This document shows positions 1 to 61,385 of a DNA stretch of 61,385 nt, piece by piece. Made by a program: the position numbers and the translations under genes. The notes beneath the pieces are model-generated. The model saw nothing but the letters and a program-made list of their open reading frames with translations. It was not told the DNA's origin and did no database searches. The stretch's first letter is position 1; each line of letters opens with the position of its first letter. This stretch comes from Lawsonibacter sp. (GTDB taxonomy: Bacteria > Bacillota > Clostridia > Oscillospirales > Oscillospiraceae), in assembly GCA_022791995.1 (NCBI GenBank), contig JAAWAD010000067.1, positions 1 through 61,385 on the forward strand, written 5' to 3'.

Positions 1-1
1 C

Positions 2-3000
2 ACCCAGATCACCAGCGGCACCAAGTACAACTTCGTGACCAGCGGCCGTGACTATGCTTACGCCATCAACCGCAAGCTGGACACCCGCAACGACGGTCAG
101 TACTCCGCCGGCGCCATCGTGGAGCTGGGCGAGAAGCTGTACCAGGGCGATCTGACCAAGGAGGGCATCAACGACGATCTGGGCCGTCCCGCCACTGTGT
201 GGGAGTTCAAGACCAAGGAGATCGGCACTTATGTGGATGCTGCGGACTATGAATGGTCTGCCAAGGTGACCGCCAAGACCCTGTACAACGCTGTGGGTAA
301 GGCTGCCACCGACAACTATGACTGGGAAGTCTATGTAGACGGTGTGAACTTTACCGATAAGCTGAGCACCTACAGCAAGGGGCATGGCTGGATGCAGCTG
401 AACGACTCCAAGACCAATGACGACCCCTGCTTCCTGGAGCGGACAAACGTTCTGACGAAGGGAACCCACTACGGCGACGGTGTTGCCAATGACGACGACA
501 AGCGCACCGGCAACGGCGTGGTGACGCAGGTCTTTGTCAGCAGCGCCATGTCTGACGACAGCACCCTGGAGGAGCAGCGCAACGGCGGAACCCGTACCGT
601 CACCGTGGCTGTGACCCACTACTATGCTGCCGAGGTCTACAAGATCAACGAGGATGTGAAGACCATCCAGATCTCCGGGTTCTATGGCCCCGTGAAGTCC
701 ACCGACGACTTCGACACCGAGACCAAGAATTTTGAGGATGACCAGGTGGTCATGTACGCCTATTCCGACAGCGCCAAGTCTATCCAGGACGTGTACCCCG
801 CCGAGTTTATGGAAGGTGAGGTCACGCAGGTCCGTTCCGGCACCACCGGCGGTACCGAGAAGGACGGCGACAACTTTGTGGTGGACAGCGAGACCTATAA
901 GTACAACGCCACCCTGCTGGCCAAGGACCGCCTGCTTATCGAGAATAAGGGCAATCCCATGGCTGGCTACAAGGATGCCTTTGGCTATGTGGCCTACATC
1001 GACGAGTCCGCTGTGACCTATGACTATGCCTACGTGCTGTCCATGGGCACCGACCGGGATACCTACGGCAACAACAACCAGAGCAGCAGCATCAAGGGCT
1101 CCACGGTGTACGCCCGTCTTGTCCTGGCCGACGGCTCCATCGCCAAGGTACAGACCAACGTGAAGACCAGCGACGCCAAGAATACCACCTATGACGGTGG
1201 ATTCACCGATGCTATCGACCTGCACGACGCCATCGCCATGTACCTGAATCACATCGTGTCCTACAGCAAGGGCAGCGACGGCGTGTACAGCCTGTCCCTG
1301 AAGGACGTGGACCATGTGGGCGGTAAGAACATCGGCGGTACCGGCAGCATCGGCGCTGGTATCTATCCCTATGCCGAGCACGACAACGCAAAAACCATCG
1401 TTACCGGCACTGTGCCTGTCGATCCGTCCAGTGACAAGAACCTGAAGATTGACAACGGTGTGGGCGGCTTCTCCTTTAAGTATAAGGACAAAAATGGCGG
1501 CCAGCACACTGAGTGGTACACCGCCAACAGCAACACAACCTTCATCGTGGCCGAGTCCGACCCTGACAGCTACGACGATTACACCTTCTCCGTGTATCAG
1601 GGCATCAAGAACGTCCCCGACATTACCAACCTGAGCAACACCAAGATTGACGTTGCCTCCAACAAGGCTGGCATCGCCAAGGTGGTTTACATCGAGGACG
1701 CCGAGGTCTCCGGCATGAAGAATGTTGTCTTCATCCGCGCCGACGAGAACGCCAAGATCGTGGGCTCCGTGGACAACAGCAACTACTACGAGCTGAACGC
1801 GTATGTTGACGGCAAGGCCGAGACCCTGCGCATCAAGGAGGGCTCCTCCGCCGACAGCAAGCTGATCAGCAGCTATGACGCCTTCTACAATGGCTCCGTG
1901 GCTCTGGATCTGAGCAGCACCAAGCACATCGTGGCCGTGAGCAACGTCATCGTGGACGCGGACGGCCTGGTAACCAATGTCAGCCTGTTCAAGCGCTACA
2001 ATCCCAGCACCGGCGACGGCGTCCGTGTGTATGACGGTGATATTGATTCCGTGCGCGATGCGAATGCCCAGATCGTCGCTTCCGGCACCGCCCGTCAGGA
2101 CAAGGAAGTCATCTACTTCGGCACCAAGGGACAGGATCCCAACGCTGACCAGGAGTACTACTATGGCCACTCCTACAACGACGACACTGCCGTTGCCTGG
2201 TATGACTACAAGGGCTCCTTCCTGGACGGCAGCACCATCAGCAACATTAAGAAGGACGTCAACGACAAGGCCCTGGTCGTTTTGAGCAGCAACACCCTGT
2301 CCGGCGTCTGCATCCAGGAGATTGAGGACAAGACCTCCGGCGGCAGCGTCGATAAGGACGTCGGCCAGAAGATCAGCTCTGACGACGCTCAGAACGCCAC
2401 TTATCTGGCGGAGTGCTTCAAGCAGTACAACACTGTGACCGTGACCAACAAGGGCGAGGATGCTTTTGGCGCAAATCGTGAGACTGCCCGGATTCCTGCC
2501 GGCAAGACCCTGCGCTTCGAGGGCGATGTTGAGACCAGTGCTATCTCCTTCGGTACCGGCTCCAAGCTGGATGTGGAAGGCAAGCTGATTATCGACAGCC
2601 CAATCAGTGCAGCTGCTACCATTACCGGCAAGGACGCTGAGGTCACCACTGGTGCTGGAACTACTGCTGGCACTGTCACTTTGACCGGTGACATGAAGTT
2701 TGTAACCAACAGTGTGACCATGACTGTCTCTGGCACGACCCGTGTGGACAGCGTGTCGATAAAGAGTGGCGTGTCCAACTCCAAGATCATTGTCACTGGC
2801 ACAATGTATGTGGATGGCAAGAATGTCAAGGACACGGATCCTGCTGTCGCAGGCGTGGAATTCGAGGTGCTGAGCGTTGATTCCCTGCACATCACTGGTC
2901 ATGTAGCCGCAGATGTCAAGATTTCCACTGGTAACGGCAGCGAGTACGCCAAAAACGGCCGCGTCATCATTGCCGGTAAGATGCTGGGCGAGTTCAAGGA

Positions 3001-4288
3001 CGACAACGTGCATCCGGCGACTGGTGAGAATACCACCGTTCAGCAGATTGCCAGCCTGGACGGCGCTGCTAAGGTCACTATGAGCGCGGCTGCCAAGCTG
3101 AGCACCGAGACATTCAAGCCTGTGGTAATCAGCCTTGCGGCTGGCGCCACGATCACCCTGGAGAAGGGCACCAATGAGGCCAACATCACCATTACCGATT
3201 CCAACGGCAACGAGATTGACACCGGCAGCACCGAGACAACCATTGTGATTGGTGTGGATACAGGCGACAAGACTGTTGCAACTGATGGCGATGTTGTTGC
3301 TGATGCTACAGAGGAAGAGGCTAAGATTCCCTTTACTGCCACCGCCACAATCATTAAAGACAAAGCCAGTCTGGAGAGTGCAGTGGCGGCTGGATACCGG
3401 CTTGGTCCCGCAAATGAGAAAGACACCTTGTGGGGCAAGTGGGATACTCTGGATGCGCATGGCAAGACCACCCTGCCCTGGCTGTTTGCGATGCTCAAGG
3501 TAGACGAGACGACGAACCTCTGGGGCCAAACCATTACCGCCGTTGTTAAGAAGGACGGTGCGGAGGTCGCAAGAGAGGAGCGGACTCTGACAGAAGAGGC
3601 AGTGAAGCCCCTGATCTTCCACTGGGATATGAACAAGGATGTCCACGATAATCCCAATGATCGGAGCGAAGCGCTGAATCTGGAGACTGGCGAGTTGGAT
3701 GGCTCTTACACCGTTGAGTTCACCTGGACAGTCAAAGATGCAGCTGTTGAAGGTCAGACCCCTGTTGTCTCCAATGCAGTTTCTTACACCGAGCCTACGC
3801 TCATTTCTGTGCAGAGCTTTGGTGGACAGGACTTCACGGTTGACCAGAAGGCTGGTACCATTGTTATCAACAAAGTCATCAGCCTGGCCGAGGCGAGAGA
3901 GCAGGAACTGAACCTGTCTCAGTTCAGCGGCTACACAACGACCGACACCTTGGATACAATCAAAGGCGACAATGATTACGCCGCTATCGTGTTCGAGGTG
4001 GTTAACCCCGATGGTGTGTTCTCCAGTCTGAAGCATTATGGTCCCACAACACAGTCGGCGGTAAGCGATTCTTTCAATGCTGATGGGAAGACCACGTTTA
4101 CCATCTTTGTAAATGCAGAGAGTAAGATCGATGGTACAGGAGTGTATAAGATTGAGTTTGTGGCAAAGAAGGGTGATACGACAGACACCCGTGCTACATA
4201 TGACTTTACGGTCAAGTATAGCAGTGCTGCGCTCAACCAACTAAAGGCTATCAAAGATGCCTATGATGAAGCGAATCCTGGAGATTAA
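2..4288 (+). CDS. Large cell-surface protein, 5'-truncated
   Basis: The frame is open from base 2, so the real start lies upstream; at least 1,428 residues are visible and the protein ends with a TAA before a strong terminator. The sequence is rich in Asp, Asn, Gly, Ser, Thr and Val, has very few cysteines and no internal membrane segment. Around residues 820-1100 there are short alternating beta-type stretches rich in Val/Thr/Gly, suggesting a beta-solenoid-like stalk, followed by Ig-like sequence near the end. This resembles S-layer or SLH-anchored exoproteins of Oscillospiraceae, but no SLH repeat is visible in the part present, so any anchor would have to be in the missing N-terminus. Codon use is strongly biased (C/G third positions, AAC, AAG, GGC) up to about base 2400, then relaxes markedly. 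A surface role is inferred; no enzyme motif was recognised. Confidence 0.6.
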   Translation, partial: TQITSGTKYNFVTSGRDYAYAINRKLDTRNDGQYSAGAIVELGEKLYQGDLTKEGINDDLGRPATVWEFKTKEIGTYVDAADYEWSAKVTAKTLYNAVGKAATDNYDWEVYVDGVNFTDKLSTYSKGHGWMQLNDSKTNDDPCFLERTNVLTKGTHYGDGVANDDDKRTGNGVVTQVFVSSAMSDDSTLEEQRNGGTRTVTVAVTHYYAAEVYKINEDVKTIQISGFYGPVKSTDDFDTETKNFEDDQVVMYAYSDSAKSIQDVYPAEFMEGEVTQVRSGTTGGTEKDGDNFVVDSETYKYNATLLAKDRLLIENKGNPMAGYKDAFGYVAYIDESAVTYDYAYVLSMGTDRDTYGNNNQSSSIKGSTVYARLVLADGSIAKVQTNVKTSDAKNTTYDGGFTDAIDLHDAIAMYLNHIVSYSKGSDGVYSLSLKDVDHVGGKNIGGTGSIGAGIYPYAEHDNAKTIVTGTVPVDPSSDKNLKIDNGVGGFSFKYKDKNGGQHTEWYTANSNTTFIVAESDPDSYDDYTFSVYQGIKNVPDITNLSNTKIDVASNKAGIAKVVYIEDAEVSGMKNVVFIRADENAKIVGSVDNSNYYELNAYVDGKAETLRIKEGSSADSKLISSYDAFYNGSVALDLSSTKHIVAVSNVIVDADGLVTNVSLFKRYNPSTGDGVRVYDGDIDSVRDANAQIVASGTARQDKEVIYFGTKGQDPNADQEYYYGHSYNDDTAVAWYDYKGSFLDGSTISNIKKDVNDKALVVLSSNTLSGVCIQEIEDKTSGGSVDKDVGQKISSDDAQNATYLAECFKQYNTVTVTNKGEDAFGANRETARIPAGKTLRFEGDVETSAISFGTGSKLDVEGKLIIDSPISAAATITGKDAEVTTGAGTTAGTVTLTGDMKFVTNSVTMTVSGTTRVDSVSIKSGVSNSKIIVTGTMYVDGKNVKDTDPAVAGVEFEVLSVDSLHITGHVAADVKISTGNGSEYAKNGRVIIAGKMLGEFKDDNVHPATGENTTVQQIASLDGAAKVTMSAAAKLSTETFKPVVISLAAGATITLEKGTNEANITITDSNGNEIDTGSTETTIVIGVDTGDKTVATDGDVVADATEEEAKIPFTATATIIKDKASLESAVAAGYRLGPANEKDTLWGKWDTLDAHGKTTLPWLFAMLKVDETTNLWGQTITAVVKKDGAEVAREERTLTEEAVKPLIFHWDMNKDVHDNPNDRSEALNLETGELDGSYTVEFTWTVKDAAVEGQTPVVSNAVSYTEPTLISVQSFGGQDFTVDQKAGTIVINKVISLAEAREQELNLSQFSGYTTTDTLDTIKGDNDYAAIVFEVVNPDGVFSSLKHYGPTTQSAVSDSFNADGKTTFTIFVNAESKIDGTGVYKIEFVAKKGDTTDTRATYDFTVKYSSAALNQLKAIKDAYDEANPGD

Positions 4289-4320
4289 ACTTGAGCTTCC
4301 GCAAACCGGTACTTGACCAG

Positions 4321-4353
4321 AACCCCCAGGCCCAATGGCCTGGGGGTTCTTCT
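4321..4353 (+). terminator. Intrinsic terminator after the surface protein
   Basis: A perfect 12-bp stem (4321-4332 with 4337-4348) and a CAAT loop are followed by CTTCT. It lies between the stop of the surface protein and the convergent hydrolase gene, so it may serve both strands. Confidence 0.8.
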
Positions 4354-4357
4354 ATAC

Positions 4358-5308
4358 TCAGCACGCCGACGGATTATGCCGGTGCTTTTGGACAAATTCA
4401 AGGGGATTTTCTACAAATTCCAGAACCGGCTGTGCCGCATTTCTCCAATCCCGATCCAGCATCATGTCATGGCACAAATACTTCAGCCTGACAAGTGCCG
4501 TTAATTCATTCTGAGCATACGCATCGGCAGTTTTTTTCAATGACGCTTCCGGGAAATAGAGATCTGCATAAGAGCCAATAACGAATACAGGAATCTTGAC
4601 CTTATAATGCTCGGAATATGGTCTTGTCAGGTCCCCTTGCTGAAAGGGCGGGATCCGAAAAGAAAAATATCCGGTTACTTTTTTTGACTCTTTTTGAAGT
4701 AGCTTCTGATAGGGGGACGTGTCGTCTACTCTTTGGCAGCGTTTCCCCGCCTCATTTTCTCCGATAAAAAAAGATGCGTTATGTACAAGAAATTTACAAT
4801 TCCACCCCAAAAGCGAAATGAGAGAGGCAAAAGACAAATTGAGAGGAAAGAAACGCAGCACATCCTTGAGCGACATATGGGGCGCGGTTGCCGGAGCAAA
4901 TAAAACGGCGCCCTGAACTGTGTGAGCATATTTCCCGATGTATTGCTGGACGACAGCTCCGCCCATGGAGTGTCCCAATAAAAACGGCTTTACACCCTCC
5001 AGGTGAGGGTATTTCTCCATATCCTCCTGAGCGGTTTTAATCGCTGCTTTCACATCGTCCACATAATCCGATAAGCGAAATTGGGAAAGCTGTTCTCTGC
5101 CCTCGCTTCCAGCGTGTCCGCGCAGGCTTACAGCATAGCATTGATACCCCTGGCCGGCGAAAAAAGTGATGAAATTATCCCAGCACCATGCGCCATGGCA
5201 TATGCCGTGGACAAGCACAAGACAGCCCTTCGGATTTTTTACAATTTGCTTTTGACGCTTTTCCTCAATTTTTTCATCTCTTGGCAATATTTCCAGATTG
5301 TATTCCAT
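4358..5308 (-). CDS. Alpha/beta hydrolase (monoacylglycerol lipase/S33-like)
   Basis: A 316-residue alpha/beta-hydrolase-fold protein. HG near residue 34 fits the oxyanion region, GHSMGG holds the likely nucleophile Ser114, and Asp249 (SYADLYFP) and His280 (LCHDMM) complete a plausible triad. There is no signal peptide, so it is probably cytoplasmic, acting on esters or lipids; the substrate cannot be read. The start is supported by GGAGGTG just upstream. It follows the LysR gene by 31 bp on the same strand, so the two are probably co-transcribed. This suggests the hydrolase belongs to the same regulon as the divergent transporter operon, perhaps releasing or processing its acid substrate (inference). 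Confidence 0.75.
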   Translation of the reverse strand: MEYNLEILPRDEKIEEKRQKQIVKNPKGCLVLVHGICHGAWCWDNFITFFAGQGYQCYAVSLRGHAGSEGREQLSQFRLSDYVDDVKAAIKTAQEDMEKYPHLEGVKPFLLGHSMGGAVVQQYIGKYAHTVQGAVLFAPATAPHMSLKDVLRFFPLNLSFASLISLLGWNCKFLVHNASFFIGENEAGKRCQRVDDTSPYQKLLQKESKKVTGYFSFRIPPFQQGDLTRPYSEHYKVKIPVFVIGSYADLYFPEASLKKTADAYAQNELTALVRLKYLCHDMMLDRDWRNAAQPVLEFVENPLEFVQKHRHNPSAC

Positions 5309-5339
5309 TTTGCACCTCCATAAGTTGAATTGTCATTTT

Positions 5340-6203
5340 TTATACCGTTTGCTGTGACCGCACAAAATTGATAAATTCCCTGGCGTAGGGGTTTGACAAA
5401 GTGCTTTCCGAGTAGAGGAACCACGTGTTCCGGGTGAATGGGGTCTGGTCCAGGTTGTAGAGGGGTAACAGGAAAAAATCGGGGCGTTTCTCCAAAAAGC
5501 TGCCAAACGCAATGGAGTATCCCAATCCGTTTGCAACCATATCCAACGCGGTATCCAGGTCTGTAACGTGAATTCCAAGGTTAGGCGGCTGACGGAAGTG
5601 TTCGTTCCACCATTGAAAAACTGCGCTTTGTGTCGATTCGTTCCGGTTGTGCAGGATCAGTGGAAGCAGCGGCAAATCCTCCAGGCTGATGGGACTTGTA
5701 TAGATGGCATAGCAGTCCTGAACGTCATAAAGATGTGCCGTCAGAGAGTGTTGACTGTCCCCCAAAATAAAACCGCAATCAACCGCGTGAGAGTGAATGT
5801 ATTTTGGGATTTCAGAGCTGACATCCACACGAATTTGTGGTGAGATGTCGGGGTGCTCCGCGTGAAAGTCAGAGAGCAGACCAACCAGGAAGTATTTCAC
5901 AAAGGAGCTTGGTGCGCCAATCCTCACCAAAGGTGTGGAATGATTTCCCATAAGTTCCAAATGATGCAAGGTTTCCTCCATCAGACCCAAAAAGCGCTCG
6001 GACTGTCTTGCGAGGTATTGCCCTTCGGCGGTGAAGGTAACCCCTTTATTGCTGCGATAGACCAGCTGGCAGCCCAGCTCTTTTTCGATATATTGCAAAC
6101 GCTTGGTTAAGGCCGGCTGAGACATGAAAAGGAGTCGGGCCGCCTGCGTTAAATTTTTTGTGGTGTATAACGTTTTCAGCAACTTCCAATCCTCAGTTCT
6201 CAT
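5340..6203 (-). CDS. LysR-family transcriptional regulator
   Basis: A 287-residue LysR-type regulator. An N-terminal winged helix-turn-helix (about residues 1-60, with a TQAARLLFMSQPALTKRLQ helix pair) precedes a two-lobed periplasmic-binding-like effector domain. I chose ATG at 6203, because GGAGGTC lies just upstream and the protein then begins MRTEDWKLL as usual for the family; a longer frame to 6248 has no such support. It is divergent from the dehydrogenase-transporter operon, and a palindrome in the shared intergenic region fits its binding site. It probably senses the organic acid transported by TctABC. The first gene downstream on its own strand is the alpha/beta hydrolase. Confidence 0.88.
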   Translation of the reverse strand: MRTEDWKLLKTLYTTKNLTQAARLLFMSQPALTKRLQYIEKELGCQLVYRSNKGVTFTAEGQYLARQSERFLGLMEETLHHLELMGNHSTPLVRIGAPSSFVKYFLVGLLSDFHAEHPDISPQIRVDVSSEIPKYIHSHAVDCGFILGDSQHSLTAHLYDVQDCYAIYTSPISLEDLPLLPLILHNRNESTQSAVFQWWNEHFRQPPNLGIHVTDLDTALDMVANGLGYSIAFGSFLEKRPDFFLLPLYNLDQTPFTRNTWFLYSESTLSNPYAREFINFVRSQQTV

Positions 6204-6226
6204 CGTTGACCTCCGTTCATCACACG

Positions 6227-6241
6227 ATAACCTTTCGTTAT
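6227..6241. promoter_or_regulatory. Candidate LysR binding box (T-N11-A)
   Basis: ATAAC-N5-GTTAT is a perfect inverted repeat containing T-N11-A. Its centre is about 65 bp upstream of the transcription start predicted from the promoter at 6264-6292, where LysR-type recognition sites normally lie. Confidence 0.55.
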
Positions 6242-6263
6242 GGAGCACTGGCAGAAAAGCTAT

Positions 6264-6292
6264 TTTACAAAGCAGACAGCGACCTGTATAAT
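6264..6292 (+). promoter_or_regulatory. Promoter of the nine-gene operon
   Basis: TTTACA (6264-6269), a 17-bp spacer and TATAAT (6287-6292). Transcription should start near 6299, leaving an untranslated leader of about 80 nt before the ATG at 6380. Confidence 0.65.
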
Positions 6293-6379
6293 TGTGAAAA
6301 AGTGAGGGGGACTCTACAGAGGAAATTGGTCATTTTGTACAATGAAATGACGCGGTTTCGGTCAGAAAGGGAGGAACAT

Positions 6380-7273
6380 ATGGGAAAAGGAATTGCATGG
6401 ATTGGTTTTGGCGAAGCGGCCTATCACATTTCCTTGGGGTTAAAGCAACAAGGCTTTGACAGGATGGCGGCTTATGATCCAGCCAAACGGGACCCGTTGC
6501 GTGGGGCAACCATCCAGAGTCACGCGGAGCAGGTGGGGATATCCATTTGTGACACGCCTGAGGAAGCGATACAAGGAATGGATTTTGTCGTTTCTTTAAC
6601 CAGCGCAAAAGTGGCGGTTTCAATAGCCAGGCAGATTCTGCCTCTCATGAAGCGGGGACAGGTTTTTCTTGACTTCAATTCCGCTGCGCCGGACACCAAG
6701 CAGGAAATTGCGGCGCTGGAGCGTTCTGAAGGGGTGAGAATCTGTGATGTTGCAGTGATGGGGCCCGTTCCGCTCCACGGTTTCCGCGTTCCGCTGTTGA
6801 TTGCCGGGGAAGGCCGGCAGGAGTTTGCGCAGGAAATGCTCCCCTATGGGATGAAAATTGAGCTGCTGGAAGCGCCGGCAGGAGGGGCCTCGGCTGTAAA
6901 AATGATTCGGAGCGTGTTTATGAAGGGCTTTCCTCAGGTGATGCTGGAATGTCTTTTAGCAGCCGAGCGGTATGGTGTAACAGAAAAAATGCTCGACTCC
7001 CTGGAGGGTACCATTGGCGGAAAAACGGTCCGGCAGATGGCGAATCAGCTTTTTACACCCACAGTAATTCACGCGGAAAGACGCGCAGCAGAAATGAAGG
7101 AGGTTGTAAAAATGCTGCACACCGCAGGGCTGGCCGCACAGATGTCTGAAGCGGCCTTCCAGCGTCTGGAGCAGCTTGCGTCACTTCATATTGTAGACGA
7201 AATTGGAAGCGATGTCAAATTAGGCTACGCACAGATCCTTAGCAGAATTTTAGACCGCCAGGCCGGCGAGTGA
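6380..7273 (+). CDS. NAD(P)-dependent dehydrogenase, 6PGDH/HIBADH-like with DUF1932 C-terminus
   Basis: A 297-residue oxidoreductase. An N-terminal Rossmann fold (IGFGEAA near residues 7-13) leads into an all-helical C-terminal half resembling the DUF1932 6-phosphogluconate-dehydrogenase-like domain, with GGASAVKMIRS as the family's substrate/cofactor helix and the Lys as candidate catalytic residue. Such enzymes oxidise beta-hydroxy acids or reduce the corresponding semialdehydes or keto acids. ATG at 6380 is chosen because GGGAGGA precedes it and upstream in-frame sequence lacks a site. It is the first gene of the LysR-divergent operon, and the next gene's alternative GTG overlaps its stop. 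Its substrate is probably the acid taken up by TctABC or a product of it (inference). Confidence 0.75.
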   Translation: MGKGIAWIGFGEAAYHISLGLKQQGFDRMAAYDPAKRDPLRGATIQSHAEQVGISICDTPEEAIQGMDFVVSLTSAKVAVSIARQILPLMKRGQVFLDFNSAAPDTKQEIAALERSEGVRICDVAVMGPVPLHGFRVPLLIAGEGRQEFAQEMLPYGMKIELLEAPAGGASAVKMIRSVFMKGFPQVMLECLLAAERYGVTEKMLDSLEGTIGGKTVRQMANQLFTPTVIHAERRAAEMKEVVKMLHTAGLAAQMSEAAFQRLEQLASLHIVDEIGSDVKLGYAQILSRILDRQAGE

Positions 7274-7296
7274 ATTTGGTGTCAGGAGGAAAGGAT

Positions 7297-8046
7297 ATGG
7301 TTGTGGACCAGGAGAAATGTATCGGGTGCGGCATCTGTATGGTCTATTGCCCAAACGATGCAATCCAGATGGAAGAGAAGGAGAATGGAGCCAGGAGGGC
7401 AAGCATCCTACAGGAAAAGTGTCTGGAATGTGGGAACTGCATTCGCCCCCGTGTGGTTCGCTGCCCCGGGAAAGCCTTTTATGAACTGCCAGAGGAGGAC
7501 CGCTCGCTCAGCAGAAGGCTGCGTCGGTTTTTCAGCGATCCATCTACAACCCACCCTTTGACAGGAGTTCCGGGCCGGGGTACGGAGGAGGTGAAAACCA
7601 ACGATGTGACCGGTCGTGTATGCCGGGGAGAATTAGGAATCTGCCTGGAGCTTGGCCGGCCAATTATCGGTACCTCTGCTGCCGATATCGAAAAGGTCAC
7701 TATGCGGCTGGCCCGAATGGATATTGTTTTGGAGGAGTGCAACCCGGTCTGTGAGATGATTGCCGATCCCGAAACCGGAAAATTCAAACCGGAATTTATG
7801 GATGCCTCATTTATCAGTGCCATTGTAGAGTTTGTCATCCCGTTTTCCCGCGGGCCAGAGGTTCTGAAGGTCTGCAAAGAAATTGCAGAAGAAATTGACA
7901 CGGTTTTCTCGCTGGACATGATTTGCTGCTACGATGAGGATGGGACCAATCCCGCAGTCGCGCTGTGTGAACAGGAGGGGATTTCCCCTCGCTCCAACGC
8001 CAAGGTCAATATTGGTATTGGAAGACCTTACCGGATTGAGCGTTAA
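7297..8046 (+). CDS. Two-cluster ferredoxin-like protein, copy A (unknown family)
   Basis: 249 residues. The N-terminus holds a classic 4Fe-4S motif (Cys8, 11, 14, 18, followed by Pro) and a second, atypical one (Cys42, 45, 48 and 56-Pro, with seven residues before the last Cys instead of three). After a linker, a signature PGRGTEEVKTNDVTGR (about residues 95-110) is identical in the paralogue at 12018. The remaining 140 residues look like an alpha/beta domain with no motif I know. The start is the ATG after AGGAGGA; a GTG at 7270 overlapping the previous stop is less likely. Probable role: electron-carrying subunit for the partner at 8063. I do not recognise the full-length family. Confidence 0.7.
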   Translation: MVVDQEKCIGCGICMVYCPNDAIQMEEKENGARRASILQEKCLECGNCIRPRVVRCPGKAFYELPEEDRSLSRRLRRFFSDPSTTHPLTGVPGRGTEEVKTNDVTGRVCRGELGICLELGRPIIGTSAADIEKVTMRLARMDIVLEECNPVCEMIADPETGKFKPEFMDASFISAIVEFVIPFSRGPEVLKVCKEIAEEIDTVFSLDMICCYDEDGTNPAVALCEQEGISPRSNAKVNIGIGRPYRIER

Positions 8047-8062
8047 TTGAGGAGGGGATCGT

Positions 8063-8710
8063 ATGTCTCATTCACTACATAGAAGGGGAGCTCCCGAAGA
8101 TTTAAGGCACGATTATATCCTGCTTGTCACTGCCGCATCCGGGGTTAATCATGAAAACAGTAAGGAGAAGCTTCGCCAGGTGCTGGATTTGGTGTGGGAA
8201 ATTGGCCCGATCAACACCGGGTCAAACGAGACCGGCACCATTCTTTCCGGAGTGAGCGTGGAAGAAATCAAAGCGGGCTTTACAAAGGTACCCCGGGTGC
8301 GCTGCTGCTTTGACAGCGAGGATAAAATGCGGGAGATTTTGAAGCGGCTGCTGGCGATGGATCTTGGAATTTCGGTTACTGTTTCCGGCCCCAGGGGCCG
8401 AATCGAAGAAATGTGTCAGGAGATGGGGGTTCAGCCCCACTCGGTAAACTTCTCGCTGGACATTTGGGGCAAGCGGGAAAAGCTTCCTCCTGAGGAGATT
8501 ATGGAATTTGTTACAATGTGTGGACATGGACTGATCTCCAAGGCACTCGTCACAGATACAATCGAACGGATTAAAAATGGCTCCATGACGCCGGAGCAGG
8601 GAGCGGTTCGGATGGGAAGCCCATGTGTATGCGGTCTGTTCAATCCAACCCGGGCCGTCAAAGCGCTGCAAAAATATGTTCCTTCACAGCGGGAGGAGAC
8701 GGTCAAATAG
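8063..8710 (+). CDS. Cys-rich MSHSLHRRG protein, copy A (unknown)
   Basis: 215 residues with no recognised domain. It aligns without gaps to the protein at 12752 over at least 190 residues, with about 60% identity over the first 60. Conserved in both copies are the MSHSLHRRG start, His30, the Cys81-Cys82 pair (RVRCCFDS), Cys118, TMCGHG (Cys153, His155) and PCVCG (Cys188, Cys190), a pattern suggesting a metal or Fe-S site, or redox thiols. It is soluble with no signal peptide. GAGGGG precedes the ATG. It always follows the ferredoxin-like gene here, so the two probably form one complex, with this as the possible catalytic subunit (inference). Confidence 0.65.
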   Translation: MSHSLHRRGAPEDLRHDYILLVTAASGVNHENSKEKLRQVLDLVWEIGPINTGSNETGTILSGVSVEEIKAGFTKVPRVRCCFDSEDKMREILKRLLAMDLGISVTVSGPRGRIEEMCQEMGVQPHSVNFSLDIWGKREKLPPEEIMEFVTMCGHGLISKALVTDTIERIKNGSMTPEQGAVRMGSPCVCGLFNPTRAVKALQKYVPSQREETVK

Positions 8711-8720
8711 GAGGTGTAGG

Positions 8721-9221
8721 ATGAAGCTGAAATATAAACATGGAAATTTGATTTTGGGGGCCGTGGCGATTGCGGCGGGAGGGATTATTCTGTTTCTTAC
8801 AAAAGCGCAGAAGCTGGAATTTCTGAAAAACGAGATGCCGGGCCCTGGAATGTTTCCGAGCCTCTGTGCGCTTGCGGTGATTCTGTGCGGCGTTTTGCTT
8901 CTGGCAGAGACATTTTCCAAGATGTTAGAGGCAGCGCGGGAGGGGAAAGCCGACTCAGAGCTGGAGGAGAACATTTTAAATTTCCATGAGCTGAAAAACC
9001 TTTTGGTCCTTTTGATTTTGGGCGGCCTTATTTTGGTATTGGCCGAGCGGATTGGGCTGCTGACCTGCCTTGGACTAAGCATAGTTTTCTATATAAAGAT
9101 TCAAGGAAAGGAGCCTTGGCGGAAGGCTGTATGGATTGGTGTTGCCGCCACTGTTTTCCTTTATGTCACGTTTGTTTGGTTTTTGCGTGTGCCCGTTCCC
9201 AAGGGCCCCCTTGGATTTTGA
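8721..9221 (+). CDS. tctB: Tripartite tricarboxylate transporter small membrane subunit TctB
   Basis: 166 residues, four predicted membrane helices (about 8-26, 47-64, 95-113 and 115-160 with a break), matching the size and layout of TctB. The motif PGPGMFP after the first helix is typical of the family. TctB pairs with the large TctA and the binding protein TctC in secondary, ion-coupled carboxylate uptake. ATG at 8721 is chosen because GAGGTG lies just upstream and the hydrophobic first helix follows directly. The transporter order here is B-A-C; it lies between two copies of the Fe-S module. Confidence 0.85.
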   Translation: MKLKYKHGNLILGAVAIAAGGIILFLTKAQKLEFLKNEMPGPGMFPSLCALAVILCGVLLLAETFSKMLEAAREGKADSELEENILNFHELKNLLVLLILGGLILVLAERIGLLTCLGLSIVFYIKIQGKEPWRKAVWIGVAATVFLYVTFVWFLRVPVPKGPLGF

Positions 9222-9239
9222 AATTGGGAGGTGACAAGT

Positions 9240-10751
9240 ATGGCGCTGTTTCTGAATCTGGCCCATGGCTTTTCTATTCTTGCTGACCCAAGAGTCATTT
9301 TATACTCCCTGCTTGGTGTGGTGGCCGGCGTCATCATCGGTGCGCTGCCTGGTCTGGGGCCCTCTGTTGGAATCGCGGTGCTTCTTCCTATGTGCTATGG
9401 CCTGAACGCCACATGCGCGCTGTGTATGCTGTGCGGCATTTACTATGGCTCCATGTATGGCGGTTCAATCACTGCAATTTTGATTAATACGCCTGGCGAT
9501 TCCGCTGCGGTTATGACGACGCTGGACGGTTACCCCCTGGCCAGAAAGGGAGAGGCGGGAAAGGCGTTGGGCATGTCCTGCTTTGCCTCTGTACTGGGCG
9601 GAACGGTAGCGGTTGTTCTGTTTATGGTGCTGGCGCCTGTCATTTCCTCCTATGCGTTATCCTTTGGCTCCTCAGAGTACTTTGCGCTGATGGTTCTGGG
9701 GCTGACTTCCATTGCGGGCATGACCGGAAAATCGCCAGCGAAAGGGTTTCTTGCGGTGTTTTTGGGGTTGTTTGTCTCTGGAATTGGGATTGATCTGGTA
9801 TATGGCACGCAAAAATTTGTATTTGGAAACGTCCATCTGTACTCCGGCATTGATTTTGTGCCGGTTGCGATGGGGCTGTTCGGGATTGCAGAAATTATCT
9901 GTGACAAGACGGATCACAGCATTCATGTAGACAAAGAGAGTTTGAAATTCAAGCGACTGTTTCCGACCTGGCAGGAGTGGAAAATTTGTATGCCGCACAT
10001 CGGCCGGGGCACAGTTTTAGGCTTTTTGGTCGGTATGCTGCCGGGTGCAGGAGCAACCATTGCCTCCTTCCTCTCCTATGGCATGGCCAAGAATGTATCC
10101 AAGCGGGGCGATCAATTTGGAAGCGGTGTACTGGAAGGCGTGGCAGCGCCGGAATCTGCAAACAATGCGGCTTCCATGGGAGCAATGGTACCGATGCTGA
10201 CTCTGGGAGTTCCGGGCAGCGGAGCAACGGCGATTATGATGGGGGCGCTGATGATGCTTGGAATTACGCCAGGCCCCTCCTTCTTTACAAAGAGCGCAGA
10301 TGTTGCGTGGGGGTTGGTGGCCTCCATGTATCTGGGAAATGTCATTCTGGCTGTTTTGGGAATATGCGGGCTGTCGCTGTTTGTGAAGGTCCTGAACGTA
10401 AAAGGCACCACCCTGAACGCTTTGATTTTCGCATTCATTCTGATTGGGGCATACGCATTGGAAAACTCTATGTTCACCGTTGGATTGACGCTGTTTTTTG
10501 GCTTTCTTGGCTATCTGTTCAAAAAGTTGAATGTACCGGCCGCACCTATGGTTTTGGGTATTGTGCTGGGGTACTTGACAGAATCCAATCTGCGTCAGGC
10601 CCTGATTATTGACGACGGAAATCTGCTGGCGGTTGTTACTCACCCAATTTCGTTTGTAATTTTAATTGTTGCAGTTCTTCTGGCCTTTGGGACACCAATT
10701 AAAAATTGGATGCGGGGGTTGCGAAAAAAGCGGTCGGCCACTTCAATTTGA
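9240..10751 (+). CDS. tctA: Tripartite tricarboxylate transporter large membrane subunit TctA
   Basis: 503 residues with 10-12 hydrophobic segments, the usual length of TctA. Family signatures are plain: GALPGLGP in an early loop, YYGSMYGGSITAILINTPG, and a second pseudo-symmetric GMLPGAGATIAS about residue 265 with TLGVPGSGATA later. It forms the ion-coupled channel for a di- or tricarboxylate delivered by TctC. ATG at 9240 follows GGGAGGTG; a GTG at 9231 lies inside that ribosome binding site and is rejected. Eighteen bases separate it from tctB. Confidence 0.9.
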   Translation: MALFLNLAHGFSILADPRVILYSLLGVVAGVIIGALPGLGPSVGIAVLLPMCYGLNATCALCMLCGIYYGSMYGGSITAILINTPGDSAAVMTTLDGYPLARKGEAGKALGMSCFASVLGGTVAVVLFMVLAPVISSYALSFGSSEYFALMVLGLTSIAGMTGKSPAKGFLAVFLGLFVSGIGIDLVYGTQKFVFGNVHLYSGIDFVPVAMGLFGIAEIICDKTDHSIHVDKESLKFKRLFPTWQEWKICMPHIGRGTVLGFLVGMLPGAGATIASFLSYGMAKNVSKRGDQFGSGVLEGVAAPESANNAASMGAMVPMLTLGVPGSGATAIMMGALMMLGITPGPSFFTKSADVAWGLVASMYLGNVILAVLGICGLSLFVKVLNVKGTTLNALIFAFILIGAYALENSMFTVGLTLFFGFLGYLFKKLNVPAAPMVLGIVLGYLTESNLRQALIIDDGNLLAVVTHPISFVILIVAVLLAFGTPIKNWMRGLRKKRSATSI

Positions 10752-10824
10752 CAAGCTGTACAGCATATGGGCGGTAGTAGCTGGAAAACCAGTTCACTAA
10801 TATTTTTTGAGGAGGAAAGACACT

Positions 10825-11895
10825 ATGAAACGGATTATCGGGTTCCTTTTGGCTTCTGCAATGGTGCTGTCGCTTGCGGCTTGCAGCGGCGGCAGCTCCA
10901 GTGGCGGTTCTTCGACGCCAGCCTCTGGCGGCACCTCTGCCGGGAGCGGGACTGGCAGCGGCGCCGGCACGGGAGGGGACGCCGCTGCTTCGTCCGAGAC
11001 AGGATGGGCCCCCACAGAGACCATTGAGATGGTAATTCCCTTCTCGGCTGGCGGCGGCTCGGATGTTTTTGCGCGTAAGATTGTCGAAATCATCGAGTTG
11101 AAAAAGCTGTGTCCGGCCAGTATTATTCCGACAAATAAGCCTGGCGGCTCTGGCGTGGTTGGATATACCTATCTGAATTCCAAGGGAGACAGTCCTTACT
11201 TTATCGCAACAACAAGCTCCAGCTTCTATTCTCAGCCTCTTTCCAATAACTCTCCGCTGAGCTGCTACGACGATTTCTCTTTTGTATCGCATCTGTGTAA
11301 GGATCCGAATCTTGTGGTATCTGGGACAAGCCGTGGGTTTACAAATTTGCAGGATATGATTACATTTGCCAAGGAAAATCCAGGCACGCTGAAATATGGC
11401 GGTACAGGCAATGTCTCGGACGACGCGATTTTGATGTACATGCTCAATGCGCTCTGTGACATTGAATTGGTCTATGTCCCTTATGACTCTGGTGCAGAGG
11501 TTTTGGCTGCCGTTCTGGGTGGGCACATCGATATCTGCTGCATGTCCCCTTCGGAGGCTGGAGAGCACCTGACCTCCGGCTCCCTGATTCCACTGGCGGT
11601 CTCTGCGGATGAACGCCTATCCATCATCCCGGATGTTCCAACCTTCGAGGAGGAGGGAATTGCGATGCGGCACCAGCAGAGCCGTGGCGTTGTGATGAAT
11701 GCCGGTGTTCCCCAGGAGGCGGTGGAGTACTATTCTGACCTGATGCGTCAGGTGTCTGAAACCGAGGAATGGCAGATGTTCCTGAAGGATAATGTGATGG
11801 TTGGCGCCTATATGCCGACAGAAGAGTACGTGGAGTTTAACAAATCTCTGGCCGACGATTATAAAGAATTTCTTGGGATTATCTTGGCGGAGTAG
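10825..11895 (+). CDS. tctC: TctC/Bug-family carboxylate-binding lipoprotein
   Basis: 356 residues. A lipoprotein signal peptide ends in LSLAAC, followed by a Ser/Gly/Ala-rich linker of about 45 residues. The mature protein begins with the Bug/TctC hallmark strand (IEMVIPFSAGGGSDVFAR) and ends in a typical two-lobed periplasmic-binding fold. In a Gram-positive it should be tethered to the outer face of the membrane and present a carboxylate to TctA. GAGGAGG precedes the ATG. The ligand of Bug proteins varies widely (citrate, aromatic acids, dicarboxylates), so the substrate cannot be assigned. Confidence 0.88.
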   Translation: MKRIIGFLLASAMVLSLAACSGGSSSGGSSTPASGGTSAGSGTGSGAGTGGDAAASSETGWAPTETIEMVIPFSAGGGSDVFARKIVEIIELKKLCPASIIPTNKPGGSGVVGYTYLNSKGDSPYFIATTSSSFYSQPLSNNSPLSCYDDFSFVSHLCKDPNLVVSGTSRGFTNLQDMITFAKENPGTLKYGGTGNVSDDAILMYMLNALCDIELVYVPYDSGAEVLAAVLGGHIDICCMSPSEAGEHLTSGSLIPLAVSADERLSIIPDVPTFEEEGIAMRHQQSRGVVMNAGVPQEAVEYYSDLMRQVSETEEWQMFLKDNVMVGAYMPTEEYVEFNKSLADDYKEFLGIILAE

Positions 11896-11944
11896 AGGAT
11901 AGAGGCCCATCGTAAAAAATGAAGTGGTCCCGATGGGGTATAGG

Positions 11945-11982
11945 GTGCCCGGTAACCGATTCAGTTGCCGGTTACCGGGCAC
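11945..11982 (+). promoter_or_regulatory. Large intercistronic hairpin between tctC and module B
   Basis: A perfect 14-bp inverted repeat (11945-11958 with 11969-11982) with a 10-nt loop, followed by TTTC only. It is a weak terminator, attenuator or RNA-stabilising structure that could lower expression of the genes at 12018-14539 relative to tctC. No separate promoter is obvious after it. Confidence 0.6.
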
Positions 11983-12017
11983 TTTCAACATGTTTTGCTG
12001 TGAAGGAGGGAGCTTTT

Positions 12018-12749
12018 GTGGTAGTAGATCAGGATCTGTGTATTGGATGCGGAAAGTGTGTTCCCTACTGTCCGGTACGCGCAATCTCAATTGTTCAGAA
12101 AAAAGCGGTTATTGACCAGGAGATCTGTGTCGAGTGTGGAACATGTGGCAGAAAAAACAATTTTGTCAAATGTCCCGGAAATGCTCTGCATGAACGGGAG
12201 GATGTGACCAGACATCCGCGCTCTATCCGCAAGTTTTTCAGTGATCCAATGGCAACCCATGTGGAGACCAAGGTGCCCGGACGCGGAACAGAGGAAGTGA
12301 AAACAAATGATGTGACCGGGCGGGTGGATAAGAAGCATTACGGAATTGCTATCGAAATGGGCAGGCCCAGTGTAGCGGCCAGCTATCAGGATGTGGAAAA
12401 AATGACGATGGCGCTGTCCAAATTCCATATTGTTCATGAGCCATGTAATCCCATAAAATACTTATTTGAAGACGAGAAGAAAGGAACCCTGACCCGGGAG
12501 GCTCTGGAGCAGAGAGTAATTTCGACGATTATTGAATTTAATATAGAAAAAGATCAACTGGAGGAGGTCCTGGAAGCCATCCTTGAGACAGGCAAAACGT
12601 TGGATACAGTTTTTTCTCTGGATCTGATCGCCCGTTTTGACACGCCGGATGCAATGCCCGATATCCCGGTACTGGCAAGATTGGGGCTGGAGCCCAGACC
12701 AAACAGCAAGATCAATCTGGGCCTTGGAAAACCGCTGAAGGAGGAATGA
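12018..12749 (+). CDS. Two-cluster ferredoxin-like protein, copy B (unknown family)
   Basis: 243 residues, paralogue of the protein at 7297. The first 4Fe-4S motif is Cys8, 11, 14, 18-Pro; the second is Cys37, 40, 43 and 52-Pro, with eight residues before the last Cys. It shares RKFFSDP-type sequence, then the identical PGRGTEEVKTNDVTGR block, EMGRP, a C-terminal hydrophobic core with DTVFSLD, and a PNSKIN motif near the end. GTG at 12018 is chosen: GAAGGAGGG lies seven bases upstream, and both copies then begin MVVDQ. Its stop overlaps an alternative ATG of the next gene, so translation is probably coupled. Probably an electron-transfer subunit. Confidence 0.7.
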   Translation: MVVDQDLCIGCGKCVPYCPVRAISIVQKKAVIDQEICVECGTCGRKNNFVKCPGNALHEREDVTRHPRSIRKFFSDPMATHVETKVPGRGTEEVKTNDVTGRVDKKHYGIAIEMGRPSVAASYQDVEKMTMALSKFHIVHEPCNPIKYLFEDEKKGTLTREALEQRVISTIIEFNIEKDQLEEVLEAILETGKTLDTVFSLDLIARFDTPDAMPDIPVLARLGLEPRPNSKINLGLGKPLKEE

Positions 12750-12751
12750 GT

Positions 12752-13381
12752 ATGTCGCATTCGCTGCACAGACGTGGAAGCGCCTGTTCTCTAAAGAACG
12801 ATTTTGTTCTTTTGGTCACACCTGCTGTTGGCATCAATCATGTGGGGGCTGGGCCGAAGTTGTGGAAGGTCCTGGATATTGTGACAGAGGCGGGGCCCGA
12901 CAATATTGGCTCTTACGAGACGGGTACAATTTACAGTGGTGTTACAATCGAAGAGATCCGCAGCAATATGCCGGAAACCCCGCGTGTACGCTGTTGTTTT
13001 GACAGCAAAGAAAAAATGTTCCTGGTTTTGAAGCGGATCAAGGAATTGGATTTCGGTCTTTCCGTTACAATCAGCGGCCTGAATGAAGAAATTCTGGATA
13101 TGTGCAAACAGCTGAATATTCCTCCCCACTCCGTAAACTATTCTCTGGGTATTCATGGCGCAACAGAAAAGCTTCCGCCTGAAGAACTTCTGGAACTCAT
13201 AACGATGTGCGGTCATGGCATGATTTCCCGCGATTTGGTTGCGAAAGCGGTGGAAGAGGTCAAAAGCGGCAAAAAAACACCACATGACGCAGCTGTTATG
13301 GTTGCACAGCCATGTGTCTGCGGTATTTTCAACGTGGCCCGGGCAGAGAAGCTGCTGGAAAAATATCTGCCGGCGATGTAA
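12752..13381 (+). CDS. Cys-rich MSHSLHRRG protein, copy B (unknown)
   Basis: 209 residues, paralogue of the protein at 8063 with the same residue numbering for every conserved cysteine (81, 82, 118, 153, 188, 190) and for His30 and His155. Between copies the extreme C-terminus and the 31-39 region vary most. No known domain was recognised. AAGGAGG lies seven bases before ATG 12752, which also gives the shared MSHSLHRRG start; ATG 12746 is in frame but too close to the ribosome binding site. The retention of both copies with all cysteines suggests two related enzymes or two subunits of one complex rather than decay. Confidence 0.65.
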   Translation: MSHSLHRRGSACSLKNDFVLLVTPAVGINHVGAGPKLWKVLDIVTEAGPDNIGSYETGTIYSGVTIEEIRSNMPETPRVRCCFDSKEKMFLVLKRIKELDFGLSVTISGLNEEILDMCKQLNIPPHSVNYSLGIHGATEKLPPEELLELITMCGHGMISRDLVAKAVEEVKSGKKTPHDAAVMVAQPCVCGIFNVARAEKLLEKYLPAM

Positions 13382-13450
13382 GCGACCAAAGCGGCAGCCA
13401 CAGGAGACATTTATCCTGCGACATATTGAGAAAGAGAGGTGCGATAATTG

Positions 13451-14539
13451 ATGAAGGTATCTGCGCAGCGGCTGCATACCTGTATCCAGACGATCCTGGA
13501 ATCTACAGGCGAGAGCAGGGAAAATGCAGGTATTGCGGCGGATCTGATGGTAAAGTGTGATATGAGAGGGGGTTCAACACACGGCTCCCACATGCTGAAC
13601 CTGATTTATGCCCGGCGCAAGGTAGGGCAGCTCTCATTTCCGACGAAAATCGAAACAATTCGAGAGGATGGCGCAGTTGCCGTGCTGGATGGAGGGGATG
13701 GCCTGGGGCAGGTTGCCGTGTGGCATATGGCGGAACTGGCGGTTCAGAAAGCCAAGCGCTATGGGGTCAGCGCAGTCCTTTTGCGTCGTACAAACAACGC
13801 AGGGGCGCTCGGTCCCTATGTGGAGCGTGTTGCAGAGGAGGGGATGGTGTGTCTGCTGTTCTGCAACGCCTCTCCTGCGATGGCTCCATGGGGCGGCAGG
13901 ACGCAGTTTTTCGGGACCCAGCCCTTTGCCATTGGTATTTATACCGGAACAGACACCATTTTTTCCGCTGATATGGCCACTGCACAGGTTGCAAGAGGGA
14001 AAATCCGAAAAGCTGCCCGGGATCACAAAGAAATTCCTTCGACTTGGGCGCTGGACCGCAGCGGGGAGCCTACCACCGACCCGGTTGAGGCGATCAAAGG
14101 AATTTTGCTCCCCATTGGAGGTCCAAAGGGCTCCGCCATCGCACTGGCGATTGATATTGTTGCCGGTCTGATATCTGGATCAAGCTATGCGCCAGACGTG
14201 AAAGCAATCCATTATCCAGAGGGAGAGGCTGGCGTTGGCTGTGGAATGATTGCGCTCAATATTGAACATTTTATGGATATGCAGACATACCTCAGACAGA
14301 TTTCTCTGTATTTGTCCCGGGTAAAAGCGGTGGAAAAAGCAAAAGGTGTGGAGGAGATTCTGCTGCCGGGAGAAACAAAACAGCGGAGGGAGCGCCTTGC
14401 AGCACAGGATGGGGTTGATTTGCCGGAAGAGGAATTTGTGGGGATCAATCAGGCCCTAACGGAGCTGAAACAAAATGTGCAGCTGGAACCGCTGGAATTG
14501 CCCTTGTTGTACAGGGCAGAGAAGGGGCGGAAAAATTGA
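13451..14539 (+). CDS. Ldh2-family (malate/L-lactate/ureidoglycolate-type) dehydrogenase
   Basis: 362 residues, the usual length of the Ldh_2 NAD(P)-dependent oxidoreductase family, which differs from the Rossmann dehydrogenases. Visible signatures are GGSTHGSHML near residue 40 (active-site His region), DGGDGLGQV, the RRTNNAGALGPYV block, and GPKGSAIALAIDI in the C-terminal half. Members reduce 2-keto acids or oxidise 2-hydroxy acids such as malate, sulfolactate, ureidoglycolate or diketogulonate. GAGAGGT precedes the ATG; the TTG three bases upstream is less likely. It is the last gene of the operon and is followed by a strong terminator. Confidence 0.82.
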   Translation: MKVSAQRLHTCIQTILESTGESRENAGIAADLMVKCDMRGGSTHGSHMLNLIYARRKVGQLSFPTKIETIREDGAVAVLDGGDGLGQVAVWHMAELAVQKAKRYGVSAVLLRRTNNAGALGPYVERVAEEGMVCLLFCNASPAMAPWGGRTQFFGTQPFAIGIYTGTDTIFSADMATAQVARGKIRKAARDHKEIPSTWALDRSGEPTTDPVEAIKGILLPIGGPKGSAIALAIDIVAGLISGSSYAPDVKAIHYPEGEAGVGCGMIALNIEHFMDMQTYLRQISLYLSRVKAVEKAKGVEEILLPGETKQRRERLAAQDGVDLPEEEFVGINQALTELKQNVQLEPLELPLLYRAEKGRKN

Positions 14540-14547
14540 GAAAGCAG

Positions 14548-14583
14548 ACAGCACCAGGAAATCTTCTCCTGGTGCTGTTTTTA
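14548..14583 (+). terminator. Intrinsic terminator ending the LysR-divergent operon
   Basis: A 12-bp perfect stem (14548-14559 with 14567-14578), a 7-nt loop and a T run. It starts 9 bases after the dehydrogenase stop and lies between convergent genes. Confidence 0.88.
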
Positions 14584-14593
14584 CAAAATGCCT

Positions 14594-14926
14594 TTAATTG
14601 TCTGGCAGGTTTTGCTCACCCCAGGCTTTCATATAGCGAATGACATCCATAAAGCTTGTGCCCAGATCAGACAGGGTGTATTCAACCCGCGGAGGAATTT
14701 CCTGAAAGTCGTGTCGAATCAAAAATCCATCAGCTTCCAGTTCTCGAAGCTGCTTTGTCAGGGATGATTCCGTTATTTCGCCGAGCTGGCGGCGCAGTTT
14801 TCCAAATCTATGGATGTCACAGAATGCGATATAGTAGAGGATTTCAAGTTTCCACTTGCCTCCCAAAATTTTTTGAAGGGTGGACATGGTTTTGCAGCGC
14901 TGAATCGCTGCTTCTGTCTTTTTCAT
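14594..14926 (-). CDS. HxlR-family transcriptional regulator
   Basis: 110 residues, a single winged-helix domain of the HxlR (DUF24) type: LGGKWKLEILYYI, FGKLRRQLGEITESSLTKQLRELEADGFL and the PPRVEYTLSDLG wing. Cys11 sits just before the domain, where redox-sensing members such as YodB/HypR carry their sensor cysteine. The start has GGAGGCGAT upstream. It is divergent from a radical SAM gene, and the shared 125-bp region has repeated GTACC elements that probably form its operator. Likely a repressor responding to electrophiles or oxidants (family knowledge, not shown here). Confidence 0.85.
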   Translation of the reverse strand: MKKTEAAIQRCKTMSTLQKILGGKWKLEILYYIAFCDIHRFGKLRRQLGEITESSLTKQLRELEADGFLIRHDFQEIPPRVEYTLSDLGTSFMDVIRYMKAWGEQNLPDN

Positions 14927-14976
14927 GCTGCATCGCCTCCTGGCTGGATTATATCGCTGATATCTGTAAAAAACAA

Positions 14977-15027
14977 GGTACTATAAAAAAGTACCGTACT
15001 TTTTATTTTTTTGTACCGTGATATAAT
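14977..15027. promoter_or_regulatory. Candidate HxlR operator and promoter
   Basis: GGTAC (14977-14981) and GTACC (14991-14995) form an inverted repeat around an A/T spacer, with TACT-N7-AGTA inside it. A further GTACC (15013-15017) sits just before a TATAAT (15022-15027) that can drive the radical SAM gene. Repressor binding here would cover both divergent promoters. Confidence 0.5.
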
Positions 15028-15051
15028 GGCAAAAAACAAGGAGGTGCTGTT

Positions 15052-15987
15052 ATGCACTACACCGGGACAATATGGAGGCCACCGTATGAGGCCGCATCGC
15101 TGCTGCTTGAAGTAACGGCAGGCTGTACCCACCACAAATGTAAATTTTGTACGCTTTATCACGATCTGCCGTTCCAATTCCGAATGTCACCCCTTGGGGA
15201 TATAGAAAGCGACTTGCAGGAGGCACAGCTTTGGAGCACAGACCCTATTGCAATGTTGACCGCTCGTTTGCAGGGAACGCCCAGACCGAAGCCGATCCAA
15301 CGGGCTTTTTTGACCGGAGCAAATCCCTTTGTATTGCAGTATAAACGGCTGATGGATATTGCGGGCCTGATCCGGCGATATATTCCTACAATCCAAACGA
15401 TTGGATGCTTTGCTCGGATCACAGATGTTGCGCAAAAGTCAGAGGAGGAGTTGACGTCCCTTCACCGGGCTGGATATGACGGGTTGACAATAGGGATGGA
15501 GACAGGTGATGATGAAGCTCTGCGGTTTATGAATAAGGGATATACCGCGGCTGATATCGTGAAACAGTGCCGCCGGTTAGACCAGGCCGGTATTCATTAC
15601 AGCCTTTTCTATTTGGGGGGCATTTCCGGCGCTGGCCGGGGTAAGCTTGGGGCAACGGCGACTGCTGTCGTTTGCAATCAGCTCCACCCGACGCGAATTG
15701 GCGTAAATATGTTGACCATTTATCCGGAATCAGAGCTTTATCAGGAGATTTTGCGCGGCCGTTGGAAGGAGGAAAGTGAGATTGAAAAATACAAGGAAAT
15801 CCGCACTCTGCTCGAACATCTGGAGATACCAACCCAATTTGCCGCTTTCGGCGCGTCCAATGCGTTCCAGTTTCAAGGGGCCTTGCCGGAGGAGAAAGAA
15901 GCGCTCGCCGCGGCGCTGGATAAGATTATCGAAACCGGGGCGGAGGATGCTTTGCGGGAGTACCGCGTAAATCTGCGCCATCTGTAG
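15052..15987 (+). CDS. Radical SAM protein of unknown function
   Basis: 311 residues. The cluster-binding cysteines are Cys25, Cys30 and Cys33 (GCTHHKCKFCTLYHD), a Cx4Cx2C spacing rather than the common Cx3Cx2C. The following LTGANPF, YDGLTIGMETGDDEAL and FYLGGISGAGRG segments match the SAM-binding strands of Elp3-like radical SAM proteins. It is soluble with no added Fe-S domain. GGAGGTG precedes the ATG. Standing alone opposite the HxlR regulator, it may be induced by the stress that regulator senses. The reaction cannot be inferred. Confidence 0.78.
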   Translation: MHYTGTIWRPPYEAASLLLEVTAGCTHHKCKFCTLYHDLPFQFRMSPLGDIESDLQEAQLWSTDPIAMLTARLQGTPRPKPIQRAFLTGANPFVLQYKRLMDIAGLIRRYIPTIQTIGCFARITDVAQKSEEELTSLHRAGYDGLTIGMETGDDEALRFMNKGYTAADIVKQCRRLDQAGIHYSLFYLGGISGAGRGKLGATATAVVCNQLHPTRIGVNMLTIYPESELYQEILRGRWKEESEIEKYKEIRTLLEHLEIPTQFAAFGASNAFQFQGALPEEKEALAAALDKIIETGAEDALREYRVNLRHL

Positions 15988-16072
15988 TATCTGCTTATTG
16001 CGATGAATATCATGTCAACTTAACGCTATAAATTCCGGAAGACCGAGTCGTTATTCAACGGGATAACTGTCG

Positions 16073-16109
16073 AAAAGCAGCCTGTCTGGAGATACACCAG
16101 ACAGGCTGC
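16073..16109 (-). terminator. Terminator of the esterase/ATP-grasp operon
   Basis: A 13-bp perfect stem (16077-16089 with 16097-16109). Read on the minus strand it is followed by TTTTCG, so it ends transcription from the ATP-grasp gene. The rest of 15988-16167 holds nothing else I recognise. Confidence 0.7.
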
Positions 16110-16167
16110 AAGGGCTTGATCGGGGAAGAACAAAGAAAAGAGCGGGGGCGGTGTTTGGTACGTTCCC

Positions 16168-17361
16168 TCATTCACAGTGGAGAACGTCCTGATAGAACTG
16201 GTCCAGCGCCTTCTGTGTGGGGAAGGTGGCTACATACATCTGATTGCCCATAGCCCCGGAGAGGACATCCGGGATGCGCTCCACCATCTTCATCTGCTTG
16301 CCGTATCGTTCCAGGATGTCTTCATGGCTGAGGACGAAATTTTTCCCATCCCGCCGTCCGGCAAAGGCGCAGAAGGCGTGTTTTCCGGTCTCCAGGGTGG
16401 AGCGGTCGAAGGCAATCATATCGGCCCAGATTTTGTAGACGTTGGTGGAGTTGGCAAAGTTCATCATGTCGGGGCTGAATCCGCCGCAGGGGCGCATATT
16501 CACCTCCAGGGCAACCACATCGCCCGCCTTGCCCATACCCTCCTGGTCCTGGGTCAGCCGGAAGAACTCGAAGTGGACGAACCGGCTTTTCACGCCGAAG
16601 CTTTTCACGGCGGCCCGGCCGGCCTTCCGGGTATCCTCCGGCAGGTCCTTGACAATATAATAGATGGAGTTGTCCTCCTGGTTGACAATGTCCATGATCG
16701 ACATGGGGGTGACGTTGCCGGTCTCGAAGATAGGCTCCCCCCTGGAGTCGATGATGGCGTCGTAGGAGTTGACCTCCGCATGGACAAATTCCTCCATGAT
16801 GTAGGTCACATTGGGGTTTTTCTCCTTCAAAAAGGCGTCCAGCTCCCTGGTATTGGACAGCTTGTGGGTGTCCGAGGCGCCCACGCCGTTGTCCGGCTTG
16901 ACCACCACGGGCCAGCCCACCTCCTTGATGAAGGCCTGGCAGCCCTTTTTGGTATCCACCAGGTGCCAGCGGGCGGCGGGGATACCCGCCTGCGCATAGA
17001 ACTGCTTCATCTGGGACTTGTACTTCACCCGGGGCATGTCCTCTGCCTGAAAGCCGGTGGTGATGTGAAAGTCGGTGCGCAGCTGGGCGTCCCGCTCCAG
17101 CCAGTACTCGTTGTTGGACTCCAGCCAGTGGATTCGGCCGTGCTTGAAGGTAAGAAAGGCCACTGCCCGGTAGACCTGATCGTAATCCTCCAGGCTGCCC
17201 AGCTTGTAATACTCGTTCAGGCTGTCCTGCAGCTCGCTGCTCAGCTCGTCATAGGGCTGATCACCGATGCCCAATACGTTCATGCCGTTGTGCTTCAGCT
17301 CCCGGCAGAACTGCCAGTAGTTGGTGGGGAAATTGGGGGAAATGAAGATTACGTTTTTCAT
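16168..17361 (-). CDS. ATP-grasp carboxylate ligase-like protein
   Basis: 397 residues. The N-terminus (KNVIFISPNFPTNYWQF) is a Rossmann-like pre-ATP-grasp domain. The ATP-grasp fold follows: VVKPDNGVGASDTH as the nucleotide loop, YIMEEFVHAEVNSYDA, and VALEVNMRPCGG as the metal-binding strand. Such enzymes activate a carboxylate as an acyl phosphate and join it to an amine or thiol. ATG at 17361 is chosen (GTG at 17364 is adjacent; AGGAA lies upstream). It is the last gene of an operon with two esterases, which suggests it makes or remodels an amide or ester-containing small molecule (inference). Confidence 0.78.
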   Translation of the reverse strand: MKNVIFISPNFPTNYWQFCRELKHNGMNVLGIGDQPYDELSSELQDSLNEYYKLGSLEDYDQVYRAVAFLTFKHGRIHWLESNNEYWLERDAQLRTDFHITTGFQAEDMPRVKYKSQMKQFYAQAGIPAARWHLVDTKKGCQAFIKEVGWPVVVKPDNGVGASDTHKLSNTRELDAFLKEKNPNVTYIMEEFVHAEVNSYDAIIDSRGEPIFETGNVTPMSIMDIVNQEDNSIYYIVKDLPEDTRKAGRAAVKSFGVKSRFVHFEFFRLTQDQEGMGKAGDVVALEVNMRPCGGFSPDMMNFANSTNVYKIWADMIAFDRSTLETGKHAFCAFAGRRDGKNFVLSHEDILERYGKQMKMVERIPDVLSGAMGNQMYVATFPTQKALDQFYQDVLHCE

Positions 17362-17408
17362 CACACATTCCTGCTTTCTCTCTCTGCTTTGTTAAAGCAT
17401 TGTTGTTT

Positions 17409-17436
17409 GGTTCCTCCCCCCGCTGGGGGAGGAACC
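17409..17436 (-). repeat. Intercistronic hairpin with a CTCCCCC core
   Basis: A 12-bp perfect inverted repeat (17409-17420 with 17425-17436) and a 4-nt loop between the esterase and ATP-grasp genes. It resembles the element at 23052-23084. Confidence 0.6.
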
Positions 17437-17440
17437 GGAT

Positions 17441-18193
17441 TTACCCCAAAAGATAGGGTACAAAGTAATCCACCTGTTTATACCACCAGGGCCAGTCGTG
17501 GTTCACGTCGAAGCCCCAGAAGTCCACCCAGAGCTGGATGCCCTTCTCCTGGCAGATCTGCTGAATACGGCGGGTGGTCTCCGGCTGTTCCCAGGCCCCC
17601 TGGCCCACGCAGATGACCCCCTTGTGCTGGTTGTACTGCTGGATGTAGGGGTGGTCGGGCGCCATGCCCGCCAGGTAGTGGACGGGGGAATTGAGATAGA
17701 CGACCTCGTCCATATAGCCGTCGAAGCCGTAATCGGCGGTATAGATGCCGCTGAGAGCAAGCAGGCCGTCGAAGAGGTCGGGGCGGCGGAAGTACAGGTT
17801 GGCGGCGTGAGTGGCGCCCAGGCTGCACCCGAAGGCGAGGATGCCGGGGTAGCCCGTCCAGTGGTTGCGCTCATTCACCATGCTGCGCATGAAGGGGACC
17901 AGCTCGTCGGTGATATAGTCGATCCACTGCTCGTGCCGCCGGGCCCTCCAGTAGGGGTCGCCGTTTTTCATGGACCAGGTCTCCTGATCCAGGGTGTCAA
18001 TGGAGAAGACCATCACTTGTCCATTGTTGATCCAGGGGGCCCAGGCGTCCGTCATGCGGAAGTTTTCAAAGTCCACATAGCGTCCATCCTGACAGGGGAT
18101 GTACAGGACGGGCCGGCCGGCGTGGCCGTAGACTTTACACTCCATGTTCCGTCCCAGGCACTGGCTGTACTGCTTGAAATAATACACATCCAT
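17441..18193 (-). CDS. Esterase-family alpha/beta hydrolase
   Basis: 250 residues with an esterase-D/putative-esterase-type fold. FGCSLGA carries the likely nucleophile Ser124, and His232 (VNHDWPWW) the likely catalytic base; the sequence is unusually rich in Trp and Tyr. No signal peptide is seen. It is the middle gene of a three-gene minus-strand operon, 54 bp from the upstream esterase and about 80 bp from the ATP-grasp gene, with an intercistronic hairpin between the latter two. The substrate is unknown; relatives hydrolyse acyl, thio- or siderophore esters. Confidence 0.72.
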   Translation of the reverse strand: MDVYYFKQYSQCLGRNMECKVYGHAGRPVLYIPCQDGRYVDFENFRMTDAWAPWINNGQVMVFSIDTLDQETWSMKNGDPYWRARRHEQWIDYITDELVPFMRSMVNERNHWTGYPGILAFGCSLGATHAANLYFRRPDLFDGLLALSGIYTADYGFDGYMDEVVYLNSPVHYLAGMAPDHPYIQQYNQHKGVICVGQGAWEQPETTRRIQQICQEKGIQLWVDFWGFDVNHDWPWWYKQVDYFVPYLLG

Positions 18194-18246
18194 TTCAAAG
18201 GACCTCCATCTTGATTTTTTCGGCCATCAGGACCAGAAAGCCATCC

Positions 18247-19014
18247 TCAATCCAAGTGATAGAGCATGGTGTTCAGAAAGAAGGGGATCTGCTCCTCCCA
18301 GCTGGCCTCGTTGTGGTTGCCCCCGGGGACGATGCGGGCGGTAAGGGCGATTTTCCGCTCCAGGAGAATAGAGGTCACGGCGGCAAACCGGTCGGCCATA
18401 TTGGGGTGGAAGCCCAGCTCCCGGGAGCCATAGTCCATGTAGATTACGGTATCCTGCTTGATCCGGGTGGTGCGCAGCAGCTTATCCAGCTTCTCTGTTC
18501 CGAACCACACCGAGGGGGAAAGGGCGGCTGCGCGGGAGAACACCTTGTTGTATTTCATCACGGCGTACAGGCTCATCAGTCCGCCCATAGAGCTGCCTGC
18601 GATAAAGGTGTGCGCCCGATCCGGCAGCGTGGGGAAGCGCTGGTCAATTTCGGGCTTGAACACGCTGACCAGCCAGTCCATATACTGCTTTCCCTTTCCC
18701 CGCAGCCGGCCCACGTCGGGCATTTCGCAGGTATAGGGGCAGTACTCCATCAGCCGGCCGTGGTTGGGGCTGTGGTTGCACTCCACTGCTGCGATCATCA
18801 GCGGGGTCTGCGTCTCCTCCATATAGTTCAGCAGCCCCCAGCTCTTGCCATAGGTGGCGTCCTCGTCAAAAAAGAGGTTGTGACCATCAAACATATACAG
18901 CACAGGGTAGCGCTGGAACGGGCTTGCCTCCCAGGCGTCCGGCACATAGACGTAGGCCCGGCGGGGGGTGTCTCCGGTCAGCTCAGGAATTGTGAGCTCC
19001 CACTTTTTCAGCAT
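18247..19014 (-). CDS. Esterase-family alpha/beta hydrolase (Fes/EsD-like)
   Basis: 255 residues of the putative-esterase fold. YPVLYMFDGHNLFFD is the hallmark N-terminal strand and loop, GSSMGG carries the probable nucleophile Ser142, and GGNHNEASW gives His234. This resembles enterobactin-esterase-like and esterase-D enzymes. I chose the ATG at 19014 because GAGGAGATC lies just upstream; a longer frame to 19122 would cross the promoter at 19064-19092. It is the first gene of the operon and divergent from the hybrid sensor kinase. Confidence 0.75.
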   Translation of the reverse strand: MLKKWELTIPELTGDTPRRAYVYVPDAWEASPFQRYPVLYMFDGHNLFFDEDATYGKSWGLLNYMEETQTPLMIAAVECNHSPNHGRLMEYCPYTCEMPDVGRLRGKGKQYMDWLVSVFKPEIDQRFPTLPDRAHTFIAGSSMGGLMSLYAVMKYNKVFSRAAALSPSVWFGTEKLDKLLRTTRIKQDTVIYMDYGSRELGFHPNMADRFAAVTSILLERKIALTARIVPGGNHNEASWEEQIPFFLNTMLYHLD

Positions 19015-19063
19015 GAAAAGGATCTCCTCTCCCATGAAGAATTTTGGGAAGAAAGCTGATTTT

Positions 19064-19092
19064 ATTTTAGCACAGGCGCAAAGGAAATGCAA
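19064..19092 (-). promoter_or_regulatory. Promoter of the esterase operon
   Basis: On the minus strand, TTGCAT (19092-19087), a 17-bp spacer and TAAAAT (19069-19064). Confidence 0.55.
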
Positions 19093-19135
19093 TTGGCTTT
19101 CTTCTGATAAACCGCTATACAAATTGGCCCTCTTG

Positions 19136-19144
19136 TGGTATAAT
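19136..19144 (+). promoter_or_regulatory. Extended -10 promoter of the hybrid kinase
   Basis: TGGTATAAT is an extended -10 (TGnTATAAT); no good -35 is visible. It lies 41 bp before the TTG start at 19185. Confidence 0.5.
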
Positions 19145-19184
19145 ACCAGAAATCCCTTTTGTCAGAAGGAGAGGAGGAGCGGCT

Positions 19185-21380
19185 TTGTCTGGAGAAAACA
19201 GCTTGATTGAAGCGGTGCTGTTGGCGCTGGAGAGTGTAGAGGCTAAGCGAAGTATCCCCAACGCCGTCCCGACCGCCTCTGAGGCGGACACCATCCGGCA
19301 GCTCCGGCAGATAGCGGATGGAATGCCGGGCGGGTTTTTTATTTACCACGCCGGCGGACGGCAGAGCTTACTCTATGCCAACACAACGGTGCTGCGTATT
19401 TTTGGCTGTGAAACCATGGAGGAATTCCGTGCGCTCACAGGGAATTCCTTCCGGGGGATGGTCCACCCGGACGATCTGGAAGAGGTGGAGAAGAGCATCT
19501 GGCAGCAGATTGCCCGTAGCCAATACGATCTGGACTATGTGGAGTACCGGATCATCCGCAAGGATGGCGGCATCCGCTGGATAGAGGATTATGGTCACTT
19601 TGTCCGCAACAAGACCGTGGGGGATATCTTCTATGTGTTCATGGGGGACGCCACCGAAAAGCGCCTGCGCCAGCAGGAGGAGCGGGCCGCCCTTATCAGC
19701 GAGAAGGTGCAGAAGGAGCAGAGCCTCCAGAGCCAGATTGACGCCTACTACAAGGAGCTGGAGGGCTTTAACCAGTCCCACCTTCAGCACATGGAGGTCA
19801 TCGAGGGGCTGAGCATCGACTACAACTCCATTTTTTACGCCGACCTGGACGAGGATACCATTCAGACCTTCCGTATCAGCAACCGGGCGGAGTTTCAGCT
19901 TTGGAACGATGGCAAGCTCCACCCGTTTACCGGCTTTGCCGGCCCCTATCTGGAGACCTGGGTCTGCCCTGAGGACCGCCCCCGCCTGGAGAAGGCGGTG
20001 GATCCAGTGTATATTCGGAAAAAGCTGACCCAACACAAAACCTTCCACATCAACTACCGCGCCCAGAGGGACGGGACGATGGAGTACCTCCAGTGGCGGG
20101 TGGTAAACGTAAGCGAGGCCGGCGTCTCTCAAGTGGTCATCGGCATTCGGAGCGTGGACGGAGAGGTCCGCAGCGAGCTGAAGCGCCGGGAGGTGCTGGA
20201 AAATGCCCTGAGAGAGGCAAACTCCGCCGTCAGCGCCAAGACCACCTTCCTGTCCAACATGTCCCATGACCTGCGTACACCCATGAACGCCATTATGGGC
20301 TTTACCTCCCTGGCCAAGCGGCATCTGGATGAGCCGCGCCGGGCCCGGGAGTACCTGGACGCGGTGGAGGGGGCCAGCGGTCAGCTGCTTCGTCTGATCA
20401 ACAATGTGCTGGAGCTGTCCAACCTGGAGAACGGCCAGGACCAGGTGGAAAACGGCAGCTGTGATTTGCGTATCCTGATGGAGGAGCTGTACCAGGGCAC
20501 CCTGCCCCAGGCCCAGGAGAAGGGGCTGGAGCTGATTCTGGATCTGAGCCAGCTGCGCCACCCGGTGGTGCTTACCGACCGGCAGAAGCTGAGCCAGCTG
20601 CTGACCCGTCTGACGGACAATGCGGTGCAGTACACCCAGACTGGACGGGTTTCCCTTACGGTGGAGGAGCCGGGGGGGCTGTCCGACAGCTATCAGACGT
20701 ATCATTTCGCCGTGGAGGATACGGGTGTCGGGATTGCCCCCGATTTTCTGCCCCATATCTTTGAGCCCTTCGGGCGGGAGAAAAATACCACCCTGGCCGG
20801 TACCTATGGAACGGGGCTGGGCTTGACCATCGCACAGAGTCTGGCGGAACGGCTGGGAGGAACCGTCGAGGCCCAGAGCACTCCAGGCAAAGGCAGCCGG
20901 TTTACCGCCGCCTTTCTGTTCCGTGCCCAAGATATTCCCAGCCCGGACAGCAACGGCGCGCTGTCTGCCCAGCCTGCCGCGTCCAGCAGTGGACGACGCA
21001 TTCTGGTGGTGGAGGACAACGAGCTGAACCGTGAAATTGCAGCGGCGCTGCTGGAGGACGCCGGCTTCCAGGTGGACATGGCGGAGAACGGACGGCTGGC
21101 GGTGGAGCGAGTCCAATGCTCAAAGCCGGGGGAGTACGCCCTGATTTTGATGGACATCCAGATGCCGGAGATGGACGGCTGTCAGGCTGCCCGGGCTATC
21201 CGGGCTCTGGAGGATCCCGCCCTGTCCGCAATCCCCATTGTGGCCCTGTCCGCCAACGCCTTTGAGGAGGACCGGCGCAACTCCATTGAGAGCGGGATGA
21301 ACGAGCACCTGCCCAAACCGGTGGACGCCGACCGCCTGCTGGAGCTGATTGACAGGCTGTTGGGGCACGCATCGGAATAG
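19185..21380 (+). CDS. Hybrid sensor histidine kinase/response regulator
   Basis: 731 residues, cytoplasmic, with no membrane segment. A PAS domain (about 40-165) with a PAC-type end is followed by a coiled linker and a second PAS-like segment (about 205-330). HisKA follows with phospho-acceptor His361 (SHDLRTPMN), then a HATPase domain with DNAVQYT (N box), DTGVGIAP, and GTGLGLTIAQSL (G2), and a C-terminal receiver with Asp657 (LILMDIQMPEMDG). There is no output domain, so the signal must pass to another protein. TTG at 19185 is used because GAGGAGGAG lies just upstream; the first ATG would cut into the PAS domain. It stands at the head of a plus-strand run, divergent from the esterase operon. 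Confidence 0.88.
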   Translation: MSGENSLIEAVLLALESVEAKRSIPNAVPTASEADTIRQLRQIADGMPGGFFIYHAGGRQSLLYANTTVLRIFGCETMEEFRALTGNSFRGMVHPDDLEEVEKSIWQQIARSQYDLDYVEYRIIRKDGGIRWIEDYGHFVRNKTVGDIFYVFMGDATEKRLRQQEERAALISEKVQKEQSLQSQIDAYYKELEGFNQSHLQHMEVIEGLSIDYNSIFYADLDEDTIQTFRISNRAEFQLWNDGKLHPFTGFAGPYLETWVCPEDRPRLEKAVDPVYIRKKLTQHKTFHINYRAQRDGTMEYLQWRVVNVSEAGVSQVVIGIRSVDGEVRSELKRREVLENALREANSAVSAKTTFLSNMSHDLRTPMNAIMGFTSLAKRHLDEPRRAREYLDAVEGASGQLLRLINNVLELSNLENGQDQVENGSCDLRILMEELYQGTLPQAQEKGLELILDLSQLRHPVVLTDRQKLSQLLTRLTDNAVQYTQTGRVSLTVEEPGGLSDSYQTYHFAVEDTGVGIAPDFLPHIFEPFGREKNTTLAGTYGTGLGLTIAQSLAERLGGTVEAQSTPGKGSRFTAAFLFRAQDIPSPDSNGALSAQPAASSSGRRILVVEDNELNREIAAALLEDAGFQVDMAENGRLAVERVQCSKPGEYALILMDIQMPEMDGCQAARAIRALEDPALSAIPIVALSANAFEEDRRNSIESGMNEHLPKPVDADRLLELIDRLLGHASE

Positions 21381-21441
21381 AACCCGAAAGGGACACGGAA
21401 GCATTGGTTTTTGCTGTTTATATTGTAAGGAGGGCGATTCC

Positions 21442-23037
21442 ATGAAACTGACCTTTTTCGGCGCGGCCCGTGCAGTGACTGGCAGCTGCCACTGTCTGGA
21501 GGTGGGCGGCAGGAAGATCCTGATTGACTGCGGCCTTCAGCAGGGCGGGGACGAGCACGACGGCAATACCCTGGACTTTGCCCCCGGCTACATCGACTAT
21601 GTGCTCATCACCCATGCTCACATCGACCACTCCGGCCGGCTGCCCCTGCTGGTAAAGGAGGGGTTCAACGGTCGCATCCTCACAACCGGCCTCACGGCGG
21701 AGCTGATGAGTGTGATGCTCCGGGACTCCGCTCACATCCAGGAGGGGGATGCCAACTGGCAGAACCAGAAGGGTAAGCGGGCCGGTTTGCCTCCCGTGGA
21801 GCCTCTGTATACCCTGGCGGACGCCGAGGAGGCCATCCACATGCTGGAGACGGTGGAGTATGGCTGGCTGTTTGATCTGTGCGAGGGCGTGAAGGTCCGC
21901 TTCACCGACGCTGGACACCTGCTGGGCTCCTCCATTCTGGAAATCTGGGCCACCGAGAACGGCGTCACCAAGAAAATTGTCTTCTCCGGGGACCTGGGCA
22001 ACGAGGCACAGCCCATTATCCGGGACCCCTCTCCGGTGGACAGCGCGGACTTTGTGGTAATGGAGTCCACCTATGGCGACCGGAATCATGAGCCCCCGGA
22101 AAGCTACACCGGCGCTTTGGCGCAGCTGATTGACGAGATATTTGCCAAGGGGGGCAACATTATCATCCCCTCCTTTGCCGTAGGCCGCACCCAGGAGCTG
22201 CTGTACTACCTGCGGGAGATCAAGCGGGACGGCTTGGTGCAGTCCCTGCCCAGCTTCAAGGTCTATGTGGACTCCCCCCTGGCCGCCGAGGCCACCAAGA
22301 TCTACTCGGGCAACCTGAAGGGCTATTTGGACGACGACGCCATCGCTGTCATCCAGGGCGGGGAGAACCTGTTCACCTTCCCCGGCCTCACCCTCACCCA
22401 GTCCACCGAGGAGTCCCGTGCCCTGAACGACGACCGAACCCCCAAAATTATCATCTCCGCCTCCGGCATGTGCGACGCCGGCCGCATCCGCCACCACCTG
22501 AAGCACAACCTGTGGCGCCCGGAGTGCGCTGTGGTCTTTGTGGGCTACCAGGGGGAGGGTACACTGGGCCGCCGCCTGCTGGAGGGGGCCAAGTCAGTCA
22601 AGCTCTTCGGGGAGGATATCTCCGTCCGGGCCAGGATTGTCAATTTCAAGGGGCTGAGCTCCCACGCCGACCGGGACCACCTGCTGGCGTGGGTGGACCA
22701 CTTTGCCCCCCGGCCCCAGCAGGTCTTTGTGGTCCACGGGGACGCCCAGGTCACAGAGCTGTTTGCCAACGACCTGAACCAGCGGGGCATTCCCGCCCAC
22801 GCCCCTCTCTATGAGGAGGTCTATGACCTGATGACCAACTGTATGCTGGCCAAGGGCGTGGTGCTGGAGCACAAGCCCAAGCTCAGCGGGGCCTCCTCCT
22901 CGCCGGCCTTTGTCCGCCTCCAGGACACCGCCCGGGATCTGGAGTTGCTTATCAGCCGCAGCCGGGGCCGTACAAACAAGGATTTGGCCAAACTGGCCGA
23001 CCAGCTGCGTCAGATCATGGACAAGTGGGATACATAA
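21442..23037 (+). CDS. MBL-fold beta-CASP RNA-processing-type hydrolase
   Basis: 531 residues. The metallo-beta-lactamase core shows HAHIDHSG (zinc ligands), DAGHLLGSS, FSGDLG and ESTYGDR. The beta-CASP insertion follows with SFAVGRTQE, then CDAGRIRHHL and SSHADRDHLL for motifs B-C. This matches the YsiA/CPSF73-like RNA nuclease family found in many Clostridia. The AAGGAGGGCG ahead of ATG 21442 decides the start. A C-terminal tail of about 60 residues rich in charged helix follows the core. Likely a cytosolic RNA exo- or endonuclease; its target RNAs are unknown. Confidence 0.85.
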   Translation: MKLTFFGAARAVTGSCHCLEVGGRKILIDCGLQQGGDEHDGNTLDFAPGYIDYVLITHAHIDHSGRLPLLVKEGFNGRILTTGLTAELMSVMLRDSAHIQEGDANWQNQKGKRAGLPPVEPLYTLADAEEAIHMLETVEYGWLFDLCEGVKVRFTDAGHLLGSSILEIWATENGVTKKIVFSGDLGNEAQPIIRDPSPVDSADFVVMESTYGDRNHEPPESYTGALAQLIDEIFAKGGNIIIPSFAVGRTQELLYYLREIKRDGLVQSLPSFKVYVDSPLAAEATKIYSGNLKGYLDDDAIAVIQGGENLFTFPGLTLTQSTEESRALNDDRTPKIIISASGMCDAGRIRHHLKHNLWRPECAVVFVGYQGEGTLGRRLLEGAKSVKLFGEDISVRARIVNFKGLSSHADRDHLLAWVDHFAPRPQQVFVVHGDAQVTELFANDLNQRGIPAHAPLYEEVYDLMTNCMLAKGVVLEHKPKLSGASSSPAFVRLQDTARDLELLISRSRGRTNKDLAKLADQLRQIMDKWDT

Positions 23038-23051
23038 AACGCAGCGAGGAT

Positions 23052-23084
23052 CGTGCCCCTCCCCCCGGCGGGGGAGACGGCACG
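23052..23084 (+). repeat. Intercistronic hairpin with a CTCCCCC core
   Basis: CGTGCC (23052-23057) pairs with GGCACG (23079-23084), and CTCCCCC (23059-23065) with GGGGGAG (23070-23076). It lies between the beta-CASP and DUF975 genes and has no T run. Confidence 0.55.
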
Positions 23085-23117
23085 GCCCAAGGATATCATA
23101 TGGGAGGGTACCCATCT

Positions 23118-24014
23118 ATGGAAATCGACCGCAAAGCGCTGAAGCAGCGGGCCAGAGAGACCATGCGCCTGACCAACCCCAGCTTCCGCCTTGTCACCCT
23201 GGTCTATCTGTTGATGACCACCGGGGTGTCCGTCACCCTGTCCCGGATTGCCATCTGGACCGGGTCCGAGACAGTCTCCATTTTTTTCAACCTGCTGTAC
23301 CTGCTGTACAGTACGGTGGCCCAGTTTGGTTTCTGCCTGTGGGCTCTGTGGACCTACCAGCAGCTGGACCCCGGATTGGGAGCCTTGACCCAGGGCTTTT
23401 CCGTCACCGGACGGGTTATTCTGATGAATCTGAGCATTGCCCTGCGGACCGTCGGCTGGTATTTCTGCGGTGCGCTGATGATGCTTCTGCCTGCCGTGCT
23501 GTTGATGGTAATCCTCCCCCTTCCGCTGATTGGGGTGCTATGGCTGCTCTTTGTGCTGGGGCTTCTGGGACTGCTTTATGCCATTGGCCTGCGCTACTCT
23601 CTGGCGCCCTTCCTGCTGGCTGACCACCCGGACGACGGGAGCGAGGCCGCCGTCCGCCGGAGCGTAACCCTGATGCAGGGGTGGAGATGGGAGATGTTCC
23701 GGCTGGATTTGACCTTTGTAGGCTGGATTGTGCTGGTTCTGGCAATCCAGTTTGGAATTGATGTGCTTTTCCTGGTGCAGTCTGGATTTCTGGAGACTGT
23801 AAGGCAGACGCTGGCCCAGGTAAACGTAACATCGGAGGTGATTTGGGCCCTTCAAGCGGAGGGAGAGGCCATCCTCAGCCAGCCACTGCCCACTCTGCTG
23901 ACCCGCCTGCTGCCCTTGCCCATCACGTTGTGGTATGTCCCCTACCGGTCTGTGTCCTACGCCGGGTTTTACGACGCCCGCACCCACTTGCAGCAGAGCA
24001 CGTCCCTTCTGTAG
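23118..24014 (+). CDS. DUF975-type integral membrane protein
   Basis: 298 residues with about six hydrophobic segments. The N-terminal MEIDRKALKQRARETM helix before the first membrane segment and the GLRYSLAPFLLADHPD loop, followed by AVRRSVTLMQGWRWEMFRLDL, are typical of DUF975/YciC-like proteins. Function is unknown; family members sit in the cytoplasmic membrane. GGAGGGTA precedes the ATG at 23118. It may be co-transcribed with the beta-CASP gene 80 bp upstream. Confidence 0.75.
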   Translation: MEIDRKALKQRARETMRLTNPSFRLVTLVYLLMTTGVSVTLSRIAIWTGSETVSIFFNLLYLLYSTVAQFGFCLWALWTYQQLDPGLGALTQGFSVTGRVILMNLSIALRTVGWYFCGALMMLLPAVLLMVILPLPLIGVLWLLFVLGLLGLLYAIGLRYSLAPFLLADHPDDGSEAAVRRSVTLMQGWRWEMFRLDLTFVGWIVLVLAIQFGIDVLFLVQSGFLETVRQTLAQVNVTSEVIWALQAEGEAILSQPLPTLLTRLLPLPITLWYVPYRSVSYAGFYDARTHLQQSTSLL

Positions 24015-24038
24015 CCCCGCCCTCTGGCGGAATTGTAT

Positions 24039-24067
24039 TTGACGAAACCGTTTTTGTATGCTATCAT
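24039..24067 (+). promoter_or_regulatory. Promoter of prfB
   Basis: TTGACG (24039-24044), a 17-bp spacer and TATCAT (24062-24067), 50 bp before the start codon. Confidence 0.6.
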
Positions 24068-24117
24068 AGCCGCAAAGCGGTTTTGCACTATAAAATAATC
24101 AAAAAAGGACGGTTCCT

Positions 24118-25239
24118 ATGCTCCAATTTGACGAATATAAGGTCAAACTGAATAACCTGCTCCCCGATTTGGAAAAGCTGGCCCTGGCCCTGGATCTGGA
24201 GGGGGCAGAGCGGGAGCTGGATATGCTTCAGGCCGAATCGGCTGCCGACGGCTTCTGGGACAACCTGAGTAAGGCCCAGAAGGTGCAGCAGCGGATGAAA
24301 AATCTTCAGGATAAGGTGGACCGGCAACGGAAGCGGAGAAGCCAGTGGGAGGATTTGATGGCTTTGTGCGATATGGGCAACGAGTTCGAGGACGAGTCCC
24401 TGGTTCCCGAGCTGGAGGAGGGTTTTCAGCAGCTGGAGAGCGACATGGAGGCCGCCCGGCTCCAGACCCTTCTGTCCGGGGAGTACGACAGCTTCAACGT
24501 GATTCTCACCATCCACCCCGGGGCGGGGGGCACTGAGGCCCAGGACTGGGCGCAGATGCTCTATCGGATGTATACCCGCTGGACCGAGCGCCACGGTTTT
24601 ACCTATCAAATCATGGACTACCAGGAGGGGGACGAGGCGGGCATCAAATCCGCTACCATCATGGTTGAGGGGGAGAACGCCTATGGCTACCTGAGGGGGG
24701 AGCACGGCGTCCACCGCCTGGTGCGTGTGTCCCCCTTTGACGCCAACGCCCGGCGGCAGACCTCCTTCGCTTCGGTAGAGGTTATGCCCGATTTGCCGGA
24801 GGATGTGGAGGTGGAGATCCGCCCTGAGGATATCGAGATGCAGGTCTACCGGGCCAGCGGCGCAGGGGGCCAGCACATTAACAAAACCTCCTCTGCCGTC
24901 CGCCTGATTCACAAGCCCACTGGTATTGTTGTGGCCAGCCAGCAGGAGCGTAGCCAGTTCCAGAACAAGGACAACTGTATGAAAATGCTCCGGGCCAAGC
25001 TGGTGGAACTCCAGATGCAGGAGAAAGCGGAGAAAATCTCGGACCTGAAGGGCGTGCAGCTGAAAATCGAGTGGGGCAGTCAGATCCGCAACTATGTCTT
25101 TATGCCCTATCAGCTGGTGAAGGACCTGCGTACCAATTATGAGACCAGCGGCATCAATGGTGTGATGGATGGGGATCTGGACAGCTTTATCAACGCGTAT
25201 CTCACCGCCGAGGCGACCGGAACCCTGATTCAAAAATAG
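24118..25239 (+). CDS. prfB: Peptide chain release factor 2
   Basis: 373 residues, full-length RF2. The SPF tripeptide that reads UGA/UAA (VRVSPFDANARRQTSF) and the universal GGQ (Gly250-Gly251-Gln252, SGAGGQHINKTSSAVR) are both present. It releases finished peptides at UGA and UAA codons. The N-terminal region reads in one frame: there is no in-frame UGA or CUU-UGA slippery site near codon 25, so the usual autoregulatory +1 frameshift is absent. A strong terminator follows. Confidence 0.96.
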   Translation: MLQFDEYKVKLNNLLPDLEKLALALDLEGAERELDMLQAESAADGFWDNLSKAQKVQQRMKNLQDKVDRQRKRRSQWEDLMALCDMGNEFEDESLVPELEEGFQQLESDMEAARLQTLLSGEYDSFNVILTIHPGAGGTEAQDWAQMLYRMYTRWTERHGFTYQIMDYQEGDEAGIKSATIMVEGENAYGYLRGEHGVHRLVRVSPFDANARRQTSFASVEVMPDLPEDVEVEIRPEDIEMQVYRASGAGGQHINKTSSAVRLIHKPTGIVVASQQERSQFQNKDNCMKMLRAKLVELQMQEKAEKISDLKGVQLKIEWGSQIRNYVFMPYQLVKDLRTNYETSGINGVMDGDLDSFINAYLTAEATGTLIQK

Positions 25240-25278
25240 CAATACGGGATCTGTAAGGATTCTCTGTCCCTTGAGGGC

Positions 25279-25307
25279 GCCCCCTTTTGTGCAAAAGGGG
25301 GCTTTTT
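25279..25307 (+). terminator. Intrinsic terminator after prfB
   Basis: A 10-bp perfect stem (25279-25288 with 25293-25302) with GTGC loop, followed by TTTTT. Confidence 0.9.
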
Positions 25308-25334
25308 CTTGGAGGAAATTGGGAGGGTAAGGCT

Positions 25335-26696
25335 ATGACAGACTGGAGCAAGAATACTATTCACACCCTGGACATCACCGGTTATTCCGCTGAGGGCATG
25401 GGAATTGGCCGAACGGAGGGCCGAGTGGTCTTTGTCCCCGGAACCATCCGGGGGGAGCAGTGGCGGGTTCGCCTGGAGAAGGTGGGAAAGACCGCGGCCT
25501 GGGGCCGGGGGGTGGAGCTGCTGGCCCCATCCCCTCAGCGGCAGGCCCCTGACTGTCCTCTCTATGGCCGGTGCGGTGCCTGCCAGTTCCGGCATATGAC
25601 CTATGCGGAGGAGCTTGCGGCCAAGGGACAGCGTGTCACAGACGCCCTGGAGCGTCTGGGGGGCGTCTGTCTGGCGCTGCCGCCTGTACTGGGGGCGGAG
25701 AATCCTCTGCGTTACCGAAACAAGGTTCAGCTGCCCGTATCCCAGGAGAAAAACGGGCTGGCCGTGGGCTACTACCGGGCCCGGAGCCACAGCGTTCTGG
25801 ATGCCCGGGACTGCCTGCTTCAGCCGGAAGCGGTGACAAGGCTGCGCCAGGCATTTCAGACCTGGATGGAGCGGTACGCTGTTCCGGCCTATCAGGAGCG
25901 GGAAGGCTCTGGCCTGATCCGGCACTTCTATGTCCGCACAAACCAGCGCGGGGAATCCCTCTGCTGTATTGTGGCCAACGGAACGGAGCTGCCCTGTGTC
26001 CAGGCGCTGATTGACGCCCTGCGTCAGACTGAGCCCGGGCTGACCGGGCTGGTCCTCAACTGCAATACCCGGGATACCAATGTGATCCTCGGGCCGGAGT
26101 TCCACACCCTGTGGGGCCGGGATTGGCTGGAGGAGGAGCTGTGCGGTCTCACCTTCCGCCTGTCCATCTCCTCCTTCTTCCAGATCAATCGCGCCCAGAC
26201 AGAGCGGCTGTACCGTACGGCGCTGGAATTTGCGGGGCTGACCGGCGCGGAGACCGTACTGGACCTGTACTGCGGAATTGGGACCATTTCGCTGGCTATG
26301 GCCCGTCGGGCGAAGGCGGTGCTGGGGGCGGAGATTGTGCCGCAGGCCATTGAGGACGCAAGAGAGAATGCCCGGCGCAACGGGATTGCCAACGCGGAGT
26401 TTTTCTGCGGCGACGCAGGGGCGGTGGGGCGGAAGCTGGCCGGGGAAGGGGTGCGGCCGGATGTTGTCTGTGTGGACCCGCCCCGCAAGGGCTTATCGCC
26501 TGAGGTGCCCGGAATTCTGGCCGGCATGGCCCCGGAGCGCATTGTCTATGTCTCCTGCGATCCGGCAACGCTGGCGCGGGACGTGAAGCGTTTTGGGGAG
26601 CTGGGCTATCGGGCAAGGAGGGGGCAGGCGGTGGACCTGTTCCCCAGAACCGCCCACATAGAGACGGTCATGCTGCTGCAAAGAGCGGCCGTGTAG
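25335..26696 (+). CDS. RNA uracil-C5 methyltransferase (RumA/RlmD/TrmA family)
   Basis: 453 residues. An N-terminal TRAM-like domain (about 5-65) is followed by a Cys motif CPLYGRCGACQFRH for a 4Fe-4S cluster. The methyltransferase half has DLYCGIGTISLAMA (SAM binding), VDPPRKG and YVSCDPATLARD with the catalytic nucleophile Cys. It makes 5-methyluridine in 23S rRNA or tRNA; which position (U747, U1939 or T54) cannot be told. GGGAGGGT ahead of ATG 25335 decides the start. It is separated from prfB by the terminator, so it needs its own promoter, not identified. Confidence 0.9.
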   Translation: MTDWSKNTIHTLDITGYSAEGMGIGRTEGRVVFVPGTIRGEQWRVRLEKVGKTAAWGRGVELLAPSPQRQAPDCPLYGRCGACQFRHMTYAEELAAKGQRVTDALERLGGVCLALPPVLGAENPLRYRNKVQLPVSQEKNGLAVGYYRARSHSVLDARDCLLQPEAVTRLRQAFQTWMERYAVPAYQEREGSGLIRHFYVRTNQRGESLCCIVANGTELPCVQALIDALRQTEPGLTGLVLNCNTRDTNVILGPEFHTLWGRDWLEEELCGLTFRLSISSFFQINRAQTERLYRTALEFAGLTGAETVLDLYCGIGTISLAMARRAKAVLGAEIVPQAIEDARENARRNGIANAEFFCGDAGAVGRKLAGEGVRPDVVCVDPPRKGLSPEVPGILAGMAPERIVYVSCDPATLARDVKRFGELGYRARRGQAVDLFPRTAHIETVMLLQRAAV

Positions 26697-26773
26697 ATAT
26701 TCTGCACCGTCCGCCCTAAACGGGAGAGAGCCCGGGGCAATGGAGACAGGCGTGGATTTGCGGGCGCATTTTC

Positions 26774-26802
26774 TTGATAAATGTCCATCTCTGTGCTATA
26801 CT
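26774..26802 (+). promoter_or_regulatory. Promoter of smc
   Basis: TTGATA (26774-26779), a 17-bp spacer and TATACT (26797-26802). Transcription from here excludes upstream in-frame starts and supports GTG 26840. Confidence 0.65.
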
Positions 26803-26839
26803 CTTTGTGAAACGAAACAGAGAAAGAAGCGATGCGTTC

Positions 26840-29800
26840 GTGTATTTAAAGGCATTGGTCATCCAGGGCTTCAAGTCTTTCCCGGACAAGACGGTTCTCA
26901 CCTTTGGCGAGGACATCACCGCCATTGTGGGCCCGAATGGTTCCGGGAAGTCCAACATCTCCGACGCCATCCGCTGGGTGATGGGGGAGCAGTCCACCCG
27001 GGCTCTGCGGGGGGGGAAGATGGAGGACGTGATCTTCGGCGGCACTGCCAAGCGCAAGCAGACAGGGTACGCCGAGGTGTCCCTGGTGCTGGACAATACC
27101 TCACACATTTTTGACCTGGAGGAGTCAGAGGTCATGGTCACCCGGCGGTACTACCGCTCTGGCGAGAGCGAGTATTACATCAACCGCCGCTCGGTCCGGC
27201 TGAAGGACGTGAACGAGCTGTTCATGGACACCGGTCTGGGGCGGGAGGGGTACTCCATCATCGGTCAGGGACGCATTGACGAGATCCTGTCGGTAAAGTC
27301 TGCCGACCGGCGGGAGGTCTTTGAGGAAGCGGCGGGGATCTCCCGCTTCCGCCACCGGAAGGAGGAGGCGGAGCGCCGTCTGGAGCGCACGGACGAGAAC
27401 CTGGTGCGCATCAACGACAAAATATCTGAGCTGGAGCTCCAGGTGTCCCCCCTGCGGGAGCAGAGCGAGAAGGCCAAGAAGTATCTGGTCCTCCGGGACG
27501 AGCTGCGCACGCTGGAGATCTCTGTGTGGCTGGACTCCCTGGAGCACATCCGGGCCGGCAGCATCAAGCTGGAGGCCGACTATCAGGAGGCCGTCCGCCG
27601 GCGGGAGGAGGTCCGGCAGGCCCAGGAGAAGGCCTTCGCCGCCGCTGAGGAGTTTTCGGCCAAAATGCGGGACAAGGATGTAGAGGCGGACCGCCTGCGG
27701 TTCGAGATGCAGGGCCGTCAGGCCGCCGCCAACGAGCTGGAGTCCGCGGTAGCCGTGCTGAAAAGCAGCATCCAGCACAACCAAGAGTCGGCCCGGCGCA
27801 TCCAGGCCGACCTGGAACAGCAGGAGGGGAGAGAGGACTCCCTGGCCGCCCAGATTGCCCAACGGAAAGACCGGCTGGCGGAGATTGAGGAGCAGCGGCA
27901 GGAACAGCGTCAGACCGTGGCCCAAAAGAGTCAGGAGGCGGAGGAGGCCGCCCGGTCTGCCGGAGCCCTGGCCCGGGAGCTGGAGGAGCTGCGCACCCGG
28001 GAGGGGCTGGAGAACGCCGGAGCCGCTGAGGCTAAGGCCCTCCTATCTGCCCTGGCCGCCGCCGCCCAGGAGGTGCTGGACCGGGACGAGACCCTTCGCC
28101 GGGAGCACCGCGCCCTGGAGGAGCGGCTGGAGGCGGCCGGAAAAGAGACCCGCGCCGCCCGAAAGGCCCATGCCAATGCCCAGGAGGAGCGGGACGCCGC
28201 CCGGAATGTCATCAACGGCTATCAGCTCCGGGCCCAGTCCCGCCAGAAAAAGGCGGAGCAGGTCCGGGAGCAGCAGCGAAAGCTCCAGATGGAGGAGAAC
28301 GCCCTGGCCTCCCGCATCAAGCTCCTTGCAGAGATGGAGAAGGCCCACGAGGGCTATGCCAAGGCGGTCAAGCTGGTGATGGCAGAGGCGGAGCGGGGCG
28401 CTCTCCTGCACATCCATGGCCCGGTTGCCGGCCTTTTGAAGGTGCCAGACCAGTATACAGTGGCCATTGAGACCGCCCTGGGCGGGGCCATGCAGAATCT
28501 GGTGGTGGACCGGGAGGAGGACGGCAAGGCCGTCATCCAGTATCTGAAGCGCCGGGACGCAGGCCGGGCCACCATTCTGCCCCTCAGCTCCATCCGGCCC
28601 GGAGACCTGCGGGAGGCCCAGAGCCTTGCGCGGGAGCCCGGCTTTGTGGGGGTGGGGGACCAGCTGATTTCCTTTGACCCCCGGTATCGAAACGTCTTCT
28701 CCAATCTGCTGGGCCGTGTGGCCGTGATGGAGAGCCTGGACGCCGCCATTGCCGCCGCCCGGAAGTACGGCTATCGCTTCCGCATTGTTACCCTGGACGG
28801 CCAGGTGCTCAACCCCGGCGGCTCTATGACCGGCGGCTCAGCCAGCCGCAGCGCCGGCATCCTCAGCCGGGCCAACGAGCTGGAGCGGCTGAACGGGCAG
28901 ATTCAAACCATCCGGGACCGGCTGGAGGAGGCCGCACGGACAGCCGCCGAGGCGGAGCGGGAATCCGCCGCCGCCGCTTATGAGCTGGAGTCGGCCCAGG
29001 TTCAGTTGCGCCAGTGGGAGGACGCCATTTTGAAAACCGAGGCCCAGCTGTCCCACTGCAAGAGCGTAGAGGCCGATTTGGAGCGCCAGAGGGAGCTTCA
29101 GCAGGGGGAGCTGGAGCAGCTGAAGGACCGGTCGACCAGGATCGAGACGGACACCCAAGCCGCCCGGACCCGCATTGACAGCCTGGAGGGGGCCGCCGCC
29201 GCCCTGAAGAGCGAGGCGGAGGGGAAGGCCAAGGGCCAGACCGACCTCCAGGCCCGCTCGGCCCGCATCGCCCAGGAGCTGGCCCAGCTCAGCGCCGCCC
29301 AGGCCGCCCTGGAGGCGGAGGAGGAGGCTACCCGCTCCAGCCTGAAGGAGCTGGAGGAGCTGAAGGCCAGTCTGGCGGGGGACCGGGACCAGAGCCGGAG
29401 CCTGATGCAGGAGTATCAGGCCAAGAACGAGAACTTTTCCCGGGAAATCCAGGAGAAGGAGGAGGCTCTGGCCGCCATCCGCGCAGAAAACCGGGCCCGG
29501 GAGGCCGACGTGACCCGGCTGAACCAGGAGAAGCTGGCTCTGGAGGGGGAGCGCACACGGGCCGCCCGGGAGAGCCAGAGCCGTAACGAGGAGCTGCTGC
29601 GTCTGGAGGGGGAGGTCTCCCGCCTGGAGCAGAAGAAGGTCTCCGCCTCTATGGAGGAGAAGCAGCTGCTGGATAAGCTGTGGGAGACCTATGAGCTCTC
29701 CCACGAGGCCGCCCGCCAGCAGCGGGTGGAGATTGAGTCCGTTCCCAAGGCCAGCCGCCGCATCGGGGAGCTGAAGCGGGCCATCTCCGGCCTGGGCCAC

Positions 29801-30412
29801 GTAAATGTAGGGGCCATTGAGGAGTTCCAGCGGGTCAACGAGCGGTACACCTACCTCACCGGCCAGCGGGACGACGTGGAGCGGGCCAAAAAGGAGCTGG
29901 AGGAGGTCATTGCCGGCATCACCAACGAGATGAAAACGATTTTCCGCCGGGAGTTCCAGACCATCAACGAGGCCTTTGGCCAGACCTTTGAGGAGCTCTT
30001 CGGGGGCGGCAAGGCCACCCTGGAGCTGGAGGACCCGGAGGACATCCTGAACTGCGGCATTGAAATCAAGGTCCAGCCCCCGGGCAAGGCCCTGAAAATC
30101 ATCACCCTTCTGTCCGGCGGAGAGAAGGCCTTCGTGGCCATCGCCCTCTACTTCGCCATCCTGAAGGTCCGTCCAACCCCCTTCGTGGTCATGGACGAGA
30201 TTGAGGCTGCCCTGGATGACAGCAACGTGGTCCGGTATGCCCGCTATATGCGCTCTATGGCCGACAAGACCCAGTTTATTGTCATCACCCACCGCCGGGG
30301 CACCATGGAGGAGGCCGACGTCCTCTACGGCGTCACCATGCAGGAGCAGGGTGTGTCCCGGATGCTTACCATCAATTTGAACGACGCGGAGCGGGAGCTG
30401 AACCTCTCGTAA
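26840..30412 (+). CDS. smc: Chromosome segregation protein SMC
   Basis: 1,190 residues, the normal SMC length. N-terminal Walker A (GPNGSGKSNISDAI), a long coiled coil to about residue 500, the hinge (about 510-650, ending GGSMTGGSAS), a second coiled coil, then the ABC signature LLSGGEKAFVAIAL and Walker B FVVMDEIEAALDD. It forms the ring-shaped condensin with ScpA/ScpB that compacts and segregates the chromosome. GTG at 26840 gives the canonical MYLKALVIQGFKSF start and lies downstream of the predicted promoter; the ribosome binding site is weak (AAAGAAG). ftsY follows after three small genes, keeping the usual smc-ftsY neighbourhood. Confidence 0.96.
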   Translation: MYLKALVIQGFKSFPDKTVLTFGEDITAIVGPNGSGKSNISDAIRWVMGEQSTRALRGGKMEDVIFGGTAKRKQTGYAEVSLVLDNTSHIFDLEESEVMVTRRYYRSGESEYYINRRSVRLKDVNELFMDTGLGREGYSIIGQGRIDEILSVKSADRREVFEEAAGISRFRHRKEEAERRLERTDENLVRINDKISELELQVSPLREQSEKAKKYLVLRDELRTLEISVWLDSLEHIRAGSIKLEADYQEAVRRREEVRQAQEKAFAAAEEFSAKMRDKDVEADRLRFEMQGRQAAANELESAVAVLKSSIQHNQESARRIQADLEQQEGREDSLAAQIAQRKDRLAEIEEQRQEQRQTVAQKSQEAEEAARSAGALARELEELRTREGLENAGAAEAKALLSALAAAAQEVLDRDETLRREHRALEERLEAAGKETRAARKAHANAQEERDAARNVINGYQLRAQSRQKKAEQVREQQRKLQMEENALASRIKLLAEMEKAHEGYAKAVKLVMAEAERGALLHIHGPVAGLLKVPDQYTVAIETALGGAMQNLVVDREEDGKAVIQYLKRRDAGRATILPLSSIRPGDLREAQSLAREPGFVGVGDQLISFDPRYRNVFSNLLGRVAVMESLDAAIAAARKYGYRFRIVTLDGQVLNPGGSMTGGSASRSAGILSRANELERLNGQIQTIRDRLEEAARTAAEAERESAAAAYELESAQVQLRQWEDAILKTEAQLSHCKSVEADLERQRELQQGELEQLKDRSTRIETDTQAARTRIDSLEGAAAALKSEAEGKAKGQTDLQARSARIAQELAQLSAAQAALEAEEEATRSSLKELEELKASLAGDRDQSRSLMQEYQAKNENFSREIQEKEEALAAIRAENRAREADVTRLNQEKLALEGERTRAARESQSRNEELLRLEGEVSRLEQKKVSASMEEKQLLDKLWETYELSHEAARQQRVEIESVPKASRRIGELKRAISGLGHVNVGAIEEFQRVNERYTYLTGQRDDVERAKKELEEVIAGITNEMKTIFRREFQTINEAFGQTFEELFGGGKATLELEDPEDILNCGIEIKVQPPGKALKIITLLSGGEKAFVAIALYFAILKVRPTPFVVMDEIEAALDDSNVVRYARYMRSMADKTQFIVITHRRGTMEEADVLYGVTMQEQGVSRMLTINLNDAERELNLS

Positions 30413-30420
30413 AGTAAGAA

Positions 30421-30477
30421 CCTGTATTCACACTCTCAAACGACCGTCTGGGCGGTTTTTTCGATTATGAATACAGG
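30421..30477 (+). terminator. Nested inverted repeats after smc
   Basis: An outer 10-bp inverted repeat (30421-30430 with 30468-30477) encloses ACCG-CGGT (30443-30446 with 30453-30456) followed by six Ts. The inner hairpin is a short terminator-like structure; the outer stem could form only in read-through RNA. Confidence 0.45.
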
Positions 30478-30493
30478 GTCTAAGGAGGCGGAC

Positions 30494-30715
30494 ATGGACA
30501 ATCGCACTTGGATCCCTACCCTCTTCGGGGTGGCGGCCGTTGGGGTGATGCTGGCCGGCGGGGGCGGCATGTGGAAGGTTTTATTGGAGCTGCTGCTCCT
30601 GGCCCTGTGCGTCGTGACCAACTGGCTGCTGGTCCGTTGCCCCAGGTGCCGCAAGTGGCTGGGTCTGAAACACCCCCGTTACTGCCCCCACTGCGGAGCT
30701 TACATCGACTGGTAG
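30494..30715 (+). CDS. Small membrane protein with C-terminal zinc ribbon
   Basis: 73 residues. Two adjacent hydrophobic segments (about 9-27 and 28-47) are followed by CPRC and CPHC pairs, a short zinc-ribbon typical of small membrane-anchored proteins. AAGGAGG lies six bases before the ATG. No function is known to me. It lies between smc and a convergent gene. Confidence 0.7.
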   Translation: MDNRTWIPTLFGVAAVGVMLAGGGGMWKVLLELLLLALCVVTNWLLVRCPRCRKWLGLKHPRYCPHCGAYIDW

Positions 30716-30717
30716 CT

Positions 30718-30987
30718 CTACCCGAGGGCCTGCATCAGCTCCCGGGCCAGATGGACCCCGGCGAAGAAGGCGGCTTTATCCTGAAGAAGACCATCAAAGT
30801 GAATCGCGTCTTCCAAACGGAAAAACAGATCCTGTATTTCCGGGTCCGGCACCGCCATACATTCCTTCCAAACCGCGTTCAGCTGGGCCGCTCGGGAAAT
30901 TCGCTCTGGCATTTGCCGGTAAATCTGGTATGATAGGTTTTGCAGCTCGGGAGTATGATAGAGCATTTCTAAGATGGAATCGGTCAT
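30718..30987 (-). CDS. Small all-helical protein of unknown function
   Basis: 89 residues, acidic, predicted all alpha-helical with heptad-like Leu/Ile spacing, no motif I recognise. AGGAGCTG lies seven bases before the ATG. It is divergent from an XRE regulator with an A/T-rich palindrome in between, and its stop is two bases from the stop of the zinc-ribbon gene. A toxin or antitoxin role was considered, but no such motif is visible. Confidence 0.6.
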   Translation of the reverse strand: MTDSILEMLYHTPELQNLSYQIYRQMPERISRAAQLNAVWKECMAVPDPEIQDLFFRLEDAIHFDGLLQDKAAFFAGVHLARELMQALG

Positions 30988-31011
30988 AATGGACAGCTCC
31001 TTTGATTTATT

Positions 31012-31034
31012 ATATTCGTATTATATACGTATAT
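31012..31034. promoter_or_regulatory. Candidate XRE operator palindrome
   Basis: A 23-bp imperfect A/T-rich palindrome (ATATTCGTAT / ATATACGTATAT halves) lies midway between two divergent starts, where a repressor would act on both genes. Confidence 0.45.
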
Positions 31035-31064
31035 TTTTGGTGTGTCAATAGCGAGGAGATTTTT

Positions 31065-31280
31065 ATGAGCCAATTTTCGGATTCTTTAAGGTCGATTCGG
31101 AAGCAGTCCCAGAAAAAACAGAGGGAAGCCGCAGAGTATCTGGGAATCAATATCCGTACCTACCAAAATTATGAGGGTGGGAAAAGTGAACCCTCAATCC
31201 CTCAGCTGATTCGATTGGCTGATTTCTTTATGGTCAGCCTGGACGAGCTGGTGGGCCGGGATTGGATTGGGCGTTCATAA
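31065..31280 (+). CDS. XRE-family helix-turn-helix regulator
   Basis: 71 residues, one lambda-repressor-like HTH: SLRSIRKQSQKKQREAAEYL, then NIRTYQNYEGGKSEPSIPQLIRLADFFMVSLDELVGR. This is the minimal single-domain form with no effector domain. GAGGAGAT precedes the ATG. It is probably an autoregulator acting on the palindrome between it and the gene at 30718-30987. Confidence 0.85.
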   Translation: MSQFSDSLRSIRKQSQKKQREAAEYLGINIRTYQNYEGGKSEPSIPQLIRLADFFMVSLDELVGRDWIGRS

Positions 31281-31321
31281 GGCCTCTCGCGGAGGGCAGG
31301 TGCTGGAACAGGAGGGTCACA

Positions 31322-31591
31322 GTGAAAGAGAAGAAATCCAGTGACTGGAAGGCGATTGCAGGCGGTATCCTTTTGATTGCGGTGCTGTTTGCAGGGATCA
31401 AGCTGATTTTCGCCGGGCTGGAGCGGGCCATTCCCCACCCGCCGGCAGACGGGAGCAGCGTCTCGGTCCAGGCCCCGGCGGCGTCCGGGGAGGAGGCGCC
31501 CAGCTTCTGTCTCTACTGCGGCAGGGGGCTGCCGGAGGGCTTCCAGTGGGGACAGTTCTGCCCCTGGTGCGGGGAGAAACTTGAAGGGTAA
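31322..31591 (+). CDS. Small membrane protein with zinc ribbon
   Basis: 89 residues starting from GTG 31322 (GGAGGG upstream). A basic N-terminus, one membrane helix (about 11-32), a Pro/Ser/Ala-rich linker, and CLYC...CPWC, a zinc-ribbon pair, at the C-terminus. It resembles the protein at 30494 in design, not in sequence. It ends 11 bases before ftsY, so it is probably in the same operon. Confidence 0.65.
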   Translation: MKEKKSSDWKAIAGGILLIAVLFAGIKLIFAGLERAIPHPPADGSSVSVQAPAASGEEAPSFCLYCGRGLPEGFQWGQFCPWCGEKLEG

Positions 31592-31602
31592 GGAGAAAAC
31601 AC

Positions 31603-32472
31603 ATGGGCTTTTTTGACAAGCTGAAGCGGATCAAAATTTTTTCCAGCTTTGGCACGGAGCTGACCGACGACTTCTATGACGAACTGGAGGAGTCCCTGAT
31701 TCTGGCGGACACCGGCATGGACGTGACCCTGGAGCTGGTGGAGGAGCTGCGCCGCCGGGTGCGGGAGGAGCGCATCAAGACTCTGGAGGAGGCCCGGACC
31801 TGCATGTGCCAGGTGATTGCCGACGCACTGGACGCGGGCCCCGCCGCCCTGGATTTGTCCGCCAAGCCGGCGGTGGTGCTGTTCATCGGGGTGAACGGGG
31901 TGGGCAAGACCACCACCATCGGGAAGATCGGGGCCCAGCTGCGCGCCGGGCGGAAGAAGGTCCTCTTCTGTGCCGCCGATACCTTCCGGGCCGCCGCCGA
32001 CGAGCAGCTTACCATCTGGGCTGACCGGGCGGGGGCGGAGATCATCAAGCAGCACGAGGGGGCCGACCCCGCCGCTGTGGTCTTCGACGCCATGTCCGCC
32101 GCCAAGGCACGAAAGAGCGATGTGGTGCTGGTGGATACCGCCGGCCGGCTGCACAACAAGCAGAACCTGATGAACGAGCTGAACAAAATTTCCCGCGTGG
32201 TTGACCGGGAGGGGCCGGGCTGCGCCCGGGAGACCCTGCTGGTGCTGGACGCCACCACCGGCCAGAACGGTCTGACCCAGGCCCGGCAGTTCAAGGAGGC
32301 CGCCGGTATCACCGGTATTGTCCTCACCAAGCTGGACGGCACCGCCAAGGGGGGAATTGCCATCGCCATCGCCAAGGAGCTGGGGGTCCCGGTGAAGTAC
32401 GCCGGTGTGGGCGAGGGGGTGGACGACCTGAAGCCCTTCGACCCCATGGAGTTTGCCCAGGCCCTGATTTAA
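31603..32472 (+). CDS. ftsY: Signal recognition particle receptor FtsY
   Basis: 289 residues, the NG domain only: the acidic A domain of enterobacterial FtsY is absent, as usual for Firmicutes. The helical N domain is followed by GTPase motifs GVNGVGKTTTIGK (G1), DTFRAAADEQL, DTAGR (G3) and TKLDGTAKGG (G4). It docks the SRP-ribosome complex at the membrane. AAGGAGAAA precedes the ATG. Confidence 0.96.
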   Translation: MGFFDKLKRIKIFSSFGTELTDDFYDELEESLILADTGMDVTLELVEELRRRVREERIKTLEEARTCMCQVIADALDAGPAALDLSAKPAVVLFIGVNGVGKTTTIGKIGAQLRAGRKKVLFCAADTFRAAADEQLTIWADRAGAEIIKQHEGADPAAVVFDAMSAAKARKSDVVLVDTAGRLHNKQNLMNELNKISRVVDREGPGCARETLLVLDATTGQNGLTQARQFKEAAGITGIVLTKLDGTAKGGIAIAIAKELGVPVKYAGVGEGVDDLKPFDPMEFAQALI

Positions 32473-32588
32473 CGGAAAAAAATTCCGTCGTTCACAATCT
32501 GGTCACGATTTTTGCCGAAGGCTGTGGTACGATAAGAAATATGAGTCTTCCCTGGACTGTCCAGAGAGAATAAGAGGAGCTGACCAAA

Positions 32589-33179
32589 ATGAAATTGGTG
32601 CTTGCCAGCAAAAATCCAAAGAAGCTGAGGGAGATGCAGGAGATTCTCACTGCCCTGGGGGTGGAGATCTGTTCAGAGGCCGACGCCGGAGTGGATATAG
32701 AGGTGGAGGAGACCGGGGCCACCTTTGAGGAGAACTCGCTTTTAAAAGCGAAGGCGGTGATGGAGGCCAGCGGCCTGCCCGCCATCGCCGATGACTCCGG
32801 CCTGTGCGTGGACTGCCTGGAGGGGGCCCCAGGGGTGTACTCCGCCCGGTACGGCGGCGAGGAGCTCACCGACGAACAGCGCTATCGCCTTCTGCTGGAG
32901 AACATGCGGGGCCAGCTGACCCGGACGGCGAAATTTGTCTCCGTCATCACCTGCTGTTTTCCTGACGGAAGCGTCCTTACCGCCCGGGGGGAGTGCCCTG
33001 GCACCATCGCCTATGTCCCCATGGGAGAGGGCGGTTTCGGCTATGACCCGGTTTTCTTTGTCCCGGAGCGGAAGAAGACCTTCGCCCAGCTGACCGCAGA
33101 GGAAAAGAACGCCATCTCCCACCGGGGGAAGGCTATCCAGGCCTTCCGTGAGAAGCTGGAGGAGCATTTGCGCAAATAA
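32589..33179 (+). CDS. rdgB: XTP/dITP diphosphatase (RdgB/HAM1)
   Basis: 196 residues. SKNPKKLREM at the start, EENSLLKA, the DDSGLCVD catalytic segment with GAPGVYSARYGG, then GYDPVFFVP and SHRGKA for base recognition. It removes non-canonical purine NTPs (dITP, XTP) from the nucleotide pool as monophosphates. GAGGAGCTGACC precedes the ATG. A 110-bp gap separates it from ftsY. Confidence 0.95.
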   Translation: MKLVLASKNPKKLREMQEILTALGVEICSEADAGVDIEVEETGATFEENSLLKAKAVMEASGLPAIADDSGLCVDCLEGAPGVYSARYGGEELTDEQRYRLLLENMRGQLTRTAKFVSVITCCFPDGSVLTARGECPGTIAYVPMGEGGFGYDPVFFVPERKKTFAQLTAEEKNAISHRGKAIQAFREKLEEHLRK

Positions 33180-33222
33180 GCCGCCAGAGGCGGACAGAGT
33201 GAAATGGAGTACGTGAGGACAC

Positions 33223-33534
33223 ATGGAGTTGACAAGCAAACAGCGGGCCCAGCTGCGGGGTCTGGCAAACAACATTGATACTATCCTGATCATCGGCAAG
33301 GACGGCATTCAGGACAATCTGGTGCAGCAGGCCAATACCGCCCTGGAGGCCCGGGAGCTTATCAAGGGCCGGGTGCTGGAGGCCTCTCTGCTCACCGCCC
33401 GGGAGGCGGCCCAGACCCTGGCTCCCCTGACCCGGAGCGAGGTGGTTCAGGTGATTGGAACAAAATTTGTGCTGTATCGTCAAAGTCACCGGATGGACAA
33501 AAAGGACCGCATCGTTCTGGTGCGGGGAAAATAA
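33223..33534 (+). CDS. yhbY: YhbY-family RNA-binding protein (CRM domain)
   Basis: 103 residues, a single CRM domain: LTSKQRAQLRGLAN at the start, IIGKDGIQDNL as the GxxG-type loop, and VVQVIGTKFVLYR. YhbY-like proteins bind pre-50S ribosomal particles. It precedes nadD by one gene, as in Bacillus (yqeH-yqeI-nadD order). GTGAGGA precedes the ATG. Confidence 0.9.
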   Translation: MELTSKQRAQLRGLANNIDTILIIGKDGIQDNLVQQANTALEARELIKGRVLEASLLTAREAAQTLAPLTRSEVVQVIGTKFVLYRQSHRMDKKDRIVLVRGK

Positions 33535-33547
33535 GGGGGCTGCCGCC

Positions 33548-34144
33548 ATGAATCCAGCGCAGGAGCAACGAGAGAAGGGGCTGGCCTTCCGGCGGGAGCT
33601 CTACCGGGACCACCCCCAGGCGGAGGCCTTTCAGCGGGCGAAGAGCCGCTGGATGAAGGCTCTGATGCTGTACTGCCTAGTCCATATGCTGCTGCGGGCA
33701 ATCCTGCTGGGGCGGCAGGGGGCCGCCCCGTGGGCCCTGATCCTGGGAGTCGGGATGGGCCTGGGGATGAACCTGATCTTCCTGGGGGCGGGGCTGGGGC
33801 CCCGGCGGAAGCTGGCCTGGGTGCTGTACCTGTGGGGCTTTTATCAGCTGTACCAGCTGGCGGCCTCCCTGTGGGAGGGGGCACTGCGCTCCGTATGGCA
33901 GGCGGGACTGCTGACCCCGGGCGCCCTGCTGCGGTTCTTCTGGGGCTATGTGTCCGCCTTTTCCCTGTCTCCCCTGTCGGTGGGGCATGATCTCATGTCC
34001 CTGCTCTATCTGGTCCTGCTCTTTGGTACTGCCCTGTGGCTGACGGCCGTCCCCCGGAGCCGGCAGCTGGCGGCGGAGGCGGAGCCCCTGGAGGAGCAGT
34101 GGCGGGCCTATGTCATGGCCCAGAGCAAGCAATCGGTTCGTTAA
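33548..34144 (+). CDS. Membrane protein of unknown function
   Basis: 198 residues. A charged N-terminal helix of about 40 residues is followed by four hydrophobic segments (about 42-60, 66-84, 90-110 and 152-172) and a charged tail. No family is recognised. ATG 33548 follows GGGGGCTGCC with a fair ribosome binding site. It is 13 bp after yhbY and 33 bp before nadD, so probably in the same transcript. Confidence 0.6.
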   Translation: MNPAQEQREKGLAFRRELYRDHPQAEAFQRAKSRWMKALMLYCLVHMLLRAILLGRQGAAPWALILGVGMGLGMNLIFLGAGLGPRRKLAWVLYLWGFYQLYQLAASLWEGALRSVWQAGLLTPGALLRFFWGYVSAFSLSPLSVGHDLMSLLYLVLLFGTALWLTAVPRSRQLAAEAEPLEEQWRAYVMAQSKQSVR

Positions 34145-34177
34145 GACAGAAAAAGCTTCATAAAAAGGTGGGTCTGT

Positions 34178-35383
34178 ATGAAAGTTGGCGTGTACGGCGG
34201 AACCTTCAACCCCCCGCATCTGGGCCATCTGGCGGCAGCCAGAGCGGCCATTGAGGTCCTGGGACTGGATAAGCTGCTGCTGGTCCCGGCGGCCATTCCT
34301 CCCCATAAGGCCCTGCCGGAGGGGACACCGGCCCCGGAGCACCGCCTGGCTATGGTGGAGAAGCTGGCGGACGCCCTCCAGCTGCCCGGTGTGGCGGAGG
34401 TGTCCTCCCTGGAGCTGGAGCGGGAGGGAAAAAGCTACACCGCAGACACTCTGGCGGAAATCCGCCGGCTGTATCCAGAGGCGGAGCTGTGGCTGCTGAT
34501 GGGGACGGATATGTTCCTTACCCTCCACCTCTGGCATGAGCCGGCGCAGATCTTGCAGCTGGCCGGAGTGTGCGCCTTTGGACGGACGGAACAGGACGGA
34601 GAGGCAGTCTTCGCCCCACAGCAGGAGCACTTGCAGAGGACCTTTCCCGGGGCCCAAATCACCACCATCACCCTGCCCGGGCGGGTGGACATCTCCTCCA
34701 CCCGCCTGCGGGACCTGCTGGCCAAGGGGGAGGGACAGGAGTATCTGCTCCCTGCCGTCTATGGGTACATTCTGATGAATGGGCTGTATGGGACTCAGGC
34801 GGATCTGAAGCATCTGGATTTGCCCGAGCTGCGGGCCTGCTCCTACTCCATGGTTCTGCAAAAGCGGGTGCCCCACATCCGGGGCACCGAAGAGGAGGCA
34901 GTCCGTCTGGCCCGCTGGTGGGGGGCGGACGAAAATCTGGCCCGCCGGGCGGGCATCCTCCACGACTGTACCAAGTACCTGAGCGGGGCCGAACAGCTGG
35001 CGGTATGCGCCCAATACGGAGTGGAGCTGGACGAGCTGGAGCGCACCGCCCCGAAGCTCCTACACTCCAAGACGGGGGCATGTATTGCCAGGGCAATTTT
35101 TGGGGAACCTGATGAGGTCTATTGGGCCATCTTCTGGCATACCACTGCCAAGGCGGATATGACCACCCTGGAAAAGATTCTCTATGTGGCCGACTACATG
35201 GAGCCAAACCGGAGCTTTGAAGGGGTGGAGCGCTTCCGGGCCCTGGCCTATGAGGACCTGGACAAGGCCCTGCTCCTGGGGGTGGAGACCACCATTCAGG
35301 AGATGTACGAGCGAAATCTTCCGGTACACAAAAACACCCTTCAGGCAAAGACTTGGCTGCGGACATTGGGCGTAACACTATAG
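34178..35383 (+). CDS. nadD: NadD-YqeK fusion: nicotinate-nucleotide adenylyltransferase plus HD hydrolase
   Basis: 401 residues in one frame. Residues 1-195 are NadD: GGTFNPPHLGHL nucleotidyltransferase motif, LLLVPAAIPPHK, and SSTRLRD. Residues 205-401 are the YqeK HD domain: AGILHDCTK metal motif, HSKTGA, and HTTAKADMTTLEKILYVADYMEP. NadD makes NaAD for NAD synthesis; YqeK-type enzymes cleave Ap4A symmetrically. In Bacillus these are adjacent separate genes, and a fused form occurs in some Clostridia. RBS AAAAGGTGG precedes ATG 34178. The following LCP and rsfS genes keep the standard order. Confidence 0.92.
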   Translation: MKVGVYGGTFNPPHLGHLAAARAAIEVLGLDKLLLVPAAIPPHKALPEGTPAPEHRLAMVEKLADALQLPGVAEVSSLELEREGKSYTADTLAEIRRLYPEAELWLLMGTDMFLTLHLWHEPAQILQLAGVCAFGRTEQDGEAVFAPQQEHLQRTFPGAQITTITLPGRVDISSTRLRDLLAKGEGQEYLLPAVYGYILMNGLYGTQADLKHLDLPELRACSYSMVLQKRVPHIRGTEEEAVRLARWWGADENLARRAGILHDCTKYLSGAEQLAVCAQYGVELDELERTAPKLLHSKTGACIARAIFGEPDEVYWAIFWHTTAKADMTTLEKILYVADYMEPNRSFEGVERFRALAYEDLDKALLLGVETTIQEMYERNLPVHKNTLQAKTWLRTLGVTL

Positions 35384-35404
35384 AGGAAGGGATCATTCAG
35401 AGCT

Positions 35405-36997
35405 ATGAGTCGGGAACGCGGCAGACGGGAGGCGGCTTCCTCCTCCCCCATTGGACAGATATGGAAGCAGTACAGGACTTGGGTGGCCGGTATGGGCCGG
35501 GGACAGAGGATCCGCTACCGCATTCTCCAGACGGCGGTGGTTCTTTCCGTTTTCATTATAATCGGCTTCTGGGCCCTCAGCGCCTGGATTCGGGTTCCGG
35601 AGATTCCTGACTTTACCGGAGGGGGCGGGAACCCGGGTGGAAGTGGAACGCTCCCGTCCAGGGAGGACAGCTCCCAGGCGGGCGACGGGGTCTCCTTTGA
35701 CGGGGCGGAGGTTCCGGACATTGTAAGGAGCGGCCGGAAGGAGGGAATCTATACCTTCCTCCTGTGCGGCAAGGACGTGGTCAGCGGCTCCACCGACACC
35801 ATGCTCCTCCTCAGTTATGACACCAAAGCCAAGACCATTATGGGCCTGAACTTGCCCCGGGACACCATGATGAATGTAAGCACCACCAGCAAGCGGCTCA
35901 ACGCCATTTATTCCAACAACCGGGGAAGGGATAAGGAGACACAGCTGGAAAATGGTATGGCTGCCCTGAAAAAGCAGGTGGCTAAGCTGACCGGCATTAC
36001 CCCGGATTTCTATGTGATGGTGGAGTGGGAGGCGATCGGCAGTCTGGTGGATGCCCTGGGGGGCGTAGAGTTCGAGGTCCCCTTCGATATGAACTATGAC
36101 GACCCGGTGCAGAACCTCCACATCCACCAGAAGGCGGGACTGCGCACCCTCACCGGGCGGGACGCCATGGAGGTCATCCGCCACCGGAAGAACAACGACG
36201 GCAGCCATTCCAACGGAGATGTGGGCCGGCTGAAGATCCAGCAGGACTTTTTGAAGGCGGTGGCCAAGAAGTGCCTCCAGCCCGCCACCTTCCTGAAGGT
36301 GCCTGAGCTGGCCAAAATCTTCACGGAAAATGTAGAGACTGATTTGACCATAGGCAACATCCTGGCCTTTGCCCAGCTGGCCTATGGGATGGACCCGGAG
36401 AAGGATGTCTCCTTCCAGACCGCTCCCATCGCCTCCAGCTTTATATATTGGCGAAACGGGGCCGCTATGGTTACACTGGACGGCACCGGCATCCTGGAAA
36501 TTGTGAACAACGGTATGAATCCCTACCTGCGGGACATCCGTGCCAGTGACCTCCAGCTGGTGTACCGGAACAGCAACGGCAGCTTCGGAGTGACCAACGC
36601 CGCCCTGGCTGACGCGAATATGGGACGTGTACCCCCTGCGGCCCAGCCCAAGCCCGACCCAGAGCCCGGCGAGGAGGACCCAGAGGACCCCGATCCCTCG
36701 GGAAGCGGCAGTCAGCCCGGAACGGAGGTTCCAGAGGGCCCAGACACAGGGACAGAGCCAAATGTCCCTGGAGATGAGGAGCCCGGCAATGACCCGGGGA
36801 ACGGTGGGGAGCCAGGGACGGGTACAGAGCCTCCGGACACAGGAGGGGATACGCAGGCCCCTGGGGAGACGGACCCTCCCCCCCTGGTGACCATCGATCC
36901 CAGTCAGGTTCTGCCTGACCCCTCGTCCCAGGACATCCCCCCGACCCCGGAGCCCGACCCCGGCCCTCCCTCCCAGGATATCCGGGCTGCGGCATAG
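35405..36997 (+). CDS. LytR-CpsA-Psr (LCP) family cell-wall ligase
   Basis: 530 residues. A basic N-terminus and one membrane helix (about 40-60) precede a Gly/Ser-rich linker. The LCP domain follows (about 110-400): TDTMLLLSYDTKAKTIMGLNLPRDTM with the conserved Asp/Arg, the GGVEFEVPFDMNYDD segment, LTGRDAMEVIRHRK and GRLKIQQDFLKA. LCP proteins transfer glycopolymers such as teichoic acids or polysaccharides to peptidoglycan. The last 125 residues are a disordered Pro/Glu/Asp/Gly-rich tail, probably cell-wall spanning. It sits between nadD-yqeK and rsfS. Confidence 0.9.
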   Translation: MSRERGRREAASSSPIGQIWKQYRTWVAGMGRGQRIRYRILQTAVVLSVFIIIGFWALSAWIRVPEIPDFTGGGGNPGGSGTLPSREDSSQAGDGVSFDGAEVPDIVRSGRKEGIYTFLLCGKDVVSGSTDTMLLLSYDTKAKTIMGLNLPRDTMMNVSTTSKRLNAIYSNNRGRDKETQLENGMAALKKQVAKLTGITPDFYVMVEWEAIGSLVDALGGVEFEVPFDMNYDDPVQNLHIHQKAGLRTLTGRDAMEVIRHRKNNDGSHSNGDVGRLKIQQDFLKAVAKKCLQPATFLKVPELAKIFTENVETDLTIGNILAFAQLAYGMDPEKDVSFQTAPIASSFIYWRNGAAMVTLDGTGILEIVNNGMNPYLRDIRASDLQLVYRNSNGSFGVTNAALADANMGRVPPAAQPKPDPEPGEEDPEDPDPSGSGSQPGTEVPEGPDTGTEPNVPGDEEPGNDPGNGGEPGTGTEPPDTGGDTQAPGETDPPPLVTIDPSQVLPDPSSQDIPPTPEPDPGPPSQDIRAAA

Positions 36998-37038
36998 CGC
37001 GGGCACAGCGGAACAGGAAAACAGAGAGGAGACTGTAT

Positions 37039-37422
37039 ATGACATCCTATGATTTGGCAATGCTACTGGTTGCGGCTCTGGACCGGAAGAAGGGCCAGGA
37101 TTTGAAGGTCCTGAAAACAGAGCACCTGACCACCCTGGCGGATTACTTTGTACTGTGTACCGCCACCTCCAACACCCAGGTGAAGGCCATGTCCGACGCC
37201 TGCGAGGAGGCCTCTGAGAAGGAGGGGGAGCGGGTCCACCACATCGAAGGGCACCGGGACGGCACTTGGCTGCTGATGGATTACTCCTCCGTCGTGGTCC
37301 ATGTGTTTACCGAAGAGGCCCGGAAGTTCTATGATTTGGAGCGGCTGTGGAGCGATGCCCAGGAGGTGGACATCTCCAAGGTGCTGGATGCCCGCTGGCT
37401 CTCCCCGGAGCCCCTGAAATAA
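37039..37422 (+). CDS. rsfS: Ribosome silencing factor RsfS
   Basis: 127 residues, the RsfS/YbeB/iojap family: DLKVLKTEHLTTLADYFVLCTA, SNTQVKAMSD, the WLLMDYSSVVVHVFTEEARKFYDLE core and a DARWL-type end. It binds ribosomal protein L14 and blocks subunit joining in starved cells. GAGAGGAGACTG precedes the ATG. It follows the LCP gene as in many Clostridia. Confidence 0.95.
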   Translation: MTSYDLAMLLVAALDRKKGQDLKVLKTEHLTTLADYFVLCTATSNTQVKAMSDACEEASEKEGERVHHIEGHRDGTWLLMDYSSVVVHVFTEEARKFYDLERLWSDAQEVDISKVLDARWLSPEPLK

Positions 37423-37501
37423 AGCGCCCAACGAAAAATCCTGGTGGTTTCCGCCCCCACATGAGGCGGAAACACGAAAAAGAATTGGGACGAAGAAAGA
37501 A

Positions 37502-37532
37502 CAGCCGCCGTGGTTCTGCACCACGGCGGCTG
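37502..37532. terminator. Bidirectional terminator between rsfS and the lipid kinase
   Basis: A 12-bp perfect stem (37502-37513 with 37521-37532) and a 7-nt loop; the plus-side tail is GTTTATTTT and the minus-side tail TTCTTTC. A second 9-bp hairpin (37447-37455 with 37465-37473) lies upstream and may end rsfS transcription alone. Confidence 0.7.
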
Positions 37533-37534
37533 GT

Positions 37535-38428
37535 TTATTTTCCACAGATGATATTCAGGGCCCGGCGGCAGTTGACCACCTCGTTGACCCGCTGGCTGCC
37601 TCCGTACTCCCCGTCGATGGTCCAGGGGATAGGGTGTTCACAGGTGAATACCATGTGTGAGGCCTGGAAGTGGATGCGGGCCCCGGCGCTTGTGGGACTT
37701 TGGGCCAGGAGAGTCTGAAAGCCGTCGGCCACGTCGGCCAGGCTGACGGGCTTTTTAATCAAGTCTACCTCGAACAGACCATCGTCCAGAACCACCGATT
37801 CGCTGTTGGGCCGACGGATTCCTCCGATGGAGTAGGCGTTGCTCACCATGCCGAAGAAAAAATCATCCTCCAGCTCCTTTCCGTCATACTCCACCCGCAC
37901 ATGGAAGGGGGTGATGGTGGGCAGAGAAGCGATGCCCTCCACAATGTAGGCCAGATGGCCAAAGGTGTTTTTCAGGTCCTGAGGGGTGTCGTAGGCCACT
38001 TGGGTGAAGGCCCCGAAGGCAGCCACATAGACGAAGGGGTGGCCGTTGAGCTTTCCGATGTCGCTGGACCGGGGGATCCCCGCGCCAGCGGCAATGGAGG
38101 CCGCCTGGGTGGGCACCTTGGGCAGGTCCAGATTGACGGCGCAGTCGTTGGTGGAGCCGAAGGGGATGTACCCCAGCAGAGGGGGCTCTGCCAGCTCCAT
38201 CAGGCCGGCAACGGTCTCGCTCAGCGTTCCGTCCCCTCCGGCGCATACGACGCGGTCATACTGGGGGGCCAGCTCCCGCACGGCCCGCACGGCGTCTCCC
38301 TTACACTGGGTAGGGTAGGCGGTGGTCAGCCAACCAGACTTGGTAAATACGTCTAAAATAGAGGGCAGCCCCTCTACCACACGGCCTTTGCCGGAGGTGG
38401 GATTGTAGATGAACAGCAGCTTCTGCAA
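37535..38428 (-). CDS. Diacylglycerol kinase-family lipid kinase (YegS/DagK-like)
   Basis: 297 residues. FIYNPTSGKG at the start, CAGGDGTLSETVAGL with the GGDGT nucleotide loop, LGYIPFGSTNDCAVNLDLP, and a C-terminal beta-sandwich with the usual GGIRRPNSESVVLDDGLFEVDLI segment. It phosphorylates diacylglycerol or a related lipid at the inner membrane face. AGGAGGTT precedes the ATG. Its own promoter lies at 38479-38506. Confidence 0.9.
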   Translation of the reverse strand: MQKLLFIYNPTSGKGRVVEGLPSILDVFTKSGWLTTAYPTQCKGDAVRAVRELAPQYDRVVCAGGDGTLSETVAGLMELAEPPLLGYIPFGSTNDCAVNLDLPKVPTQAASIAAGAGIPRSSDIGKLNGHPFVYVAAFGAFTQVAYDTPQDLKNTFGHLAYIVEGIASLPTITPFHVRVEYDGKELEDDFFFGMVSNAYSIGGIRRPNSESVVLDDGLFEVDLIKKPVSLADVADGFQTLLAQSPTSAGARIHFQASHMVFTCEHPIPWTIDGEYGGSQRVNEVVNCRRALNIICGK

Positions 38429-38478
38429 GAGAAGAACCTCCTTTGGGCGGTCCTGTTGTGTGAGAGGGGTTGATAACC

Positions 38479-38506
38479 ATTATAGAAAGACAGAGGAAAA
38501 AATCAA
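38479..38506 (-). promoter_or_regulatory. Promoter of the lipid kinase
   Basis: On the minus strand, TTGATT (38506-38501), a 16-bp spacer and TATAAT (38484-38479). Confidence 0.6.
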
Positions 38507-38611
38507 GGGCTTTGAGGAAATATTTAGCCTTTCTTAATGGGAGCTTCGGCGCCGCGTTCCTTCCGGCTGGGGAAGCGGATCCGGGGAATGCAATAGATTT
38601 CCCGGAATATA

Positions 38612-38640
38612 TTGACAATGAACAAAAAATATAGTATACT
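38612..38640 (+). promoter_or_regulatory. Promoter of the AgcS symporter
   Basis: TTGACA (38612-38617), a 17-bp spacer and TATACT (38635-38640), a near-consensus SigA-type promoter. Confidence 0.8.
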
Positions 38641-38655
38641 TTCCACAGTGCTTTG

Positions 38656-38692
38656 GGCGGTTTGACAGGTTGTGTGATACTGTCAGGCCGCC
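38656..38692 (+). promoter_or_regulatory. 5' leader hairpin of the AgcS gene
   Basis: GACAG (38664-38668) pairs with CTGTC (38680-38684), and the stem extends through G-U pairs to GGCGG-CCGCC (38656-38660 with 38688-38692). It begins a few bases after the predicted start point and ends 11 bases before the ribosome binding site. No known riboswitch is recognised. Confidence 0.45.
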
Positions 38693-38718
38693 AAGCGAAA
38701 ATAAAGGAGGGGACCGAT

Positions 38719-40149
38719 GTGTTAGACGCATTTTCCGGCCTGATCGGCGCGATCAGCAACCTCATGTACAGCTATATCCTCATTATCATGCTACTGGCGG
38801 TGGGACTTTATTTCACCTTCCGCAGCAAATTTGCCCAGTTCCGTCTGCTGGGTGAATCCATCCATGTCATTGGCGAAAAGAATGACAATGACAACAGCGT
38901 TTCTGCCTTTGAGGCCCTGATGGTGTCCACAGCAAGCCGTGTAGGCACCGGCAACATCGTGGGCGTGGCCAACGCCATTGCCATCGGCGGCTATGGCGCG
39001 GTGTTCTGGATGTGGGTCATCGCCCTGGTGGGCGGCGCCTCCGCCTTTGTGGAGAGCACCCTGGCCCAGATCTACAAGAAAAAGGCCCCCGACGGCTCCA
39101 GCTACGGCGGCCCGTCCTACTACATCGAGGCAGCCCTCCACAGCCGCTTCCTGGGGGTTATCTTCGCTGGCGCCCTCATTGCCACCTATGCGGGCGGCTT
39201 CAATATGCTGGCCTCCTTTAACCTGGTGACCAGCCTGTCCAGCTACAGCTTCTACGACCAGTTTATGATGGGCACCACGAATCTGGTACCGATTGTCTGC
39301 GGCGCCCTGTTGGCCATCCTGGTGGGCGTGTGTATCTTCGGCGGCGGCAAGCGCATCGTGAAGGTCACTGGTGTGCTGGTTCCTGTCATGGGCGTTCTGT
39401 ACATCCTGATGGCCCTGGTGGTCATGGTCATCAACATCGGCAACCTGCCCATGGTGCTGGGCAACATTTTCTCTGAGGCCTTTAATTTCCGGGCCATCTT
39501 TGGCGGCTTTGCCGGCTCCGCCATGATGCAGGGCATCAAGCGCGGCCTGTACTCCAACGAGGCCGGTGTGGGCTCCGCCCCCAATGCGGCGGCGGCGGCC
39601 AATGTGTCCCATCCTGTAAAGCAGGGACTGGTGCAGATGCTGTCCGTCTTCATTGACACCATCCTCATCTGTACCGCCACGGCCATGATGGCGCTGTGTA
39701 CCGGAATTGCCCCCTCTGAGGAGCTTACCGGCGCGCCCTTTGTGCAGGCATCCCTGGCCACTACCTTCGGCGACATCGGCCCCTATTTCATCACCTTCGC
39801 CCTGTTGCTCTTCGCCTTTACCACCCTGCTGGGCAATCTGTTCTACTGCGAGGGCTGTATGAACTACATCGCTGGCCACACCGTAAGTAAGAGCGGCAAG
39901 AATATCTTCAATGTGATTGCCATTCTGCTGGTATTTGTTGGCGCTCAGCTGTCTTTTGGATTGGTGTGGGACATTGCCGATGTGTTGATGGGCATTATGG
40001 CCATCATCAACCTGCCGGTCATCGTCATCCTGGGCAGTACTGCCCTGAAGGCACTGGACGACTATGTCGCCCAGCGGAAGGCGGGGAAGAACCCCACCTT
40101 CAAAGCGTCTTCGATTGGACTGTCGGGGAAGACTGATTTCTGGAACTGA
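38719..40149 (+). CDS. Sodium:alanine/glycine (or glutamine) symporter, AgcS family
   Basis: 476 residues with 10-11 predicted membrane helices. Family signatures: STASRVGTGNIVGVANAIAIGG early in the protein, GGPSYYIEAAL, and GIKRGLYSNEAGVGSAPNAAA. It imports a small neutral amino acid with Na+. GTG at 38719 is chosen because AAGGAGGGG lies upstream and upstream frames would run through the leader hairpin. A glutaminase lies convergently downstream, as glnT and glsA are linked in Bacillus, so glutamine is a possible substrate (inference). Confidence 0.88.
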   Translation: MLDAFSGLIGAISNLMYSYILIIMLLAVGLYFTFRSKFAQFRLLGESIHVIGEKNDNDNSVSAFEALMVSTASRVGTGNIVGVANAIAIGGYGAVFWMWVIALVGGASAFVESTLAQIYKKKAPDGSSYGGPSYYIEAALHSRFLGVIFAGALIATYAGGFNMLASFNLVTSLSSYSFYDQFMMGTTNLVPIVCGALLAILVGVCIFGGGKRIVKVTGVLVPVMGVLYILMALVVMVINIGNLPMVLGNIFSEAFNFRAIFGGFAGSAMMQGIKRGLYSNEAGVGSAPNAAAAANVSHPVKQGLVQMLSVFIDTILICTATAMMALCTGIAPSEELTGAPFVQASLATTFGDIGPYFITFALLLFAFTTLLGNLFYCEGCMNYIAGHTVSKSGKNIFNVIAILLVFVGAQLSFGLVWDIADVLMGIMAIINLPVIVILGSTALKALDDYVAQRKAGKNPTFKASSIGLSGKTDFWN

Positions 40150-40170
40150 CGCCTCAGGCGAATTTCTGCG

Positions 40171-40206
40171 AAAAAAATGGAGCCTCCCACTGGGAGGCTC
40201 CGGTTT
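40171..40206. terminator. Bidirectional terminator between symporter and glutaminase
   Basis: A 10-bp stem (40179-40188 with 40192-40201). Read on the minus strand it is followed by seven Ts after one A; the plus side has GGTTTT. Confidence 0.8.
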
Positions 40207-40252
40207 TGGTGCGCTACTGCTCCGCCCCCCTTGGAGAGGGTGGAGCAGGGCC

Positions 40253-41170
40253 TTAAAAGATGCTGAGATACATCCGCTTTGCCAGCCGCTGGAGGACCTG
40301 AATGCCGGCCAGACTGTTCCCCTTGGCATCCAAACCAGGGGAGAAGATCCCGATTCCCATACGAGTGGGGACCACGGCCATAATGCCGCCCCCCACGCCG
40401 CTTTTGGCGGGGACGCCCACGTTGACAGCGAATTCACCAGATCCGTCGTACATGCCGCAGGTGGTGAGAATGGCGTTGACATAGTGGGCATACTGACTGG
40501 GGTACAGTCTCTCGTCTGTCTGAGGATGCTTGCCCCGGCTGGCCAGGGTAAAGCCGATATTGGCTAGGTCCTTGCTGTTGACCGAGATGGAGCAGGCCTT
40601 GAAGTAGCAGTCCAGCACATCCTCCACATCGTCCTGGATGATGTTGTAGTTTTTCAGAAGGAAGGCCAGGGCTCGGTTTTTGTTCCCGGTCCGTTTCTCT
40701 GACAGGAACACGTCCTCGTTAATGCCGATGTTGGGGTTGCCGGCCAGGGTGCGGGTGAGCTCCAGCAGACGCTGGAAACGTTCGTTGTAGTCCGAGCCCT
40801 TGATGAGGGTACACATGGCAATGGCGCCCATGTTCACCATGGGGTTCAGATGTTCGCTGAGCAGAGTCTGATCGGTGACGTTGATGGCGTCGAAGGGCTT
40901 GCCCGTGGCCTCCACGCCCACCCGGGCCCGGACATACTCCTCTCCGTTGTCCAGCAGGGCCAGAAGGAGCAGAATGGGCTTGACCACGCTCTGGATGGTA
41001 AAGCATTTCTTGTAATCCCCCGCCTGGTAGTGCCGCCCATCGCTGCGCAGCACATAGATGCCCAGGTCGTTGGGGTCCCCCTTGGCCAGCTCTGGAATGT
41101 AGGTTGCCACATTGCCCTGTTGGGTGTATGGCCGGCATTCCTCCAGCAGTTCTTCCAGTAATTCTTCCAT
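40253..41170 (-). CDS. glsA: Glutaminase (GlsA family)
   Basis: 305 residues, the standard length of serine-dependent glutaminases. The catalytic Ser-x-x-Lys appears as QSVVKP, with NPMVNMGAIA, NYNIIQDDVEDVLDCYF, and the late GVPAKSGVGGGIMAVVP motif. It hydrolyses glutamine to glutamate and ammonia in the cytosol. GGGAGGACTGC precedes the ATG. It is convergent with the AgcS symporter, suggesting a glutamine import and use pair (inference). Confidence 0.95.
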   Translation of the reverse strand: MEELLEELLEECRPYTQQGNVATYIPELAKGDPNDLGIYVLRSDGRHYQAGDYKKCFTIQSVVKPILLLLALLDNGEEYVRARVGVEATGKPFDAINVTDQTLLSEHLNPMVNMGAIAMCTLIKGSDYNERFQRLLELTRTLAGNPNIGINEDVFLSEKRTGNKNRALAFLLKNYNIIQDDVEDVLDCYFKACSISVNSKDLANIGFTLASRGKHPQTDERLYPSQYAHYVNAILTTCGMYDGSGEFAVNVGVPAKSGVGGGIMAVVPTRMGIGIFSPGLDAKGNSLAGIQVLQRLAKRMYLSIF

Positions 41171-41288
41171 AATGCAGTCCTCCCTTGGACATTCGGGACA
41201 TCCTTGTCCCGCGGTGCATGATCTACACCATTTTCCAATATGATAGCACGTTTTGTCGAAACTGTCAAATAAAAAGGGAGAATTTTCA

Positions 41289-42059
41289 ATGAGCGCTGTG
41301 TATTTTGTCGGGGAGCTGGCAAAGACCTTTGAAATCCAGTGGCATACCCACAGCTATTGGGAGCTGGTGTACTGCACCGGCGGCGGGGGCACCTTTGAAT
41401 TTGAGAGCGGGATCCTCCTGCCCTACCAGCGGGGGGAGGCGGTGGCTATCCCTCCCGGCTTACGCCACACCAACCGGAGCCAGGAGGGGTTCAGCAACAT
41501 TCATATTCAGCTTACTGACCCACCCTTTCCCTACCGACAGGCTTTCCTGGTGGCGGACAACTCCGAAGGGCACCTGTACGCCGCCTTTTCCCAGCTGAGG
41601 TTCTACGAGCAGGCGGACATTGAAAATGGAGAGCTGATCCGCTCCTCCCTGGGCAGCCTGATCGCCAGCTATATGGTGGTCTACCACGGCAGCACCCGGT
41701 TCTCTCAGCCAGTGGAGAAACTGCGCAGCACCATCATCTGGAACTACGCCGATCCAGGCTTTGCCTTGGACGAGGCCATCCGGACCCTGCCCTTCCACTA
41801 CGACTATCTGCGCAAGCGCTTCAAAAAAGAGACCGGGGTGACCCCCCTGGAGTATATGATCCGCCTGCGAATGAAGAAGGCGGAGAGTATGCTGGCCGAG
41901 ATGCACACCATCGAATTTTCTGTGGCGGAGGTGGCTGCTCTGTGCGGCTATGAAAACCCGCTCTACTTCTCCCGCGTCTTCAAAAAACACTTTGGTGTGT
42001 CCCCTTCCGCCTATACCGGCCGGCAGGAGGGAGATGCGTCTGTCCCAGAGCCGGTGTAA
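41289..42059 (+). CDS. AraC-family transcriptional regulator
   Basis: 256 residues. An N-terminal cupin-type sensor (HTHSYWELVYCTGGGGTFEFESG, then IPPGLRHTN) is followed by two HTH motifs: DEAIRTLPFHYDYLRKRFKKETGVTPLEYMIRLRMKKAESML and FSVAEVAALCGYENPLYFSRVFKKHFGVSPSAY. It stands directly upstream of the hexuronate genes and is probably their activator. GGGAGAA precedes the ATG at 41289. Confidence 0.88.
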   Translation: MSAVYFVGELAKTFEIQWHTHSYWELVYCTGGGGTFEFESGILLPYQRGEAVAIPPGLRHTNRSQEGFSNIHIQLTDPPFPYRQAFLVADNSEGHLYAAFSQLRFYEQADIENGELIRSSLGSLIASYMVVYHGSTRFSQPVEKLRSTIIWNYADPGFALDEAIRTLPFHYDYLRKRFKKETGVTPLEYMIRLRMKKAESMLAEMHTIEFSVAEVAALCGYENPLYFSRVFKKHFGVSPSAYTGRQEGDASVPEPV

Positions 42060-42127
42060 ACTCAAAGATATCCGTTTTGTGAATATCTTCTACCGGAAAA
42101 AACATGGTGTAGAGCCCTGGGACGGGC

Positions 42128-42133
42128 TATAAT
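42128..42133 (+). promoter_or_regulatory. Promoter -10 element of the hexuronate operon
   Basis: TATAAT with no recognisable -35 at the usual distance (TGGTGT at 42105-42110), as expected for an activator-dependent promoter served by the AraC regulator. Confidence 0.45.
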
Positions 42134-42209
42134 TTCTATCAAGAAACAAGGACAGAGCCCGCCGGAATTTTGAGCAGCCCCAACATTAATTATATGGAGG
42201 AATGTCAAC

Positions 42210-43703
42210 ATGGAAAAGCTTACCTATGCGCGTCTGAAGGAAATCGGCTATGACGGCTTCCTGCTGGAGAAGGCACCCGAGAAGGTTCTGCAATTTGGCG
42301 AAGGCAACTTCCTGCGGGCCTTTGTGGACTACTGGTTCGACATGTCCAACGAGAAGGCCGGCTGGAACGGCAAGTGCGTTCTGGTTCAGCCCATCGCCCC
42401 CGGCCTAGCCAAGCTGATCAACGATCAGGAGGGTCTGTATACGTTGTACCTCCGGGGCAGCGAAAATGGGGAGAAGGTGGATCGGAAGCGAGTGATCTCC
42501 TCCGTCTCCCGTTGTCTGAACCCCTATGAGAAGGCGGACTACGACGCCATGATGGAGGTGGCCGTTTCGGACGAGCTGGAGTATATCGTCTCCAACACCA
42601 CCGAAGCCGGCATCGTCTATGACCCCGCCTGTCAGATGGCCGACACCCCCGCCGCCTCCTTCCCCGGCAAGCTGACCCAGGTGCTCCACACCCGCTGGAA
42701 GGCCGGAAAGTCCGGTCTGGTGGTCCTGTCCTGCGAACTGATTGACAACAACGGTAAGGAGCTGCTCAAGTGCGTCAACCAGTATATCGACCAGTGGGGC
42801 CTGGAGGCGGACTTCCGTGCCTATGTCAACGAGAAGTGTACCTTCTGCTCCACCCTGGTGGACCGCATTGTCCCCGGCCGCATCCGTGACGCCGCTGAGG
42901 TGGCCAAGCTGGAGGAGGCCAACGGCTATCACGACGAGCTCATCGACGTGGGCGAGGTCTTCGGCGTGTGGAACATCGAGGGACCCGACTGGCTGGCCGA
43001 TCAGCTCCCCTTCAAGAAGGCCGGCCTCAACTGCATCGTGGTGCCCGATGTCACCCCCTATAAAAAGCGCAAGGTGCGTATCCTCAACGGGGCCCACACC
43101 GGTTTCGTGCTGGGGGCCTATCTGGGCGGCTTCAATATCGTCCGGGACTGCATGTTCGACGACGCGGTCAAGGGCTTTATGAACAAGATGCTCTATGAAG
43201 AGGTCATCCCCACCCTGCCGCTGGATAAGGCTGATCTGGAGAACTTCGCCGCCGCCGTCCAGGACCGGTTCAACAACCCCTTTGTGGACCACGAGCTGAT
43301 GAGCATCTCTCTGAACTCCACCTCCAAGTGGCGGGCCCGAAATATGCCCAGCTTCCTGGAGTATATCGACATGAAGGGCGAGCTGCCCAAGTGTCTGACC
43401 ATGAGCTTTGCCGCCTATATCGCCTTCTTCTCCAACGACATTCAGGAGCTGAACGACAAGGGTCTGGTGTGCCGCCGGCCCAAGGGCGACACCTACACCT
43501 GCTCCGATGACCGCTGGGTGCTGGAGTTCTACTATGCCCACCGGAACGACAGTGTGGAGGATCTGGTCCACGCCGTGATGACCAACGAGCAGATGTGGGG
43601 GCAGGATCTGACCAAGGTGGCCGGGTTCGAGGCTGCCACAGTGGAAAACCTGAAGAAGATCCGCACCGAGGGCGCGGTGGCTGCTTACGCCAGCTGCCTG
43701 TAA
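42210..43703 (+). CDS. uxaB: Tagaturonate reductase (altronate oxidoreductase)
   Basis: 497 residues of the mannitol-dehydrogenase family. LQFGEGNFLRAFVDYWFD is the N-terminal dinucleotide-binding segment, SNTTEAGI a family block, then the catalytic region KKRKVRILNGAHTGFVLGAYLGG with the active-site Lys and the NGAHT motif, and CLTMSFAAYIAFF. It reduces tagaturonate to altronate with NADH in galacturonate breakdown. GGAGGAATGTC precedes the ATG. uxaA follows after 15 bp. Confidence 0.92.
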   Translation: MEKLTYARLKEIGYDGFLLEKAPEKVLQFGEGNFLRAFVDYWFDMSNEKAGWNGKCVLVQPIAPGLAKLINDQEGLYTLYLRGSENGEKVDRKRVISSVSRCLNPYEKADYDAMMEVAVSDELEYIVSNTTEAGIVYDPACQMADTPAASFPGKLTQVLHTRWKAGKSGLVVLSCELIDNNGKELLKCVNQYIDQWGLEADFRAYVNEKCTFCSTLVDRIVPGRIRDAAEVAKLEEANGYHDELIDVGEVFGVWNIEGPDWLADQLPFKKAGLNCIVVPDVTPYKKRKVRILNGAHTGFVLGAYLGGFNIVRDCMFDDAVKGFMNKMLYEEVIPTLPLDKADLENFAAAVQDRFNNPFVDHELMSISLNSTSKWRARNMPSFLEYIDMKGELPKCLTMSFAAYIAFFSNDIQELNDKGLVCRRPKGDTYTCSDDRWVLEFYYAHRNDSVEDLVHAVMTNEQMWGQDLTKVAGFEAATVENLKKIRTEGAVAAYASCL

Positions 43704-43718
43704 GAGGAGGTCAACCCT

Positions 43719-45191
43719 ATGCCCGACTTTATTCAGATTCACCCCAAGGACAATGTGGCCGTCGCCCTGCACCCCATCGCCAAGGGGACGGCCTTCGCCG
43801 GGGTCACCGCTCTGGCGGATATTCCCCAGGGACACAAGATGGCCCTTGCTCCGGTGGCGGAGGGAGAGCATGTGACCAAGTACGGCTTCTCCATCGGCCA
43901 CGCCACAGCCGCCATCCAATCCGGCGACTGGGTCCACACCCACAACATGTCCACCAACCTGTCCGGGGAGATGGAGTACACCTACCACCCCAAGGTGGAG
44001 TTCCCTGCCCCCATGGAGCCGGGGACCTTCCAGGGCTATCGCCGCGCCGACGGCCGGGCGGGTATCCGCAACGAGGTCTGGATCATCCCCACCGTGGGCT
44101 GTGTCAACGATGTGGCCAAGGCCCTGGTGCGGGAGAATCAGGATCTGGTATCCGGTTCGGTGGACGGACTGTACACCTTCCCCCACCCCTTCGGCTGTTC
44201 CCAGACCGGTGAGGACCACGCCCAGACCCGGAAGCTGCTGGCCGCGCTGGTCCGCCACCCCAACGCAGGGGCGGTGCTGGTCCTCAGCCTGGGGTGCGAG
44301 AACCTGACCCACGAGCAGTTCCTAGCTGAGCTGGGGGATTTTGACCGGGACCGGGTGAAGTTCCTCATCTGCCAGCAGGTGGACGACGAGATGGAGGCCG
44401 GCCGCGCATTGCTTCAGGAGTGCGCCGCTTACGCCAGAAAATTCCAGCGGGAGGCCATCCCCGCCAGCGAACTGGTGGTGGGTATGAAGTGCGGCGGCTC
44501 CGACGGCCTGTCGGGCATCACCGCCAACCCGGTGGTGGGCCGCTTCTCCGATATGCTGGTGGCCCAGGGGGGCTCCACCGTCCTCACGGAGGTGCCCGAG
44601 ATGTTCGGTGCCGAGGGCTTCCTCATGGACCGTTGCGTCACCCCCGAGGTCTTCCAGAAGGCAGTGGAGATGATTAACGGCTTCAAGGCCTACTTCATCC
44701 GCCACAACGAGGTGGTCTATGACAACCCCAGCCCGGGCAACAAGCAGGGGGGCATTACCACCCTGGAGGACAAGTCCTGCGGCTGTGTGCAGAAGGGCGG
44801 CTCCGCCCCCATCATGGACGTGATCGGCTACGGCGACCCGGTGACCACCAAGGGGCTGAACATGCTCTATGGTCCAGGCAACGATCTGGTGTCCGCCACT
44901 GCCCTCACCGCCGCCGGTGCCCACCTGGTCCTGTTCACCACCGGACGGGGTACCCCCTTCGGCGCCCCTGCCCCCACCATGAAGCTGTCCACCAACACCC
45001 CCCTGGCCATGCAGAAAAAGGGCTGGATTGACTTTAATGCCGGCGTTGTGGCTGACGGCACCCGTACCCTGGACGAGGCCGCCGCCGACCTGATGGCCCT
45101 GGTGCTGGAGGTAGCCTCCGGGAAGCAGACCTGTACCGAGCGCAAGGGCTTCCGGGAGATCTCCATCTTCAAGGACGGCGTGGTTCTGTAG
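43719..45191 (+). CDS. uxaA: Altronate dehydratase
   Basis: 490 residues. The N-terminal SAF domain (about 1-95, with GHATAAIQSGDWVHTHN) is fused to the catalytic domain, which begins GYRRADGRAGIRNEVWIIPTVGCVND and continues with PFGCSQTGEDHAQT, SLGCEN, KCGGSDGLSGITANP and GGNIT-type CGCVQKGG cysteine sites. It dehydrates altronate to 2-keto-3-deoxygluconate with an Fe-dependent mechanism. AGAGGAGG precedes the ATG. Confidence 0.93.
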   Translation: MPDFIQIHPKDNVAVALHPIAKGTAFAGVTALADIPQGHKMALAPVAEGEHVTKYGFSIGHATAAIQSGDWVHTHNMSTNLSGEMEYTYHPKVEFPAPMEPGTFQGYRRADGRAGIRNEVWIIPTVGCVNDVAKALVRENQDLVSGSVDGLYTFPHPFGCSQTGEDHAQTRKLLAALVRHPNAGAVLVLSLGCENLTHEQFLAELGDFDRDRVKFLICQQVDDEMEAGRALLQECAAYARKFQREAIPASELVVGMKCGGSDGLSGITANPVVGRFSDMLVAQGGSTVLTEVPEMFGAEGFLMDRCVTPEVFQKAVEMINGFKAYFIRHNEVVYDNPSPGNKQGGITTLEDKSCGCVQKGGSAPIMDVIGYGDPVTTKGLNMLYGPGNDLVSATALTAAGAHLVLFTTGRGTPFGAPAPTMKLSTNTPLAMQKKGWIDFNAGVVADGTRTLDEAAADLMALVLEVASGKQTCTERKGFREISIFKDGVVL

Positions 45192-45194
45192 CCT

Positions 45195-45223
45195 GTAGAG
45201 GCCGCCCGGCGGGCGGCCTCTAC
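45195..45223 (+). promoter_or_regulatory. Intercistronic hairpin between uxaA and eda
   Basis: A perfect 13-bp stem (45195-45207 with 45211-45223) with a 3-nt loop and no T run. It is more likely an RNA-stability or processing element than a terminator, since eda must be read through it. Confidence 0.65.
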
Positions 45224-45255
45224 GCCAAATAAAATATGCAGAGGAGGAACCCAGC

Positions 45256-45903
45256 ATGAATCCATTCAATGCGGCCATTGCCAACATTGGCGTGGTCCCG
45301 GTCATCAAGCTGAACAACCCGGAGCGGGACGCCGCGCCTCTGGCCCACGCCCTGTGCGCTGGCGGCGTGCCTGTGGCCGAGGTCACCTTCCGGGCGGCCG
45401 GTGCCGACAAGGCCATCCGCCTGATGAAGCAGGCCGAGCCGGAGATGATCGTGGGGGCGGGCACCGTCACCACCAAGGAGCACATCGACGCCACCATTGC
45501 CGCGGGCGGGCAGTTTATCGTCACCCCCGGCCTGGACCCGGAGCTTGTGGCCTATGCCCAGGAGAAAAATATCCCCATTTTCCCGGGCTGCACCACCCCC
45601 ACCGACTACCACACCGCGCTGAAGTTTGGCCTGGAGCTGATTAAATTCTTCCCCGCCGAGCAGTCGGGCGGTCTGGCCAAGATCAAGGCCATGAGCGCCC
45701 CCTTCCCCCAGTTCAAGGTGATGCCCACCGGCGGCATCTCCCTGAAAAACCTGAAGGAGTATTTGTCTGCTCCGGTGATCGCCGCCTGCGGCGGCTCCTA
45801 CATGGTGACAGCCGATCTGATCGACAACCAGAAGTGGGACGAGATTACTGACCTGTGCAAACAATCGGTTGAAATTGTGAAGGAGGCCCGTGGAAATGGC
45901 TAA
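45256..45903 (+). CDS. eda: KDPG/KHG aldolase
   Basis: 215 residues. VAEVTFRAAGADKAI carries the Glu, IVGAGTV and IVTPGLDPELV are the barrel signatures, and LIKFFPAEQSGG carries the Schiff-base Lys. It splits 2-keto-3-deoxy-6-phosphogluconate into pyruvate and glyceraldehyde 3-phosphate. GAGGAGG precedes the ATG. Its stop overlaps the next kinase gene by 8 bp. Confidence 0.94.
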   Translation: MNPFNAAIANIGVVPVIKLNNPERDAAPLAHALCAGGVPVAEVTFRAAGADKAIRLMKQAEPEMIVGAGTVTTKEHIDATIAAGGQFIVTPGLDPELVAYAQEKNIPIFPGCTTPTDYHTALKFGLELIKFFPAEQSGGLAKIKAMSAPFPQFKVMPTGGISLKNLKEYLSAPVIAACGGSYMVTADLIDNQKWDEITDLCKQSVEIVKEARGNG

Positions 45904-46924
45904 AATTGTTACCTTCGGCGAACTGATGATTCGCCTCCAGCCCTATAACTATGAGCGCTTTGTCCAGGCGGATCACCTGGAGTTCAGCTTTGGCGGCGGC
46001 GAGGCCAACGTGGCCATCTCCCTGGCCAACTACGGCCTGGACGCGGCCTATGTCACCAAGCTCCCCGCCCACGCCATCGGCCAGGCGGCAGTGAACTCCC
46101 TGCGCCGGTACGGCGTGGATACCTCCCTCATCACCCGGGGGGGCGACCGTGTGGGCATCTACTTCAACGAGAAGGGCGCCTCCCAGCGGGGCAGCGTATG
46201 CATCTATGACCGGGCCCACTCCGCCATTCAGGAGGCCACCACCGCCGACTTCGACTGGGATAAGATTTTTGATGGGGTGGAGTGGTTCCACTTCACCGGT
46301 ATTACTCCGGCCCTGGGGCCCAACGTGGTGGATATCTGCCGGGAGGCCTGTAAGGCCGCCAAGGCCAAGGGTATCAAGATCTCCTGCGACCTAAACTACC
46401 GGGGTAAACTGTGGACCCGGGAGCAGGCCCGGGAGGCCATGACCGACCTGTGCCAGTATGTGGACGTGTGCATCTCCAACGAGGAGGATGCCAAGGACGT
46501 GTTCGGCATCGAGGCCGAGGCCACGGACCTCTATGCCGGCGAGATCAACCGGGAGGGCTACAAGTCCGTGGCCAAGCAGCTGGCGGACAAGTTCGGCTTC
46601 GAGAAGGTCGCCATCACCCTGCGGGAATCCCACTCCGCCTTCGACAACGGCTGGAGCGCCATGCTCTACGATGTGGCCAGCGGCGAGTTCTGCTTCTCCA
46701 AGAAGTATGAGCTGCACATCATCGACCGGGTGGGCGGCGGCGACAGCTTCGGCGGCGGCCTGATCTACTCTCTGATGACCGGAAAGTCCACCCAGGCGGC
46801 GGTGGAGTTCGCTGTGGCGGCCTCCGCGCTGAAGCACTCCATCGAGGGCGACTACAACATGGTCACCGTGGCCGAGGTGGAGAAGCTGGCCGGCGGCGAC
46901 GGCTCAGGCCGGATCCAGCGGTAA
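45896..46924 (+). CDS. kdgK: PfkB-family sugar kinase, probable 2-keto-3-deoxygluconate kinase
   Basis: 342 residues of the ribokinase (PfkB) fold. The N-terminal FGGGEANVAISLANYG is the substrate lid; the C-terminal DRVGGGDSFGGGL holds the catalytic Asp and anion hole. Context between eda and the second kinase supports 2-keto-3-deoxygluconate phosphorylation. ATG at 45896 is 9 bases from AGGAGG; GTG at 45890 is too near. It overlaps eda by 8 bp, so translation is coupled. Confidence 0.85.
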   Translation: MAKIVTFGELMIRLQPYNYERFVQADHLEFSFGGGEANVAISLANYGLDAAYVTKLPAHAIGQAAVNSLRRYGVDTSLITRGGDRVGIYFNEKGASQRGSVCIYDRAHSAIQEATTADFDWDKIFDGVEWFHFTGITPALGPNVVDICREACKAAKAKGIKISCDLNYRGKLWTREQAREAMTDLCQYVDVCISNEEDAKDVFGIEAEATDLYAGEINREGYKSVAKQLADKFGFEKVAITLRESHSAFDNGWSAMLYDVASGEFCFSKKYELHIIDRVGGGDSFGGGLIYSLMTGKSTQAAVEFAVAASALKHSIEGDYNMVTVAEVEKLAGGDGSGRIQR

Positions 46925-46936
46925 GCTATGGAAATC

Positions 46937-46964
46937 GGCTCCCGTCCCTGGAGGGGCGGGAGCC
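46937..46964 (+). promoter_or_regulatory. Intercistronic hairpin between the two kinases
   Basis: A 12-bp stem (46937-46948 with 46953-46964, one G-U pair) with a TGGA loop, ending two bases before GGAGG of the next gene. It can hinder ribosome access or stabilise upstream mRNA. Confidence 0.6.
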
Positions 46965-46978
46965 CAGGAGGTATTGCA

Positions 46979-48064
46979 ATGGAGCACTCCAATCCGCTTT
47001 TGACTCCAGGCAGCTCCCCCCGGTTCATCACCATCGGGGAGATCATGCTCCGCCTGACACCCCCCAACTATGACAAGATCCGGGTGGCAACCAGCTTTGA
47101 GGCCAGCTATGGGGGCAGCGAGGCCAATATCGCCCTGGCACTGGCCAACCTGGGGGTGGACAGCACCTTCTTCACGGTGGTGCCCAACAACAGCCTGGGC
47201 AAGAGCGCTGTCCGAATGCTGCGGAGCAACGACGTTCACTGCACTCCCGTCATTCTCAGCACCCGGGAGGAGACCCCTACCCACCGGCTGGGCACCTACT
47301 ACCTGGAGACAGGCTATGGCATCCGTCCCAGCAAGGTCACCTATGACCGGCGGCACAGCGCCATTACAGAATACGACTTTTCCCGGGTGGACCTGGACGC
47401 CCTGCTGGAGGGCTTTGACTGGCTTCACCTCAGCGGCATTACCCCCGCCCTGTCCCACAGCTGTGCTCAGCTTATCCTGGACTGCATGAGAAAGGCGAAG
47501 GAGAAGGGGCTCACCGTCAGCTTTGACGGCAACTTCCGCAGCAAACTGTGGACCTGGGAGGAGGCCCGGACCTTCTGCACCCAGTGCCTGCCCTATGTAG
47601 ACGTGCTGCTGGGCATCGAGCCCTATCACCTGTGGCGAGATGAGAACGACCACAGCCAGGGGGACTGGAAGGACGGCGTGTCCCTCCAGCCCAGCTATGA
47701 GCAGCAGGACGAGATCTTCCAGGCCTTCGTGGCCCGCTACCCCAATCTGAGGTGCATTGCCCGCCATGTGCGCTACGCCCACAGCGGCAGCGAAAACAGT
47801 CTGATGGCCTTTATGTGGTACCAGGGACACACCTTTGAGAGCAAGCTGTTCACCTTCCATATTCTGGACCGGGTGGGGGGCGGAGACGCCTTCGCCAGTG
47901 GTCTCATCTACGCCATGATGAACGGCTACAAGCCTATGGATATGGTGAATTTTGCCGTGGCCAGCAGCGTCATCAAGCATACCATCCATGGCGACGCCAA
48001 TATCACCGACGATGTGGAGTCTATCCGCAACCTGATGAATATGAATTACGACATCAAGCGATGA
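46979..48064 (+). CDS. Second PfkB-family sugar kinase
   Basis: 361 residues. YGGSEANIALALANLG and DRVGGGDAFASGL show an intact substrate lid and catalytic Asp. It shares the FDxGNxR-type strand FDGNFRSKLW and many blocks with the kinase at 45896, so it arose by an old duplication, but it differs in the lid, has a longer central insert (DENDHSQGDWKD) and a longer N-terminus. A second KDG kinase or a kinase for a related sugar acid are both possible. AGGAGGTATTGCA precedes the ATG. It ends the operon at the terminator. Confidence 0.78.
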   Translation: MEHSNPLLTPGSSPRFITIGEIMLRLTPPNYDKIRVATSFEASYGGSEANIALALANLGVDSTFFTVVPNNSLGKSAVRMLRSNDVHCTPVILSTREETPTHRLGTYYLETGYGIRPSKVTYDRRHSAITEYDFSRVDLDALLEGFDWLHLSGITPALSHSCAQLILDCMRKAKEKGLTVSFDGNFRSKLWTWEEARTFCTQCLPYVDVLLGIEPYHLWRDENDHSQGDWKDGVSLQPSYEQQDEIFQAFVARYPNLRCIARHVRYAHSGSENSLMAFMWYQGHTFESKLFTFHILDRVGGGDAFASGLIYAMMNGYKPMDMVNFAVASSVIKHTIHGDANITDDVESIRNLMNMNYDIKR

Positions 48065-48080
48065 TGGCGCCATAAGGAAG

Positions 48081-48115
48081 GACCCGGACCCTGCTGAGCG
48101 GGGTCCGGGTCTTTT
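48081..48115 (+). terminator. Terminator of the hexuronate operon
   Basis: An 11-bp perfect stem (48081-48091 with 48101-48111), a 9-nt loop and TTTT. Confidence 0.85.
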
Positions 48116-48148
48116 CCAAGGATGCGGAAAGGAAACCCTTGGGCGAAC

Positions 48149-48203
48149 TTTAATAAAATTTTAATGACGGATAAACGCTGTTTCAACCCGGCTGTGGTAT
48201 TCT
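48149..48203 (+). promoter_or_regulatory. Direct repeats and -10 ahead of the UBA-like/two-component genes
   Basis: TTTAAT occurs at 48149-48154 and 48160-48165, one helical turn (11 bp) apart, upstream of TATTCT (48198-48203), which has a poor -35. Tandem 11-bp repeats are typical binding sites of OmpR/PhoB-type regulators such as the one encoded at 48855. Confidence 0.45.
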
Positions 48204-48246
48204 GTGGGCAGAAACAAAAGGAAACCCCGCAGAAAGGAGCCACAAT

Positions 48247-48810
48247 ATGGAAATTACGCTGGAGCAGGTGGAGCGCCTGCGGGAAAAGGCCAATGTAAGC
48301 TATGCCCGGGCGAAGGAAGCCCTGAGCTACAGCGGCGGCAACCTGCTGGACGCTCTGATTTTCCTGGAGGAACAGGGGGATATTCCCAGGCCGGAGGGAG
48401 CCAGCTACTCCACCCGGAGGGAGACAGCGGAGGACATGGCGCTGACCCTGGACACAGAGAAGATCTGGGAGGAGAATGCCAAGCCAAAAATGGGGCTGCT
48501 GCGCCGCCTGCGGTACCTGCTTTTGGACAACGAGCTGGAGATCTGGCGGAAGACCCAGCCGATCACCGCTCTGCCGGTACTGGTGTTGCTTTTGCTGCTG
48601 GGGGCGGCCTACTGGCTGGTGATCCCCCTGATGCTGGTGGGGCTGTTCTTTGGCTTCCGGTTCCGTTTCTCCGGCCCCGACCTGGAGCGGGAGAGTATCA
48701 ACGGTGTGATGGACTCGGTGGCCGACACCGCGGCTGGCCTGGGCTGCCAGGTGATGGAGGAGCTGCGTCGCCAGCAGGACAAGCGGGGCGGGAACGGTAA
48801 GGACGATTAG
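48247..48810 (+). CDS. UBA-like domain membrane protein (DUF4342-type)
   Basis: 187 residues. The first 45 form a UBA/TS-N-like three-helix bundle (VERLREKANVSYARAKEALSYSGGNLLDALIFLEE), like the ribosome-binding end of EF-Ts. A linker, then KTQPITALPVLVLLLLLGAAYWLVIPLMLVGLFFGFRF-type hydrophobic sequence (two membrane segments, about 105-140) and a charged C-terminus. Function is unknown. It directly precedes an OmpR/HisKA pair on the same strand, so it may belong to that regulon. AGAAAGGAGCC precedes the ATG. Confidence 0.7.
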   Translation: MEITLEQVERLREKANVSYARAKEALSYSGGNLLDALIFLEEQGDIPRPEGASYSTRRETAEDMALTLDTEKIWEENAKPKMGLLRRLRYLLLDNELEIWRKTQPITALPVLVLLLLLGAAYWLVIPLMLVGLFFGFRFRFSGPDLERESINGVMDSVADTAAGLGCQVMEELRRQQDKRGGNGKDD

Positions 48811-48854
48811 CGCGCTGTTCAATCCCTGACAGAAAAACATGAACGAGGTTGACC

Positions 48855-49529
48855 ATGGAAGAACGGATCCTGTTGATCGAAGACGAAGAGAAGCTGGCCC
48901 GGATGGTAGAAATGGAGCTGAAGTACGAGGGGTATCAGGTCGAAAAAGCCTTTGACGGCCGGACCGGTCTGGAGCGGGCCCGGTCCGGGAGCTTTGATCT
49001 GATTCTGCTGGACATTATGCTGCCTCAGCTGTCCGGGATGGAGGTCCTGCGCCGCCTGCGCCGGGACAGTCAGGTGCCGGTCATTATGCTCACCGCACGG
49101 GACAGCGTGATGGATAAGGTGTCCGGCCTGGACTCCGGGGCGGACGACTACATCACAAAGCCCTTTGCCATTGAGGAGCTGCTGGCCCGTATCCGAGCCG
49201 CCTTACGCAACAGGGGCAGCCGGGAGGGGCAGAGCCTGTCCGTCGGCCCTCTGGTGATGGAGGTGGAGCGCCACCGGGTAACCATCCGGGGCCAGGAGGT
49301 GGAGCTGACCAAAAAGGAGTTCGATCTGTTGCGCCAGCTGCTGGAAAACAAGGGCCGGGTCCTCTCCCGGGAGAGTCTGCTGGATAGTGTGTGGGGCTTC
49401 GACTTTGTGGGAGAGACCAACTCGGTGGATGTATATATTCGCTTTTTGCGCACCAAGCTGGATGAGGCCTTCGGCGTCAAACTGATTCACACGGTACGAG
49501 GGGTGGGTTATGTCATCCGGGAGGAGTAG
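48855..49529 (+). CDS. OmpR/PhoB-family response regulator
   Basis: 224 residues. The receiver has phospho-acceptor Asp53 (LILLDIMLPQLSG), the switch Thr (VIMLTA) and Lys (ITKPF). The winged-helix output follows (VELTKKEFDLLRQLLENKGRVLSRESLLDSVWG, then SVDVYIRFLRTKLD and HTVRGVGYVIRE). It is cognate to the kinase 12 bp downstream. The start is ATG 48855 behind CGAGGTTGACC. Confidence 0.93.
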   Translation: MEERILLIEDEEKLARMVEMELKYEGYQVEKAFDGRTGLERARSGSFDLILLDIMLPQLSGMEVLRRLRRDSQVPVIMLTARDSVMDKVSGLDSGADDYITKPFAIEELLARIRAALRNRGSREGQSLSVGPLVMEVERHRVTIRGQEVELTKKEFDLLRQLLENKGRVLSRESLLDSVWGFDFVGETNSVDVYIRFLRTKLDEAFGVKLIHTVRGVGYVIREE

Positions 49530-49541
49530 GAGGGGAGCGCC

Positions 49542-51089
49542 ATGACCGTCTGGCCATTCACTGCGATTGCCCTGTTTCTTCCCATTGCGGCTGTTTTTCT
49601 GGCTGCCAAGGGGAAAAAGGGGGCGTCAGCCTCCTTTCCCAAAAAGGAACACCGGTTTCAGAATCCACCGCCTGACCCCATTCAGGCGGCCAGAGATTCC
49701 TCTTTGGCCTTCCGGCTGAATGTCGGTTTTTTCCTGCGGCAGCTGGTTATGTTTGCCGTAATGGACTGCCTTCTGTTGGGCCTGTCCACCCTTGGACCCC
49801 TGCTGTATGCCGAGAGCCGCTGCGCCGAAGTGGCTGTCCTGGTAGAGGAGCGGGGTGTTCCCTCCGCCGACTCCCTGGCTTGGGTGGAGGTGAGCAACTG
49901 CACCATCACCCCCCTGGACCGGGCACCGGAGGGAGTGGAGTCCCCGTCCGTCCTCTGTTTTTTTCATCACCCGATTTTAGAGATGGAGGATGCCCTGCGT
50001 ACCTGGGACCTGTCCAGCTATTACACAGTGGAGCTGCCCAACAACGGCAGGCCCTATGCCATCACGGTGGACCTGACGGGGATGGCCCTGGCACTGCGGT
50101 ATGGCGTGGCGGTTTTGCTGGCTTGCCAAGGGCTGGTGCTGCTGTCCGCCCTGCTGAGCAACGGCCGCTCCATCAAAAAGGTTCTGCGGCCCATCCAGGA
50201 CCTGGCGGCGACAGCAGCCCAGCTCAGCTCCATCAGCCGCATGTCCCGCCGGGAGCTGGAGAGCCTGGCCGGAGAGCTGGAAAAGATCAACGCCAAGCAC
50301 CTGGACAGCCGCATTGACCTGCCATCCACCCAGAAGGAGCTGCGCTCTCTGGCACAGGCGATCAACGACATGTTGGACCGGGTGAACCAGGCCTATGGGG
50401 CCCAGCTGCGCTTCGTCTCGGACGCCAGCCATGAGCTACGCACTCCCATCGCCGTCATCCAGGGTTATGCCGCCCTGCTGGACCGGTGGGGCAAGTCCGA
50501 CCCGGAGGCGTTGCAGGAGTCCATCAATGCCATCCGCTGGGAGGCCCAGTCCATGGAGCGGCTGGTGGAGCAGCTGCTGTTCCTTGCCCGGGGGGACAAC
50601 GACTCTCAGCCGGTGGAGCCGGAGCGGCTGGACCTGACCCGGCTGGCGGGAGACGTTCTGCGGGAGGAGGAGATGATCCACCCCGACCGCACCTTCCTTC
50701 CCTGGTGGGAGGAGGAGGAAGTCACGGTTTGGGCCGATCCGGGCCTGATGAAGCAGCTGCTGCGGATTCTGATGGACAACGCCGTCAAGTACAGCGACCC
50801 TCCGGGCCGTATTTACCTGCGTGTCACCCAAAAGAGGGGATACGCCCGGGTCACGGTTCAGGACGAGGGGGTGGGCATCCCACCGCTGTGTATTCCCCAC
50901 ATTTTCGACCGCTTTTACCGGGCGGACCAGTCCCGGGACCGGCGCACCGGAGGCACCGGGCTGGGCCTGTCCATTGCCCGCTGGATTGTGGAGCGGCACG
51001 GCGGCTGGTTCGAGATCACCTCCCGTACCGGCGCTGGTACGCGCATCACCTTTGTCCTTCCTCTGGCTCCCCAGGAGACCCCTGTATAG
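49542..51089 (+). CDS. Membrane sensor histidine kinase
   Basis: 515 residues. Two membrane segments (about 2-22 or 60-85, and 185-205) flank an extracellular sensor of about 100 residues; an atypical extra hydrophobic segment lies at the N-terminus. A HAMP-like linker precedes HisKA with His297 (SDASHELRTPIAVIQGYAALL), then the HATPase domain (DNAVKYS, DEGVGIPP, GGTGLGLSIARWI). With the response regulator it forms an ArlRS/PhoR-like pair. The ligand is unknown. AGGAGGGGAG precedes the ATG. Confidence 0.92.
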   Translation: MTVWPFTAIALFLPIAAVFLAAKGKKGASASFPKKEHRFQNPPPDPIQAARDSSLAFRLNVGFFLRQLVMFAVMDCLLLGLSTLGPLLYAESRCAEVAVLVEERGVPSADSLAWVEVSNCTITPLDRAPEGVESPSVLCFFHHPILEMEDALRTWDLSSYYTVELPNNGRPYAITVDLTGMALALRYGVAVLLACQGLVLLSALLSNGRSIKKVLRPIQDLAATAAQLSSISRMSRRELESLAGELEKINAKHLDSRIDLPSTQKELRSLAQAINDMLDRVNQAYGAQLRFVSDASHELRTPIAVIQGYAALLDRWGKSDPEALQESINAIRWEAQSMERLVEQLLFLARGDNDSQPVEPERLDLTRLAGDVLREEEMIHPDRTFLPWWEEEEVTVWADPGLMKQLLRILMDNAVKYSDPPGRIYLRVTQKRGYARVTVQDEGVGIPPLCIPHIFDRFYRADQSRDRRTGGTGLGLSIARWIVERHGGWFEITSRTGAGTRITFVLPLAPQETPV

Positions 51090-51091
51090 AC

Positions 51092-51133
51092 AACCCCGGG
51101 CCTCTCCCTCAAAACAGGGAGAGGCCCGGGGTT
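51092..51133. terminator. Strong bidirectional terminator between the kinase and thiI
   Basis: An 18-bp perfect stem (51092-51109 with 51116-51133) and a short loop, then CTTTC. It starts three bases after the kinase stop and ends four bases before the thiI stop on the other strand. Confidence 0.85.
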
Positions 51134-51136
51134 CTT

Positions 51137-52306
51137 TCAGCGCACATGAATTCGCTCGATGCCAGCCACGGCGGCGTTTACCAGGGCTTCGATGTCCAGG
51201 CCCTCCTCGGCGGCAGCAATCTCTCCGGGGAGGGGGTGGAGCCGGGGATGCCGGGGGGTGAAGACGGTACAGCAGTCCTCATAGGGCAGGATGGAGGTGT
51301 CATAGGTGCCGATTTTCCGGGCAATGCGGACAATTTCCTCCTTGTCCATCCCCACCACCGGGCGGAGGATGGGCAGGTCGGTCACCGCTCCAGTGGCAGC
51401 CATGGCGTCCATGGTCTGGCTGGCCACCTGGCCCAGGCTCTCCCCTGTGACCAGGGCGCTGCCCCCGCACCGCTGGGCTACCCGCTGGGCAATACGCATC
51501 ATAAACCGGCGCATGACAATGGTAAACAGCCCCTCGGGGCAGGAGCGGCGCAGCTCCTCCTGGATGGCGGTGAAGGGGACTACGTGGACGGTGAGGGAGC
51601 CGCACCAGGGGGCGAGGAGGCGTGCCAGCTCCAGCACCTTCTCCTTGGCCTGGGGAGATGTGTAGGGGTAAGAGAAGAAGTGGACCATCTCCAGGGCCAC
51701 CCCGCGCTTGGCGATCATCCAGGCGGCCACGGGGGAGTCGATTCCCCCGGACAACAGGGCCACTGCCCGGCCGCTGCTGCCCACCGGAAGGCCCCCGGCC
51801 CCCGGCTCCGGCCCAGCGTGGACGAAGGCGGCGTAATCCCGCACCTCCACCCGGACGGTGAGTTCCGGGTGGTGGACGTCCACCTGAAGGTTGGGGTAGA
51901 GCTCGTCCAGCTCGCCTCCCACATACTGGCTGAGCTGGACGGAGGTCATGGGAAAGGTCTTGTCCGCCCGCTTGGTCTCGACCTTGAATGTGCGGGCCGC
52001 CGCCAGCCGGTCTCCCAGGTAGTCCTGACAGGCGGCCACGATGGCGTCCCTGTCCTTTTCGCAGGCCCGGGCCCGGCTCAGCCCCACCACACCGAAGACA
52101 GTCCGCATGGCGTTCCAGGCCCGGTCCATGTCGCAGCTGTCCTCCATGGGCTCTACATAGGTGGCCGACTGCCGGGTGTACACCCGAAAGCGTCCCAGGC
52201 CGTTGAGCCGGCGGTGGATGTTAGCCTGGAGTTTATCCTCGAAGGCGTGGCGGTTCAGTCCTTTCAGGACCAGCTCCCCCTGCTTGAGCAAAATGATTTC
52301 ATTCAT
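51137..52306 (-). CDS. thiI: tRNA 4-thiouridine synthase ThiI
   Basis: 389 residues: N-terminal ferredoxin-like plus THUMP domains (about 1-165, EIILLKQGELVLKGLNRHAFE at the start), then a PP-loop AANH domain with LLSGGIDSPVAAWM. The C-terminal rhodanese domain of E. coli ThiI is absent, as in Bacillus. It thiolates U8 of tRNA and can serve thiamine synthesis. ATG at 52306 has AGGAGAG upstream and overlaps the stop of the MBL gene by 8 bp; the longer open frame upstream lies inside that gene. No cysteine desulfurase is nearby. Confidence 0.94.
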   Translation of the reverse strand: MNEIILLKQGELVLKGLNRHAFEDKLQANIHRRLNGLGRFRVYTRQSATYVEPMEDSCDMDRAWNAMRTVFGVVGLSRARACEKDRDAIVAACQDYLGDRLAAARTFKVETKRADKTFPMTSVQLSQYVGGELDELYPNLQVDVHHPELTVRVEVRDYAAFVHAGPEPGAGGLPVGSSGRAVALLSGGIDSPVAAWMIAKRGVALEMVHFFSYPYTSPQAKEKVLELARLLAPWCGSLTVHVVPFTAIQEELRRSCPEGLFTIVMRRFMMRIAQRVAQRCGGSALVTGESLGQVASQTMDAMAATGAVTDLPILRPVVGMDKEEIVRIARKIGTYDTSILPYEDCCTVFTPRHPRLHPLPGEIAAAEEGLDIEALVNAAVAGIERIHVR

Positions 52307-53156
52307 GGCAAGCGTTCTCTCCTGTTTCCTGTGGATTCTCCTCGTCAAACTCGATCGCCAGACCTGTGCGGAGCGGATGGACCATATCCCCCAGCTCCTC
52401 CCGCAGGATGGCGAAGGCGCGCTCTCCGGTGCAGTGGCCGGTATAGACGGCCTGGATCTGCGCCTCTCGGAGCTGCTCCGCCAGCTGGCGCACGACCGGC
52501 TCCCCCTTGTTGAACAGGTGGAATCCCCCCACCAGGGCCCGCACCCGTTGGCCGGAGCAGGCGGCCTTAGCCTCCCGGAGGATGTTCTCCACCCCGCCAT
52601 GGGAGCAGCTGTTGAACACCACCAGGCCCTGGGCGGTCTCAAAAACCAGACTCTGTTCGTGGGAAAAGTTGTCAAACTCCCACCGGAGTCCCCGCCGCTG
52701 GAGCATGGACTCCTGCCGCCCTACCGTTTCCAGACCGGGGGTGGAGTGGGGGACCAGATGGACCCCCGGGGCGATCACCCGGGGGCCCTCGGCATACACA
52801 AGCCGGTTCCGATACTGCCGCAGCAGGCCCCGGCGGATGCCGATGTACTTGTTGAAAAAGCCCACCTTTTTGTAGCAGTTCTCTCCACAGCTCTTCTGTA
52901 AATAGAAAACTGCCCGGCGGTTTGCTGCAAAAAAGCGGTCCATGCCGTTGGCGTGGTCATAGTGGGCGTGGGACAGCACACCGGCCTCGACCTCGTCCAG
53001 GGGGATATCCAGCCGGGCAGCGTTTTGTTCAAAGAGCGGAGAGGCCCCTGTATCCAGCAGAAACCGCTTTCCGCGGTACTCAATGTGGATGCACAGTCCC
53101 CACTCCCCGGAGAGGGGAGCGTCTGCCAAATTGTCCGTCAGTACGGTGGCTCGCAT
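52299..53156 (-). CDS. MBL-fold metallohydrolase (COG1237-like)
   Basis: 285 residues. The N-terminal TDNLADAPLSGEWGL, FLLDTGAS and LSHAHYDHANG (zinc motif) are followed by a late FNSCSHGGVENIL and the YTGHCTG motif. These match the small MBL family annotated as dihydropterin ribofuranosyl-aminobenzene-phosphate-synthase-like proteins. Function in bacteria is unknown. ATG at 53156 has AAAGGAGG 7 bases upstream. The open frame continues upstream to beyond 53312 without a stop; see the adjacent entry. Confidence 0.82.
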   Translation of the reverse strand: MRATVLTDNLADAPLSGEWGLCIHIEYRGKRFLLDTGASPLFEQNAARLDIPLDEVEAGVLSHAHYDHANGMDRFFAANRRAVFYLQKSCGENCYKKVGFFNKYIGIRRGLLRQYRNRLVYAEGPRVIAPGVHLVPHSTPGLETVGRQESMLQRRGLRWEFDNFSHEQSLVFETAQGLVVFNSCSHGGVENILREAKAACSGQRVRALVGGFHLFNKGEPVVRQLAEQLREAQIQAVYTGHCTGERAFAILREELGDMVHPLRTGLAIEFDEENPQETGENACHE

Positions 53157-53312
53157 TGTGAAGCCTCCTTTATTGCAGAGTGGTGTCCCCTGGGATACCC
53201 GGGGATTGGGCATAATCCGGCTCGTGGTGCCGAAATACCGCATGGTTTCCTGGAGCTGGAACGCCTCCGCCCGGGTCAGGCTGGAGAAGGGCGGGGAATA
53301 AATACCCCACAC
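53157..53312 (-). pseudogene. Possible Se/S-carrier-like (DUF3343) segment upstream of the MBL gene
   Basis: In frame with the MBL gene, an optional GTG at 53312 opens a 52-residue stretch with FSSLTRAEAFQLQETM and YFGTTSRIMPNPRVS. It resembles the DUF3343 (putative Se/S carrier) pattern of a [FS]xSxTxA strand and [ML]PxPRxxS loop. It ends in the ribosome binding site of the MBL gene with no Cys-Gly end. It could be a decayed small gene, an N-terminal extension of the MBL protein, or chance. Its position next to thiI favours a sulfur-related origin. Confidence 0.3.
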
Positions 53313-53389
53313 CCTGGAAACCCTTTTGGCACAGGCCGGGGCCAGCGCCGCCCGCTTTTTGTGGGGCACAAGCGGCAAACATGTTCTCA

Positions 53390-53418
53390 ATTATATACCT
53401 GTCCATGGGCAATATCAA
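53390..53418 (-). promoter_or_regulatory. Promoter of the MBL-thiI operon
   Basis: On the minus strand, TTGATA (53418-53413), a 17-bp spacer and TATAAT (53395-53390). Transcription would begin near 53383, giving a 227-nt leader before the MBL start. Confidence 0.7.
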
Positions 53419-53480
53419 CTATTTTTCAGAACACAGGGAATCCTTCCCATAATTTTGTTGAAATTGACGTGGCCTGCCCC

Positions 53481-53509
53481 TTGCATTTTCAAGTGCCATC
53501 ATATATAAT
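53481..53509 (+). promoter_or_regulatory. Promoter of the liv operon
   Basis: TTGCAT (53481-53486), a 17-bp spacer and TATAAT (53504-53509), followed by a 75-nt leader. Between this and the MBL start, the 53157-53591 gap holds only the two promoters and the DUF3343-like segment. Confidence 0.7.
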
Positions 53510-53591
53510 TTGCTTATGCTTGTGTACAGATGTTTTCCTAATATGGACAGTCTGTCCGGGCGTTCCATCTTGAGTAAAAAGGAGAATGAAC

Positions 53592-54818
53592 ATGAAAAAG
53601 TTTCTTGCAGGCGCTCTGTCCGCCGCTCTGATGCTCAGCCTTCTTGCTGGCTGCGGCGGCGGCACTCCCGCTGCGTCTGGCGGCACAACCTCCGGCGGAG
53701 CCGCTGCCCCCTCCGGGACTCCCGCCTCTGGCGACAAGGTGATTAAAGTCGGCGTCTTCGAGCCCGCCTCCGGTGACTCCGCCTCCGGCGGCAAGAAGGA
53801 GACCCTGGGGATGCAGTTTGCCAACGCCGAGACACCCACGGTCGAGGTAGGCGGCGAGACCTACACCGTCCAGCTGGTCCTGTCGGACAACGGCTCCACC
53901 ACGGACAAGGCGCCCTCTGCCGCCGCCGACCTGGTCAGCCAGAATGTGGCCATCGTCCTGGGCTCCTACGGCTCGGGCGTGTCCATGGCTGCCAGCGACA
54001 CCTTTAAAGAGGCCGGCATCGCCGCGATGGGCGTGACCTGCACCAACCCCAACGTCACCGCCGGCAACGACCACTACTTCCGTATCTGCTTCCTGGACAA
54101 CTTCCAGGCCCAGGTGCTGGCCAACTTCGCCATGGAGAAGTTCCAGGCCAAAACCGCCTACTGCCTGGGTGAAACAGGCAACGAGTATGACCAGGGCCTG
54201 ATTGCCTTCTTTGAGCAGGTCTTCACCGCTAACGGCGGCAAAGTCATCAAGGATTCCTTCCCCACCAACAACTCCGACTTCAACTCCTACCTGAACAAAG
54301 CGAAGGCGGAGGGAGCCGACGTTATCTTCACCCCTGTGTCCATCGCCTATGCCACCCAGATCATCACTCAGGCCCAGTCCCTGGGCATTACCGCTCCCTT
54401 CTTGGGCTCTGATACGCTGGATGACAACATGGTTCTGGAGGCCGCAAATGGCACCGACATCCAGCTGTATGTGTCTACCTTCTACCAGGAGGGCGGCGCC
54501 CCCACCTTCGACCAGGGCATCAAGGACTATATCAACAGCAACGCCTCCGCTAAGGACGCCAACGGCGGCAACGACACCATCGCCGCTGTGACCGCCATGG
54601 GCTATGACGCCTACTATGTGGCTCTGGAGGCCATCAAGGCGGCCGGCTCCGCCGACCCCGCCGCCATTAAGGCCGCCCTGCCCGGCGTCACCTACACCGG
54701 CGTGTCCGGTGCCATCGCCTTTGACGACATCGGCGACGCCATCCGCGACACCGCCTATATCAAGCACTCTACAAACACGAACGCCTGGGAGCTGGAGACC
54801 GTCCAGAAAGCCAGCTGA
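53592..54818 (+). CDS. livJ: Branched-chain amino acid-type ABC substrate-binding lipoprotein
   Basis: 408 residues. A lipoprotein signal peptide ending LLAGC and a Ser/Gly/Ala linker lead into a Peripla_BP_6 fold: IKVGVFEPASGDSASGGKKETLG, then VQLVLSDNGSTTDKAPSAAADLVSQ, IVLGSYGSGVSMA, and AVTAMGYDAYYVALEAI near the end. It captures an amino acid or similar ligand outside the membrane for LivHMGF. ATG at 53592 is 7 bases from GGAG; ATG 53586 is too close. The ligand is not determined. Confidence 0.88.
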   Translation: MKKFLAGALSAALMLSLLAGCGGGTPAASGGTTSGGAAAPSGTPASGDKVIKVGVFEPASGDSASGGKKETLGMQFANAETPTVEVGGETYTVQLVLSDNGSTTDKAPSAAADLVSQNVAIVLGSYGSGVSMAASDTFKEAGIAAMGVTCTNPNVTAGNDHYFRICFLDNFQAQVLANFAMEKFQAKTAYCLGETGNEYDQGLIAFFEQVFTANGGKVIKDSFPTNNSDFNSYLNKAKAEGADVIFTPVSIAYATQIITQAQSLGITAPFLGSDTLDDNMVLEAANGTDIQLYVSTFYQEGGAPTFDQGIKDYINSNASAKDANGGNDTIAAVTAMGYDAYYVALEAIKAAGSADPAAIKAALPGVTYTGVSGAIAFDDIGDAIRDTAYIKHSTNTNAWELETVQKAS

Positions 54819-54842
54819 TCCCACTGCCGGTAACCCTTTCGC

Positions 54843-54937
54843 GCTCCTTTGGCGGGTTTTCCCCGCCAAAGGAGCAGCGCTGTTTTGTCTGGGCTGCCTT
54901 GAAAGGGGCCCATCTCCGGCCATTTTCAAGACAGCCC
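54843..54937 (+). promoter_or_regulatory. Two large hairpins between livJ and livH
   Basis: A perfect 14-bp stem (54843-54856 with 54862-54875) is followed at TGTTTTG by a second 13-bp stem with one mismatch (54891-54904 with 54924-54937). Together they fill the 230-bp gap. They probably attenuate transcription or protect livJ mRNA so that the binding protein is made in excess over the permease. Confidence 0.65.
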
Positions 54938-55048
54938 ACAAATTTTCCCTGCCAACGGGGACAACAGCCCCTTTGAAACGGGACCTTGCAAGCGCGCACC
55001 CCTGATATGGAAGCAACCCTGCAAAAAAGATAAAAGGAGGAACCCGCC

Positions 55049-55924
55049 TTGGAATTTGCCATCTCCATCCTCATCTCTGGGATCTCCGTGGGCGGACAGT
55101 ATGCCCTGATTGCCATCGGCTATACGATGGTATACGGTATTCTGCGCCTGATTAATTTCGCCCATGGCGACGTATTTATGGTGGGCGGCCTGCTGGGCAT
55201 CTATCTGACGGCCAGTCTGCCCCTCTACCTGTCCCTGCCCCTGGTGCTGGTGCTTACAGTGGCCCTGGGCTTCTGCATTGAGCGGGTGGCCTATAAGCCT
55301 CTGCGTTCCGCCCCCCGCATGTCGGTGATGATTTCGGCCATCGGCGTCAGCTATTTGATCCAGAACACCGCCACATATATCACCGGCGGCCAGCCTATGA
55401 CCTACCCTGTGATTCCTTTCCTGTCGGATACGGTGAAAATCGCCGGCACCTCCACCAAATGGGTAACGATTCTGACCCCCTTCCTGGTGCTGGCTCTGGT
55501 GCTCGCTCTGACGCAGCTTATCCAACATACCAAGGTGGGAATGGCGATGCGGGCAGTGGCCAAGGATTTTGAGACCAGCCAGCTGATGGGGATCAAAATC
55601 AACTCCGTCATCTCTGTCACCTTTGTCATCGGATCGGCTCTGGCGGCGGTGGGCTCCATGCTCTACTTCACCAACTTCCAGGCCATCACGCCCACTGCCG
55701 GGGCTCTGCCTGGCCTGCGGGCTTTTGTGGCGGCGGTGGTGGGCGGCATCGGCTCCATTCCCGGCGCGGTGGTAGGCGCATTTATCATTGGTATCTGTGA
55801 AAATGTGATTAAAAGTACGGAATTTACCGTTTTCTCCGACGCGGGCACCTTCGCCCTGCTGATTCTGATTCTGGTGGTAAAGCCCACCGGGCTGTTTGGA
55901 GAAAAGGTTACCGATAAAGTGTAG
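55049..55924 (+). CDS. livH: Branched-chain amino acid-type ABC permease LivH
   Basis: 291 residues with about eight membrane segments. GQYALIAIGYTMVYGILRLINFAHGDVFMVGG at the start and the cytoplasmic AVAKDFETSQLMGIKIN (EAA-like loop) are typical of LivH. It starts at TTG 55049, the only start 8 bases from AAAGGAGG. LivM follows after 15 bp. Confidence 0.92.
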   Translation: MEFAISILISGISVGGQYALIAIGYTMVYGILRLINFAHGDVFMVGGLLGIYLTASLPLYLSLPLVLVLTVALGFCIERVAYKPLRSAPRMSVMISAIGVSYLIQNTATYITGGQPMTYPVIPFLSDTVKIAGTSTKWVTILTPFLVLALVLALTQLIQHTKVGMAMRAVAKDFETSQLMGIKINSVISVTFVIGSALAAVGSMLYFTNFQAITPTAGALPGLRAFVAAVVGGIGSIPGAVVGAFIIGICENVIKSTEFTVFSDAGTFALLILILVVKPTGLFGEKVTDKV

Positions 55925-55939
55925 GGAGGTGTGCGGTTC

Positions 55940-57151
55940 ATGATACAGGAAAAGAATAAAAAGGGCGCGCTCATTCCCCTGGTTGCCGCCATCGTGCTGC
56001 TTTTAGCCGTGATTTTGTTGGAAAACATCAGCACATTTCTCCCGCAGGGCAGCGTCCCCAGCGTACTGATGCCGACCAGCCAGCTCTTCTCTGTGCTGAA
56101 GAAGGGGGCGGTATACTCCCTGGCGGCGGTGTCGATGAACCTGCTGAATGGCTTCACCGGCCTGTTTTCCCTGGGGCAGGCGGGCTTTATGCTGCTGGGC
56201 GCCTACACCTATGCCATCTTGTCCGTGCCTGTGGCCGACAGGGCCGCGGTGTACTACCTCTACGGCGGCTCGGCGGTGAATTTCTCCTTCCAGGATCTAT
56301 TCGGCTCCATCTTTGGCACAGAGGGGCTGGGCGGCGCCGTCAGTATGGGTCTTGGCGTGGCGGTTGCCATGCTGCTGGCCGGGTGTGTGGCTGCAGTGTT
56401 CGCCTATTTCATCGGACTGCCGGTGCTGCGGCTGAAAAGCGACTATCTGGCCATCGCCACCCTGGGCTTTGCAGAGATTATCAAGGCCGTCTTCCAGTGG
56501 CAGGCTTTGGGACCTGTCACCAACGGGGCGAATATGATTAAGAGCTTTCCCACCTTCTCCAGCTTCAACATTTCCGACGCCAGCGGAAATGTGATTTTGC
56601 GGCTGGCCACCTTCTTCCCCTTCCTGGTGTCCATCCTGTGTATTGCAGTCATCTGTATGCTCATCAACTCCTCCTATGGCCGGGCCTTCAAGGCGATCCG
56701 GGAGGATGAGATTGCTGCGGAGGCCATGGGCATCGACCTGGCCAAGCACAAGATGCTCTCCTTCTGCACCTCTGCATTTTTTGCCGGGGTCAGCGGGGCT
56801 CTGTTTGCCATGTTTGTCAACAACGCCCAGGCAAAGGTGTACACCACCACCATGACATATGAGATTCTCCTCATAGTGGTGATTGGCGGCATCGGCTCCA
56901 TCTCGGGCAGCTGCATTGCCACATTCCTGTATGTGGCCTGTTCGGAGTGGTGGCTGCGCTTCCTGGACAACGAGGTGATTTTGAGCAGCGGCGCAAAGCT
57001 CCCCTTCCTTCGGGCGGGCTTCCGTATGGTGGTCTTCTCCGTCGTCATTATGATTGTGGTGCTCTTCTTCCGCAAGGGCATCATGGGGGACCGGGAAATC
57101 ACCGATTTGTTCCAAAAACGGCCCCGTGCCGGGAAGGAGGCGGCGAAATGA
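55940..57151 (+). CDS. livM: Branched-chain amino acid-type ABC permease LivM
   Basis: 403 residues with 9-10 membrane segments, somewhat longer than LivH because of an N-terminal helix and a 45-residue insertion between helices (SVPVADRAAVYYLYGGSAVN). SMNLLNGFTGLFSLGQAGFMLLGAY and the EAA-type FKAIREDEIAAEAMGIDLAKHK loop are clear. ATG 55940 follows GGGAGGTG. Its stop overlaps the livG start (ATGA). Confidence 0.92.
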   Translation: MIQEKNKKGALIPLVAAIVLLLAVILLENISTFLPQGSVPSVLMPTSQLFSVLKKGAVYSLAAVSMNLLNGFTGLFSLGQAGFMLLGAYTYAILSVPVADRAAVYYLYGGSAVNFSFQDLFGSIFGTEGLGGAVSMGLGVAVAMLLAGCVAAVFAYFIGLPVLRLKSDYLAIATLGFAEIIKAVFQWQALGPVTNGANMIKSFPTFSSFNISDASGNVILRLATFFPFLVSILCIAVICMLINSSYGRAFKAIREDEIAAEAMGIDLAKHKMLSFCTSAFFAGVSGALFAMFVNNAQAKVYTTTMTYEILLIVVIGGIGSISGSCIATFLYVACSEWWLRFLDNEVILSSGAKLPFLRAGFRMVVFSVVIMIVVLFFRKGIMGDREITDLFQKRPRAGKEAAK

Positions 57152-57990
57152 GTACAGCTCCCAACGTGCTGCATGTGGAAAACGTCACCATGCAGTTCGG
57201 CGGCGTGGTCGCCGTGAACAACCTGTCCCTGGAGGTCAACCAGGGCGAGATCGTCGCCCTGATCGGCCCCAACGGGGCAGGAAAGACCACCGCCTTCAAC
57301 TGTATCACCGGCGTATATGAGCCAACCAACGGGCGGGTGGACTTTCTGGGGACCCCCATGGTGGAGAACCATCCCCAGGGGAAGATGGAAAAGCAGTATG
57401 CCGGGGAGAACAAGGGGAAGTATACCCGCAGCCTCTCTCCCACCCCGGACCGCATTACACACCTGGGTATTGCCCGCACCTTCCAGAATATCCGCCTGTT
57501 TTCCGCCCTTACAGTTTTTGACAACGTCCTGATTGCCAAGCACATGCGGGCCAGACAGAACGTTTTCTCCGCCACCTTCCGGCTGAACCGCCGGGAGGAG
57601 AAGCGGATGCAGGAGGAAGCTATGGCCCTGCTGGAGGAGCAGGGGCTGGCCCACCTGAGGGACGAGATTGCCGGTTCTCTGCCCTATGGCCTCCAGCGCC
57701 GGCTGGAGATTGCCCGGGCCCTGGCCACCGCGCCCAAGCTTCTTTTGCTGGATGAGCCGGCCGCCGGCATGAATCCCCAGGAGACCCAGGATTTGACCGA
57801 CTTCATCGGCCAGATCCGCAAGGAATATGACCTGTCCATCTTTATGATTGAGCACCATATGGATTTGGTGATGCAGATCTCGGACCGCATCTATGTCTTG
57901 GACTTCGGCAAGCTGATTGCCCAGGGTACCCCGCAGGAAGTCCAGAACAATCCGCGGGTCATCGAGGCCTATTTGGGGGTGGCAGACTGA
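57148..57990 (+). CDS. livG: Branched-chain amino acid-type ABC ATPase LivG
   Basis: 280 residues. Walker A GPNGAGKTTAFN, signature in LPYGLQRRLEIARAL (atypical but family-normal Q/LPYG), Walker B LLLLDEPAAGMNPQE, and the switch His (MIEHHMD). It has the usual LivG insert between Walker A and the signature, here slightly longer. It starts at the ATG overlapping the livM stop, behind AAGGAGG. Confidence 0.95.
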   Translation: MSTAPNVLHVENVTMQFGGVVAVNNLSLEVNQGEIVALIGPNGAGKTTAFNCITGVYEPTNGRVDFLGTPMVENHPQGKMEKQYAGENKGKYTRSLSPTPDRITHLGIARTFQNIRLFSALTVFDNVLIAKHMRARQNVFSATFRLNRREEKRMQEEAMALLEEQGLAHLRDEIAGSLPYGLQRRLEIARALATAPKLLLLDEPAAGMNPQETQDLTDFIGQIRKEYDLSIFMIEHHMDLVMQISDRIYVLDFGKLIAQGTPQEVQNNPRVIEAYLGVAD

Positions 57991-58688
57991 TGCTGAAAAT
58001 TGACGACCTGAGGGTGAGCTACGGCGGCATTGAGGCCGTGAAGGGCATCACCTTTGAAGTCCCGGAACGCCAGATTGTCACCCTGATCGGGGCAAACGGC
58101 GCGGGCAAATCCACCACGCTGCGCACCATCGCCGGGCTGGTCAAGCCGGCCGCCGGGCGTATCTACCTCCAGGGAGAGGACATCACCGGCCTGTCCCCGG
58201 ATAAGATTGTCTCGCGGGGCATCACGCTGGTGCCCGAAGGGCGGCGGGTTTTCCCTGATCTGACGGTGCTGGAGAACCTGAAAATCGGCGCATACCTCCG
58301 GCATGACAGTCTGGAGGACGACCTGAAATGGATCTATGACCTCTTTCCCCGGCTGAAGGAGCGGTCCTGGCAGGCGGCAGGCACCCTGTCCGGCGGCGAG
58401 CAGCAGATGCTGGCCGTGGGGCGGGCCCTCATGTCCCGGCCCAAAATCATCATGATGGACGAGCCGTCTCTGGGCCTTGCCCCCATCGTGGTGAAGGGCA
58501 TCTTTGATATCATCCGGGAGATCAACCGCCAGGGCGTTACGGTCCTGCTGATTGAGCAGAACGCCAACATGGCCCTCCACACCGCTCACCTGGGCTATGT
58601 GCTGGAAACAGGCAAGATCACCCTCACCGGCCCCGGACAGGAACTGCTGAAAAATGAGGATGTGAAAAAAGCCTACTTGGGCAGCTGA
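57990..58688 (+). CDS. livF: Branched-chain amino acid-type ABC ATPase LivF
   Basis: 232 residues. Walker A GANGAGKSTTLR, signature LSGGEQQMLAVGRALM, Walker B IIMMDEPSLGLAP and switch His region LLIEQNAN (the family uses Gln here). Its ATG overlaps the livG stop (TGATG), so the two ATPases are translationally coupled. It powers the LivHM permease as a heterodimer with LivG. Confidence 0.95.
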   Translation: MLKIDDLRVSYGGIEAVKGITFEVPERQIVTLIGANGAGKSTTLRTIAGLVKPAAGRIYLQGEDITGLSPDKIVSRGITLVPEGRRVFPDLTVLENLKIGAYLRHDSLEDDLKWIYDLFPRLKERSWQAAGTLSGGEQQMLAVGRALMSRPKIIMMDEPSLGLAPIVVKGIFDIIREINRQGVTVLLIEQNANMALHTAHLGYVLETGKITLTGPGQELLKNEDVKKAYLGS

Positions 58689-58689
58689 G

Positions 58690-59433
58690 ATGGAACCGAA
58701 AAAGACATTCGATATCACCTCTGCGGGCCTCCACATGCTGGCCATGGCTCTGATGCTGTGCGATCACATATGGGCGACCTTGCCCGCTCCAGGCTGGTTT
58801 ACCAGCGTGGGGCGGGTTGCCTATCCCATCTTCGCTTTTTTGCTGGCAGAGGGATATTTTCACACCCATAACCTGCGTCATTACCTGGGGAGGCTGCTGG
58901 TGTGGGCCCTGATTTCGGAGATCCCCTTCAACTTGATGTACGGTGGCAGCGCCATTTACCCCTTTCATCAGAATGTGTTGTGGACCTTCCTCCTCAGCCT
59001 GCTGCTGATTGCGCTTCTGGATAGGATTCGGAGCCGCTTCGCTCCCCTTCTGGCAACCCCTCTGTGTTTGGGAGCCGCTGCCCTGGGATTTCTGTTGGGA
59101 TACGCTGCGATGGTGGACTACTATGGTGTGGGTGTGCTCATGGTGCTGACGTTTTACTTGTTTCATGGCCGGACCTGGCGGGATTTTTTGGGGCAGCTGG
59201 TGTGCCTATATATTCTGAATGTTCGACTTTTGGGCGGACTCTACTATGGGATTTCTCTCTTCGGATTTCAGCTTGAGCTGGTGCAGCAGGGACTGGCCCT
59301 TCTGGCCCTGCTACCGATCTGGCTGTACCGGGGACGGCAGGGCCTCCACAGCAGGGGCTTCCAACTGTTCTGCTACGCCTTTTATCCGGCCCACATGCTG
59401 CTTCTTTGCCTAGCTGCATACCTTGTGGCGTGA
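58690..59433 (+). CDS. TraX-family membrane protein
   Basis: 247 residues with seven or eight membrane segments. The start ITSAGLHMLAMALMLCDHIWATL with a CDH motif, GRVAYPIFAFLLAEGYFHT, RHYLGRLLVWALISEIPFN and a late YAFYPAHMLLL match TraX, the F-pilin N-acetyltransferase family. Chromosomal Firmicute members act on unknown substrates. It starts one base after the livF stop, so it is co-transcribed; no pilus or conjugation gene is nearby. It ends exactly where the next gene ends on the other strand. Confidence 0.85.
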   Translation: MEPKKTFDITSAGLHMLAMALMLCDHIWATLPAPGWFTSVGRVAYPIFAFLLAEGYFHTHNLRHYLGRLLVWALISEIPFNLMYGGSAIYPFHQNVLWTFLLSLLLIALLDRIRSRFAPLLATPLCLGAAALGFLLGYAAMVDYYGVGVLMVLTFYLFHGRTWRDFLGQLVCLYILNVRLLGGLYYGISLFGFQLELVQQGLALLALLPIWLYRGRQGLHSRGFQLFCYAFYPAHMLLLCLAAYLVA

Positions 59434-60186
59434 TTACATGGGCTCCGGGCGGCGTCGGTGCTCCAGTGGCTCCCAGCCAGGGAGGGGACGCCGCTGCATG
59501 GCGCCAAAGATCCGCTCCTTCAGGCCGGGGTAGCGGCCCTGCATCTCATAGAGCAGCTCCTTGATCTCCTGACGCCGGGTGTTGCCGTCGGCAGGGCAGG
59601 TGCTGGAGACCATGGGCAGTTCCAGCCGTTGGGCGGTGTGACGAATCAGCCCCTCGCCACAGTAGAGCAGCGGGCGGATCTGGGTAACATTTGTCCGGTC
59701 CAGGTAGGTGACCGGCTGAAAGCAGAACAGCCGGCCTTCAAAGAGCAGGGACATAAAAAAGGTCTCGATTGCATCGTCGTAGTGGTGGCCCAGGGCAATT
59801 TTTTGCAGTCCCCGGGCCTGCATAGCCTCGTGTAAAGCGCCGCGGCGCATTTTTGCGCACAGGGAACAGGGGTTCTTCTCCTGCCGGAGGTCAAAAATCA
59901 GCCGGCGGATTTCGGTGGGGATGCAGGTATACGGTACCTCCAACGTCTGGCACAGCTGGGCAACGCCCCGAAAATTTCCCCCAGGGCCGGCGGAAGAGCC
60001 CCCCATATCCAAGGTGATAGCCTCCACTTCAAATGGAACAGGGTAAAATTGGCGCAGCTTGGCCAGGGCGGTCAGCAGCACCAGGGAATCCTTCCCTCCA
60101 GAGACCCCCACGGCAATTCTGTCGTGGGGGTGTATCATATCATAGTCCTCCACACACCGCCGGGTTAGAGACAACACCTTCCGCAT
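59434..60186 (-). CDS. TtcA-like tRNA thiolation (PP-loop) protein
   Basis: 250 residues. GVSGGKDSLVLLTAL is the PP-loop, CSLCAKMRRGAL a CxxC cluster motif, LGHHYDDAIETFF the following block, and STCPADGNTRRQ a late cysteine. This fits TtcA (2-thiocytidine 32 of tRNA), although the second CxxC of E. coli TtcA appears here as a single Cys. GGAGGCGC precedes the ATG. It is convergent with the TraX-like gene (stops adjacent) and divergent from rplM. Confidence 0.85.
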   Translation of the reverse strand: MRKVLSLTRRCVEDYDMIHPHDRIAVGVSGGKDSLVLLTALAKLRQFYPVPFEVEAITLDMGGSSAGPGGNFRGVAQLCQTLEVPYTCIPTEIRRLIFDLRQEKNPCSLCAKMRRGALHEAMQARGLQKIALGHHYDDAIETFFMSLLFEGRLFCFQPVTYLDRTNVTQIRPLLYCGEGLIRHTAQRLELPMVSSTCPADGNTRRQEIKELLYEMQGRYPGLKERIFGAMQRRPLPGWEPLEHRRRPEPM

Positions 60187-60300
60187 AAACAGCGCCTCCT
60201 TAAAAACAAAAAATGAAAATGAGAATAAGAGAGAAAATAAGAGTATTCAATAGATTGAAAGAGAAAAAAGCTTTCTTTCTGTTTTTTTCTTGAAAAACCG

Positions 60301-60329
60301 TTGACACAGACCCGCCCTCGTACTATAAT
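60301..60329 (+). promoter_or_regulatory. Consensus promoter of rplM-rpsI
   Basis: TTGACA (60301-60306), a 17-bp spacer and TATAAT (60324-60329): a fully consensus SigA-type promoter, as expected for ribosomal protein genes. Confidence 0.9.
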
Positions 60330-60335
60330 ACAATC

Positions 60336-60427
60336 CATCGCCCCGATTGTACAGGAATCGGGGGAAAATTGCAAGGCGCCGACCAATTCTTGGTTGAGAT
60401 ACGCACAGGAAAATGGAGGTTTCACCT
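60336..60427 (+). promoter_or_regulatory. Candidate L13 (rplM) autoregulatory leader
   Basis: The 92-nt leader folds into an 8-bp hairpin (60341-60348 with 60356-60363) and a 5-bp hairpin with a 3-nt loop (60382-60386 with 60390-60394), then the ribosome binding site GGAGG. Firmicute rplM genes often carry an L13-binding leader; assignment is by position, not motif. Confidence 0.45.
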
Positions 60428-60859
60428 ATGTCCACGTTTATGGCAAACAAGGGGAACATCGTTCGGACCTGGTATGTCCTGGACGCTGCTGGCAAGCCCC
60501 TGGGCAAGACCGCCACAATCGCCGCCGATCTGCTGCGCGGCAAGCGGAAGCCCGAGTATACGCCCCACGCTGACTGCGGCGATTATGTCATCATCATCAA
60601 CGCAGAGAAGGCCGTGCTTACCGGCAAGAAGCTGGACCAGAAGTACTACCGTACACACTCCGGCTGGGTGGGCGGTCTGAAAGAGGTCAAGTACCGCACC
60701 CTGATGCAGAGCAAGCCCGAGCTGGCTATGCGGCTGGCCGTCCGCGGCATGATGCCCCGTAACATCATCACCAAGGACTCCCTGACTCGCCTGCACATCT
60801 ACCGCGGCGGCGAGCACCAGCACGCTGCCCAGAAGCCAATCGCCTGGGCCGCTGAGTAA
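60428..60859 (+). CDS. rplM: 50S ribosomal protein L13
   Basis: 143 residues, full length. RTWYVLDAAGKPLGKTATIAADLLRGK, YTPHADCGDYVIIINAEKAVLTGKK and MRLAVRGMMPRN are all standard L13. ATG 60428 follows GGAGGTTTCACCT. It is followed by rpsI after 16 bp as in nearly all bacteria. Confidence 0.97.
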   Translation: MSTFMANKGNIVRTWYVLDAAGKPLGKTATIAADLLRGKRKPEYTPHADCGDYVIIINAEKAVLTGKKLDQKYYRTHSGWVGGLKEVKYRTLMQSKPELAMRLAVRGMMPRNIITKDSLTRLHIYRGGEHQHAAQKPIAWAAE

Positions 60860-60875
60860 GAGGAGGTAACGAGTT

Positions 60876-61280
60876 ATGTATCAGAGCAAGAAGCCCTATT
60901 TCTATGGGACTGGCCGCCGGAAGTCCTCTGTGGCCAGAGTTCACCTGTTTCAAAACGGCACTGGCGCCATCACCATCAACGGCCGTGATATTGATGACTA
61001 CTTCGGTCTGGAGACCCTGAAGCTTATTGTTCGCCAGCCTCTGGCGGCCACTGAGCAGACCGGAAAGGTGGATGTGGTTGCCACTGTCTCCGGCGGCGGT
61101 GTCACTGGTCAGGCCGGCGCTATGCGCCATGGCATCTCCCGTGCCCTTCTGCTGATGAACGAGGAGTTCCGCCCCGCCCTGAAGGCGGCTGGGTACCTTA
61201 CCCGTGACCCCAGAATGAAAGAGCGCAAGAAGTACGGCCTCAAAGCGGCTCGTCGCGCTCCGCAGTTCAGCAAGCGTTAA
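60876..61280 (+). CDS. rpsI: 30S ribosomal protein S9
   Basis: 134 residues, full length. [14 protein letters not shown]-type start, [20 protein letters not shown] core, and the invariant C-terminal tail ending APQFSKR, whose Arg contacts P-site tRNA. AAGAGGAGGTAACG precedes the ATG. A terminator follows. Confidence 0.97.
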
Positions 61281-61299
61281 ATTTTATCAAAATGGCTCA

Positions 61300-61336
61300 A
61301 AAAGCCCGGAAAATCAAGGTTTTCCGGGCTTTTGCT
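61300..61336 (+). terminator. Terminator after rpsI
   Basis: A 14-bp perfect stem (61300-61313 with 61320-61333) and a TCAAGG loop, ending in a T run. The last 50 bases of the window show no further gene. Confidence 0.85.
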
Positions 61337-61385
61337 TTTGATAGGGTTTGATGCAGTTTGACGCTAAAAAGCCATTTTTCACCAA

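Follow-up and report, generated by a model that had tools for sequence, protein, structure and literature searches.

A ferredoxin-domain protein and a cysteine-rich protein form a near-obligate gene pair that often adjoins organic acid uptake systems in anaerobes

Two protein stretches that have no Pfam or NCBIfam family and no convincing PDB relative were found to belong to one near-obligate unit. One is the C-terminal part of a ferredoxin-domain protein (Fdx) and the other is a cysteine-rich protein (Cys); the genes for the two proteins form a near-obligate pair, which in many anaerobes often adjoins organic acid uptake systems. We tentatively propose, with a confidence somewhat short of even, that Fdx and Cys are the two core subunits of an iron-sulfur enzyme family that is new, sensitive to oxygen and active on imported carboxylates. 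The pair was first seen in a stretch of 61,385 nucleotides from Lawsonibacter sp. (hereafter the window), where, as judged from the sequences, a single operon holds two old versions of it.

The operon occupies positions 6380-14539, with all genes on the plus strand, and begins with an NAD-binding dehydrogenase of the 3-hydroxyisobutyrate dehydrogenase type with DUF1932 (6380-7273; PF09130 56.8 bits, PF03446 33.2 bits), whose start was taken at the ATG at 6380 after GGAGG, the mechanical open reading frame running from 6158. It is followed by pair A, consisting of Fdx (7297-8046; ferredoxin matches over about residues 1-50, then an undescribed C-terminal domain) and Cys (8063-8710; an SHxLHR start and TMCGHG and PCVCG motifs). 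The transporter genes come next: the membrane subunits TctB (8721-9221; PF07331 60.1 bits, scanned from 8700; ATG at 8721 after AGGAGG, in an open frame that extends further upstream) and TctA (9231-10751; PF01970 512.4 bits), and the substrate-binding lipoprotein TctC (10825-11895; PF03401 109.1 bits). Pair B comprises Fdx with a GTG start (12018-12749; ferredoxin matches over about residues 1-45) and Cys (12746-13381), whose ATG at 12746 overlaps the Fdx stop; the MSHSLHR start common to the family corresponds to the ATG at 12752, and Cys residues are numbered here from the ATG at 12746 of copy B. The last gene encodes an Ldh_2 family 2-hydroxyacid dehydrogenase of the malate/lactate/ureidoglycolate type (13448-14539; PF02615 327.2 bits). 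The duplicated pair and its coordinates (7297-8710 and 12018-13381), the three tct genes between the copies and the two different dehydrogenases at the ends had all been described in the initial annotation; the open reading frames lie at these positions, and TctB, TctA, TctC, DUF1932, NAD_binding_2 and Ldh_2 all exceeded their Pfam cut-offs. A LysR-type gene (5340-6248, minus strand; PF03466 102 bits, PF00126 58.3 bits) is divergent from the operon, which corrects the first reading, and its product is likely the regulator of the adjoining operon. The sulfolactate pathway, suggested by the presence of Ldh_2 and TctABC, was set aside because the product of 13448-14539 reached 237.2 bits against L-sulfolactate dehydrogenase NF040650, under the cut-off of 500; sulfolactate may be a substrate.

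Comparison of the two copies gave 46% identity for Fdx (114 of 249 columns, E=4e-74) and 55% for Cys (E=4e-89), the latter over 208 residues without a gap, where at least 190 had been claimed. The statement that both copies keep all cysteines was right for the eight cysteines of the ferredoxin domain and for all those of Cys A; it did not hold for the further cysteines of Fdx A, which are absent from Fdx B. In the Cys tree, copies A and B belong to different old clades, each with its own orthologues, and thus they can be regarded as two isoforms, as had been suggested; the asymmetric four-subunit complex offered as an alternative is hypothetical.

The tie between the two genes is close. Fdx lies directly upstream of Cys on the same strand for 101 of 107 Cys genes, a count made after setting aside four Cys pieces that lack the start motif and one Fdx that lacks the cysteine motif, and the intergenic gap has a median of 4 bases (30 or fewer in 95 of 101). 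Separate profile searches for Fdx and Cys hit the identical 26 of 398 genomes; at most seven or eight candidates were scored per genome in these searches, so the resulting copy numbers are lower bounds. Nine pairs were found in one single-contig genome, and when 84,980 species genomes were scanned, 356 stretches encoding a Cys protein were obtained; Desulfosporosinus lacus DSM 15449 and Desulfotruncus arcticus DSM 17038 are among their hosts. In addition, the protein distances of Fdx and Cys were correlated (r=0.83) over 97 pairs (95 from loci and two from the window), the best of 1000 permutations reaching 0.11. No true Fdx-Cys fusion was seen among the candidates in L020, G370 and G480. The 491-residue open reading frame in L020 proved to be an Fdx whose frame is shifted so that reading continues into a Cys; in G370 and G480, the long open frames either end at a stop between the two genes or belong to a different frame. 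An origin in mobile elements was dismissed, as Cys relatives were absent from viral contigs and from the plasmid collection (E<=1e-5).

As the initial annotation had supposed, neither protein is recognized as a whole by the libraries searched (Pfam and NCBIfam). The N-terminal part of Fdx is a 2[4Fe-4S] ferredoxin domain with both four-cysteine motifs and Fer4 matches, the final gap of the second motif being longer than usual. C8, C11, C14, C18, C37 and C52 are present in 97 of 97 rows, and C40 and C43 in 96 of 97, with an X in the last row; this set omits unpaired, truncated and odd-length copies, so that 97 of 97 is silent on truncated copies. R89, K95, N97, R116, S169, E173, K231 and N233 of Fdx are invariant over the same full-length pairs. 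The 180-residue C-terminal part matched no Pfam or NCBIfam family, and a short PDB profile match to glycerate kinase (E 0.005) was judged to be chance.

No Pfam or NCBIfam family exceeded its cut-off for the window copies of Cys. C155, H157, C190, C192 and H128 are invariant over the 97 full-length pairs, and these three cysteines are the only invariant ones. The AlphaFold model of Cys B (pLDDT 93.8, pTM 0.90) predicts a ferredoxin-like domain followed by a helical domain that carries the C/H site. Truncated Cys genes without the helical C/H domain occur at five loci, with the D. lacus operon encoding such a copy as well as a full one, and are under selection; thus, this putative metal domain seems dispensable for whatever those copies do. 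Assignment to a known family by remote matches was rejected: among 88 Cys proteins (86 of the 100 among the matches listed, out of 107, plus the two window copies; the 14 omitted were mostly near-duplicates), weak Pfam and NCBIfam matches were scattered, the commonest being a SHOCT-like domain (11 of 88, best E 0.001). A short PDB profile match to XPA (best E 0.033) was likewise attributed to chance.

The genomic neighbours of the pair point to organic acid import, as had been claimed. A TctA gene is found no more than 5 kb away from 34 of 57 Cys matches versus 0.9 expected under uniform placement, in a sample that includes four fragments and is less biased than the operon counts given below. 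The tctABC setting by itself proved too narrow, since 22 of the 57 have no TctA within 10 kb. Members of the pair rarely together, and rarely near tctABC, had been specified beforehand as the pattern that would speak against the first reading, and this is not what was found. Other Cys copies adjoin other transporters or redox enzymes, among them AOR, CooS-like and FNOR genes and, from reading the sequences, what we take to be TRAP-like and DASS-like transporters and PorAB-like genes. We also examined 81 operons (76 loci from the best 80 of the 356 stretches plus five family loci), in which neighbour clusters were named from one member each and counts lean to close relatives. Redox partners there were FNOR-like (17 of 81), CooS-like (14) and AOR (6) proteins; enzymes of hydroxy or oxo acids were of the DUF1932/HIBADH (15), Ldh_2 (10), PdxA (9), DapA (7) and LarA (4) types. 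FNOR-like, CooS-like and AOR operons were partly grouped in the Cys tree; the label changes (CooS 7 for 14 rows, FNOR 6 for 18, TctA 17 for 51 and AOR 3 for 6) were counted with no shuffle control and are not proof.

The two-subunit enzyme reading is based on the pairing, the correlated distances, the link to uptake, invariant residues of the kinds that bind metals and anions, the redox partners and the hydroxy/oxo acid enzymes of the operons. The activity, complex, metal, substrate and reaction that we infer would be as follows. Acids, probably 2-hydroxy or sugar acids, would enter via TctABC or similar transporters. Fdx would be the electron relay, its ferredoxin part binding two [4Fe-4S] clusters and its C-terminal domain holding the acid via the eight invariant residues R89 to N233. 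Cys, with its ferredoxin-like N-terminal and helical C-terminal domains, would be the reaction centre; its putative metal site would comprise C155, H157, C190 and C192, to which H5, H8 and H128 may contribute, and the metal would most simply be a [4Fe-4S] cluster on three cysteines with an open iron. The imported hydroxy acid would be interconverted with an oxo or deoxy acid, electrons being exchanged with the ferredoxin pool, while the two operon dehydrogenases may take neighbouring steps and copies A and B may serve different substrates or steps. It should be noted that several observations stand against this reading: the 634 bases preceding the Cys gene of L029 contain no detectable Fdx, many Cys matches are far from TctA, C155 is far apart in sequence from C190 and C192, the truncated Cys copies are under selection although they lack the putative metal domain, Cys resembles PII-like regulators best in fold, if weakly, and the partner enzymes are too varied for any one reaction to fit all loci.

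Other explanations were considered. A role as a non-redox iron-sulfur dehydratase or lyase of hydroxy or sugar acids, comparable to aconitase or dihydroxy-acid dehydratase, is unlikely; in this reading the sole task of the ferredoxin domain would be to supply or repair the cluster. The three invariant Cys cysteines would suit an open-iron cluster, and the DapA-type genes, as well as single RraA-like (L047) and FAA_hydrolase (L022) genes, adjoin the pair, oxo acids often being substrates of these families; however, the eight conserved ferredoxin cysteines of Fdx point to real electron transfer, and the IlvD-type dehydratase in 2 of 81 operons (L036 and L044) would be redundant. We give a distinctly low probability to the reading that the pair, with no substrate of its own, carries electrons for or matures the CooS-like, AOR, FNOR-like and PorAB-like oxidoreductases of the operons. 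Their frequency and partial grouping in the Cys tree would agree with such a role, but no oxidoreductase of these kinds occurs in the window operon, and a simple carrier needs neither a partner of 210 residues bearing invariant C/H positions nor several divergent copies per operon.

The pair could also be a redox-sensing transporter regulator, in which Cys would be a PII-like protein plugging or releasing the transporter; we consider this very unlikely. A reductive sulfur-transfer system like DUF39 plus NIL/ferredoxin, with sulfur put on an imported oxo acid, is highly improbable: the layout, with a ferredoxin-small domain fusion beside a cysteine protein, does match that described in PMC5764234, but no NIL or HcyBio match was among those listed for Fdx and Cys, the setting is linked to a transporter and up to nine copies occur per genome.

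What is new here is the protein families, to which the two-subunit enzyme reading attaches a putative reaction. Enzyme activity of the pair, if real, would account for the way in which many anaerobes begin on organic acids imported by TctABC and similar systems. Substrate specificity and the building of complexes can be tested directly on the operons with several copies and on the truncated forms. A more far-reaching version is doubtful. It holds that Fdx-Cys would constitute a hitherto undescribed class of metalloenzymes driven by ferredoxin and distributed over Bacillota, Thermodesulfobacteriota, Chloroflexota, Synergistota, Nitrospirota and Bathyarchaeota at the least. A genome would encode up to nine versions, each specific for its substrate and catalysing the initial redox step on hydroxy acids after import, and the truncated metal-less Cys would be the second half of an asymmetric complex.

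The pair was undescribed in the titles and abstract openings of the papers listed from the literature searched, which is weak evidence as subscription journals lay mostly outside it. Among known systems, the homocysteine pair DUF39 (HcyBio) plus NIL/ferredoxin (MA1821/MA1822 and Desulfovibrio) resembles Fdx-Cys in being two anaerobe proteins with a ferredoxin-small domain fusion and key cysteine chemistry, according to PMC5764234. Fdx-Cys differs in having no sequence match to either domain, in its association with carboxylate uptake rather than methionine and in its several copies per genome. The NIL domain was absent from the two window Fdx proteins (E<=1) and from 34 Fdx C-terminal domains (E<=5, with HMMER filters dropping most weak matches); HcyBio was found neither in the window Cys copies nor among the matches listed (25 of 69 families) for the 88 Cys proteins, nor in the two pair-bearing genomes tested. 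At part of the loci the pair is accompanied by a CooS-like protein, a dicluster ferredoxin and an FNOR-like flavoprotein, which is reminiscent of CooS-CooF-FNOR modules or mini-CooS (FNOR and mini-CooS being terms from PMC8776680), whereas the window operon lacks CooS. Unlike PII-like proteins (SbtB and CPII), Cys has an extra helical domain with invariant C/H residues and a genetic tie to a ferredoxin protein, and no P-II match was among those listed for it. Finally, the three transporter genes of the window are ordinary members of the tripartite tricarboxylate transporters, and it is the Fdx-Cys pairs flanking them that distinguish this operon from known TctABC systems.

The operon at 6380-14539 is arranged as the initial annotation had claimed, with its open reading frames confirmed and the transporter and both dehydrogenases supported by Pfam. 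It comprises a dehydrogenase with DUF1932 (6380-7273), Fdx A (a ferredoxin domain for two [4Fe-4S] clusters plus an undescribed C-terminal domain; 7297-8046), its cysteine/histidine-rich partner Cys A (8063-8710), TctB (8721-9221), TctA (9231-10751), TctC (10825-11895), Fdx B (12018-12749), Cys B (12746-13381) and an Ldh_2 dehydrogenase (13448-14539), and a LysR regulator (5340-6248) is divergent from it. The module is indeed duplicated: Fdx A and B are 46% identical, and Cys A and B 55% identical over 208 gap-free residues, a similarity that exceeds chance by far. An alpha/beta hydrolase-like gene (4358-5308, minus strand; weak NCBIfam matches) adjoins the LysR gene and is possibly in the same regulon.

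Neither family had been recognised in full at the outset, and the searches agreed. Pfam covered only the ferredoxin part of Fdx (approximately residues 1-50), and no Pfam or NCBIfam family scored above cut-off for the other 180 residues or for the entire Cys protein. Matches were weak and scattered when 88 Cys relatives were compared with Pfam and 34 Fdx C-terminal domains with Pfam and NCBIfam, and profile searches of the PDB gave no convincing relative. Both families are absent from the libraries used, and their function is putative.

The pair proved to be a real and almost obligate unit. Among the fetched loci, Fdx was directly upstream on the same strand for 101 of 107 Cys genes, with a median gap of 4 bases and an overlap in 26 of the 101. 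In the six exceptions, an IS110-family transposase gene (L011:10367-11575) separated the two genes, Fdx was frame-shifted (L020), gene order was reversed (L039), a contig end cut Fdx (L072), a partial Cys and then the contig end lay in front (L081), or the 634 bases preceding the contig end held no detectable Fdx (L029). The C-terminal domain of Fdx, used as an independent query, returned the same 26 of 398 genomes of the phylum as Cys, own genome counted (G274 by fragment only). Judged by coordinates, an Fdx match lay within 1.2 kb of 52 of the 53 full-length Cys matches; on closer look at the loci, the sole exception (G221, 340173) has its Fdx (L121) and two apparently lone Fdx matches of G221 do have Cys, so that this one-contig genome of 2.88 Mb (C1; L120-L126) carries nine pairs, set beside AOR, TRAP-like, TctABC and FMN oxidoreductase genes. 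The remaining unpaired matches, two Cys and two Fdx fragments, all belonged to G265. Cys and Fdx C-terminal distances correlated across 97 pairs (r=0.83, to which shared descent contributes; the top of 1000 permutations was 0.11). Pieces holding only the C-terminal half of Cys with its C/H motifs occur at L051:7871-8257 and G567:C9:97423-97755.

Across the 97 full-length pairs, invariant Cys positions (numbered from the ATG at 12746) included R9, G104, H128, G138, M154, C155, G156, H157, C190, C192 and N196, and H5 and H8 were kept in 95 and 94 rows; the predicted fold places C155, H157, C190 and C192 in a helical C-terminal domain. Six of the eight ferredoxin cysteines were present in 97/97 Fdx rows and the other two in 96, the one remaining row reading X; G88, R89, G90, K95, N97, G115, R116, P117, S169, E173, V198, K231, N233, G235 and G237 were also invariant.

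Proximity to tctABC, which the initial annotation had set as a test, was borne out: of the 57 Cys matches in the 26 pair-bearing genomes, 34 had TctA at most 5 kb away and 35 at most 10 kb away, versus 0.9 and 1.8 expected under uniform placement with rounded genome sizes. Of 97 TctA matches, 33 were near a Cys; by locus, TctA lay within 10 kb in 29 of 49 and not in 20. TctC, TctA and TctB shared the operon in 40, 38 and 37 of 81 loci, and other loci had TRAP- or DASS-like genes (named by reading) or AbrB-type genes. Further neighbours in the 81 operons, with one member per cluster checked by family search unless named by reading, were GntR/FadR-type regulators (21, by reading), FNOR-like flavoproteins (17), HIBADH/DUF1932-type (15), CooS-like (14), Ldh_2 (10), PdxA (9), xylose-isomerase-like TIM barrel (8), DapA-type (7), AOR (6), AbrB (6), LarA (4), class V aminotransferase (4; top NCBIfam model aspartate-glyoxylate aminotransferase, below cut-off) and PanB-type (3) proteins. 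Only in few loci were there glycyl radical enzymes (L079, L123), PorAB-like genes (L008, L032; by reading) or a gene resembling glyoxylate carboligase (L084, below cut-off). The common theme is hydroxy and oxo acids together with low-potential redox enzymes. In L009, L012 and those rows of L050-L086 that have a CooS-like protein (~250-590 aa, some cut at contig ends), this protein adjoins the pair together with a ferredoxin of the dicluster type and an FNOR-like flavoprotein.

Screening 84,980 species genomes revealed 356 Cys-encoding stretches, the best 80 of which yielded 76 loci; locus records named Bacillota, Thermodesulfobacteriota, Chloroflexota, Synergistota, Nitrospirota, Myxococcota, Bathyarchaeota and others. 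Most of these lineages consist of anaerobes. Cys occurred in 6/200 genomes of the host's family and 1/21 of its genus, in both cases counting its own, and had no match in plasmid or viral records. G+C is 0.504 at 4289-16100 versus 0.604 (16101-61385) and 0.557 (1-4288), and similarity to five congener loci (L146, L147, L149, L150 and L151; L148 was left out) begins only at ~16183, short of the operon. Given that Cys was found in 0/20 congeners, horizontal gain is likely. The low-GC stretch also contains, directly downstream of the operon (14594-15987), genes for a regulator of the HxlR type and for a radical SAM protein.

The suggestion of two isoforms was upheld by the Cys tree (97 rows, SH-aLRT support only), in which the copies fell into separate clades with their own orthologues: copy A with L015, L016, L042 and L043 (99), and copy B with L013-L016 (97), then L017, its sister group including the AOR-linked L018, L032 and L038 (joint support 82). 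Both copies have orthologues in L015 and L016, which also contain a third type. In 27 comparisons of same-locus copies, mean identity was 44% for Cys and 47% for Fdx, which makes them old paralogues rather than fresh duplicates. Three Desulfosporosinus and two Gracilibacter records encode a second Cys of 138-140 residues ending just before the helical domain (L034:16067-16486, L035:16070-16489, L036:12432-12854, L040:12420-12839 and L044:7965-8381); the remainder was absent from the three forward frames of ~300 bases downstream. Pairwise dN/dS was 0.05-0.12 (10 comparisons) versus 0.05-0.07 for the full copy, so that this form without the TMCGH/CxCG domain is under purifying selection beside it, which fits a structural or asymmetric role.

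Among the papers listed in literature searches none described the pair, and the portions seen of PMC8776680, PMC11456536, PMC10838667 and PMC5764234 do not mention it. We tentatively propose that the two proteins form a ferredoxin-coupled, two-subunit metalloenzyme acting on imported hydroxy acids. The analysis demonstrates the pairing, the linkage, the conserved residues, the separate clades, the predicted Cys fold and the truncated form, and from these the complex, metal, substrate and chemistry are putative. A dehydratase with non-redox chemistry seems rather unlikely, a carrier or maturation module more so, and a PII-like regulator of the transporter is improbable. Sulfur transfer of the DUF39/NIL kind is the least probable of these alternative readings of the Fdx-Cys pair.
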